A model generated the notes under the pieces. The model was not told the origin of the DNA. It did not search any database and worked only from the letters and a program-made list of their open reading frames with translations. DNA of 31,693 nucleotides from a virus, in the IMG/VR virus record IMGVR_UViG_3300002835_000704, positions 1 to 31,693 of that record; one strand, written 5' to 3'. Shown piece after piece: positions 1 to 31,693 of this stretch. Numbering within the stretch: position 1 is the first letter of the stretch; each line of letters opens with the position of its first letter. A program made the position numbers and the translations under genes.

Positions 1-284
1 CCACAAGAAACTTGTTTCCAATTGGTTCCTCCTGCGAATGTTGTGACTGGAGTTAATCTATTGGTTCCTGATGTATTGTTTCCTATTTGACCATAAGAAT
101 TATGTCCCCAAGTCCATAAGGTTCCATCAGTCTTGATTGCTGCTGTATGATAAGCACCACAAGAAACTTGTTTCCAATTGGTTCCTCCTGCGAATGTTGT
201 GACTGGAGTTAATCTATTGGTTCCTGATGTATTGTTTCCTATTTGACCATAAGAATTATGTCCCCAAGTCCATAAGGTTCCATC
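1..284. repeat. 128-nt perfect direct repeat in the partial RCC1 gene
   Basis: Positions 1-128 and 157-284 are identical, with period 156 nt (52 codons, one propeller blade). The intervening ~28 nt differ in the same register. Confidence 0.9.
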
Positions 285-860
285 TGTTTTTATTGCTGTT
301 GTATGAAAATATCCATTATCAACCTGTTTCCAATTAGTTCCTCCTGCGAATGTGGTGACCGGAGTGGTTCTGTTGGTTGTTGTATTGTCTCCTACTTGTC
401 CATTAGCATTCGTTCCCCAAGCCCATAAGGTTCCATCAGTTTTGATTGCAGATAGTGTTCTTGCTCCAACCGAAACTTGTTTCCAGTTGGTTCCTCCTGC
501 AAATGTGGTGACTGGAGTGGATCTATTGGTTGCTGTATTGTCTCCTACCATTGCATAAGAATTACGTCCCCAAGTCCATAAGGTTCCATCAGTTTTGATT
601 GCAGCACCCACATTATATCTAGAACCTACTTGTTTCCAGTTTGCTCCTCCTGCGAATGTGGTGACTGGAGTGGATCTATCGGTTGTTGTATTGTTTCCTA
701 GTTGTCCATTACCACCCACTCCCCAAGTCCATAACTCCGGAGTAATCATCTGATTTGCAATCTGTGGATACACAGACATTAAGTAATCTTTGGTAATCCA
801 ACCGAGATTAAGATTACCTAAATCTGTTCCACTGGATGTTTTAAAATTAAATGTTGGCAT
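1..860 (-). CDS. RCC1-repeat beta-propeller protein, C-terminus cut by window edge
   Basis: The frame is open from ATG at 860 to position 1 with no stop, so only about 286 N-terminal residues are seen. A ~42-residue N-terminal segment precedes blades of about 51-52 residues with the RCC1-like pattern L-W-x-W-G, Q-x-G-x-N-T, TPVTTFAGG-x-NWKQV and AIKTDGT. Four blades are complete and a fifth is cut. The N-terminal segment resembles that of the complete RCC1 protein at 1576-2910, so the two are paralogues. RCC1 repeats normally form seven-bladed propellers that bind protein or carbohydrate. In this tail-gene context an adhesin or fibre tip is my inference; a role as a Ran exchange factor is not credible. 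Only 1 nt separates it from the stop of the upstream gene, suggesting coupled translation. The two last visible blades share a 128-nt perfect repeat. Confidence 0.85.
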   Translation of the reverse strand, partial: MPTFNFKTSSGTDLGNLNLGWITKDYLMSVYPQIANQMITPELWTWGVGGNGQLGNNTTTDRSTPVTTFAGGANWKQVGSRYNVGAAIKTDGTLWTWGRNSYAMVGDNTATNRSTPVTTFAGGTNWKQVSVGARTLSAIKTDGTLWAWGTNANGQVGDNTTTNRTTPVTTFAGGTNWKQVDNGYFHTTAIKTDGTLWTWGHNSYGQIGNNTSGTNRLTPVTTFAGGTNWKQVSCGAYHTAAIKTDGTLWTWGHNSYGQIGNNTSGTNRLTPVTTFAGGTNWKQVSC

Positions 861-861
861 A

Positions 862-1542
862 TTAGACTAATCCAGGTCCTTCTGGTCTTTCTGCAGGTGG
901 AACAATCTCAATTTCATAAACTGCTTCAGCACTTTCGCAAGCATCAATCTCTGCAAGTTTTGCAAGTTCCCAATCAAATGCTTCTTGAACTTTCAAATCA
1001 ATCTGTGAAATAATAGATTCCAAATCTGCTTTGGTAATTTCTACCCAAGTTCCATTATCAAACTTAAAATTGTATGGACCTTCATTACCAAGAAGTTTGG
1101 AAATAAATTCTAATCTACTTTCTCTACTTGTAGATACTGTAACTGCAGAATTATTAATAGTAACTCCAACTGTGGTATTTTCTCTTCTTTGTCTTTCTGG
1201 TTTTACACCTGATTTATATTCATTTTTGATTTGATCTAATGACTTATTATTAATTGGATAAACAAATTTAACTTCAACTGCAATATCATCTTCAATATCT
1301 TCAACGATTTCCCAATTAAAATTCCCAACATTGTGATATTTTGGATTGTGATCTGGGATTGTTTTTGTAGCAGGAACTAAATGGGTAAGACCATCAGAAA
1401 AATGAATTGGAACTTGCGAATAACTTTGCGTAGAAATTCTATCGTCCAACTCTAAATCTTCCAATTCAGAATTGATCATACGAACATTAAATCCAATAGG
1501 ACCAAGTAATAATTGATTATCGTGTATAAGTGCGAATTCCAT
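862..1542 (-). CDS. DUF4376-like phage tail-associated protein
   Basis: A 226-aa protein with ATG at 1542. Residues ~120-205 (VGVTINNSAVTVSTSRESR, then NGTWVEITKADLESI and a long helix ending near LAEIDAC) match what I know of DUF4376. That domain is common in phage tail-fibre neighbourhoods: a short beta part, then 'W-x-x-LTxxDLxxI' and a helix. The N-terminal ~115 residues are acidic and carry no motif I recognise. The gene sits between two RCC1 propeller genes, so it may be a fibre-associated structural or assembly protein; this is inferred from position. A perfect TATAAATA lies 17 nt upstream of the start. There is no strong Shine-Dalgarno, only an A-rich leader. The gene at 23265-23846 has a similar C-terminal domain. 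Confidence 0.8.
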   Translation of the reverse strand: MEFALIHDNQLLLGPIGFNVRMINSELEDLELDDRISTQSYSQVPIHFSDGLTHLVPATKTIPDHNPKYHNVGNFNWEIVEDIEDDIAVEVKFVYPINNKSLDQIKNEYKSGVKPERQRRENTTVGVTINNSAVTVSTSRESRLEFISKLLGNEGPYNFKFDNGTWVEITKADLESIISQIDLKVQEAFDWELAKLAEIDACESAEAVYEIEIVPPAERPEGPGLV

Positions 1543-1558
1543 ATTTACTTTTTTTAAA

Positions 1559-1566
1559 TATTTATA
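1559..1566 (-). promoter_or_regulatory. Late-promoter candidate TATAAATA
   Basis: An exact TATAAATA, the T4-type late -10 element, lies in the 33-nt gap upstream of the gene starting at 1542. Transcription would start about six bases downstream of the motif, leaving a very short leader. Confidence 0.6.
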
Positions 1567-1575
1567 TTAATTATT

Positions 1576-2910
1576 TTAGTTATCATCGCCACCTCCTCCA
1601 GGTGGTGGTGGTGGTGGCGCTGGTGGTGGTGGTGGAGCCACACTTGATATAGTAGGATCAAATATATCAATTTGTTCTCCTGATGTTACTGCTGCTACGT
1701 TACCCGCAACAGAAACTTGTTTCCAGTTGGTTCCTCCTGCGAATGTTGTGACTGGAGTTGTTGTGCAATCAAATCCACTAGACTGAAATCTACCATTTCC
1801 TAAATTTCCACGATAATTACGTCCCCAAATCCATAAGGTTCCATCAGTCTTGATTGCTGATGTAAAACCTCCACAAGAAACTTGTTTCCAGTTGGTTCCT
1901 CCTGCGAATGTGGTGACTGGAGTGGATCTATTGGTTGTATTATTGATTCCTAATTCTGCAATAGCATTACGTCCCCAAACCCATAGAGTTCCGTCAGTCT
2001 TGATTGCTGCTGTAGAGTTGTCTCCACAACTCACTTGTTTCCAGTTGGTTCCTCCTGCAAATGTTGTGACTGGAGTGCATATACCAGTTTGACTTGTACT
2101 AGTTGTATTGTTTCCTAGTTGTCCATAAGCATTAAGTCCCCAAATCCATAGAGTTCCATCAGTCTTGATTGCTGCCATATGACCTCTTCCAACAGAAACT
2201 TGTTTCCAGTTGGTTCCTCCTGCAAATGTGGTGACTGGAGTGGATCTACTAAGTGCTGTAAACCCAGATTTTCCTTCATTGTTTCCTAGTTGTCCATTAT
2301 AATTACGTCCCCAAACCCATAGAGTTCCATCAGTCTTGATTGCTGCCACAGAATCATTAGAACCACAAGAAACTTGTTTCCAGTTGGTTCCTCCTGCAAA
2401 TGTAGTGACTGGAGTGGATCTAGCTACTCCGATTCCTACGCCAGGACGGCCGAGGTTGTTTCCTAGTTGTCCATCAATAGCACGTCCCCAAGTCCATAGA
2501 GTTCCATCAGTCTTGATTGCTGCCACGGAGGACCCCGCAGCAGAAACTTGTTTCCAGTTGGTTCCTCCTGCAAATGTGGTGACTGGAGTGGATCTACTGA
2601 CTGATGTATTGCCTCCTAGTTGTGCATAACTATTAGATCCCCAAACCCATAGAGTTCCATCAGTCTTGATTGCTGCTGTATGTTGACCTGCAGCACTTAC
2701 TTGTTTCCAGTTGGTTCCTCCTGCAAATGTAGTGACTGGATAAACACTACCACCATCATTTGAAGAAGTATTATTTCCTAACGCTCCAAAACTATTTGGT
2801 CCCCAAACAAACAATTTATCACCGATATATTGATCAATTAACCAATACTCTGTTACAAAATAGTTAAAAGTTTCTAAATCTCCCTCTGGGGATAAGAATT
2901 GGTTGGGCAT
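1576..2910 (-). CDS. Complete seven-blade RCC1-repeat propeller protein with polyproline tail
   Basis: A 444-aa protein starting at ATG 2910. After a ~32-residue N-terminal segment I count exactly seven RCC1-type units of about 50-59 residues. Each has (L)W-x-W-G, a variable loop, then the nearly invariant TPVTTFAGGTNWKQVS and AIKTDGT. Seven is the number needed to close an RCC1 propeller. The variable loops (for example GRPGVGIGVAR in blade 3 and GRFQSSGFDC in blade 7) fall at the same place in each blade and would line one propeller face. The C-terminus is low complexity, with runs of five and six prolines followed by GGGGDDN. No catalytic motif is visible. A virion adhesin is inferred from the context and the paralogue at 1-860. 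A TATAAATA motif lies 46 nt upstream. Confidence 0.9.
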   Translation of the reverse strand: MPNQFLSPEGDLETFNYFVTEYWLIDQYIGDKLFVWGPNSFGALGNNTSSNDGGSVYPVTTFAGGTNWKQVSAAGQHTAAIKTDGTLWVWGSNSYAQLGGNTSVSRSTPVTTFAGGTNWKQVSAAGSSVAAIKTDGTLWTWGRAIDGQLGNNLGRPGVGIGVARSTPVTTFAGGTNWKQVSCGSNDSVAAIKTDGTLWVWGRNYNGQLGNNEGKSGFTALSRSTPVTTFAGGTNWKQVSVGRGHMAAIKTDGTLWIWGLNAYGQLGNNTTSTSQTGICTPVTTFAGGTNWKQVSCGDNSTAAIKTDGTLWVWGRNAIAELGINNTTNRSTPVTTFAGGTNWKQVSCGGFTSAIKTDGTLWIWGRNYRGNLGNGRFQSSGFDCTTTPVTTFAGGTNWKQVSVAGNVAAVTSGEQIDIFDPTISSVAPPPPPAPPPPPPGGGGDDN

Positions 2911-2956
2911 ATTAATTTATACTATCGTTGATAATAAATTTTTTTATTTATTTGAT

Positions 2957-2964
2957 TATTTATA
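2957..2964 (-). promoter_or_regulatory. Late-promoter candidate TATAAATA
   Basis: An exact TATAAATA in the intergenic gap upstream of the seven-blade RCC1 gene (start 2910). A second, overlapping-type AATAAATA occurs at 2945-2952, closer to the gene. Confidence 0.6.
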
Positions 2965-2971
2965 CAAAATA

Positions 2972-3724
2972 TTAAAGCAAATCAAAAGGAATTGATGGGA
3001 AATTTTCTTGAGTCCACAAGACCATAGTTTCAATATCAAAATTAATATCACAATCTTCATTAATAATACCAAAAGAAGAATCTACAGAATTTTTTTTATT
3101 TGTATCTGGGATAATACTACTCAAAGGAATTTCAATCCCCGGTTTAAATCCAATTTCTTTTACATAATATTCGGAAATAGAGAAATCTTCAACTTTTGGA
3201 ATATTAAAGTGTTCACAAACACTATCTAAGGTTTTTCTTTTATTTGTAAAAAAATCATTACTTTTAATCCACAAAACATCTTCAACTTCCATTAGATATA
3301 ATATTCTACTCATCCACATTGCTGTAATTTTTTTAATATCGGATTCCAAAGAATGTTCTTTAACTAATGGATGCAGACATTTGTTACCATAGAAATCAAC
3401 TTGAGAGACTATTTTTTCAATTCTTTTTTTCTCTAAAGATAAAATTTTAATTAAATGATGAGTTAAATTTCTGTATAAAAATACTTTTTTCCCACGATAA
3501 AAATTAGAAAAAGAACAATATATACTTGGAAATTTAATTATACAATCAGATCTTTCATTCAAGATTTTATAAAATTCTTTTTTAGAATCTTCTTCTGTCA
3601 ATATTGAATGCAACCAAGGAGGTTCTGAATAAACTTCTGAAGAAAATCTCAACAAAGTAGACATTAAAGTTGAACCACAATGCGATGTATGATAAATTTG
3701 ATGAATATTATTCATTTTCAACAT
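2972..3724 (-). CDS. Sulfotransferase-like P-loop protein
   Basis: A 250-aa protein. Near the N-terminus, IYHTSHCGSTLMSTLL matches the 5'-phosphosulfate-binding loop of the bacterial sulfotransferase-like family, whose signature is 'H-x-x-x-C-x-STLL-x-x-L' followed by a conserved E-P (here S-E-P-P-W). A second block, KKVFLYRNLTHHL, fits the 3'-phosphate-binding strand and helix ('VFLYR'). The segment around AMWMSRI...VLWIKSNDFF fits the later W and acidic-position blocks. It probably transfers sulfate from PAPS, or is a relative with a changed substrate; acceptor unknown. ATG at 3724 overlaps the upstream oxygenase gene by 17 nt, and a second ATG at 3715 would still overlap by 8 nt. It closes an apparently coupled trio with two 2OG-Fe(II) oxygenases. 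Neither start has a clear Shine-Dalgarno. Confidence 0.65.
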   Translation of the reverse strand: MLKMNNIHQIYHTSHCGSTLMSTLLRFSSEVYSEPPWLHSILTEEDSKKEFYKILNERSDCIIKFPSIYCSFSNFYRGKKVFLYRNLTHHLIKILSLEKKRIEKIVSQVDFYGNKCLHPLVKEHSLESDIKKITAMWMSRILYLMEVEDVLWIKSNDFFTNKRKTLDSVCEHFNIPKVEDFSISEYYVKEIGFKPGIEIPLSSIIPDTNKKNSVDSSFGIINEDCDINFDIETMVLWTQENFPSIPFDLL

Positions 3725-4409
3725 CCCATTCTTTTATTTTCCATTTATTTGAAAGTTCTGGATACATTGGTGAAGGTATCATACCAATAAAATAAGTAAT
3801 TGCATACCTTCCAAAATTATTATTATAATCTTCTTGTCCTATATTTACTTTTTTGACAGAATGTTTTACATATGCTGGAGTAAGAATTATAGTATTGTGT
3901 TCACATTTAAAGTGATAGTTTCCATATTGTGGGAAATATAATTCTCCTCCCGTATATTTTTTTGGTTGTTTGTTGAAATAAGTAAATATTGCATAATTAC
4001 TTCTATAATCAGTATGAGGTTTATAATACTCTCCATTAGCATAATATCTTGCTTTTACTAGACAGTGAGAATTTTCTAAATCCAATAAACTCAAAAATTG
4101 TGGAAATCTATCAACAAAAGAACTTATAAATTGATGATCAATTTTTTTTTTAAATAATTTAAAAATATTTGAATATGGTTGTTGGTTATAAAAATCGTTT
4201 AATCGTATTGCCTTATGATTCGTGAGAAAAACTACCTTATCATCTTTAACAGCAGATGCTCCATGAACATGTCCTGGAGGTAAAAACTTTTGCTCTTCTG
4301 TTATTGAATCAAGCACTTCCCAAATTAGTTTTAACTCTTCTTCATCATAAAAGTTTTCAGCAATTAAATGTGGAAATGGTTCTGTTAATATTGTAATTTT
4401 TTTATTCAT
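3708..4409 (-). CDS. 2OG-Fe(II) oxygenase (prolyl-4-hydroxylase-like)
   Basis: A 233-aa protein. I place the start at ATG 4409, which overlaps the upstream stop as TAATG; a TTG at 4421 would extend it by four residues but is less likely. It has the double-stranded beta-helix iron motif H132-x-D134 (in KPHTDYRSN), distal H183 (in AYVKHSVKKV) and R201 (in GRYAITYF) as likely 2-oxoglutarate ligand. The block YTGGELYFPQYG is the typical 'GGEL-F' strand of prolyl-4-hydroxylase-type enzymes. These enzymes hydroxylate protein side chains or small molecules using O2 and 2-oxoglutarate; the substrate here is unknown. It is the middle gene of an overlapping trio (oxygenase, oxygenase, sulfotransferase-like) just downstream of an S74 tail fibre, which suggests action on virion proteins or surface glycans (inference). 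Confidence 0.85.
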   Translation of the reverse strand: MNKKITILTEPFPHLIAENFYDEEELKLIWEVLDSITEEQKFLPPGHVHGASAVKDDKVVFLTNHKAIRLNDFYNQQPYSNIFKLFKKKIDHQFISSFVDRFPQFLSLLDLENSHCLVKARYYANGEYYKPHTDYRSNYAIFTYFNKQPKKYTGGELYFPQYGNYHFKCEHNTIILTPAYVKHSVKKVNIGQEDYNNNFGRYAITYFIGMIPSPMYPELSNKWKIKEWDVENE

Positions 4410-4954
4410 TATCCGTACCAACCAACTAAAACTTCTCTTTCACCAGATATAAGTTGTGTTGCTCTATGAATCAAGTTTGAAGGAAAAACAACATAATCAC
4501 CTTCATCTAATTTTTTTGAAAAAATTTCATTATCATATTTAATTTCCAATTTACATCCCTTATAATTATTTTTTGGTGTTAGGCAATAAATTATAGTTAT
4601 TAATCTTTTTAAATTAGGATCAGAATTATCTAATACGTCAGTGTGCCAATCATAATGATGTCCAAAATTACAATATTTAGTATATTGCATATTAGTTTGC
4701 CAATCAGAAAGTTTAAATTTCCAATTATCTTGATTTATATTTTTTACAAGATTTTTTAGAAAAGAACTGATTATATTTTTTTTATCTTTAGAAATCCAAA
4801 CAATTTCGCAATCTCTTTGTTCTTTTATAAATTTTTGTTTTGTACGTACATTAAATAACTTTGTTTTAATATTTTCATCATCAATATACTTCTTTATGGA
4901 AATAATTTGATTTATATCATTTCCATAAAATATTAAATTTTTTAAATCCGACAT
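4409..4954 (-). CDS. 2OG-Fe(II) oxygenase (PKHD-type)
   Basis: A 181-aa protein from ATG 4954, one base after the stop of the S74 fibre gene (TAA-A-ATG), so probably translationally coupled. The C-terminal half carries the full oxygenase signature: H104-x-D106 (HYDWHTDVLD), the strand RLITIIYCLTP, EGDYVVFPSNLIHRA with H163, and R173 followed by VLVGWYG. The ending 'x-R-x-x-x-x-GW' is typical of PKHD-type hydroxylases. The N-terminal ~85 residues lack a familiar motif and resemble the substrate-recognition part of such enzymes only in size. It is distinct in sequence from the adjacent oxygenase at 3708-4409, so this is not a simple recent duplication. Substrate unknown. Confidence 0.87.
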   Translation of the reverse strand: MSDLKNLIFYGNDINQIISIKKYIDDENIKTKLFNVRTKQKFIKEQRDCEIVWISKDKKNIISSFLKNLVKNINQDNWKFKLSDWQTNMQYTKYCNFGHHYDWHTDVLDNSDPNLKRLITIIYCLTPKNNYKGCKLEIKYDNEIFSKKLDEGDYVVFPSNLIHRATQLISGEREVLVGWYG

Positions 4955-4955
4955 T

Positions 4956-6947
4956 TTATTGTTTTAACTTTCTCTCCAGTTCTTCAATACGAACTTGTTG
5001 TTCCTTGATTGCTTCAATCAATACACCAACGATGTTTCCATAAGATACTGATTTTGTTCCATCAGCACTCGTTTCTACAAGTTCTGGAAGAACCTTCTCA
5101 ACTTCTTGAGCAATCAAACCAAGTGATGGTTTATTATTATCTATCCAATCAAATCTTACACCTTGAAGTTGTTTTGTAAGTTCAATTGAATTTTCTATTG
5201 GTTGAATATTTGTTTTTTGGGTCACATCAGAGAGTGATGTGAATTGTGTTGCTGAAAGATTTCCAGTTGATGGGTTGAATTGAAGTTTTGTTGATGATAC
5301 ATTTACTGTTGATACAGATCCAGAAGTTGCACTGGTAATAGGAATGTATCTGGTTGCGTTTGTTGAAGTATCATCAGTAAGTGTTAATCCTCCAGAAGCT
5401 GCTTGCCATGTAGGAGCACCGGCAGTTCCATTTGAAGTTAATACCTGACCTGCAGTACCATAATTAGCACCATTGAGACCAAATGCACCAGAACCATTAA
5501 ATTGGGCTCTATTGTTTCCTGCACCATCAGATAAGAAGATATGGTTGGTGCAGCTGACAAATCCAGTTCCAGTAAATCCACCAATAACAACATTGCAACC
5601 ACCAGTAATTAAACAACCTGAGTTGCATCCTAAAAAGACATTATTAGAACCAGATTGGTTGGACGTACCAGCATTAGGACCTAAAAAGATATTAGAAGAT
5701 CCAGTGAATATAGAAGATCCTGCATTACATCCCAGGAAGAAGTTATTAGATGGAGGAGACTTAGTATCAATGTTTGTAGCAGAAGTGTTACAAGAGAGGA
5801 AGTTAGAAGTACAGCAAACAGTAATTGGACTTGCATTAAGTGTACTCCATGTAGGAGAAGCAGCACCATTGGAAGTTAATACTTGTCCAGCAGACCCAGC
5901 AGCAGTAATTGCCATTGCTGATGAAGTAGAATATACAACTCCACCATTAACTGCCGTTAATGAAGCATTAGTACCACCATCAGCAAGAGTTACATCAGTT
6001 CCACCAGATACATAAACAGTTCCACTAACATCTTGGAATGTTACGGTTCTTGATGCCCCTAGTGTTGTTGGTGTAAGAGAAAGATTGAAACTTGATGTTC
6101 CACCAGCACGTCCATTCAATGAAATGGAGTCTTGTGTTACAGCATTTCTTGCTGTAATAATGCCAGTAAATAAACCACCACCCTGAACTGTGAGTAACGA
6201 TGTTGGATTAGTGGTTCCGACTCCAACAAAACCACTACTATTTACAGTAACATCATCAGCACCTCCACCATCTCTTCTAAGTCCTGATGGAGAATAAGAA
6301 TCAAGGAATGCAAGTTGTCCTAGATACTGATTAAGTGGAACTTGAGATGCACCAATACCAATATCTGCCTGAGATACTAGGTTCCAGTATTGACCTGCAT
6401 AAAGTTCTGTGATTGTTCCACCAACAGATAGAGTGGATGTTGGATTTGTTGAACCAATACCAACAGAACTACTAAAGTAACCACCACCAGTAACCTGAAG
6501 TGGTTGTGATGCTGTTCCTGTTGTAGAACCTGTCCCTATAACTAACGAGGTTCCAGTAGCAGGAATAACCCAACTATTACTGGAAAATTGGTAAGCAAGT
6601 CTATTTGAACCTTGTGATTGAATATTAATATTGCTATTATCGTTATGATTTAATACAAATCCATTACCACTTGATGATATTAATGTTCTGGTTCCAGCAC
6701 CTCCAACTTCACTAATACCTAATGTTCCAGCAATTGCAACTTGTGTATTTGATGCTGGATTTGTATTACCAACTCCAAGATTGCCAGAAACATAACCACC
6801 ACCAGTAACTTGAAGTGGTTGTGATGCGGTTCCTGTTGATGTTGCTGATCCTACTAAAACTGGTCCGTTTGTAAAAGTTGAGATGCCAGTAATTCTTAAA
6901 CCTTGGCTGTCATCAATTACAGTAGTACCCGAAATCTTAATTGCCAT
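4956..6947 (-). CDS. Tail fibre protein with C-terminal S74 intramolecular chaperone
   Basis: A 663-aa protein with a good Shine-Dalgarno (GAGGA, 7 nt spacer) before ATG 6947. It opens with MAIKISGTTVIDDSQGL and repeated fibre units (GISTFTNGPVLVGS, SQPLQVTGGGYVSG, VGIGSTNPTSTLSV). Residues ~375-460 are a Cys-rich patch of NN-x-FLG-x-NAG repeats. The C-terminus (from S573, in SDVTQKTNIQP) is a peptidase S74 / endosialidase chaperone domain: LGLIAQEVEKVLPELV, SVSYGNIVGVLIEAIKEQ, and a short coiled coil. The family helps fibres trimerise, then cleaves itself off just before the conserved Ser; S573-D574 are present. Location in the virion tail is inferred from the family. Two further S74 fibres occur at 11059-14802 and 14824-15825. 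Confidence 0.88.
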   Translation of the reverse strand: MAIKISGTTVIDDSQGLRITGISTFTNGPVLVGSATSTGTASQPLQVTGGGYVSGNLGVGNTNPASNTQVAIAGTLGISEVGGAGTRTLISSSGNGFVLNHNDNSNINIQSQGSNRLAYQFSSNSWVIPATGTSLVIGTGSTTGTASQPLQVTGGGYFSSSVGIGSTNPTSTLSVGGTITELYAGQYWNLVSQADIGIGASQVPLNQYLGQLAFLDSYSPSGLRRDGGGADDVTVNSSGFVGVGTTNPTSLLTVQGGGLFTGIITARNAVTQDSISLNGRAGGTSSFNLSLTPTTLGASRTVTFQDVSGTVYVSGGTDVTLADGGTNASLTAVNGGVVYSTSSAMAITAAGSAGQVLTSNGAASPTWSTLNASPITVCCTSNFLSCNTSATNIDTKSPPSNNFFLGCNAGSSIFTGSSNIFLGPNAGTSNQSGSNNVFLGCNSGCLITGGCNVVIGGFTGTGFVSCTNHIFLSDGAGNNRAQFNGSGAFGLNGANYGTAGQVLTSNGTAGAPTWQAASGGLTLTDDTSTNATRYIPITSATSGSVSTVNVSSTKLQFNPSTGNLSATQFTSLSDVTQKTNIQPIENSIELTKQLQGVRFDWIDNNKPSLGLIAQEVEKVLPELVETSADGTKSVSYGNIVGVLIEAIKEQQVRIEELERKLKQ

Positions 6948-6972
6948 CTACCGTCCTCGTATATACTAGGTA

Positions 6973-6988
6973 GTTTTTATTATTTAGT
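6973..6988 (-). promoter_or_regulatory. Late-promoter-like CTAAATAATAAAAAC box
   Basis: ACTAAATA (one mismatch to NATAAATA) immediately follows the stop of the 6989-7324 gene and precedes the S74 fibre start at 6947. The same 15-mer CTAAATAATAAAAAC recurs exactly at 18101-18115 upstream of another fibre gene, which supports a regulatory role. Confidence 0.4.
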
Positions 6989-7324
6989 TCAAGCAAAAAC
7001 TCTATAAGGATTTTGTGGTGTTACAGTATAACCACCAAGTTCTTCTGGAAGTTCTCCACTGGTAATAATGTTAATATGAAATCCTTCCTTCTTTGTTGGT
7101 TCTGTGACTACAACTGGGAAACCATCTTCACCAGTTGCATAAACACCATCATTATTGTAAATCTCACCAACAATATCAATATCACCAGGAACATCAGGAA
7201 TGCGATAAACAACTCTTTCTGTTTCGTCTAAGTCAGTATAAGTTGTTTTGTATCCTACTTCTTCTAGTTTGGTTTCTGCTTCTTCTTGTGAAGCAAACTT
7301 AAGGAAATATGTGGTGTACGTCAT
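6989..7324 (-). CDS. Small conserved phage protein, function unknown
   Basis: A 111-aa protein from ATG 7324. It begins MTYTTYFLKFASQEEAETKL and ends with EGFHINIITSGELPEELGGYTVTPQNPYRVFA. The ending (GFHVN..., 'LP-x-x-L-x-x-Y-x-V-x-P-x-x-P-x-RVFA') matches a small protein I have seen beside tail or fibre genes of many phages, but no function is established to my knowledge. There is no signal peptide or membrane segment, and the protein is acidic. It lies between the lectin-like array and an S74 fibre gene, with 13 nt to the preceding stop. An ACTAAATA motif directly after its stop could serve the next gene. Confidence 0.75.
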   Translation of the reverse strand: MTYTTYFLKFASQEEAETKLEEVGYKTTYTDLDETERVVYRIPDVPGDIDIVGEIYNNDGVYATGEDGFPVVVTEPTKKEGFHINIITSGELPEELGGYTVTPQNPYRVFA

Positions 7325-7337
7325 AATGTTTTTTTGA

Positions 7338-8537
7338 CTATTTAGTTAAGGTTTGTAATTGAGAGTTAGTAAGACGGACTGGGTAGTAGGAGAGTTGGGA
7401 GATGGTTCCGTTGAGTGGATTGAATGTTCCCCAAGATGCATTTCCAATTTTTAAACTATTAACTGTCGGTAAAGTGCAAGAAGTATCTGTTGTTGGAGTG
7501 GATGAATTGAAAGATCCTGCGGAATCATTTGTTTTATAAGAAATTGAAATTTTATTAAAACTTCCTGCTGTTATTGTTGAACTACCAACTGCAAACTGAT
7601 TAACTCCACCATCAATCATATTAAATCCAATACCAGTTGATCCACTATCATTAACAACATACATACTTTCATTAAATGTTGAACTATCACCAATTGCCCA
7701 TAATATCTGCCCAAAAGTAGGTGGATTTATATATAAAAATCTTCCAGAACAAGTAACATTACCTTCACTTTGATTATACCAACTACTGAAGTTTGTTCCA
7801 GTCATAGAAGCATTATCAGCACTTCTGGTGACTGTTGATGCTACTGTGGGGATGTAGGAGGTTGCAAATGCTCCGGTTTCTAATTGAGCACCCCATATTG
7901 CAATTTGTGCTGTATTATTTTGATCAGCAAGAAAAAACATACTGACTCCCGTTTGTGCTGTAACATTTGTAAATGTTGTGCTAAATCTCTTCCATTCAGT
8001 TGTTAAATTGCTGTTAAAAGCAACGTTTGATCTTGTAAGGGCAGTTCCATTGTGAAATGATGCAGAAATTATATTTCCTGCAGTTGGAACACTTCCACTA
8101 ATTAATTTTGCCCAGACAGAACAAGTATAAGTTGTATTTGCATTTAAATTGACTCCCTGACTTACAAATATGTTTGCTTGACTTCCATCACCAGAAAAAT
8201 AAACTGCAGTATTTGTTCCATCTGGTGCTGTTGTAACTCCAATTCTTGTAGTATTTACACCTTTGCCCCAAGGAGAAACTAAATTATCGGGAGTTGTTGA
8301 TTGCAATAATATGTTAGTCCTACTCTCTTCAATCAACAAACCTAAACACTCACCAGTTGTTGCATTAAAATCAAATCTTGGAGTATCAGTCGCAGCACTC
8401 TTAATCAATCCATCACCACCAGTATAAGTCGCAGAAGAACTACGAGTGAATGTAATGCGTGGATCTAACTTCTGCGAACGTGCAAAGTTTAGATTTAAAG
8501 AAGGACGAGTACTTGGAAAGTTTTGTGATATTGACAT
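7338..8537 (-). CDS. Lectin-like (LamG-type) virion protein, paralogue 3 of 3
   Basis: A 399-aa protein. I choose ATG 8537 (MSISQNFPST), which aligns with both paralogues and follows the upstream stop by 1 nt; the frame is open further upstream but that part overlaps the preceding gene. Three parts are visible. Residues 1-80 are an N-terminal block with RITFTRSSSATYT and LGLLIEESRTN, a widespread phage signature. Residues ~85-220 look like a carbohydrate-binding jelly roll (TTAPDGTNTAVYFSGDG, TYTCSVWAKL, AIWGAQLETGAF). Residues ~225-399 are a LamG/concanavalin-like domain ending NGTISQLSYYPVRLTNSQLQ. No catalytic residues are evident, so glycan binding as a tail or capsid decoration is inferred. 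It is the most divergent of the three copies. Confidence 0.82.
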   Translation of the reverse strand: MSISQNFPSTRPSLNLNFARSQKLDPRITFTRSSSATYTGGDGLIKSAATDTPRFDFNATTGECLGLLIEESRTNILLQSTTPDNLVSPWGKGVNTTRIGVTTAPDGTNTAVYFSGDGSQANIFVSQGVNLNANTTYTCSVWAKLISGSVPTAGNIISASFHNGTALTRSNVAFNSNLTTEWKRFSTTFTNVTAQTGVSMFFLADQNNTAQIAIWGAQLETGAFATSYIPTVASTVTRSADNASMTGTNFSSWYNQSEGNVTCSGRFLYINPPTFGQILWAIGDSSTFNESMYVVNDSGSTGIGFNMIDGGVNQFAVGSSTITAGSFNKISISYKTNDSAGSFNSSTPTTDTSCTLPTVNSLKIGNASWGTFNPLNGTISQLSYYPVRLTNSQLQTLTK

Positions 8538-10365
8538 TTTACTTCGTGAGGTTTTGAAGTTGGGAGTTTGTGAGACGTTTTGGGTAGTAGAGAAGTTGGG
8601 AGATGGTTCCGTTAATGTAATTACCACCACCAGAATTTCCAATATCAATAATTGTATGAGTAATGGGTAAAATTACTGATGTGTCAGTTTGAACTGTTCC
8701 TCCATTTTGAGAAAATGCAAAATCATTTGTTTTAATGGCACTTATAAGTTTTACTCTACTACCTTGAGAAATTGTAGTTCCGGATTGAATTAATGTGGCA
8801 TCAAAACTAGTTCCATTGTAATTAATTGTTCCTCCTGTATTTACTGACTCCCACCATCCATGCCAAGTATTTGCGGATCCAGTACCACGAAGATAAAATG
8901 CAATTCTATTCATTACACCACTGATTGGTGCTCCATCATATTTTATGTTAGTTAAGATAGTTCCTTCTGTTTGATTATACCAACTACTGAAGTTAGTTCC
9001 AGTCATAGAAGCATTATCGGCACTTCTGGTGACTGTTGATGCTACTGTGGGGATGTAGGAGGTTGGGAATGCTCCTGCTTCTACCTGATGTCCCCACGCA
9101 TAAACAGTTTGTCCAGAAACATTGGAAGTTCCTTGATCTCTTACATAAACTCTAGAAACTCCCCCAGTAGTGTTATTTCCACTGTTATAGGTAATAATTG
9201 CTCTGTACCAACCATTAGGATATGATACTAAAGAAGAAGTTGCTGTTGTTCCTCCAGTTGTCGTTAATACTGTTGAAGGTGTTGCTCCCCAAGTAATTTC
9301 AAGAACTGCTTGTCTAAATGTGCCCCCAGTAAAATATATATTTGTTGTGCTTTTAGAACTTGTACCTGCTTTGAGAAATACTGAATATGTGTAATCAGTA
9401 TTTGAAGATATACTGAAATTTTTATCCACATAGCAAGTATTAGAACCACCATTTATATTTGCTGTTAATGTGTCTGCTGTAGTTGCTCCATCTGGTGAAG
9501 TAATCGTATTGGTAGAAATTAAAATATCACTAGTAAAACTATTATTACTATAATCTTCACTATAAGTAGTCAAATTAGTCCTACTTTCTTCAATCAACAA
9601 TCCAAGACTATTCACACTTCCAGTAGAAGAATTATAAGAATGATCAAATCTTGGAACATTAGCACTTACAGTTTCAATCAATCCTTGTGCATTTGTTCTT
9701 GTTGCAGAAGAACTACGAGTGAATGTAATACGTGGATCTAACTTCTTACTTCTTGCGAAGTTAAGATTAAGTGATGGTGAAACTGATGGGAAGTTTTGTG
9801 ATATTGCCATTTTACTTCGTTAGGTTTTGAAGTTGAGAATTTGTAAGACGAGTGGGGTAATAACTTAAACTACTTATGGTTCCGTTCCAAAGATTACTAC
9901 CTACTGTATTAGTCTGTCCAATATTTAATCTAGTTACAGTAGGAAGTGTAACAGAAGTATCTGTGGTTGTTAAACTTCCATTCACACAGAATGTTGAACT
10001 ATTTGTTGCAAATGAATGTATAGACTTGAATAAGTTTGTTGTTGATAAAGTTCCAAAAACATAATCAGTTTGCAATACTCCACTCGTATTAATAGCATAA
10101 TTTGTAAATTGAGTGCTTGCATCAACACCATATGCTATATAACTATTATTTGATGTGCCGTCACTTATTGTATAAAGATTTGGATACCCAGAAAAGTTAC
10201 CACTATAACCTCTTCTTGCTTGTACTAATATTGTCCCACCCGTTGATGCTGTTGAATTATACCAACTACTGAAGTTAGTTCCAGTCATAGAAGCATTATC
10301 GGCACTTCTGGTGACTGTTGATGCTACTGTGGGGATGTAGGAGGTTGGGAATGCTCCTGCTTCTA
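7773..10365. repeat. 110-nt repeat in three lectin-like paralogues
   Basis: The copies at 8974-9083 and 10256-10365 are identical over 110 nt. The copy at 7773-7882 differs at about six positions. Each encodes the hinge around SYIPTVASTVTRSADNASM between the jelly-roll-like and LamG-like domains. Confidence 0.9.
8539..9810 (-). CDS. Lectin-like (LamG-type) virion protein, paralogue 2 of 3
   Basis: A 423-aa protein from ATG 9810 (MAISQNFPSV), 1 nt after the upstream stop (TAA-A-ATG). The architecture matches its neighbours: RITFTRSSSATRT and LGLLIEESRTNLTTYSEDY at the N-terminus, a jelly-roll-like middle (SPDGATTADTLTA, DYTYSVFLKAG, VYAWGHQVEAGAF), then a LamG-like end closing NGTISQLLYYPKRLTNSQLQ. 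The hinge (SYIPTVASTVTRSADNASM) is encoded by a 110-nt stretch identical to the one in the 9812-11062 gene, while the flanking middle and C-terminal regions differ strongly. That pattern fits diversification of the binding surfaces around a conserved scaffold. Confidence 0.83.
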   Translation of the reverse strand: MAISQNFPSVSPSLNLNFARSKKLDPRITFTRSSSATRTNAQGLIETVSANVPRFDHSYNSSTGSVNSLGLLIEESRTNLTTYSEDYSNNSFTSDILISTNTITSPDGATTADTLTANINGGSNTCYVDKNFSISSNTDYTYSVFLKAGTSSKSTTNIYFTGGTFRQAVLEITWGATPSTVLTTTGGTTATSSLVSYPNGWYRAIITYNSGNNTTGGVSRVYVRDQGTSNVSGQTVYAWGHQVEAGAFPTSYIPTVASTVTRSADNASMTGTNFSSWYNQTEGTILTNIKYDGAPISGVMNRIAFYLRGTGSANTWHGWWESVNTGGTINYNGTSFDATLIQSGTTISQGSRVKLISAIKTNDFAFSQNGGTVQTDTSVILPITHTIIDIGNSGGGNYINGTISQLLYYPKRLTNSQLQNLTK

Positions 10366-11062
10366 GTTGAGCACCCCAGATATAGATACCTGATGTTCCG
10401 TCACCTGCAAAAGATGAACTTGGACTTACTGCAGTTGTAACATTAATTCTAGATATATCATTTGATAGAGCACCGGATACTACAATAGAACATCTATACC
10501 ATCCATTACCGACATTTTGTATTGAACCAACCGATCCAGCTGATGATGAGGATACTTCACCAGTTGATAAATCAAAAGATGATCCTATACTTCCTATCCT
10601 TAATCCAACAAAGTTATACCCACCAGATTTTGCATAAACACTGAACACTTGTGTGGTTGTTGAACTTGTTGGGGATTGATCCAGTCTATGTTGAGCATTA
10701 GTAGTATTGGGTAAGAGTAAATCTGCATTATTACTTCCATCTGGTGCAGTCGTTGCTGATGTGTTTGTTGTAATTCCTGCATTTACTTTACTCCAAACAG
10801 CATTATCAAACTGTTCACTATAAGTAACCAAATTAGTTCTACTTTCTTCAATCAACAACCCTAAACTTTCAACATTACTTCCATTATAAGAATGTTCAAA
10901 TCTTGGAGAATTTGCTGGTGCTGTTACAACCAATCCATTACGATCCAGATAAGTTCCACTGCTACTTCTTGTGAAAGTAATGCGTGAATCTAATTTTTCT
11001 GCACCAGCAAAGTTTAAAGATAAACTTGGTCCTTCATCTGGGAAGTTTTGACTTACACTCAT
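9812..11062 (-). CDS. Lectin-like (LamG-type) virion protein, paralogue 1 of 3
   Basis: A 416-aa protein. ATG 11062 overlaps the upstream fibre stop as ATGA, with GGA-rich sequence (AAGGATAGGATTGGAGA) upstream. The N-terminus has MSVSQNFPDEGPSLSLNFAG, RITFTRSSSGTYLDRNGLV and LGLLIEESRTNLVTYSEQF. The middle domain carries APDGSNNADLL, VFSVYAKSGGYN, GNGWYRCSIVV and IYIWGAQLEAGAFPTSYIP, typical of phage carbohydrate-binding-like jelly rolls. The LamG-like end closes NGTISSLSYYPTRLTNSQLQ. It is first of three tandem copies after the 1247-aa S74 fibre. Binding of host surface glycan is inferred. An AATAAATA candidate lies 23 nt upstream of the start, inside the fibre gene. Confidence 0.84.
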   Translation of the reverse strand: MSVSQNFPDEGPSLSLNFAGAEKLDSRITFTRSSSGTYLDRNGLVVTAPANSPRFEHSYNGSNVESLGLLIEESRTNLVTYSEQFDNAVWSKVNAGITTNTSATTAPDGSNNADLLLPNTTNAQHRLDQSPTSSTTTQVFSVYAKSGGYNFVGLRIGSIGSSFDLSTGEVSSSSAGSVGSIQNVGNGWYRCSIVVSGALSNDISRINVTTAVSPSSSFAGDGTSGIYIWGAQLEAGAFPTSYIPTVASTVTRSADNASMTGTNFSSWYNSTASTGGTILVQARRGYSGNFSGYPNLYTISDGTSNNSYIAYGVDASTQFTNYAINTSGVLQTDYVFGTLSTTNLFKSIHSFATNSSTFCVNGSLTTTDTSVTLPTVTRLNIGQTNTVGSNLWNGTISSLSYYPTRLTNSQLQNLTK

Positions 11063-14000
11063 TCTCCAATCCTATCCTTAAGAGTATTTATTTCTGCTTT
11101 AAGTTCTTTGATTTCTGTTTGAAGGGCAGCAATTTGAGTACCTTGCTCCTTGACAGCTTCAATTAGAACACCAATCAAACCGTTATAATTGACGGACTTG
11201 TAATCCTCACCAGTTTGAACAAGTTGTGGTAAATGCTCTTCAATTTGTTGAGCAATCACACCAACGGTTTCTTGTCCATTTGACTTCCAGGTGAAGTGTA
11301 CACCTTCAAGTTTGGAAACAAGTTCAGAGGCACCTTCAACTGGTCTGATATTTTCCTTAAGGTTTCTATCAGATGTTGAGTTGAAGTCTGTTGCTGTGCA
11401 AACTCCACTCAGAGTTAATGAAGTACCCGTAGCAGCACCAATATTAGGTGTTGTTAATGTTGGAGATGTTAAAGTTTTGTTGGTTAATGTATCTGTTGAA
11501 GACACAGTAACGACATTAACACCTTCAATTGCGACTACACCAGCAGAAACTCTGGAAATTGTAGTATCTGTTGCGTGACCAAGTTCAATAGAACCTACAC
11601 CTAATGCAGTTGAAGTAGATGCTGTTAATCCACTGATTGGTAATCCAGTACAATTAGTAAGAGTACCAGAACTTGGAGTTCCTAATACTGGAGTGACTAA
11701 TGTAGGACTTGTTGCGAATACATTAGCACCAGTACCAGTTTCATCAGTAAGTGCTGTTGCTAATTGTTCTGATGTAAAGGAACCTAATGATGTTGTGGTG
11801 TTATTAGATGTAATAGCACCAGTTAAATTGGGAATATTAGTGGTTGAGGTTGCGGTTCCAGTAAGAGCACCTACAAAACTTGATGCTGTAACAATACCAG
11901 AAGCATTAATGTTAGTTGCACTCAATGAAGAAATTGTAGAAACTCCGGAGGAATTGATATTACCCGTTACGTTACCAGTTAAGTTTCCTACAAATCCACT
12001 AGTTGCAGTGATAATACCACTTGCATTAATATTTCTAACAACTGCTAAATCATTTTCAGTAAACTGAACTGAACCAGCAGCAAGACGAGTTCCTGTTGGG
12101 AATTGAGTGCTTCCAATACCAACAGCATAGTTAATTAACCAAGCATCAGTTCCAAGTCCAGCAAAAGTACCTTCCTTAAACCACATAATTTTCTTATATG
12201 TGGCAGGTGCAGTTTCAATACCAGAAACAACAAGATTAACTAATGGAGTACCTTCTGTTGATGCAAGAGCAACACCACCGTGATTAGCAGTATTATCGTT
12301 TGAAGAATCATTACCACTTAAATCAGTCCTATACCCAAGAATAATATCAGGATCACTAACTACTAATTCTTGAACATTAATGAATGCAGTTGTTCCACCA
12401 AGAGTAATATTCCCTGTTACATTTAAATTACGATTAACTTGAAGATCTCTTGTAATCGTTAAATCTTGTGGAGCAATTAAATTTGTTGGAAGACTTAGAA
12501 TTGGTGTTGAACTTTCACCAGTTCCAGAAGTAACTGTAATTTGATTAGAAGTTCCAGTAATATCTCTTACATAATCACCAGTGGTATCAGTACCAAGTCC
12601 AACTGAATTTGGTTGAATTGTTGCTGCTAATGAGACATTACCAGAACCATCAAAACTAATTGCGGAGGCAACAACGTCACCAGTGATTTCAAATGTTCTT
12701 GCATTTTGAAGTGTTGTTGCAACACCAGCAGTCGTTGCATAAGTCGCACTTGAGGCATTACCAGAGAAACTTGATGCTGTAATTACACCAGTAACATTTA
12801 AATCTGTATTAATTCCAACCCCGCCATTAATTGTAACTCTTGGTGTGACTCCATTACCAGCATATAACTTTAAAGATCCTGCATCAAGTGCAATCTTTGT
12901 ATTTGTACTATTATCAGTATTTCTTCTAATTGTATCTACATAGATATCATTAGAAATTCTTGTATCACCAATAACGTGAAGTGCTGATATTGGATTTGTG
13001 GTTCCGATACCAACATTCCCACCATATGAATTTAGTGTGATATCTTTCTTTACAGTATTTGCGAGATTGTATGCTTCAAGAGAAATATTAGATCCACCAT
13101 TATCATCATATATGGCAAGATATGCATCGGCAGAGTTTCCACCTAGTAATGTCTGCCCCTTTACTTGTAATTTATATGTTGAATTTGTGGTTCCAATACC
13201 AATAGAACCAGAAACATAAGCACCACCAGTTACTTGAAGTGATTGTGACTCAGTTCCTGTTGAAGTTCCAGAACCAATTAATACTGGTCCATTAGTGAAT
13301 GTAGAAATTCCAGTTACTTGAAGTTGTGTGACGGAACTAATACCACCAATAACTGATGTTGATACACCTGCAAGAATTGCGTAAGTTGCAACTGAAGCTG
13401 TCGTAGCAGTTCCAGTAAAAGATCCTTCAAATGTTGTTGCCTGAATAGTTGCAAATGTACTTACTCCAGATGTTATATTAATATTTGATGTAATTAAATC
13501 AGGTAATCTGGCATCGTCTATAGTTCCTGTTGTTATATTAGCAGCATTTGAAAGATTTGTTGCAGTCGTAGCAGTACCAGTTAAATCTCCTACAAATCCG
13601 CTGGTAGCAGTTACAATACCTGATGCAACAACACTCGTAAGAGAAATGTTATCATCAAGATTAATAGTAACTGTATTAGATGCAGCAGATGAGGTTAGGT
13701 TGGTTCCACCAGAAATTGATAAAGATTCACTACCCAGATTAATGATTTCGGAACCAGAATCACCAGTAACAGTTAATGCAGTTGCAACATTAACAGATCC
13801 AGCAGTAGTTAAACGTCCTCTTGAATCAACAGTGAATGTAGGAATTGCAGAAGCAGAACCATATGAACCAGCAGCAACACCAGTTGTTGAAAGTCCAAGA
13901 GTTACCGCAGCAGTTTCTGTTCCAGAATTACTAACTACAATATCTGAAGAACCAGAGTCAGCAATTGTAGCAACATAATCACCAGTTGTGTCTGTTCCGA

Positions 14001-14802
14001 GTCCGACTGAATTTGGTTGAATAGTAGCTGCAATTGAGACATTTGAAGTGCCATTAAATGAAACTTCACCAACTACGTCACCAGTTAAACTAATTGTTCT
14101 TGCTGTTTGGAGTTGTACAGCATTTGTTGCAGTTGTTGCTGTGCCCGTTACATCTCCAATAACATTACCGGTTACATTGCCAGTAACGTTTCCTGAGAAA
14201 CCACCAGAAGCAGTTACAATACCTGTAGAATTTACATTACCAACATCAAGTTTGATGAGAGTTCCAACGGAAGTTAGTGAAGAATTAATAATTTCTGTTC
14301 CTAATCCAGTTGCAGAAAGAACTTCAGTACCATTAACTTTGTAAACTTGACCCGAAGCAACATCTAGAGAAATATTAGATTTAAATGCATCTGTTGCATC
14401 ATTAAATTGAAAAGTTTTATTTCCTTCTCCGGAATTTACAGTAAATCCAGCACCGTCAGCTGTTGCATCATCAATTGCCCCATTAGCAATCTGAATATTT
14501 TTATCATTAATTGTAATTGTTGTAGAACTAATTGTCGTCGTATTTCCATCAACCTGAAGATCACCCTTAATTAAGACTTTACCAGTATTATCACCAATTG
14601 CTGCAGGATCAAGAGTAATAGTGGAAGGTCCAGTTATACTAGTACTATCAATAATAATAGCAGAACCTTGACTACCAGTAGCAAATGAAGTTGCTGTTAC
14701 AATACCAGTAAAAGCTGCATCAGTTGAAGAAAGTCCATTGGTTAAATCAATATTATATGTTCCCGATGAACTAGAAATTTTATCTACTACTATTTCTGAC
14801 AT
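11059..14802 (-). CDS. Large tail fibre with C-terminal S74 intramolecular chaperone
   Basis: A 1247-aa protein from ATG 14802 (MSEIVVDKISSSSGTYNIDL). It is built of fibre repeats: GNVTGNVTGNVIGDVTGTA linkers, a unit seen twice (ARTISLTGDVVGEVSF and ARTFEITGDVVASAISF, each followed by IQPNSVGLGTDTTGDYV), and the ISTFTNGPVL / SLQVTGGAYVSG unit shared with the 4956-6947 fibre. Residues ~790-915 are a module (DIILGYRT, NHGGVALASTEGTPLV, YKKIMWFKEG) also found in the 18384-20717 fibre. The end is a peptidase S74 chaperone from S1144 (SDRNLKENIRPVEG, VGVIAQQIEEHLPQLV, SVNYNGLIGVLIEAVKEQ) plus a heptad coiled coil. Self-cleavage before S1144 after trimerisation is expected from the family. The long stalk with swappable parts suggests a principal host-range fibre. 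Confidence 0.87.
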   Translation of the reverse strand: MSEIVVDKISSSSGTYNIDLTNGLSSTDAAFTGIVTATSFATGSQGSAIIIDSTSITGPSTITLDPAAIGDNTGKVLIKGDLQVDGNTTTISSTTITINDKNIQIANGAIDDATADGAGFTVNSGEGNKTFQFNDATDAFKSNISLDVASGQVYKVNGTEVLSATGLGTEIINSSLTSVGTLIKLDVGNVNSTGIVTASGGFSGNVTGNVTGNVIGDVTGTATTATNAVQLQTARTISLTGDVVGEVSFNGTSNVSIAATIQPNSVGLGTDTTGDYVATIADSGSSDIVVSNSGTETAAVTLGLSTTGVAAGSYGSASAIPTFTVDSRGRLTTAGSVNVATALTVTGDSGSEIINLGSESLSISGGTNLTSSAASNTVTINLDDNISLTSVVASGIVTATSGFVGDLTGTATTATNLSNAANITTGTIDDARLPDLITSNINITSGVSTFATIQATTFEGSFTGTATTASVATYAILAGVSTSVIGGISSVTQLQVTGISTFTNGPVLIGSGTSTGTESQSLQVTGGAYVSGSIGIGTTNSTYKLQVKGQTLLGGNSADAYLAIYDDNGGSNISLEAYNLANTVKKDITLNSYGGNVGIGTTNPISALHVIGDTRISNDIYVDTIRRNTDNSTNTKIALDAGSLKLYAGNGVTPRVTINGGVGINTDLNVTGVITASSFSGNASSATYATTAGVATTLQNARTFEITGDVVASAISFDGSGNVSLAATIQPNSVGLGTDTTGDYVRDITGTSNQITVTSGTGESSTPILSLPTNLIAPQDLTITRDLQVNRNLNVTGNITLGGTTAFINVQELVVSDPDIILGYRTDLSGNDSSNDNTANHGGVALASTEGTPLVNLVVSGIETAPATYKKIMWFKEGTFAGLGTDAWLINYAVGIGSTQFPTGTRLAAGSVQFTENDLAVVRNINASGIITATSGFVGNLTGNVTGNINSSGVSTISSLSATNINASGIVTASSFVGALTGTATSTTNIPNLTGAITSNNTTTSLGSFTSEQLATALTDETGTGANVFATSPTLVTPVLGTPSSGTLTNCTGLPISGLTASTSTALGVGSIELGHATDTTISRVSAGVVAIEGVNVVTVSSTDTLTNKTLTSPTLTTPNIGAATGTSLTLSGVCTATDFNSTSDRNLKENIRPVEGASELVSKLEGVHFTWKSNGQETVGVIAQQIEEHLPQLVQTGEDYKSVNYNGLIGVLIEAVKEQGTQIAALQTEIKELKAEINTLKDRIGE
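11085..11092 (-). promoter_or_regulatory. Late-promoter candidate AATAAATA inside coding sequence
   Basis: AATAAATA lies in the last codons of the 1247-aa fibre gene, 23 nt upstream of the first lectin-like paralogue (start 11062). It could give the lectin array its own late transcript. Being within coding sequence, chance occurrence is more likely than for intergenic copies. Confidence 0.35.
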
Positions 14803-14823
14803 TTTTTTAGAATAATCTTTAAA

Positions 14824-15825
14824 TTATTTATTTGTGTTTTTTTTACGAGTACTCTTTTGAGTAGATTTTTTGAGATCATCAATTTGATTTTGCTGTTCTT
14901 TTACAACCTCTATTAACAATCCAATAAGTCCATTATAATTTACAGTTTTTCCAAAATGCGAATCCGAAACTAACTCAGGTAAAACTTTCTCAATCTGTTG
15001 AGCAATAACGCCCATTGATTGTTCTTTATTATTTTTCCAATAAAAATTAACTCCATCAATTTTCATTATTTTTTCAATTGGATTTTCAATAAGAGAAATA
15101 TTCTCTTTTAATACTAAATCAGAAGATGAACTAAAATTTAGAGCTGTAACAATACCAGAGGATACTAGAGAAAGTGCCTTGATATTATCAAGATTATTGA
15201 GTCTATCCACTACAATTGTAGTTCCTGCACCAAGAGTTAAAGTAGTACCAGATCCTACAATAATTTTACTATGTAGTGTGTAATATTTTACATTATCGGC
15301 TAAGGTTGCATTCCTTGTAAGAGTTTGTTCATCTTGAAAAAATCCAAATGAAGAAATACCAGAATTATTTAAACTAATTAATTCTAAATTTTCAGAAAGA
15401 TTAATAGTTGAAATTGATCCACCAGGAGTTGCGGTGGCAACAATATTAGTTCCAAAATCTAAAGATGAAATGCTTCCTGCAGTTCCTACAATAACTCCAT
15501 TATCTAAAATATTAATTCCACTTAAAGTTCCACCACCAGCACTTGTGAGTGGTTGCCAACTCCATCCACCACTATTATTTGCAACTGGAACATATTGAAA
15601 TGTTCCAAAATCAGATCCATCCGGTGATAATTGATTGACATCAAGTTTGTTTAGAGTAGTAACTCCTGTAATTTGAACATCACCAATAACGTGAAGTTTT
15701 GACGATGCATTTGTAGTTCCAATACCAACTTTCCCAATAACCTCTAATACAGTATTATTTTCTGTATAAGAACTAATGCCAAGTTTTAAATTTTTTTGAC
15801 GATTACTGAGATATCCTTTTGCCAT
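14824..15825 (-). CDS. Short tail fibre with C-terminal S74 intramolecular chaperone
   Basis: A 333-aa protein from ATG 15825 (MAKGYLSNRQKNLKLGISSY). The N-terminal region has the fibre phrase VGIGTTNASSKLHVIGDVQI, then beta-rich sequence (SGGWSWQPLTSAGGG, TLTLGAGTTIVVDRL). The C-terminal ~99 residues from S235 (SDLVLKENISLIEN, MGVIAQQIEKVLPELV, TVNYNGLIGLLIEVVKEQ) are an S74 chaperone with conserved Ser-Asp and Lys-x-Asn. The tail is Lys-rich (KKSTQKSTRKKNTNK). It is far shorter than the adjacent 1247-aa S74 fibre, so it may be a compact side fibre. It ends 21 nt before the next start; its stop codon is part of an AATAAATA motif that could be the late promoter of that gene. Confidence 0.85.
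   Translation of the reverse strand: MAKGYLSNRQKNLKLGISSYTENNTVLEVIGKVGIGTTNASSKLHVIGDVQITGVTTLNKLDVNQLSPDGSDFGTFQYVPVANNSGGWSWQPLTSAGGGTLSGINILDNGVIVGTAGSISSLDFGTNIVATATPGGSISTINLSENLELISLNNSGISSFGFFQDEQTLTRNATLADNVKYYTLHSKIIVGSGTTLTLGAGTTIVVDRLNNLDNIKALSLVSSGIVTALNFSSSSDLVLKENISLIENPIEKIMKIDGVNFYWKNNKEQSMGVIAQQIEKVLPELVSDSHFGKTVNYNGLIGLLIEVVKEQQNQIDDLKKSTQKSTRKKNTNK
14825..14832 (-). promoter_or_regulatory. Late-promoter candidate AATAAATA overlapping a stop codon
   Basis: The motif includes the end of the 14824-15825 gene (codons AAT-AAA-TAA) and sits 22 nt upstream of the start of the 1247-aa fibre gene at 14802. Confidence 0.45.
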
Positions 15826-15834
15826 TTTCTTATA

Positions 15835-16164
15835 TTAGTTGAGAGTTTCTAAAATACTTGCAATAAATTTCAAATTAGTTGCATTACTACCCGATAACAC
15901 CAATTTATCTCCTGCCTCAAGAACCAATTTTCCAGAAAGAAGATTTGCAGTATCATTTGCGGCAATTGGATAATTCTTTAACATTTCAGTATCAGTAGAA
16001 CTTCTACGATGAATAAGAGTTATATCGTGTGAAGATGCTCCAACATTTGCAACTTGTGCTAAGAGAACTACACCAGTATATCCAACTGGCGCTGTATAAA
16101 TTTCTGTTGATGCTATACCAACAACTGCGGTAACTGTTTGAAATACATTTAATGCTAATGCCAT
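15835..16164 (-). CDS. Small beta-rich virion-associated protein, function unknown
   Basis: A 109-aa protein from ATG 16164 (MALALNVFQTVTAVVGIAST). Text such as IYTAPVGYTGVVLLAQVANVGA, HDITLIHRRSSTD and LVLEAGDKLVLSGSNATNL alternates like a small beta sandwich. Comparable small proteins lie beside fibre genes in marine myoviruses, but I do not recognise a named family. The Shine-Dalgarno is strong and unusual in position: AGGAGGGG lies within the last codons of the upstream fibre gene and the stop is 3 nt before this start, so translation is probably coupled. No signal peptide or membrane segment. Confidence 0.7.
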   Translation of the reverse strand: MALALNVFQTVTAVVGIASTEIYTAPVGYTGVVLLAQVANVGASSHDITLIHRRSSTDTEMLKNYPIAANDTANLLSGKLVLEAGDKLVLSGSNATNLKFIASILETLN

Positions 16165-16167
16165 TTT

Positions 16168-18042
16168 TTAGTCCCCTCCTAATGCGAGTATGAATGGTGT
16201 GATAGATGAAAATAAACTCTTGGAATAAAATGTTCCAGAAATAGTTCCGGTTTGTTGATTTACAATCACTCCATCACCAATTCTAAAATTACCAGAATGA
16301 TCTGTGGATGTATATACAACTAATCCACCATTTCTAACATCAGTTTCATTTGCTTGAATCGCAACTCCGCCAGCTGCTGGAAGAGCAGATGCAATATTTG
16401 TTCCAGATCCAATATATTCAAAAGAATGTCCTGATGCTAATACACGACTTTGTTTAAAGAAGGGGACAGTAGTTCCAACACCTACAATATAAGGAACATT
16501 ATCAGTAAGAGTAATTGTACAAATACCTACAGAAACTGGTGTTGAACTTTGAATTACATAATATGTTGGAATCAGATTTGCGATTCCTGTAGCAGAGTTT
16601 TCTCCAACATTAGGAGAACTGAAAGTTACATTTGGTGGAGTTGATCCATATCCTCTTCCACTGGATACCATTTCAACAGAAACTACAGAACCATTCTTAA
16701 CTTCTGCCACTGCAGTTGCAGAGATTCCCCAAGATGGTTCAGGAGAACCAATCGTCACATCAGCATTTCCAGTATATCCAGTGCCACCAGAACTTACAGT
16801 GACACTTCCAACAGTATAATAAAGATTTTCAAAATAAACTACTTGCCCATCAAAAGGTCTAGAAACATTAATTTTAACGGTTCCTCCTGAAGAATAAGTA
16901 TGCTGAAGTGTAGAAACACCAACATAAACTTCAAAAGAATTTGGAGATGGAGTACCAACAACTTCAAAAATATATCCTTTATTTCCTGAAGGATAAGTTA
17001 CAATTCCAGGTCCCGATGAACAAGTAAATGCTAATCCAACAATTGAAACACCCATTCCAACACTAAAATTATGATTTGTTCCTACAGTAATTGTCGTGAG
17101 ACCTGTTACATTATTGTAAAGAGCATTTGTTACTTCAAGAGTTGGAACATTTAAATCCAAAACAAAAGTATCTGAATTTGCATTTGCTTGTGATGTAATA
17201 ATTCCTGTGTACTTTCTTGGGCCAACTCCGTCTGCAACTAAACCATAATTTCCAAAAGAAGAGTTAGAATTTGTTAGATCACAAGCAGCACCAGATCCAC
17301 AATAAACAGCAATATCATCACAAATTGTAAAAAGTGAAACTAATTGGGCATATCCTTCATTAGTAATAGAACAACCAATTCCTCCCTGATTATATTGAGT
17401 GTATGAATCAAGAACCATTGATTTTAATGGCCCTATTGCCTTAGAACCATCAATCTTTAAACCAATACTATTTGGAATAAAGTTTGTGCAGTTTTGAATA
17501 TATGGAGATTGATTGAAATATCCTACTTTATCTGGATTAAATGCAAAGATTGCTTTTCCAGAATTTAGTGTGCCCGTATAAGACATCTCTGCAATATAGT
17601 TTCCATTAGAAACATAAAACAAGTCTTGATTTGCATTTTGTGGAGATACTGATACTTCTCTTAAACTGTCACCAACGATTGAGACTTGCTCTGGAATTAT
17701 TAATGGATTATTTTCTAGATAAGATCCAGCACTAACTTTAACAACTGTTCCTGTTGTTGCTGATTCAAGTGCTGCTCCGATTGTTCTTTTTGCGTCTCCA
17801 AGTTTTCTTCCTGTATTGGAGTCGTTTCCATCTGTTGTAACATATAAAATATTTGTAACTGTTGTTCCGGCACTTACTGAAACAATATCTGAATTGATTC
17901 CAACCGCACTTTCTCTTTCTCTGCGAACATAAATTTCACCAGAATCAGTATTAAGAGCTAATTCCCCTAAAGATAATTGCTCTAAAGTTGGCTTTTTACC
18001 AGGAACTGCCGACCTTTTTATTTTAATTATAGGTGCTGCCAT
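16168..18042 (-). CDS. Beta-helix tail fibre/spike protein
   Basis: A 624-aa protein from ATG 18042, with GGAG 8 nt upstream. The N-terminus (IIKIKRSAVPGKKPTLEQL, LGELALNTDSGEIYVRRE) resembles the tropism-determinant (Mtd) N-terminal domain, often the virion-attachment end. Residues ~65-290 look like a pectate-lyase-type right-handed beta helix: LYVTTDGNDSNTGRKLGDAK, VKVSAGSYLENNPLIIPEQV, SPYIQNCTNFIPNSIGL, NEGYAQLVSLFTICDD. The C-terminal part (HSFEYIGSGTNIASALPAAG, GLVVYTSTDHSGNFRIGDGV, TGTISGTFYSKSLFSSI) is shared with the giant protein at 26354-31693. No clear enzymatic residues are recognised, although many beta-helix spikes depolymerise polysaccharide. It is probably a structural adhesin. 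Confidence 0.8.
   Translation of the reverse strand: MAAPIIKIKRSAVPGKKPTLEQLSLGELALNTDSGEIYVRRERESAVGINSDIVSVSAGTTVTNILYVTTDGNDSNTGRKLGDAKRTIGAALESATTGTVVKVSAGSYLENNPLIIPEQVSIVGDSLREVSVSPQNANQDLFYVSNGNYIAEMSYTGTLNSGKAIFAFNPDKVGYFNQSPYIQNCTNFIPNSIGLKIDGSKAIGPLKSMVLDSYTQYNQGGIGCSITNEGYAQLVSLFTICDDIAVYCGSGAACDLTNSNSSFGNYGLVADGVGPRKYTGIITSQANANSDTFVLDLNVPTLEVTNALYNNVTGLTTITVGTNHNFSVGMGVSIVGLAFTCSSGPGIVTYPSGNKGYIFEVVGTPSPNSFEVYVGVSTLQHTYSSGGTVKINVSRPFDGQVVYFENLYYTVGSVTVSSGGTGYTGNADVTIGSPEPSWGISATAVAEVKNGSVVSVEMVSSGRGYGSTPPNVTFSSPNVGENSATGIANLIPTYYVIQSSTPVSVGICTITLTDNVPYIVGVGTTVPFFKQSRVLASGHSFEYIGSGTNIASALPAAGGVAIQANETDVRNGGLVVYTSTDHSGNFRIGDGVIVNQQTGTISGTFYSKSLFSSITPFILALGGD
16173..16180 (-). promoter_or_regulatory. 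Shine-Dalgarno AGGAGGGG inside the end of the upstream gene
   Basis: The ribosome-binding site of the 109-aa gene (start 16164) is formed by the last codons (Leu-Gly-Gly-Asp) of the beta-helix fibre gene. It is much stronger than most in this window. Confidence 0.75.
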
Positions 18043-18077
18043 TCACGATTCTCCACATATTAGGTATTTACCTTAAA

Positions 18078-18100
18078 AATTAAACTGATATATATCAGTT
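18078..18100 (-). terminator. Weak hairpin terminator candidate (18-nt palindrome)
   Basis: The perfect 18-nt palindrome AACTGATATATATCAGTT (18083-18100) follows the stop of the small coiled-coil gene by about 20 nt. On the minus strand it is followed by TAATTTTT. The stem is AT-rich, so efficiency is doubtful. Alternatively it is a protein-binding palindrome. Confidence 0.4.
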
Positions 18101-18116
18101 GTTTTTATTATTTAGA
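18101..18116 (-). promoter_or_regulatory. Late-promoter-like CTAAATAATAAAAAC box
   Basis: TCTAAATA within the same 15-mer found at 6973-6987. It lies between the 18122-18322 gene and the beta-helix fibre gene (start 18042), on the upstream side of the palindrome. Confidence 0.4.
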
Positions 18117-18121
18117 TGAAT

Positions 18122-18322
18122 TTAAAACTCATCAGAATTTTTATTTACTCTTTTTGATTTTGATTGTTCTGCTGTGTTTAATTCGTTTATTTTTTTTGTT
18201 AAAACTTCAATTGCTTGATTTGCACTCATTATTTTTGCTTCTAATGCAATATTTTGTGCTATTAATTCATTTAATTTTTGCTGATAAACAACGATAATAT
18301 TCTTAAGTTCTTGCTCATTCAT
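18122..18322 (-). CDS. Short coiled-coil protein, function unknown
   Basis: A 66-aa protein from ATG 18322, the only in-frame ATG near the start. It is almost wholly a predicted coiled coil: MNEQELKNIIVVYQQKLNEL, IAQNIALEAKIMSANQAI and EVLTKKINELNTAEQ have leucine/isoleucine at a/d spacing, ending in a Lys/Arg/Ser-rich tail and DEF. Similar short Asn/Gln-rich coiled-coil proteins occur among structural genes of T4-like marine phages, but I know no assigned role; a trimerising or chaperone-like partner of the flanking fibres is possible. The start lies directly after the T-tract of a hairpin terminator, so there is no ordinary Shine-Dalgarno. An AATAAATA motif just beyond the hairpin may give it its own late transcript. 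Confidence 0.72.
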   Translation of the reverse strand: MNEQELKNIIVVYQQKLNELIAQNIALEAKIMSANQAIEVLTKKINELNTAEQSKSKRVNKNSDEF

Positions 18323-18349
18323 AAAAAAAGGGGAAGATTTCTCTTCCCC
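18323..18349 (-). terminator. Rho-independent terminator after the 18384-20717 fibre gene
   Basis: On the minus strand an 8-bp perfect stem, GGGGAAGA / TCTTCCCC, encloses a GAAA tetraloop and is followed by seven T residues. This is a textbook intrinsic terminator, about 35 nt after the fibre stop. The T-tract directly touches the ATG of the next gene at 18322. Confidence 0.85.
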
Positions 18350-18357
18350 TATTTATT
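18350..18357 (-). promoter_or_regulatory. Late-promoter candidate AATAAATA abutting the terminator
   Basis: AATAAATA ends exactly where the terminator stem begins. With T4-type late spacing the start point would be near 18344, inside the 5' stem arm, so the new transcript would lack most of that arm and could pass the terminator into the 66-aa gene. Confidence 0.5.
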
Positions 18358-18383
18358 AACTTTAAATGAGTCTTAATTGACTA

Positions 18384-20717
18384 TCAGACGAATAAACCAC
18401 CATCAACAACGATGTTGCTGAGAGCAAGTTCACCACCGACACAAGAAATAACTTCATCAGTGCCACCAGTGCAAGCATTATTAATTTCTAATCCACCAGC
18501 AAGAATTGTTGCATAAGTGGTAGCAGTAATAACACTTGCTGCTTCGGTTGCATCATCAGCAAAAGCAATTCTGCTAGTGCTGTCATCCCAGTAAACTGCT
18601 GCCTTTTTAGCAGAACCACTGTAATAGTTGAGGACTAATCCAAGATCCTTATTCAGGTCTGAACCTGGAGCAGATCCATCAACCATTCCAAGTTCAACCA
18701 AAGTATCTTCAACAGTCAGTGAAGTGGTATTAACTTGGGTTGTTGTTCCATTAACAAAAAGATTTCCACTAACAGTTAAGTTTGTGGAAACTCCGACGTT
18801 ACCTGAAGCATCAATTGTTAATGCTTGAGTTCCGTTTGAATGCTGAACAGTAGCAGTCTTAACTGTTGGAACACTTAAAGAAGTACCAACAACTACATCA
18901 CTAGCAAGTGAAATTGTAAAATCTGTAGTCAATGCAGTAGTTACAATTTGATTCGCAGTTCCAAAAATTGAAAGTGTATCGGCTGTGCTAACAGAACCAC
19001 CAAGTCCATTGTCACCAGCAATGCTGATGTCTAAATCAAGGTTATCAACATATGCCTTAACTGCTGCTTGTGTTGGTAAGTATGCATTGCTGTTTTCTGC
19101 AAGAGTTGTGCTTGAAGAAATACCAGTAATGCCAATACCAGGAGTGCCACTCAATACTAATGTACCGGTAGTGGTAATACCAGTAATATTAATATCAGGT
19201 GAAGATATAGTAGCATTGATATTAGATGCCGAAATGGTATTAAAATATCCATTGGTTGCAGAAATTGAAGCATCACTCATTGTGATACCAGAACCGACAG
19301 CAAGACGAACACCATTCGCCATTGTTGTGGTTCCAATCGCTACACCATAGTTAAATCCAAATGCATCAGTACTAAATCCAAGAGTTCCACTCTTGAACCA
19401 CATCATTTGCTTATAAGTATCAGGAAGTGTATTGATTCCTGATGCAGTAAATGAAACTAGTGGAGTACCTTCAGTAGAAGCAATTGCAACACCTGCGTGA
19501 TTTGCAGTATCATCAGTTGGAGTAATTGATGTTGTATATCCAAGAACAATATCCTTGTTCTCAATATAAACATCTTCACCCTTAAGAGTGATTGTAGTAC
19601 CACCAATGGTTACGTTACCATTTACAGTTAGATTGTTCTGAATCGTAACTGCGTCATCAATAATTGTGGTTCCACCAGCAGAATTCAATGTGAGATTACC
19701 AGATCCAGTGCTAATGACATTTGCGCCGTCAACACCAATCTTAACTCCATCAAACACAGCACCGGCAGATGCAGTTACAATACCCGAAAAACTTCCATTT
19801 CTCCATCTCTGAGTTCCAATACCAATATCATAGGTTTCATCTGCACTTGGAACAAGATTAGAAACAAACTTACCAACTACATCAATATTATCTGAGGAAT
19901 TATCACCCAAATAGACATTTCCAGCAAGAGTGGAAATACCAGTAACATAGAGACTATCAAAATTGTTGGGATCCAACGCAAGACTTGCTTCAAGAGTTGC
20001 TTTCGTTGTTGCATCAATTGCTTCAATATTTGAAAGAGTTAAATTACCACCTTCGTCAGATAAAACTTTATCTGCACCAACATAAAGTGAACCTACTGTT
20101 GAAATACCAGCAGTTGAAGAACTATCGTAACTAAGATGCGTAAAAGTACCGGCAGCAGCATTTGAAGCACCAATTACAGTACCATCAATATTACCACCAT
20201 TAATATCAGCAGTTGCAATTGTACCCACACCACTGACATTAAAATCATCAAGTTCAGCGTGACCGGTAACATCAAGACCTGCATTAGCATCAATTAATCC
20301 ACTAAAAGTTGAAATTCCACTAAATGTGGCATTAGTGAGAGATGCACCATCAAAAGAAGCACCACTGGTAACTGATGCCCACTCAAGAACTCCAGAATTA
20401 CCTAATTTCAGGAAATATCCTGCAGGTGAACCTCCTTCAGGAAGTGTATAGGTTACTGGAGTAGCGACTGTTGCGGGAGCACGAAGAGAAACTCCGTTGC
20501 TACCATTTTTATCTACTAATTTGAACTCAAGAGCATTGGTGCCGTTTTCACGAGTCCAATAACGGGATGAACCATAGAATTTATTTGATGCTGTAGTACC
20601 AGCACCAGTACCAAGAAAAAGGTCGTATTGATCTGTTGTGAAACCTGGTTCACCAGCACGTAAGGCTGGAAGGTTTACAAACAGACCTCTTTTTAACTGA
20701 ATTGTTGGAGAAGCCAT
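18384..20717 (-). CDS. Large tail fibre protein with tropism-determinant-like N-terminus
   Basis: A 777-aa protein. I start it at ATG 20717 (MASPTIQLKRGLFVNLPALR) because AAGGA lies 7 nt upstream; a TTG at 20747 is less likely. Residues 1-40 (LRAGEPGFTTDQYDLFLG) resemble the Mtd-type N-terminal domain. Repetitive beta-rich fibre units follow (ATFSGISTFSGLIDANAGLD, VTGHAELDDFNVSGVG, DETYDIGIGTQRWRNGSF). Residues ~365-480 are a module (NKDIVLGYTTSITPTDDTAN, GVAIASTEGTPLVSF, YKQMMWFKSGTLG) shared with the S74 fibre at 11059-14802. There is no S74 domain; the C-terminus ends VISCVGGELALSNIVVDGG. A hairpin terminator follows ~35 nt after the stop. Confidence 0.82.
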   Translation of the reverse strand: MASPTIQLKRGLFVNLPALRAGEPGFTTDQYDLFLGTGAGTTASNKFYGSSRYWTRENGTNALEFKLVDKNGSNGVSLRAPATVATPVTYTLPEGGSPAGYFLKLGNSGVLEWASVTSGASFDGASLTNATFSGISTFSGLIDANAGLDVTGHAELDDFNVSGVGTIATADINGGNIDGTVIGASNAAAGTFTHLSYDSSSTAGISTVGSLYVGADKVLSDEGGNLTLSNIEAIDATTKATLEASLALDPNNFDSLYVTGISTLAGNVYLGDNSSDNIDVVGKFVSNLVPSADETYDIGIGTQRWRNGSFSGIVTASAGAVFDGVKIGVDGANVISTGSGNLTLNSAGGTTIIDDAVTIQNNLTVNGNVTIGGTTITLKGEDVYIENKDIVLGYTTSITPTDDTANHAGVAIASTEGTPLVSFTASGINTLPDTYKQMMWFKSGTLGFSTDAFGFNYGVAIGTTTMANGVRLAVGSGITMSDASISATNGYFNTISASNINATISSPDINITGITTTGTLVLSGTPGIGITGISSSTTLAENSNAYLPTQAAVKAYVDNLDLDISIAGDNGLGGSVSTADTLSIFGTANQIVTTALTTDFTISLASDVVVGTSLSVPTVKTATVQHSNGTQALTIDASGNVGVSTNLTVSGNLFVNGTTTQVNTTSLTVEDTLVELGMVDGSAPGSDLNKDLGLVLNYYSGSAKKAAVYWDDSTSRIAFADDATEAASVITATTYATILAGGLEINNACTGGTDEVISCVGGELALSNIVVDGGLFV

Positions 20718-20814
20718 TTTTGTTTCCTTGTTTAAATGAACGAACAAACTACTAGTAGTACCAAAATCAATTCAAAAAAAATTATTTTATATCATAAACA
20801 TTCTTCATTATACT

Positions 20815-20822
20815 TATTTATT
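20815..20822 (-). promoter_or_regulatory. Late-promoter candidate AATAAATA
   Basis: It lies in the 111-nt gap between the 20829-21044 gene and the fibre start at 20717, leaving a leader of roughly 90 nt with the AAGGA ribosome-binding site at its end. I see nothing else clear in this gap beyond AT-rich sequence. Confidence 0.5.
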
Positions 20823-20828
20823 TTTTTT

Positions 20829-21044
20829 TTAATCTGAAAAATTTCCAGAATCGAAATCAATTTTGTTATCTAAATCAACATCAAGTTTATCAATAAAATC
20901 TTGAGGTAGGGTATTATCTTCAACAGATTTTTTTAAAACTTCATCAGGATCTACAAAAATCAATTTTTGTTTTTGCTCGTCAAAAATTAATACATATCCA
21001 TCAGCAAGGACTGTGAAATCTATTTTGAGTGATTCAAAGTCCAT
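20829..21044 (-). CDS. Small protein consisting of one shared 'DGYVL' module
   Basis: A 71-aa acidic protein from ATG 21044. Residues ~12-71 (LADGYVLIFDEQKQKLIFVD, then PDEVLKKSVEDNTLPQDFI and KLDVDLDNKIDFDSG) are the same module that ends the next two upstream proteins. Here there is almost no extra N-terminal domain, only MDFESLKIDFTV. I do not know a name for this module; the sequence reads like a small beta hairpin plus a short helix. It could be a fibre-attachment or tag segment, or the decayed remnant of a duplicated gene. An AATAAATA motif overlaps the upstream stop. There is no strong Shine-Dalgarno next to the start. Confidence 0.68.
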   Translation of the reverse strand: MDFESLKIDFTVLADGYVLIFDEQKQKLIFVDPDEVLKKSVEDNTLPQDFIDKLDVDLDNKIDFDSGNFSD

Positions 21045-21079
21045 ATTAGATTAAATTGAAATTTGTTTATCCTTAAAAA

Positions 21080-21087
21080 TATTTATT
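21080..21087 (-). promoter_or_regulatory. Late-promoter candidate AATAAATA overlapping a stop codon
   Basis: The motif touches the stop of the 21087-21365 gene and lies about 36 nt upstream of the 71-aa gene start at 21044. Confidence 0.45.
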
Positions 21088-21365
21088 TAAAACCCGCCCC
21101 CATCAAAATCTATTTTATTGTTCAAATCAACATCAAGTTGATCAACAAATTCTTGAGGTAATGAATCATCTTCTACAGATTTTGATAAAAGAATATCAGG
21201 ATCTACAAATGCATATTTTTTTAAGTTGTCATCATACATTAATACATATCCATCTTGAATATTATCAATATCAACATTATCCACACCACTTAAACTTTCA
21301 GGAACAGCAATTGATGTTCTTACCTTTATTTTTGGTCTAGAAGAAATCCTAACGTTAATTGTCAT
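21087..21365 (-). CDS. Small protein with basic N-terminus and shared 'DGYVL' module
   Basis: A 92-aa protein. ATG 21365 overlaps the upstream stop as TAATG, and AGGAG lies 7 nt before it, so the start is well supported. The N-terminus (MTINVRISSRPKIKVRTSIA) is basic and beta-like. Residues ~29-92 are the shared module (IQDGYVLMYDDNLKKYAFVD, SKSVEDDSLPQEFVDQLDV, ending KIDFDGGGF). The module DNA includes a 67-nt stretch identical to the neighbouring gene at 21365-21925, which points to recent duplication or gene conversion. Function unknown. Coupled translation with its neighbour suggests the two act together or in fixed ratio. Confidence 0.74.
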   Translation of the reverse strand: MTINVRISSRPKIKVRTSIAVPESLSGVDNVDIDNIQDGYVLMYDDNLKKYAFVDPDILLSKSVEDDSLPQEFVDQLDVDLNNKIDFDGGGF

Positions 21366-21468
21366 TAAAATTCTCCTGAGTCTAAATTAATTCTATTATC
21401 TAAATCAACATCAAGTTGATCAACAAATTCTTGAGGTAATGAATCATCTTCTACAGATTTTGATAAAA
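21124..21468. repeat. 67-nt perfect direct repeat in the shared 'DGYVL' module
   Basis: Positions 21124-21190 and 21402-21468 are identical. A diverged third copy lies near 20874-20940. They encode the segment SKSVEDDSLPQEFVDQLDV. Confidence 0.9.
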
Positions 21469-21925
21469 CAACATCAGGATCCACAAATATATATTTGTTT
21501 TGATTTAGATCATACATTAAAACGTAACCATCTTGAACGTTACTAATATCAATATTTCCAAGGCCATCTAGATTACTACTATCAAGAATTCCAACGGATG
21601 TTGTTTCATTTACAATGATATTTCCCTCTACTACTTTTCTTATTTTAGAACTACCATCTATAAGAATTAAATCATAATAATTTCTACCACTACTCAAATT
21701 TAATGTTTGAGAATTCGTTAAAGATATTTTTAATCTACCGGCACTTCTATCAACAAAAGTAATTACAAAAGGAGTATATTTTGGAGATTCTGGATATTTT
21801 CTTATTTTTGCCGCAGCAGTATAACCAACAAGATTTAATGGAGACCCATCATCTTCTGCGAGATTAAATTCTTCTTCAAAATCGGTTCCTTTATCTAACG
21901 TAAAATTGGCTGCATACGTTGCCAT
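21365..21925 (-). CDS. Ig-like phage tail protein with shared 'DGYVL' module
   Basis: A 186-aa protein from ATG 21925. Residues 1-108 (ANFTLDKGTDFEEEFNLAED, LVGYTAAAKIRKYPESP, ITFVDRSAGRLKISLTNSQT, YYDLILIDGSSKIRKVVEG) match a common phage tail beta domain. In that domain a 'G-x-x-F' input strand, a 'G-x-x-x-x-x-x-L-x-x-x-x-T' strand and 'YDL-x-x-x' end with 'VxEG-x-x-V'; it is often seen in baseplate or fibre-associated proteins. Residues ~124-186 are the module shared with the two smaller downstream genes. A late-promoter candidate AATAAATA lies 26 nt upstream. A structural role in the tail is inferred. Confidence 0.78.
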   Translation of the reverse strand: MATYAANFTLDKGTDFEEEFNLAEDDGSPLNLVGYTAAAKIRKYPESPKYTPFVITFVDRSAGRLKISLTNSQTLNLSSGRNYYDLILIDGSSKIRKVVEGNIIVNETTSVGILDSSNLDGLGNIDISNVQDGYVLMYDLNQNKYIFVDPDVVLSKSVEDDSLPQEFVDQLDVDLDNRINLDSGEF

Positions 21926-21950
21926 CTTGTAGTTATAAATTGTCCAAAAG

Positions 21951-21958
21951 TATTTATT
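21951..21958 (-). promoter_or_regulatory. Late-promoter candidate AATAAATA
   Basis: Located in the 38-nt gap, 26 nt upstream of the start of the Ig-like/module protein at 21925. Confidence 0.5.
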
Positions 21959-21963
21959 TGATA

Positions 21964-22527
21964 TTATTTCTGCATTCCCAAAAATGATCGTCCATCATAG
22001 ATAAGATCTTTATGAGGTCCATTTATATCAACATAATGCAAAAATGCCTGAAGATGCCATTTATTTTTAAAAGGTGGTCTCCAATGATATAAATCACATC
22101 CACGATATAAACACAAATCTCCTGGATTTAATTTAATTTCTGTTGCATTTGATTGGTCTTCATTTTCACTAAAAAAGATAGAGTTAATTTCCTCTTCTTG
22201 AGAAAATCCAAGTGCAAGAGTTGCCGATATTTCACAAGATGGACGATCCCGATGAATAACCAATTCATCATTTTCTTTGTAAAGCCTTACATAGGAATAT
22301 TGAGGGGCAAGATTAATTCCAGTAATATCACTCAAAGGTTCGCAAGATTTCCCTAAAATCGTTTCAATTAATGGATCTGCATAGAAAGAATAACTAAAAG
22401 GTGCCTGAGGATCAACAACAGATTGTTGTGCATTAATTCTTACAAAAAAATATTCTTGAATAAAATTAACAAAATCCAATTCAAGAAAGTTTTCTATTAC
22501 TTGGTATCCTTTTCTTTGGAAAATCAT
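21964..22527 (-). CDS. Putative 2OG-Fe(II) oxygenase, atypical 2OG site
   Basis: A 187-aa protein. I use ATG 22527, preceded by GAGG with a 5-nt spacer; the frame extends upstream only to a TTG at 22566. The iron motif is H92-x-D94 (LVIHRDRPSCEI) and H148 (CDLYHWRPPF), with the typical strand LNPGDLCLYRG before the distal His. The Arg that usually binds 2-oxoglutarate about ten residues after the distal His is not evident: the sequence there is NKWHLQAFLHYVD, with H158 at that position. It may use another residue or a different co-substrate, or be inactive. It lies 7 nt downstream of another oxygenase gene and just upstream of the Ig-like/module trio. Confidence 0.75.
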   Translation of the reverse strand: MIFQRKGYQVIENFLELDFVNFIQEYFFVRINAQQSVVDPQAPFSYSFYADPLIETILGKSCEPLSDITGINLAPQYSYVRLYKENDELVIHRDRPSCEISATLALGFSQEEEINSIFFSENEDQSNATEIKLNPGDLCLYRGCDLYHWRPPFKNKWHLQAFLHYVDINGPHKDLIYDGRSFLGMQK

Positions 22528-22534
22528 AATTACC

Positions 22535-23209
22535 TCACTTAAATGCGGGACCGTGAACCCAACCAACTAAAGTATATCTTGTTCCTTTAGTAACAGGTTT
22601 AACTTCGTGCAACGTATAAGATGGGAAAAAAATTATTCTGCCTCTTTTCTTTTCTATAATTGTTGGTTCTTTCCCTGTATATAAACAAAGATCTCCACCT
22701 TCATAGTCACCTGAATCAGAAAGTTGAAGAATCAAACTCAATTTACGATTTTCTGGCACATTAGTTCCTGATATTGGATCTATATGTTTTTCATAAAAAC
22801 CATTATCTTCTTCTTTATATTTTGTAAATTGAAAAGTTTCTAATTTTGTTAAATCAAATTGGAAGAATTGATCATTTATTTGATTCACCGCATCCGTAAT
22901 TTTTCTGTAAATCCATTCGGTATGTTTATTGGCAAACATCCACGACAATTTACACATACGAACATCTGAATTTACCTGACTAATATTTCCACCAACTCTT
23001 GCCAGCTCTTCTGCATATAAATTTCCAAATCTGATAATTTGATCCAATTGATCTTCACAAAAAACATCATCAATAAACGCAAAATTTTGATAATCATATC
23101 TCTTTAGGTACCAAAAATCTTGAGTCTTATATTTAAAATCTTCTGGATCTATAATTGGTGCAATTTGATCCAAATTAAATTTAGGTGCAATAAAATATGA
23201 TGAAATCAT
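22535..23209 (-). CDS. 2OG-Fe(II) oxygenase (PKHD-type)
   Basis: A 224-aa protein from ATG 23209; a TTG two codons earlier is a weaker choice. It has a complete oxygenase signature: H142-x-D144 (FYEKHIDPISG), RKLSLILQLSDSGDYEGGDL, GRIIFFPSYTLHEV with H201, and R211 in GTRYTLVGWVHGPAF. The 'YEGG-x-L' and 'x-R-x-x-L-x-GW' blocks are typical of PKHD/prolyl-4-hydroxylase-type enzymes acting on protein residues. The N-terminal ~125 residues contain aromatic helices (DFWYLKRYDYQNFAFIDD). The pair with 21964-22527 is closely spaced but the two are divergent in sequence. Substrate unknown; a virion structural protein is a reasonable guess from location. Confidence 0.87.
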   Translation of the reverse strand: MISSYFIAPKFNLDQIAPIIDPEDFKYKTQDFWYLKRYDYQNFAFIDDVFCEDQLDQIIRFGNLYAEELARVGGNISQVNSDVRMCKLSWMFANKHTEWIYRKITDAVNQINDQFFQFDLTKLETFQFTKYKEEDNGFYEKHIDPISGTNVPENRKLSLILQLSDSGDYEGGDLCLYTGKEPTIIEKKRGRIIFFPSYTLHEVKPVTKGTRYTLVGWVHGPAFK

Positions 23210-23264
23210 TTTCAAAGTTTTGAGATAAAGAATATTTTTTTAAATTTTAAAGATCTTATTTTAA

Positions 23265-23846
23265 TTATTCGTAATGATTTGAAGGCCAGTCAATTTCCAA
23301 ATCAAATTGGGGCAAATCTGAAGGAAATTCTACAGCATCAATTTGCGAAATTAATGCTGCTTCCAGATCAAAACACTTTTGTGTGTAGTCATTAAGAGCA
23401 TTTGCAATAAAAATAATATCATTAGAAGTAAATTCTACTGTAGAATTATTGTGTTTCCAACTAAAAGTTTTTTCTGGTGATGATGCAACTATTTGCGTCT
23501 TTAAAAGAATCGCAGTTTTTGTTCTTTCATCGGTATTAATTAAAATATTTTTATATAAAATTCCACGATTTTCTGCTTCCCATCTTTGACCCGCATATTC
23601 ATTTTTAATTGAATTCTTTGCAAATTCTAACCAGTATTCAGCAAATTCAAATGTAAATGAAAAATCTGAATCAAACTTAATCCATCCAAAATTTTCGTGG
23701 CCTGCCCAACCCAAATCAGATAATTCTTCATCACTTAATGACTCCATTCCGTGAATATTTTCCCAATTTTCTGGTAACTTTACTGGGTGATTTAAGACCT
23801 TGTTAATATTTCTGTCAACCAAGACATAAAAATTTTTTCTAGTCAT
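23265..23846 (-). CDS. DUF4376-like phage tail-associated protein
   Basis: A 193-aa protein. ATG 23846 overlaps the upstream stop as ATGA, so translation is likely coupled. Residues ~105-170 (TDERTKTAILLKTQIVASSP, FSWKHNNSTVEFTSNDIIF, NALNDYTQKCFDLEAAL) fit DUF4376: an initial helix, a W-x-x-x-x-x-x-V-x-F-T-x-x-D strand/helix, and a long final helix ending ISQIDA. The N-terminal part (LSDEELSDLGWAGHENFGWI, FAEYWLEFAKNSIKNEY) is rich in aromatic and acidic residues and unassigned. It differs from the other DUF4376-like protein at 862-1542 outside this domain. Both sit beside structural genes, suggesting an accessory role in fibre assembly or attachment. Confidence 0.75.
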   Translation of the reverse strand: MTRKNFYVLVDRNINKVLNHPVKLPENWENIHGMESLSDEELSDLGWAGHENFGWIKFDSDFSFTFEFAEYWLEFAKNSIKNEYAGQRWEAENRGILYKNILINTDERTKTAILLKTQIVASSPEKTFSWKHNNSTVEFTSNDIIFIANALNDYTQKCFDLEAALISQIDAVEFPSDLPQFDLEIDWPSNHYE

Positions 23847-24367
23847 TCTTTTACTCTTTTTCTAGTTGATCTTCTTTGTTGTGGTTTTTGAATTTCTTCT
23901 ATGGATTCCTTTGTGGATTTTTGTTTAACTTGTTTTTTAAATTCTTCTTTTATTTCCTCTTTTGATGGTGGAAGTTGTTTGACTTCTTTTGCTGCTTCCA
24001 ACTGCTTATCAGATTTTTTATTTTCAGGAGAAACTTGCCAAGGAGCAGCACCTTTCCAATGAACGTGATCTATATTATCAACATCCCATCCCCTCCAAGC
24101 ACTATAATCATCTTTTGGTTTTGTTGCAACTTGAACTCCGGCAGCAGCTGCTATTTGTTCTAGCATTTCAATTGCTTCTACTGGACTCAAAATACACCAT
24201 AATGAATGATAATCACCTCTCATATTAACTTCAATTGCACCACCAAAAGCAGTTCCTACAGTAATTGAACGAGCACGATTCTTGTTTTGTTGAAGATTTG
24301 CATACTCATTTTCTTCATACATTTGATTGATTCTTTTACGAATTGCAGTTTCTTCTTTTTTTGGCAT
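23843..24367 (-). CDS. Conserved marine-phage-type protein with charged C-terminal tail, function unknown
   Basis: A 174-aa protein from ATG 24367. The N-terminal part is a folded-looking region: ANLQQNKNRARSITVGTAFG, GAIEVNMRGDYHSLWCILSP, VEAIEMLEQIAAAAGVQVAT, then WRGWDVDN and HWKGAAPW. From ~residue 115 on it is a low-complexity Lys/Glu/Gln tail (KEEIKEEFKKQVKQKSTKES, ending RRSTRKRVKE), probably disordered. I recall similar 'SPVEAxxxxEQ...GVQ' proteins in T4-like marine phages, without known function. An AATAAATA motif overlaps the stop of the upstream collagen-like gene and may drive this gene. Confidence 0.7.
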   Translation of the reverse strand: MPKKEETAIRKRINQMYEENEYANLQQNKNRARSITVGTAFGGAIEVNMRGDYHSLWCILSPVEAIEMLEQIAAAAGVQVATKPKDDYSAWRGWDVDNIDHVHWKGAAPWQVSPENKKSDKQLEAAKEVKQLPPSKEEIKEEFKKQVKQKSTKESIEEIQKPQQRRSTRKRVKE

Positions 24368-24393
24368 ATCAAAAAAATAATTAAATCTTTTAC

Positions 24394-24401
24394 TATTTAT
24401 T
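24394..24401 (-). promoter_or_regulatory. Late-promoter candidate AATAAATA overlapping a stop codon
   Basis: The motif overlaps the stop of the collagen-like gene (24397) and lies about 27 nt upstream of the gene starting at 24367. Confidence 0.48.
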
Positions 24402-25707
24402 GAGTTGTCCAGGTAATTGTTACGAATCCTCCTGGAGCAACTGTAACTGGATAAGTTTGTCCTCCAGTAATCACAGATGCCAAATTAGTCGTATTTGCTG
24501 CAGATCCTGCTCCTCCAGGATTGGAACTGCCCGATCCACCAGGATTTCCTGGATTTCCTGGGTTTCCACCAGATCCAGAATTTCCTGGATTTCCACCAGA
24601 TCCTGGATTTCCTGATGATCCTGGATTTCCCGGATTTCCTAATGGAGAGGGGGATTCAAAGCTAGAAAAGAAACCTGCTCCACCACCCCCACCACCTCCA
24701 CCGGGGCTGAATGAACTACTACCGCCACTGCCTCCAGATCCACCAGGAAATACTCCAGGAGTACCAGATCCACCGGACGGACTCCCTCCCCCAGCAGAAC
24801 CGCCAGAACCTCCAGATCCACCAGGCCCTCCTGGACCACCCACGCCACCGGCACCACCATTTCCACCTGTACCATTATTTCCCGGATTTCCAGAATTTCC
24901 TGCTCCACCACCCGATCCATTATTTCCTGGATTTCCTGGATTTCCAGAATTTCCAGTTCCACCAGGATTACCTGTTCCTGCAGATCCCCCTGCGCCTCCA
25001 GGAAAAATTAATCCAAATACTGATGAATTAGATCCAGTAGTTCCTGCATTTCCGGGATTTCCCGGATTTCCACCACTACCTCCTGATCCAGAATTTCCTG
25101 GATTTGCACCAGATCCTGGATTTCCTGATGATCCTGAATTTCCTGGATTGGCACCAGATCCTGGATTTCCAGGATTACCGGGGTTTCCCGAAGATCCTGT
25201 ATTACCCGATCCTCCAGAATTTCCTGGATTTCCTGGATTTGCAGGAGTTCCACCCCTACCTCCATTGCCTCCAGATCCACCAGAACCACCAGATGGTCCA
25301 CTACCAGAACCTCCTGGATTTCCTGCACCTCCTGCGATGGATCCGCCGCGGCCAGCAGCCAGACCGCCACCGCCACCGCCACCTCCACCACCACTACCAG
25401 AATTTCCAGGGGCTCCTGACAAACCTCTATTTCCGGGATTTCCTGGATTTCCTGCATTACCACCCGATCCAGAATTTCCCGGATTTCCTGGATTTCCACC
25501 GCTACCACCATTACCGCCTCCACCTCCTCCACCACCATTTCCTGCAGATCCAGGATTTCCAGGATTTCCTGCTCCACCTCTTCCAGAAACACTTAAAGTT
25601 CTTAATCTTGAAGGAGCAGTAAAATTTCCCGGAGCATTGAAGGTAATAGAACTCGCACGATCCATAAATCCTGGAGATCTAGATTTTCCACTGGCACCTA
25701 ATGGCAT
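24397..25707 (-). CDS. Glycine-rich collagen-like / polyglycine-helix fibre protein
   Basis: A 436-aa protein from ATG 25707. Residues 1-45 ([20 protein letters not shown]) resemble the N-terminal strand of phage glycine-rich domains. Residues ~46-400 are almost entirely Gly, Asn, Ser, Pro and Ala, often as G-x-y triplets with Pro in the third position ([27 protein letters not shown]), broken by poly-Gly and by one hydrophobic patch, [11 protein letters not shown]. Residues ~401-436 ([20 protein letters not shown]) form a beta cap. Two folds fit: a collagen-like triple helix, or a sandwich of polyglycine-II helices like the glycine-rich motifs of T-even gp38 adhesins. Either way it is likely a fibre or tip adhesin. 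The 2OG-Fe(II) oxygenase gene lies immediately upstream, 35 nt away. Confidence 0.85.
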
Positions 25708-25732
25708 TTTAGTATTTCTTTATTTCTAAAAT

Positions 25733-25740
25733 TATTTATT
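25733..25740 (-). promoter_or_regulatory. Late-promoter candidate AATAAATA
   Basis: Located in the 35-nt gap between the HxE oxygenase stop and the collagen-like gene (start 25707). If active, the fibre could be transcribed separately from, and more strongly than, its upstream oxygenase. Confidence 0.5.
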
Positions 25741-25742
25741 AC

Positions 25743-26339
25743 TTAATCCAAATAAAACCAACCTGTTACAATATACTTTGATTCGTTTCCGTGAACTACA
25801 TTTCCTCTGTGAGTATGAGTGTAAGCAGCTGGCCAAATTGCAATTGAATTTTCTTTGGGAGGAACTCTCAATCTTTGATATAAAAATTCAGTTTCTCCTG
25901 CACAATTTTCTCCCAATGTGTTTAGATATAAACTATAAGCCAAGATTCTATTTGCAAGATCTCCCCCATTTTGTTCAGAATGCCAAATATGATATCCGGC
26001 ACCCGGAATTGTTTTTTGCATTTTTACAGAAGTGCATCTAATTGGAAGATCTCTCAAAATATCAAATTCTGAACTATACTCATCATAACACTTTTGAAGT
26101 CCTTCCCAAAAAATAGATAAAGACGATTCATTATTAAAACTTGATAATGAATGATTTTTTAAATTCAAAAAGAGAAATTCATCTTGCTTTTTTGTCTTAT
26201 CAATTTCTTCAGATTTTTGCCGATCAGATCCAACTCCAGATTGAAATAGTCTTTCAAATTCTTGTATTAAGTGATGACAAAAACCATCAGGATACACATT
26301 TTCATATAATCCAATAAAATCTATATATTGTTTGTTCAT
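25743..26339 (-). CDS. 2OG-Fe(II) oxygenase-like protein with HxE iron motif
   Basis: A 198-aa protein from ATG 26339. The C-terminal half fits the 2OG-Fe(II) fold: GAGYHIWHSEQN, then RILAYSLYLNTL, CAGETEFLYQRLRVPPKENS, IAIWPAAYTHTHRGN, and SKYIVTGWFYLD. The proximal motif is H120-x-E122 instead of the usual H-x-D, the distal His is H175 or H177, and the 2-oxoglutarate position is K188 in place of Arg. I recall these as features of a phage-rich subgroup, so it may well be active. It lies directly upstream of the Gly-Asn-Pro-rich protein, which offers many Pro residues in collagen-like Y positions; hydroxylation of that protein is a hypothesis from position only. It follows the giant fibre gene by 14 nt. 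Confidence 0.8.
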   Translation of the reverse strand: MNKQYIDFIGLYENVYPDGFCHHLIQEFERLFQSGVGSDRQKSEEIDKTKKQDEFLFLNLKNHSLSSFNNESSLSIFWEGLQKCYDEYSSEFDILRDLPIRCTSVKMQKTIPGAGYHIWHSEQNGGDLANRILAYSLYLNTLGENCAGETEFLYQRLRVPPKENSIAIWPAAYTHTHRGNVVHGNESKYIVTGWFYLD

Positions 26340-26353
26340 ATTTGGATATAATA

Positions 26354-29300
26354 TTATGTAAAGTTATATAGGGCGATATTACCGTACCAAGTTGTTCCAT
26401 TATTTGGAGTAAAGAAGGACCAAATATCAGTTGCATTGGCAGTGGTTGTTCTTGATGGAGTTACGTTATTTGGCCATTTTACTGATGCTGGCCATACAAT
26501 CGTTCTTCCTGCGGTTGTATCATTTGCCAATATTAACGTAAATGATGCAGTTCCTGAAGTTACACCTGTAGTAAATGTAAACGTACAATTACCTGTCAAT
26601 GTTGCAGTAAACACGTTTCCGTTAGCTAAATTAATAGTCGCAGCAGTTCCAGTATTTCCTAATGCACTAGTAGCTTCAACATAATTTTTTAATACTGCTT
26701 TATCTAAAGTTGTTGAAGATAAATCAATTCCCGTAGAATTAATTGTAATTGCAGATCCGACTACCAAATTAGTTCCATTAAATGTTAAATTTGAAGATCC
26801 TGCAAAATCTCCAGATGATCTGTACTGAACTTGATTATCAGATCCAGCAGCATTTGAAGTGATTGTAGCCACTCCAGAAGATGCAGTAATTGATAAAGTT
26901 CCTCCATTAACGTTAATAACTGTAAGTGCAGTGCCGACACTTACATTATTTTTTCTTAACTCTACTCCAGAAATAACGTTACTTAAACTACTACCATCAC
27001 CAATAAATTTATTAGCTGTTACAATACCACTGAATGATGCTTGAGTTCCAAAGAGTGATGTTGTATGAGTTGTAATACCAGAAAATGTAGAAACTCCAGT
27101 AACATTTAATTGTTGCGAAGTTAAATTAGTAGTACTTGTTACACCTAATGTAGTAATTCCAGAAACTGTAAGGAAAGTTGATCCAACAGAAATAGCACTA
27201 ATAACATTACTAGAATTAAAATTTGTTGCATTTACTGTCGCAAAAGTGCAAACTCCAGTAACATTTAATTGTTGTGAAGTTAAATTAGTAGTACTTGTTA
27301 CACCTAATGTAGTAATTCCAGAAACTGTAAGGAAAGTTGATCCAAGAGAGACTGCAGTGAGATTTCCTGTTATATTTGGATTATTCGTAAGATCATATCC
27401 AGCACCATTGCCAACAAGAATAGTTCCCGCAACAGGAGTTGATGTTAGATTTGTACCACCTTTGTTTAAAGGAACTGGACTTGTAAGATTATTTGGATCT
27501 TGATAATAGGATCCATCTTGTCCATCTAACTTATCTGCATCAACATCACCTCCTTGGGCAGAAGTTTTAATTCTTACTGCACCATCACCATCAAAAGCAA
27601 ATGTTGATTTCTTAAATTTAGAAACTCCAACGTTTGTGTAATTTACATCTCCAAGTATACCATCAACACGATTTAATTTAAGATTTACATTTCCATAGTA
27701 GGTTGTAATCCCCGATGAAGCATCAAAAGAAGTTCCAGTAACTGTAAATGGTTCAGTAGTTCCAATTCCAACACCTTTTACAACTTTTTGGAAGGTGCTA
27801 TTTCCAGATAAAAACGTATCAATAGTAGCAGATCCACTTCCAAGACGAGTTGGTGAAATAGTTCCAGAAATAATATTAGATGCGTCAATATTAGTTCCTG
27901 AGATTACCGAATAATTACTTGCGCTTGTTGAAGAAGTATTAACTACTTTATTATATTGAACATTTTGTTTTGTAAAGGTGGCAATTCCAGATCCTGTAGA
28001 TCCTAGAGAAACAGCACTTACAGACAATCCATTAATTGAAGCAAGTGCATCTCCTCTTAAACTATGCAGAGTAAACCCATTTGTAATTACAGATCCAATA
28101 AAGTAGAAATATCCTGAAGTAAGTCCTGAAGGTAATCCTACACCTACAACTTTAACAGCATCTCCAGTAGAGTAACCGTGATTTAGTAAAGTTATAAAAT
28201 TAGAGCTTGTATTTACTCCAGATCTTGTTAAAGAGTGTGTTCCAGTTCCAGTGCTGGTCAAATCAAGAATATTTAAAAGTCCATAATTTGTATAAAGTTC
28301 AACAGAAGTTATTCCAACCTTTTTAATATAATAAGTTTGATTATTCGTTAATCCTCCAATTACAGATCCTGCACCAATATTATAAATGACAGGATCTCCG
28401 TCAGAAAATGTATTTACACCAACAATAATTCTATTTTGAGTTGTATCAATATCACTTAAAGAATTAAATGATGTAGAATACCCCACACTTATATCTGTAG
28501 ATAATCCTATAGCATCATTATCTGAAATAAAATCTGGAGATGTTATAGATGCAGCAAATTTGGTATTATTTGTTAGTTTTGTATATAATCTAGTCTCTAC
28601 AGAATTAACAGTAACAGTTGCATAATTTGTTCCACTTATTGGAACACTTGTAATTCTTAATATATCATTTGCAGCATAATTTCTCCCACCAAATACAAAA
28701 TCAACATCTATAATTTGCCCAGAAGAATTAACGGTTACATTTGCAACTGCCGATGTTCCTATACCCGTTGATGTCGCAATTGAAACATTGTTATAAGTTC
28801 CCTGCACATAACCAGATCCACCAGATAATAGTGTACTAAGAACTAATACACCCTTAACTAATCCAGTAGTTCCGTATCCAACATTATGAGGTGTAGTTAC
28901 AATTCCAATTGCAACATTATTATTTGCAGATACAATTTGTGTACCATTTGTAAAATTATAATTTCTTGTAGAATCACTTAGAACTAGATATTGACTATCT
29001 CTATCGTTGATTAATCTATATGTTAGAGTTCCAATTCCCGTAGATTCAACAACAAGATCTCCAGAAAGTAAATCTTTTGGTGGAACATCATCAACTAACG
29101 ACAATCTTGCATCAGTTATTGTACTGATATAATATCCAGATTCTCTTGCGACAGAAATTAATTCAGAATTAATTTGTCCGGAAGAATTTAAAATAACAAC
29201 TGCATTTGGTACTGAACTTGTAGATGCATTTTTATCAATAAAATCGCCAAGACGATCATTTAAAAATGTTCTTTGTGCCTTTTGTGTGCTAAGTCTATAG

Positions 29301-31693
29301 TCTTGAGCGCCACCAGGTTCGTTATCACCTAAACCAATATCAGCAGATACTTCTGTAATTTCCGGACTATTTCCAATTTTAAATTTAAGGCTTGTTAGTT
29401 CACCGATTGTAACAGTATTATTAAATATAATATTTCCAGTTCTATTAAATGCTGTAATTGCATCACCTACTTTAAAGTCACCAAGTTCATTTGTTCCTGA
29501 AGTATAAACTCGGCCGCCCCTTTCAGATACTTGCTCTTTTGTAGAGTCAACAATTCCACCATTTTGTGGAAGTGCATTATAATCATTTCCAGATCCAACA
29601 TATTCCCAAGTATGAGAAGATGAGTTAATAATACTTGGACGATGGAAATAACAGAAATAATTTTCAGGTAGAGATGATACATTTTGAATACTTTCTCCAG
29701 TTTCTGTCGTTCCAACCGTAACATCAATCGTATAATAAGATGTAATTCCAACAACAGATGTAACTGATGCTGTTTGTGGTGATGGGCTATGATCTTGAAT
29801 TGTTCCTACAGTATTAAAATCTACACCACTTTGTACTGAAACAAGAAGTTTATTAGAAGTAAATGTTACTGCATATCCAGAAGCACTAGTAAATGTTTGT
29901 GTAATTAATCTTCCAGGAACAAAAGCATATGAACTTGAATCTAAAGTAAGTTCTTGATAATTATTATGGTAAGATGGAATATTTTCTACAAAAAATTCAT
30001 TATTTGACTTCTGTAACGTATGAATACCAGAAGATGTATTAGTCAGATCAACAACTTTAGTTAAACTAATATCTTCATAAAGTTTAATGGTATTAATACC
30101 AACATAATCTACAAAATATTCTTTTTTATCCACCAATCCACCAATAGCACCAGAAGAACTTTTTATATAAAGAACTGTATCAGAATCTGTGAGATTATGA
30201 GATGTTATTGTAATTTCATTTGAAACTGTGTTAATTCCCGAAACACCATCAAAAGTGGTAGAATATCCAACACTTTTAAAAGTACCAGTTACATCTTGAT
30301 AACTTTGATTATAAAAACGAAGAACATAATTTGTTTGTTCTTTTCCACCCAAACCAACAATTTTTAAAGATTGATTTCCATCAACTACAGAATTTGCAGC
30401 AACAATTCCTCTATCAAATACAAAAGAATTTGGACTAAATCCTTTGGATCTAAGTGCATTAGTTCCAAAGTTTGTAGCAGAGTTTGTAATAGAGAGATAT
30501 CCACCAGATTCAGATAAAGATCCATCTTGGCAGAAAATTTGGAAACAAGATACTAATTGAGCATATCCATCATTAATTGCTCTATATCCAATACCACCAA
30601 AAGAAACTAGAGTAAAAGCATTTGCAACTATAGATTTTCCTTGTTCAGGAACTCCACCAATCGCAGGATTTTCTGCTTCATTTGGAATAGTTGGTGTATT
30701 TGGTGTGACAACTTTATTCCCATCAACCAAAATTCCATTACCGCCCAAGAAAGAAATTACTGAACAATTTTGAATATATGGAGATCTTGTAATTACGGGT
30801 TTAGTATCTGTAACTGCATATCCAACTCTAGAAGTTGTTGCATCTAATGGATCATCAAATGATAAAGCATAGTCAAAAGTGTATTGGGGAACCCCACTAA
30901 TAACGTAATCTCTTAGAGTAATTCCAGACACATAGGCTCCATTACGAACCCTAAACATATCTTTTCCGGCACTTTGAGGTCTTACAATAGTATTTCTAAT
31001 ATTATCCCCAATAATGCTAACATCTTCATAAAGAATAATGGGATTATCTTCTACGTAATCACCAGTCTCAACAAATATTACAACTTTTCCACCTCTCTGC
31101 GATGCTAATTGTGCTGCTTTTTTAATAGTTTGTACTGGTAAAAGAGTACCATCATTCGCATCATTTCCTTTTGTAATAGAAACATAAATTCTATTATCAA
31201 AAGCACCCAAACTAGGTGCAAAAGACAAGTTTCCAAAACCATCAGTAACAATAGATTGGCCAGCAATTCCATCTGATGTTGGATATTTTAGATTTGATAC
31301 GGTTAATATCCCAGATATATTTAATTGCTGTGTGGTTAAATTAGTAGTACTTGTAACTCCTAGTGTACTAATTCCAGATGAATTAATGTTTGTTAAAGTA
31401 GCATTGGTACTATTCAGAGTTGTAACAGTACCAATTGTACCACTTAAGTTTGTTAAAGTAGCATTGGTACTATTCAGAGTTGTAACAGTACCAATTGTAC
31501 CACTTAAGTTTGTTAAAGTAGCATTGGTACTATTCAGAGTTGTAACAGTACCAATTGTACCACTTAAGTTTGTTAAAGTAGCATTGGTACTATTCAGAGT
31601 TGTAACAGTACCAATTGTACCACTTAAGTTTGTTAAAGTAGCATTGGTACTATTCAGAGTTGTAACAGTACCAATTGTACCACTTAAGTTTGT
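26354..31693 (-). CDS. Giant beta-helix tail fibre/spike protein, N-terminus beyond the window
   Basis: The frame is open from the window edge to the stop at 26354: 1779 codons are visible, so the true start lies upstream. A TTG at 31228 is internal. Regions in order: five 20-residue tandem repeats (31388-31693); a unit NLTTQQLNISGILTVSN; a pectate-lyase-like beta helix (~31200-30400; IYVSITKGNDANDGTLLPVQ, YVEDNPIILYEDVSIIGDNI, SPYIQNCSVISFLGGNGILV); a domain with WEYVGSGNDYNALPQNGGIV and VYTSGTNELGDFKVGDAI; repeated beta units; two near-identical NLTSQQLNVTGV units; and a compact C-terminal tip (TLTGNCTFTFTTGVTSGTAS, VWPASVKWPNNVTPSRTT, NNGTTWYGNIALYNFT). The beta-helix part is related to 16168-18042. 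It is probably a major tail spike or fibre; enzymatic activity cannot be judged. Confidence 0.83.
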   Translation of the reverse strand, partial: TNLSGTIGTVTTLNSTNATLTNLSGTIGTVTTLNSTNATLTNLSGTIGTVTTLNSTNATLTNLSGTIGTVTTLNSTNATLTNLSGTIGTVTTLNSTNATLTNINSSGISTLGVTSTTNLTTQQLNISGILTVSNLKYPTSDGIAGQSIVTDGFGNLSFAPSLGAFDNRIYVSITKGNDANDGTLLPVQTIKKAAQLASQRGGKVVIFVETGDYVEDNPIILYEDVSIIGDNIRNTIVRPQSAGKDMFRVRNGAYVSGITLRDYVISGVPQYTFDYALSFDDPLDATTSRVGYAVTDTKPVITRSPYIQNCSVISFLGGNGILVDGNKVVTPNTPTIPNEAENPAIGGVPEQGKSIVANAFTLVSFGGIGYRAINDGYAQLVSCFQIFCQDGSLSESGGYLSITNSATNFGTNALRSKGFSPNSFVFDRGIVAANSVVDGNQSLKIVGLGGKEQTNYVLRFYNQSYQDVTGTFKSVGYSTTFDGVSGINTVSNEITITSHNLTDSDTVLYIKSSSGAIGGLVDKKEYFVDYVGINTIKLYEDISLTKVVDLTNTSSGIHTLQKSNNEFFVENIPSYHNNYQELTLDSSSYAFVPGRLITQTFTSASGYAVTFTSNKLLVSVQSGVDFNTVGTIQDHSPSPQTASVTSVVGITSYYTIDVTVGTTETGESIQNVSSLPENYFCYFHRPSIINSSSHTWEYVGSGNDYNALPQNGGIVDSTKEQVSERGGRVYTSGTNELGDFKVGDAITAFNRTGNIIFNNTVTIGELTSLKFKIGNSPEITEVSADIGLGDNEPGGAQDYRLSTQKAQRTFLNDRLGDFIDKNASTSSVPNAVVILNSSGQINSELISVARESGYYISTITDARLSLVDDVPPKDLLSGDLVVESTGIGTLTYRLINDRDSQYLVLSDSTRNYNFTNGTQIVSANNNVAIGIVTTPHNVGYGTTGLVKGVLVLSTLLSGGSGYVQGTYNNVSIATSTGIGTSAVANVTVNSSGQIIDVDFVFGGRNYAANDILRITSVPISGTNYATVTVNSVETRLYTKLTNNTKFAASITSPDFISDNDAIGLSTDISVGYSTSFNSLSDIDTTQNRIIVGVNTFSDGDPVIYNIGAGSVIGGLTNNQTYYIKKVGITSVELYTNYGLLNILDLTSTGTGTHSLTRSGVNTSSNFITLLNHGYSTGDAVKVVGVGLPSGLTSGYFYFIGSVITNGFTLHSLRGDALASINGLSVSAVSLGSTGSGIATFTKQNVQYNKVVNTSSTSASNYSVISGTNIDASNIISGTISPTRLGSGSATIDTFLSGNSTFQKVVKGVGIGTTEPFTVTGTSFDASSGITTYYGNVNLKLNRVDGILGDVNYTNVGVSKFKKSTFAFDGDGAVRIKTSAQGGDVDADKLDGQDGSYYQDPNNLTSPVPLNKGGTNLTSTPVAGTILVGNGAGYDLTNNPNITGNLTAVSLGSTFLTVSGITTLGVTSTTNLTSQQLNVTGVCTFATVNATNFNSSNVISAISVGSTFLTVSGITTLGVTSTTNLTSQQLNVTGVSTFSGITTHTTSLFGTQASFSGIVTANKFIGDGSSLSNVISGVELRKNNVSVGTALTVINVNGGTLSITASSGVATITSNAAGSDNQVQYRSSGDFAGSSNLTFNGTNLVVGSAITINSTGIDLSSTTLDKAVLKNYVEATSALGNTGTAATINLANGNVFTATLTGNCTFTFTTGVTSGTASFTLILANDTTAGRTIVWPASVKWPNNVTPSRTTTANATDIWSFFTPNNGTTWYGNIALYNFT
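27092..27345. repeat. 95-nt near-perfect direct repeat in the giant fibre gene
   Basis: Positions 27092-27186 and 27251-27345 differ at one base. They encode a unit read as LTVSGITTLGVTSTTNL plus TSQQLNVTGV. A diverged third unit lies near 31290-31376. Confidence 0.85.
31388..31693. repeat. 60-nt perfect tandem repeat, 5.1 copies, running off the window
   Basis: The same 60 bases recur with no mismatch from 31388 to the window end. On the minus strand each unit encodes 20 residues (TIGTVTTLNST, then NATLTNLSG). The reading frame is preserved because 60 is a multiple of three. The true copy number is unknown. Confidence 0.95.

Follow-up and report, generated by a model that had tools for sequence, protein, structure and literature searches.

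A conserved pair of 2OG-Fe(II) oxygenase and sulfotransferase-fold genes in uncultured viruses and its possible role in two-step protein modification

Sulfotransferases of the Pfam family PF13469 are known from phages, and their function is called unclear in a report covering OM43 phages (PMC10580990). In that phage group, both oxygenase and PF13469 sulfotransferase genes occur, and the accessible part describes no linked cassette of the two (PMC10580990). Among cyanophages, Synechococcus phage S-SCSM1 carries 24 2OG oxygenases (PMC9602691), and cyanophage enzymes of this type have been discussed as modulators of 2-oxoglutarate (PMC3037559). Earlier reports of sulfotransferases in phages and of 2OG oxygenases in cyanophages give neither a known role (PMC10580990, PMC9602691). 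No description of a linked cassette, or of the sulfotransferase-fold family presented below, was found in the literature covered, which leaves out most subscription journals.

The locus described here lies in a stretch of viral DNA of 31,693 nucleotides (IMG/VR record IMGVR_UViG_3300002835_000704, positions 1 to 31,693), referred to as the window. A cassette of two oxygenase genes and a gene for a sulfotransferase-fold protein at 2972-4954 on the minus strand, noticed in an initial annotation, was confirmed. OX1 (4409-4954, minus strand, 181 amino acids) encodes a 2OG-Fe(II) oxygenase of PF13640 and phrog_61. It is followed by OX2 (3708-4409, minus strand), a predicted prolyl-hydroxylase-type 2OG-Fe(II) oxygenase of 233 amino acids from its ATG, or 237 from an alternative TTG start 12 nt upstream. 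The last gene, ST (2972-3724, minus strand, 250 amino acids), encodes the predicted sulfotransferase-fold protein, which belongs to an unnamed phage family. Re-deriving the coordinates upheld the close packing of the three genes. OX1 starts after a 1-nt gap behind an S74-type fibre gene (4956-6947, minus strand, ending at 4956; Peptidase_S74 domain, Pfam, E 4.5e-14), TAATG is common to the OX1 stop and the OX2 start, and the OX2 and ST coding sequences overlap by 17 nt (3708-3724, minus strand).

The absence of a late promoter within the cassette, also claimed initially, agrees with a scan of the window for the T4-type late-promoter-like octamer TATAAATA. The octamer occurs twice, both times on the minus strand, with 3.7 copies expected by chance. 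One copy lies at 2957-2964, past the ST stop and before an RCC1-repeat gene (1576-2910, minus strand), and the second at 1559-1566, before the next gene. Since both fall outside the cassette, no late promoter is visible that would belong to its three genes. This absence is suggestive only, the octamer count not being above chance. The position and strand of the copy at 2957-2964 likewise only suggest that the cassette has its downstream boundary there.

RCC1-repeat genes surround a DUF4376 gene downstream of the cassette (1-860, 862-1542 and 1576-2910, minus strand). Synechococcus phage S-SRM01 has the same order of RCC1, hypothetical and RCC1 genes without the cassette, which therefore looks inserted between the fibre and RCC1 genes. 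Elsewhere in the window, three tandem ORFs occupy 7338-11062 on the minus strand (7338-8648, 8539-9810 and 9812-11062). The two that were tested, 7338-8648 and 9812-11062, both match the phrog_5939 tail protein and are therefore likely paralogues. Contig 3300037508_001085 (L005) is devoid of the segment at window 9097-10248, a loss that would be expected if the copies had recombined. Another PF13640 oxygenase gene of the window (22535-23215, minus strand, 226 amino acids, E 5e-18) has no ST beside it.

Both oxygenases of the cassette are recognised by profile searches. OX1 matches PF13640 with an E-value of 6e-12 (46.8 bits) and OX2 with 3e-8 (34.8 bits), the Pfam cut-off being 27, and both match phrog_61 in PHROGs. 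The OX1 sequence carries an HxD motif (HTD) and a distal HR. In OX2, the iron ligands H132, D134 (HxD) and H183 are invariant in 23 sequences, and R201, the distal arginine for 2OG, is nearly invariant among them. The Pfam scores and the metal-ligand residues bear out the initial view of two distinct 2OG-Fe(II) oxygenases. The AlphaFold model of OX2 (pLDDT 85) has a double-stranded beta-helix fold. Its nearest folds are PolD, PHD2, PiuC, P4H and OGFOD1/Tpa1 (Z 14-16), with a top VIA Z of 16.4 to PolD/PHD2. In this model, OX2 takes a fold of the prolyl-hydroxylase type; its HxD...H...R site is intact, and a protein hydroxylase activity is predicted for it from fold similarity.

ST matched none of the Pfam, PHROGs and NCBIfam models, and its search against PDB sequences returned nothing relevant. 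Similarly, none of the Pfam sulfotransferase models, PF13469 included, matched any of 20 ST members at an E-value of 5. The P-loop-like IYHTSHCGSTLMSTLLR is present in the protein, and AlphaFold prediction with 20 relatives gave a model with a pLDDT of 89.5. Foldseek returned SULT2A1, TPST1 and TPST2 as the top PDB matches of this model, as well as heparan sulfotransferases. VIA alignments scored the CurM sulfotransferase at Z 13.0, the Synechococcus olefin-synthase sulfotransferase at 12.8 and TPST2 at 12.0, and the best 50 matches listed were all sulfotransferases (Z 13 to 9.8). The best fold match in BFVD was an annotated sulfotransferase of cyanophage S-SCSM1. The Foldseek check and the VIA matches listed thus sustain the description of the 250-amino-acid protein as sulfotransferase-like, and a sulfotransferase alpha/beta fold is well supported by the model. 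A resemblance to tyrosylprotein sulfotransferases is predicted at the level of the fold, given the Z of 12.0 to TPST2. The link to PF13469 at the level of sequence profiles appears weak but directional: the ST profile against 28 cyanobacterial PF13469 proteins gave P 5e-4, compared to 0.45 for a reversed control, and an hhalign probability of 32%. An hhalign comparison with two PF13469 proteins from phages had too little depth to be informative. By eye, the landmarks of ST follow the same order as RSG[ST]T, E, DK[ST]P and R in the cyanobacterial PF13469 proteins, and it is this motif order that defines the correspondence between ST residues and those of solved sulfotransferases.

Relatives of ST were collected from IMG/VR in two profile searches. 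The first, in which the pattern YHTSHCG was fixed so that variation in the PAPS loop stayed hidden, yielded 31 loci. The second used the C-terminal part of ST alone, which avoids this bias, and yielded 58 loci, many of them divergent. The merged set holds 61 loci, or 38 clusters at 90% identity. In a canonical donor site, the PAPS loop contains Lys or Arg and the 3'-phosphate helix carries a Ser (review, PMC11625862). G17, S18, E34, P35, K80, R85 and W137 of ST are invariant in 38/38 clusters and T19 is found in 37/38, so the Gly-Ser/Thr-Thr of the PAPS loop is present. K64 is kept in 32/38. The Lys or Arg of the loop is replaced in the window by His15, a residue shared by 28/38 clusters, the window included; two clusters, those of L158 and L169, have Arg at this position, and the remaining eight have other residues. 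The variants recovered with the C-terminal profile were Arg, Tyr, Phe, Asn, Ser and Gly. As for the Arg...Ser pair on the 3'-phosphate, the Arg is present as R85, yet Lys93 takes the place of the Ser in 32/38 clusters. The PAPS site suggested initially is therefore retained in part, with the G17/S18/T19 loop and R85 in place and positions 15 and 93 non-canonical. E34 is the putative catalytic base, judging from the order of the landmarks.

Due to the replacements at positions 15 and 93, the use of PAPS by ST stays putative. It is possible, though unlikely, that ST has the sulfotransferase fold without being a PAPS enzyme, either taking another donor or acting as a binding partner that steers the oxygenase. 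Both replacements and the faint profile link to PF13469 would fit such a protein. However, L158 and L169, which keep Arg at position 15, are placed beside the clade of the window, and the invariance of E34, K80 and R85 points to an active site and not to a relic. A transfer of sulfate from PAPS is the activity predicted for ST.

A 2OG oxygenase lies directly upstream of ST in 37/38 clusters, compared to a background of 28 oxygenases among 454 other genes (6%) in the same loci. No probability was put on this count, since the clusters are not independent observations. In L166 and L182, the upstream oxygenases were assigned by resemblance to Pfam-supported neighbours, without a Pfam match of their own. 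The order of the cassette is also kept in L006, the nearest relative (75% identical), whose OX1 is 65% identical to that of the window. This conserved order and the adjacency of oxygenase and ST across the clusters indicate that the cassette is more than a chance arrangement. Between one and three oxygenases directly precede ST. At least two in tandem were found in 14/38 clusters, including the window, L006, L015, L039, L040 and a divergent clade (L166, L176-L188), and the type of the oxygenase next to ST visibly differs among clades. The distances of ST and OX2 are correlated (r = 0.87; 0/2000 permutations as high), and the two genes share 1-17 nt in 18/19 of the pairs counted, that of the window among them; such overlaps are usual in the window's clade and near relatives. 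Comparative gene order hence indicates a conserved core of a single oxygenase and ST, with OX2 as the core partner and OX1 as an accessory. The synteny of the initially noticed genes in relatives is supported, most widely for the oxygenase-ST pair.

Because these phages abound in 2OG oxygenases (PMC9602691, PMC3037559), some adjacency of the two gene types is to be expected. Oxygenase and ST could accordingly act on separate substrates, as neighbours inherited together in cyanophage accessory regions, where 2OG oxygenases and surface-modification genes build up. Tandem oxygenases without ST in S-H38 are in line with this, as is the loss of either gene alone: L026, within a clade at a replication locus, has ST without an adjoining oxygenase, OX2 being lost, and L007 and L008 have OX2 at the replication locus with ST missing. 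Nevertheless, this explanation is rather unlikely. The 37/38 clusters exceed the 6% background, the same ST family stands beside different oxygenase types, the pairing is kept in three unrelated loci, and no oxygenase is annotated beside the PF13469 sulfotransferase of S-SRM01.

Variation was also seen next to the pair. In L018 (3890-5005), the whole of OX2 is joined in frame to the phrog_7759-type gene that precedes it, and in L019 (4001-5005) the junction of a similar in-frame fusion lies inside OX2; these fusions could be real variation or stem from the assembly. In L176, a locus of the divergent clade, a kinase-like gene (phrog_10255, 4516-4938) lies directly 3' of ST, and an ORF of similar size follows ST in several sister loci.

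The genomic surroundings of the pair differ between lineages. The terms freshwater and marine used here are labels that we assume from IMG sample numbers and from neighbouring genes. In the window and most freshwater relatives, the cassette lies in the tail-fibre locus. In a marine clade, the order is PhoH, exonuclease, gp33, OX2, ST, gp59, phrog_468 and gp32, and in a T7-like clade, a scaffold gene (phrog_1052) is followed by an oxygenase and ST, with psbA next in L168. The replication-locus and T7-like contexts each form one supported clade of the ST tree (99/97 and 100/100), and the pairing is kept in both T4-like and T7-like viruses. The psbD of L006 is 95% identical to Cyanobium/Synechococcus, and together with the psbA of L168 it points to cyanobacterial hosts for those viruses. 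Several of the uncultured viruses with the cassette are clearly viruses of cyanobacteria. No ST family member was found in cultured phages (INPHARED, with divergent members also queried), plasmids gave nothing relevant, and a pattern scan of GTDB species genomes revealed no relative. Against 386 cyanobacterial genomes, the ST profile returned only three short weak matches, two of them full of stops.

The suggested linkage to the S74 fibre does not extend beyond part of the family. L006 has the RCC1-repeat gene and no fibre in front of the cassette, and the other clades place it between gp33 and gp59 or between scaffold and psbA genes. A cassette tied to fibres was rejected on this synteny, and the S74 fibre gene of the window is, by gene order, a neighbour outside the conserved cassette. 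Since fibre adjacency is not kept, position favours neither fibres nor surface glycans as the target. A modification of host or phage glycans, in which a sulfated surface polysaccharide alters adsorption or superinfection, is accordingly regarded as improbable. The fibre locus of the window and many freshwater relatives would suit it, and the matching locus of S-SRM01 holds a sulfotransferase, a glycosyltransferase and an epimerase. On the other hand, no glycosyltransferase was seen conserved with the cassette, two clades place it away from fibres, the nearest folds of OX2 are mainly protein hydroxylases, and the sulfation of sugars needs no hydroxylase. Still far less probable is a modification of nucleic acids, in which the P-loop enzyme would cap a base or tRNA after its hydroxylation. 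One clade does lie among replication genes (PhoH, exonuclease, gp59, gp32), but the others lie outside such loci, OX2 is of the prolyl-hydroxylase type, and the OX2 matches listed include no TET/JBP or AlkB structure, although this is not proof.

Hydroxylation followed by sulfation of one substrate, probably a protein, is the reading we prefer, and we give it about an even chance of being right. OX2, together with OX1 where present, would put a hydroxyl group on the substrate using O2, Fe(II) and 2-oxoglutarate. ST would then move a sulfuryl group from host PAPS to the new hydroxyl, with E34 as the likely base and K64, R85 and K93 standing in for the usual donor-binding residues. The substrate is most likely a protein or peptide, as the nearest folds of OX2 are mainly prolyl hydroxylases. 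The gene overlap suggests translational coupling and a matched dosage of the two enzymes. The analysis shows the modelled folds, the OX2 metal site, the gene packing and the conserved pairing, and sequential action, PAPS as the donor and protein as the target are inferred. A broader proposal, namely a viral system for two-step protein hydroxylation-sulfation that is spread over unrelated cyanophage lineages and uses a sulfotransferase-fold family whose PAPS site is rebuilt and for which no cellular home is known, is tentative and on the doubtful side. Regarding the initial annotation as a whole, the sulfotransferase fold and the synteny stand, yet the PAPS site is non-canonical and OX1 is an accessory. 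Of the two outcomes that would have counted against it, a different fold lacking a PAPS site and a lack of synteny of the three genes in relatives, neither arose completely.

For at least a part of the phage sulfotransferases and cyanophage oxygenases, the fixed pairing provides a specific chemical hypothesis, and the small cassette can be cloned. Moreover, ST represents a sulfotransferase-fold family that goes unrecognised by the libraries searched and has unusual donor-site residues.

Compared to known systems, OX1 and OX2 belong to the cyanophage 2OG-Fe(II) oxygenases (phrog_61, PF13640), of which only the cassette subset precedes ST. In Synechococcus phage S-H38, for instance, three tandem overlapping annotated 2OG-Fe(II) oxygenases (L046, 2870-4675) have no ST behind them. 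OX2 shares its fold and metal ligands with HIF/P4H-type hydroxylases (PHD2, P. putida P4H, OGFOD1/Tpa1, PiuC), to which it is about 11-24% identical. The PF13469 (Sulfotransfer_3) proteins of S-SRM01 and S-SCSM1 are also predicted sulfotransferases of Synechococcus phages, and that of S-SRM01 lies in a fibre/RCC1 locus similar to that of the window. In contrast to ST, they have a canonical RSGST loop and belong to another sequence family. With the PAPS sulfotransferases (CurM, the olefin-synthase sulfotransferases, TPST1/2 and the cytosolic SULTs), ST shares the predicted fold (Z 13.0 to 9.8) and a glycine-rich loop, an acidic residue, a Lys and an Arg in the same order. It differs from them in its low identity (8-17%), in having His for Lys/Arg and Lys for Ser, and in matching no Pfam model.

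Follow-up and report, generated by a model that had tools for sequence, protein, structure and literature searches.

Mimivirus, a giant virus, reportedly encodes both a collagen and a bifunctional lysyl hydroxylase/glycosyltransferase. The locus described here resembles it in that a Gly-x-y protein and its hydroxylase (here a candidate) occur in one virus; however, the target in Mimivirus is Lys in a true collagen, whereas our locus, from a tailed phage, carries a Gly protein rich in Pro and Asn and enzymes of the prolyl 4-hydroxylase (P4H) type. The P4H of PBCV-1 (PDB 5c5t), a viral enzyme of ~200 aa, has the same fold as the oxygenase ox1 of our locus and is its best profile and Foldseek match, but it comes from a virus of a eukaryotic alga (chlorella), and its iron motif, which we take to be HxD, differs from the HxE of ox1. 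According to excerpts of one report, hydroxyproline was looked for in the PBCV-1 virion and none was found (PMC7019647). Among fibre proteins, gp24 of cyanophage Pam3 (7ypx) has a beta base, a distal domain rich in Gly and a chaperone for its assembly, features that GLY, the Gly-rich protein of our locus, is predicted to share. However, gp24 is a single protein with an N-terminal helical shaft, whereas GLY is shaftless and its Gly-Asn-Pro arms are longer; the excerpts of the source make no mention of an oxygenase with the Pam3 fibre (PMC9608196). They also describe the gp38 adhesin of Salmonella phage S16, in which Gly-rich motifs form a lattice at the fibre tip, an arrangement for which GLY is a candidate.

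In excerpts of published work, cyanophage S-SCSM1 carries 24 predicted 2OG oxygenases in one genome (PMC10665884), such enzymes have the top copy number among the auxiliary genes of another cyanophage genome (PMC10436341), the role proposed for them has been DNA repair or 2OG/nitrogen metabolism (PMC3037559, PMC9146016), and the role of a viral prolyl 4-hydroxylase "remains cryptic" (PMC9301287). Our literature search did not find fibre hydroxylation in tailed phages as a proposal. Here, we analyzed a viral DNA stretch of 31,693 nt (IMG/VR record IMGVR_UViG_3300002835_000704; hereafter the window) and propose, with a probability of roughly 0.65, that it carries a conserved phage cassette making and hydroxylating a Gly-rich tail-fibre protein, probably the tip.

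Results

Gene content of the locus

As the original prediction had it, an oxygenase-like gene lies 35 nt upstream of the gene for a 436-aa protein. By ORF coordinates these are ox1 (25743..26339, 198 aa, ATG), a 2OG-Fe(II) oxygenase of prolyl-hydroxylase type, and GLY (24397..25707, ATG), a Gly/Asn/Pro-rich candidate fibre-tip adhesin and candidate substrate; both, like the surrounding genes described next, are on the minus strand. Directly upstream of ox1 is a large tail fibre protein (26354..31228, 1624 aa; phrog_5342 tail fiber, E 7e-181), and in three relatives (L007, L019 and L026) ox1 is preceded by ORFs with a similar C-terminal ending. On the other side of GLY are S174 (23843..24367), a small conserved cassette member identified as an ORF, and D4376 (23265..23846), a Tfa-like tail-fibre-assembly protein (DUF4376; PF14301, E 1.7e-12; phrog_10508 tail fiber), in whose place locus L035 has a gene matching "tail fiber assembly" families. 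These are followed by ox3 (22535..23215), a second 2OG-Fe(II) oxygenase that is YbiX/PKHD-like (PF13640, E 5e-18; scores against the NCBIfam PRK05467 models below cut-off), and by ox2 (21964..22566), a third 2OG-oxygenase-like protein that had no match in the Pfam profile search and matched phrog_2954 (E 3.7e-41), which carries the PHROG label "ferrochelatase"; some deposited ox2 homologues are also labeled 2OG-Fe(II) oxygenase. GLY is encoded together with a fibre gene and a Tfa-like gene, and two further oxygenases of the window (3708..4421 and 4409..4954) adjoin other fibre genes. Searches of phage records with window positions 20000-31693 (megablast) and with S174 (tblastn) gave no match. 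The heptamer ATAAATA, the core of T4-type late promoters, has 11 copies on the minus strand and none on the plus strand, and one copy precedes GLY by 32 nt; since base shuffling also yields ~11 per strand, we draw nothing firm from this count.

Sequence and predicted fold of ox1

ox1 matched PF13640 (E 3.8e-9; 37.8 bits, cut-off 27) and phrog_61, "2OG-Fe(II) oxygenase" (E 1.6e-37). Four residues, H120, E122, H177 and K188, are invariant in 54/54 aligned sequences, window included; from family roles, we take the first three to be the HxE iron motif, in place of the usual HxD, and K188 to be the basic residue for 2OG. Among distinct ox1 sequences, H.WH.E was present in 85/86 and both H.HRG and the late Lys in 86/86, while a strict expression for the whole motif matched 73/85. 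All four matches of the ox1 profile to PDB sequences at E <= 0.1 were prolyl 4-hydroxylases, with the PBCV-1 enzyme at E 5.5e-4 and the other three at 0.017-0.021. The AF2 model of ox1 (pLDDT 87, pTM 0.85) matched 5c5t by Foldseek (E 2.7e-10), and prolyl hydroxylases made up nearly all of the 50 VIA-align matches listed (Z 17.4-19.8), among them 4j25 (Z 19.8), an algal P4H with peptide (3gze, Z 18.2) and the collagen P3H1 complex (8k0m, Z 17.8). The predicted model of ox1 has the double-stranded beta-helix fold of the P4H/PHD branch, and sequence profile and predicted fold together support placing ox1 nearest to the true prolyl hydroxylases.

Sequence and predicted structure of GLY

GLY is 40% Gly, 12% Asn and 11% Pro, with 29 NPG motifs and 39 Pro-Gly sites. 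The expectation of many G-N-P and A-N-P triplets with Pro at the Y position was borne out: GLY has 25 GNP and 3 ANP, and across the 81 triplets that make up its strict Gly-x-y runs of >=5 triplets, Pro occurs 24 times at Y and 3 times at X, and Asn 39 times at X. In 54 distinct proteins of the GLY family, N-P was observed 372 times against ~115 expected from composition, and P-G 684 times against ~442. A preference for Pro before Gly is also seen in GGA-type ORFs that lack an oxygenase, at about one third of the density, and Y-position Pro alone is therefore not diagnostic. Lys is rare in the 52 aligned GLY proteins (0.2% at X, 0.8% at Y); a lysyl-hydroxylase reading was rejected for the window, whose entire GLY has one Lys. 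Under low-complexity masking, which limits BLAST, neither full GLY nor a 94-aa consensus of the GLY ends matched phage records by tblastn. PDB sequence searches with the GLY alignment or one relative gave nothing significant, and the Pam3 fibre was not matched.

In the AF2 monomer model, the confident part of GLY is a beta core split into three separate pieces and bearing Gly-rich arms, and pLDDT is <70 for 309/436 residues, including most of the Gly-rich part. The first piece (residues 15-60, 25528..25665, minus strand) comprises N-terminal beta strands running into the first Gly-rich arm; pLDDT in 10-residue blocks is 66 for residues 11-20 and 87-98 thereafter, and a TF[NY] motif near the N-terminus is found in 81/85 distinct relatives. 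The second is a central hydrophobic hairpin (residues 205-255, 24943..25095, minus strand; blocks at pLDDT 60-98) with predicted strands at 228-230 and 233-235, where F235, G238, G241 and G244 are conserved at >=90% in alignment A1. C-terminal beta strands (YPVTV...VTITW; residues 395-436, 24400..24525, minus strand; blocks at pLDDT 80-97) form the third piece, and their motif is present in 83/85 distinct relatives. By VIA-align, the core resembles the Pam3 fibre 7ypx over 82 residues at 23% identity with Z 6.2, a weak similarity (Z <8) in a list headed by an unrelated protein at Z 7.3 and with gamma-carboxylases at up to Z 6.0, tied with 7ypx. Foldseek of the model gave nothing at E <= 0.001 against the PDB; against BFVD it gave one strong nameless match (A0A516KZD8) and otherwise weak matches to phage "glycine-rich domain" proteins. 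Neither a sequence match nor a structural match was obtained between GLY and gp38, whose gene we take to adjoin the distal fibre gene. Position and the weak fold similarity suggest that GLY is probably the tip of the virion tail fibre.

Linkage between oxygenases and Gly-Asn-Pro proteins

Co-occurrence of the two genes across related phages, which the original prediction named as a check, was strongly positive. We collected 149 IMG/VR loci from the best 80 in each of two sets of relatives (of 478 and 223 members), and ox1 and GLY occur together in 144/149, window included; the five loci without the pair are all cut by contig ends. Since some of these loci share contigs, we also counted distinct sequences, which number 85 for GLY and 85 for ox1. 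HMM matches were found in 144/149 loci for S174, 144/149 for D4376, 138/149 for ox3 and 91/149 for ox2, a relative of which immediately precedes GLY in many loci. The pair usually sits in a larger cassette that also encodes S174 and the Tfa-like D4376 and has as many as three 2OG oxygenases in all; GLY adjoins ox1 or lies one to two genes away. There are two main gene orders; the flanking genes differ between loci, and the cassette neighbours are fibre and fibre-assembly genes. Loci L007, L008 and L009 are mutually identical, and the photosystem-gene evidence is that of one virus. The linkage of ox1 and GLY is partly owed to shared descent.

We also scanned by repeat pattern, without seeding by oxygenases, counting distinct ORFs of >=100 aa and >=20% Gly; the main figures are for ORFs with >=1.5 kb on both sides. 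Each scan listed 119 or 120 stretches, so all ORF counts are among the matches listed. The ORFs kept out of those distinct were 38/71 for GNPGNPGN, 14/43 for GNAGNAGN, 29/66 for GGAGGAGG, 15/46 for GPx, 23/68 for GGNGGNGGN, 6/18 for G[STA]P and 7/19 for cellular GNPGNPGN; by eye, some GPx and G[STA]P ORFs resemble GC-rich chance frames. Oxygenases were detected with HMMs grown from ox1, ox2 and ox3 of the window, which miss other 2OG families in all sets, and weak matches were counted (e.g., L235 at 29 bits, and two opposite-strand matches of 30-31 bits in the GGNGGNGGN set). Among the matches listed, an oxygenase lay within 2 kb of 34/38 viral GNPGNPGN ORFs (32/38 within 700 nt) and of 14/14 GNAGNAGN ORFs, which are also xPG-rich; the figures were 3/29 for GGAGGAGG and 1/15 for collagen-type GPxGPxGPxGP ORFs, and 0/7 GNPGNPGN ORFs of cellular genomes had an oxygenase. 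The most constant neighbour of GNPGNPGN ORFs is ox3; 8/38 had ox3 but no ox1 nearby, and 4/38 had none of the oxygenases. An oxygenase was near 38/39 Gly-rich ORFs with xPG >=2 per 100 aa and Asn >=8%, and near 7/54 with neither.

Cultured marine cyanophages also have ox1 homologues (~33-40% identity), with no GLY beside them. Among six regions inspected, of 375 records with a match, the homologue in S-PM2, S-CAM3, S-H9-1 and S-H9-2 has a fibre, collar or virion structural gene on one side and a "tail assembly chaperone" gene on the other; in S-CAM8 and P-SSM2 it sits among replication or metabolic genes. These phages count in part against the pair on the terms of the original prediction, by which frequent occurrence of either gene without the other would refute it. 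The homologues of ox1, ox2 and ox3 are at <60% identity among cyanophage 2OG-Fe(II) oxygenases (T4-GC 240, 412, 101 and others), and the many 2OG oxygenases per cyanophage genome raise the chance level of linkage. In other phages, collagen-like fibres with Lys before Gly adjoin a GT25/PLOD-GT enzyme.

Discussion

The data point to a cassette broader than the pair of one enzyme and one fibre substrate that was originally envisaged: it contains up to three oxygenases, and the GNPGNPGN ORFs with ox3 but without ox1 weaken the one-to-one pairing. We propose that ox1, perhaps with ox3 and ox2, would act on the Gly-Asn-Pro triplets of GLY and hydroxylate their Pro or, alternatively, their Asn, using 2OG, Fe(II) and O2, before or during chaperone-assisted folding. 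Hydroxyproline before Gly would favour an extended left-handed polyproline/polyglycine-II backbone. Whether the Gly-rich loops form a polyglycine bundle or a triple helix, the modification would therefore make them stiffer or more hydrated, and it may tune receptor binding.

Linkage follows the Gly-Asn-Pro unit as a whole, so Pro and Asn cannot be told apart as the target by linkage, and a claim for Pro only is weakened since Asn content is no worse than xPG as a predictor of a neighbouring oxygenase. A possible though tentative alternative is that the oxygenases function as asparaginyl hydroxylases, modifying Asn (or another residue) and not Pro in these triplets: across the 52 aligned GLY proteins, Asn accounts for 34% of residues at X and Pro for 17% at Y, the standardised coefficients for a neighbouring oxygenase in a pooled regression over 120 Gly-rich ORFs are 1.56 for Asn and 0.95 for xPG, each of the three oxygenases could have its own target residue, and excerpts of earlier reports describe asparaginyl/aspartyl beta-hydroxylases in other marine phages (PMC7029224, PMC3037559). 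However, both the closest relatives of solved structure and the best fold matches of ox1 are prolyl hydroxylases, and ORFs with Asn >=8% and low xPG are seldom linked (3/12), yet Pro-rich Asn-poor ORFs are not often linked either (6/15). We consider it improbable that GLY is a true collagen triple helix and ox1, strictly speaking, a collagen prolyl 4-hydroxylase. The Gly-x-y runs with Pro at Y would fit, and 4/52 aligned GLY proteins match Pfam Collagen (PF01391) at E <= 0.01, with the GLY of L019 above cut-off at 56.7 bits. The GLY of the window, also among the four, remains below cut-off (17.7 bits against 27.2); its longest strict run is 24 triplets, poly-Gly included, the median longest run of the 52 is 9 triplets against 27 in oxygenase-free collagen-like viral ORFs, and the confident monomer core is a beta base with Gly-rich arms. 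GLY probably does not form the collagen helix that had been considered for it, as judged from sequence and model; the weak evidence on the fold leans toward a Pam3-like arrangement, in which a beta base carries loops rich in Gly. The polyglycine idea originally set against the collagen one fits this predicted fold better, while its second half, an oxygenase acting elsewhere, is disfavoured by the GNP-type linkage, and modification of GLY remains likely under a polyglycine-type fold.

The substrate could also lie outside GLY. A scenario in which the enzymes modify other fibre proteins encoded in the cluster, or the host surface or receptor, and the cassette is held together by a common role in adsorption, seems unlikely to us: the four marine phages with ox1 homologues beside fibre or structural and chaperone genes lack GLY, and the two additional oxygenases of the window sit beside other fibre genes, but linkage tracks the composition of GLY, with GNP-type ORFs linked and GGA- and GPx-type ORFs mostly not. 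We leave little probability for a role of the oxygenases in DNA repair or in the metabolism of 2-oxoglutarate and nitrogen, with GLY as a neighbour through chance or common ancestry. This is the role proposed earlier, and the annotation around some ox3 homologues in marine phages shows an oxygenase together with UvsY and a helicase/UvsW; against it stand the conservation of the cassette in two gene orders, the dependence of linkage on composition in scans that were not seeded by oxygenases, and the grouping of ox1 with peptide-modifying prolyl hydroxylases.

Hydroxylation of GLY within the cassette thus remains our preferred reading. The collagen-like phage fibres that have Lys before Gly and adjoin GT25/PLOD-GT enzymes serve as an independent analogy for it. 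We give even odds to the wider view that tailed phages run a collagen-like fibre maturation, in which up to three 2OG oxygenases would act on Gly-Asn-Pro tips (on Pro, possibly also on Asn) and elsewhere a lysyl-hydroxylase/glycosyltransferase-like enzyme would act on fibres with Lys before Gly. If this is true, much of the unexplained 2OG-oxygenase load of cyanophages would have a function in oxygen- and 2OG-dependent maturation of fibre tips.

The conserved cassette names a concrete candidate substrate for the much-multiplied 2OG-Fe(II) oxygenases of cyanophages. If GLY is hydroxylated, phage attachment proteins would carry hydroxylated residues, and polyglycine-type adhesins would gain a stabilising chemistry of which we found no description in the literature so far. 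Adsorption would then hinge on the oxygen and 2OG available inside the infected cell, and a photosynthesising host has oxygen in abundance. By analogy with animal collagen, our results suggest that phages infecting photosynthetic bacteria, together with uncultured relatives, may finish their own fibres chemically.

Gene organization of the oxygenase cassette

The window is a virus record of the IMG/VR type with 31,693 bases. On its minus strand, a gene for a tail fibre of 1624 aa (26354..31228; phrog_5342, E 7e-181) directly precedes ox1 (25743..26339), which encodes a 198-aa 2OG-Fe(II) oxygenase (PF13640, 37.8 bits against a cut-off of 27). The gene for GLY, a 436-aa protein of 40% Gly, 11% Pro and 12% Asn, follows after a 35-nt gap (24397..25707), as the original prediction had placed the two. 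Downstream on the same strand are the genes for the 174-aa protein S174 and for a DUF4376 Tfa-like fibre-assembly protein (D4376; 23265..23846), and those of two further oxygenases, ox3 (22535..23215) and ox2 (21964..22566). ox2 matches phrog_2954, labelled 'ferrochelatase' in PHROGs; this label, also given to phrog_3531, is probably wrong, because by eye these proteins show an H-x-D...H pattern and several of their deposited homologues also bear the label 2OG-Fe(II) oxygenase.

Two more PF13640 oxygenases (3708..4421 and 4409..4954) adjoin other fibre genes, including an S74-chaperone fibre gene (4956..6947), and the 31.7-kb fibre region holds four PF13640 oxygenases, five counting ox2. An RCC1-type beta-propeller repeat protein (1576..2910; PF00415, seven stretches) also lies among the fibre genes. 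All 11 copies of the motif ATAAATA in the window are on the minus strand, and 9 of the 26 genes, GLY and S174 among them, have a copy no more than 60 nt upstream; its total equals the base-shuffle expectation, from which the strand bias departs.

Conservation of the cassette across phages

Relatives were collected in a scan with ox1 (478 relatives) and in a second scan seeded by the ends of GLY (223 relatives), the best 80 of each being kept. Among the best 80 of 478, a Gly-rich ORF lies at most 1.2 kb downstream of ox1 in 78 loci, and in the two exceptions, L033 and L083, the contig ends there. The ox1-GLY gaps of 79 pairs, the window counted, are −4 to 35 nt in 44, 525-585 nt in 34 and 1123 nt in one; the wider gaps usually hold another oxygenase-like gene of the ox2 family. 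With a profile for each gene, the order in 149 loci including the window was ox3-ox1-ox2-GLY-S174-D4376 in 70, ox3-ox1-GLY-S174-D4376, without ox2, in 44, and that of the window, ox1-GLY-S174-D4376-ox3-ox2, in 12, variants counted; the remaining loci are truncated or of rarer forms. Both ox1 and GLY (85 distinct sequences each) are present in 144/149 loci, and in the other five (L033, L083, L125, L129 and L139) the contig ends beside the missing gene. The pair is real and conserved, and probably functional.

The closest non-identical relatives among the best 80 of 478 are three mutually identical loci (L007, L008 and L009) with 66% identity in ox1. Their contigs carry a PF00124 photosystem reaction-centre protein (E 3e-74 to 5e-74), which was found in none of the other records among the 29 searched, some of which may be fragments. 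Since photosystem reaction-centre genes are a hallmark of cyanophages, the window most likely derives from a cyanophage. Two of the 29 records contain the T4 capsid family gp23, which was not found in the window, L007, L008 or L009. Elsewhere the flanks hold a gene matching T4-type baseplate hub/lysozyme (locus L014) or virion structural and endolysin genes (L022 and L035), and the most complete matches to an L077 structural protein come from phages of ~52-65 kb, including Pelagibacter phage HTVC027P and Planktothrix phage Pag-Yong1; phages of the L022, L035 and L077 kind would presumably be short-tailed. Because the flanking genes differ between loci, the cassette appears to be retained, in rearranged gene order, in different phage backgrounds.

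In L014, an ORF that starts like a sulfotransferase by eye (8804-9643), possibly another surface-modifying enzyme, replaces ox3 and ox2 after the Tfa-like gene. In L015, two collagen-like proteins with GPQ/GPT repeats, having Pro at X of the Gly-x-y triplet, lie just downstream of the cassette (9541-10989 and 10995-12377), the first with Pfam Collagen and S74 chaperone domains.

Predicted structures of ox1 and GLY

The motif YHxWHxEQ...THxHRGN...KYI is mostly retained in 54 aligned ox1 sequences, with H120, E122, H177 and K188 invariant; among 86 distinct ox1, H.WH.E is found in 85, and H.HRG and the late Lys in all 86. The motif acid is Glu, where Asp is usual. Searched against PDB sequences, the ox1 profile gave four matches at E ≤ 0.1, all prolyl 4-hydroxylases (P4Hs), the best being the PBCV-1 enzyme at E 5.5e-4 and the remaining three lying at 0.017-0.021. 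Predicted with pLDDT 87, the ox1 structure matches the PBCV-1 enzyme (5c5t), a Pseudomonas P4H whose structure includes EF-Tu, and HIF prolyl hydroxylases. VIA-align scores are Z 19.8 for 4j25, ~19 for PHD2, 18.4 for 5c5t, 18.2 for an algal P4H bound to (Ser-Pro)5 and 17.8 for the complex of human collagen P3H1. Because both profile and fold matches are prolyl hydroxylases, ox1 is likely a peptidyl-residue hydroxylase; as its substrate and target residue we infer GLY and its Pro or Asn, as originally predicted.

In the Gly-x-y runs of 52 aligned GLY, Pro makes up 17% at Y, the residue before the next Gly, and 2% at X, where Asn makes up 34%; in collagen-like viral ORFs that have no oxygenase nearby the pattern is inverted, with Pro at 50% at X and 4% at Y. 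The description of GLY as a collagen-like Gly-x-Pro protein agrees with its Pro placement (24 times at Y, 3 times at X), but its score lies under the Pfam Collagen cut-off, and 4/52 aligned GLY, that of the window included, match Pfam Collagen at E ≤ 0.01. The competing idea was a polyglycine-II adhesin of the gp38 type. AlphaFold is confident only at about residues 20-60, 210-250 and 395-436, three separate pieces that together make a beta base, and the long Gly-rich stretches are mostly low-confidence blocks (pLDDT 34-64). The fibre gp24 of cyanophage Pam3 has a TNF-like base and a Gly-rich distal domain; a chaperone takes part in its assembly, and its authors compared it with S16 gp38 (PMC9608196). 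In VIA-align, the Pam3 fibre (7ypx) ranked second (Z 6.2, 82 residues, 2.5 Å, 23% identity), a weak match by the tool's yardstick, behind an unrelated protein (Z 7.3, 7% identity) and tied with gamma-carboxylase entries (Z up to 6.0, 8-9% identity). Because of the predicted beta base and the weak Pam3 likeness, we consider GLY more likely to be a polyglycine-type tip than a triple helix.

Linkage of oxygenases to Gly-Asn-Pro repeats

For a view not seeded by the oxygenase, we scanned IMG/VR for back-translated repeats, counted distinct Gly-rich ORFs flanked on each side by 1.5 kb or more, and sought an oxygenase within 2 kb (ox1, ox2 or ox3 profile, E 1e-3). Of 38 GNPGNPGN ORFs, 34 have an oxygenase within this distance, all on the same strand, and 32 within 700 nt. 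An oxygenase is also near 14/14 GNAGNAGN ORFs, which have a median of 4 xPG (any residue-Pro-Gly) per 100 aa as well, and near 3/29 GGAGGAGG ORFs and 1/15 collagen-like GPxGPxGPxGP ORFs with Pro at X (Fisher p for GNPGNPGN of 3e-11 and 2e-8, respectively, values that ignore shared descent). Two extra scans aimed at separating Asn from Pro gave 5/23 for GGNGGNGGN and 1/6 for G[STA]P repeats. Over the pooled 120 ORFs, an oxygenase accompanies 38/39 with both xPG of at least 2 per 100 aa and Asn of at least 8%, 6/15 with high xPG alone, 3/12 with high Asn alone and 7/54 with neither. Oxygenase linkage follows the Gly-Asn-Pro unit, and Pro and Asn are both candidate modified residues. In cellular genomes, the GNPGNPGN scan found an oxygenase beside 0/7 flanked ORFs and 0/19 in all.

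The most constant partner is ox3, because an ox3-type gene lies near all 34 positive ORFs, in one case at only 29 bits. An ox1-type neighbour occurs beside 26/38 (22/38 at 200 bits or more), all three oxygenases beside 14/38 and ox3 alone beside 8/38. Cyanophages can hold many 2OG oxygenases, S-SCSM1 having 24 predicted (PMC10665884), so chance adjacency is above nil.

Oxygenases beside fibres of other phages

We inspected the neighbourhoods of oxygenase matches in 13 of several hundred phage records with a match. In S-PM2, S-CAM3, S-H9-1 and S-H9-2, the ox1 homologue has a fibre, collar or virion structural gene on one side and a 'tail assembly chaperone' on the other; another annotated oxygenase comes next, and GLY was not found there. 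Their gene order fits a fibre role but contradicts strict pairing of ox1 with GLY. Virion structural proteins ~3 kb upstream in S-PM2 and S-CAM3 have Gly-rich segments with few xPG. The best ox1 homologues of S-CAM8 and P-SSM2 lie amid replication or metabolic genes. In three of four pelagiphage regions (HTVC023P, HTVC008M and Mosig), Gly-rich proteins with 0-8 xPG each lie a few genes from oxygenases; none was found in the stretches inspected of HTVC027P, single-cell virus AG-345-E15 and S-T4.

A related arrangement was found in Synechococcus phage S-CAM9 (L625; NC_031922.1, 513-9369). Downstream of a collagen-like fibre (PF01391, E 1.9e-21) come a small gene, then two oxygenases and finally a protein of 613 aa that combines a GT25 domain (E 6e-29) with a PLOD-glycosyltransferase domain (E 7.5e-47). 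By eye, the C-terminal 200 residues of this protein resemble a 2OG domain and are lysyl-hydroxylase-like, and among its homologues one carries a 2OG oxygenase annotation; Pfam found no 2OG domain there. Relatives of this protein occur in 11 phage records. Four of five regions (S-CAM9, S-PRM1, S-8S53 and Roseobacter phage CRP-6; L625, L627, L628 and L629) encode, upstream of it, a collagen-like fibre in which Gly-x-Lys-Gly recurs 22-26 times; the remaining region is an 8-kb fragment with no same-strand ORF that has such a run. Two 2OG oxygenases separate fibre and GT25/PLOD protein in the three Synechococcus phages, and the stretch inspected of CRP-6 has no annotated separate oxygenase. Beside a lysyl-hydroxylase-like enzyme Gly is preceded by Lys, and beside a P4H-like one by Pro, so that enzyme type and preceding residue agree.

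Discussion

Earlier ideas on cyanophage 2OG oxygenases concern DNA repair and 2OG/nitrogen metabolism (PMC3037559, PMC9146016). Viral collagen can belong to tail fibres and prolyl hydroxylation stabilises collagen, and viral use of prolyl 4-hydroxylase 'remains cryptic' (PMC9301287); these remarks are the nearest published idea to fibre hydroxylation that we met. In the literature excerpts searched, from a collection that omits most subscription journals and all preprints, we found no published proposal of fibre hydroxylation in tailed phages. Counting against the idea, hydroxyproline was sought in PBCV-1 virions and not found (PMC7019647).

Mimivirus combines a viral hydroxylase with a Gly-x-y protein, as ox1 and GLY appear to do. 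That the cassette may work like this system is a stronger claim than any of membership, because GLY falls short of the collagen cut-off and its polyglycine-adhesin match is weak. Hydroxylation is the predicted chemistry of the cassette.

We infer every step of the following scheme, the most likely one, from co-production to a stabilised tip, its last two steps having their footing in general knowledge of hydroxyproline and the polyproline-II conformation. The fibre, GLY, S174, the Tfa-like protein and the oxygenases would be produced together, and the oxygenases would hydroxylate Gly-Asn-Pro triplets in unfolded GLY. The assembly protein would then fold GLY onto the fibre, where hydroxylation may stabilise extended left-handed helices and expose hydroxyls at the tip.
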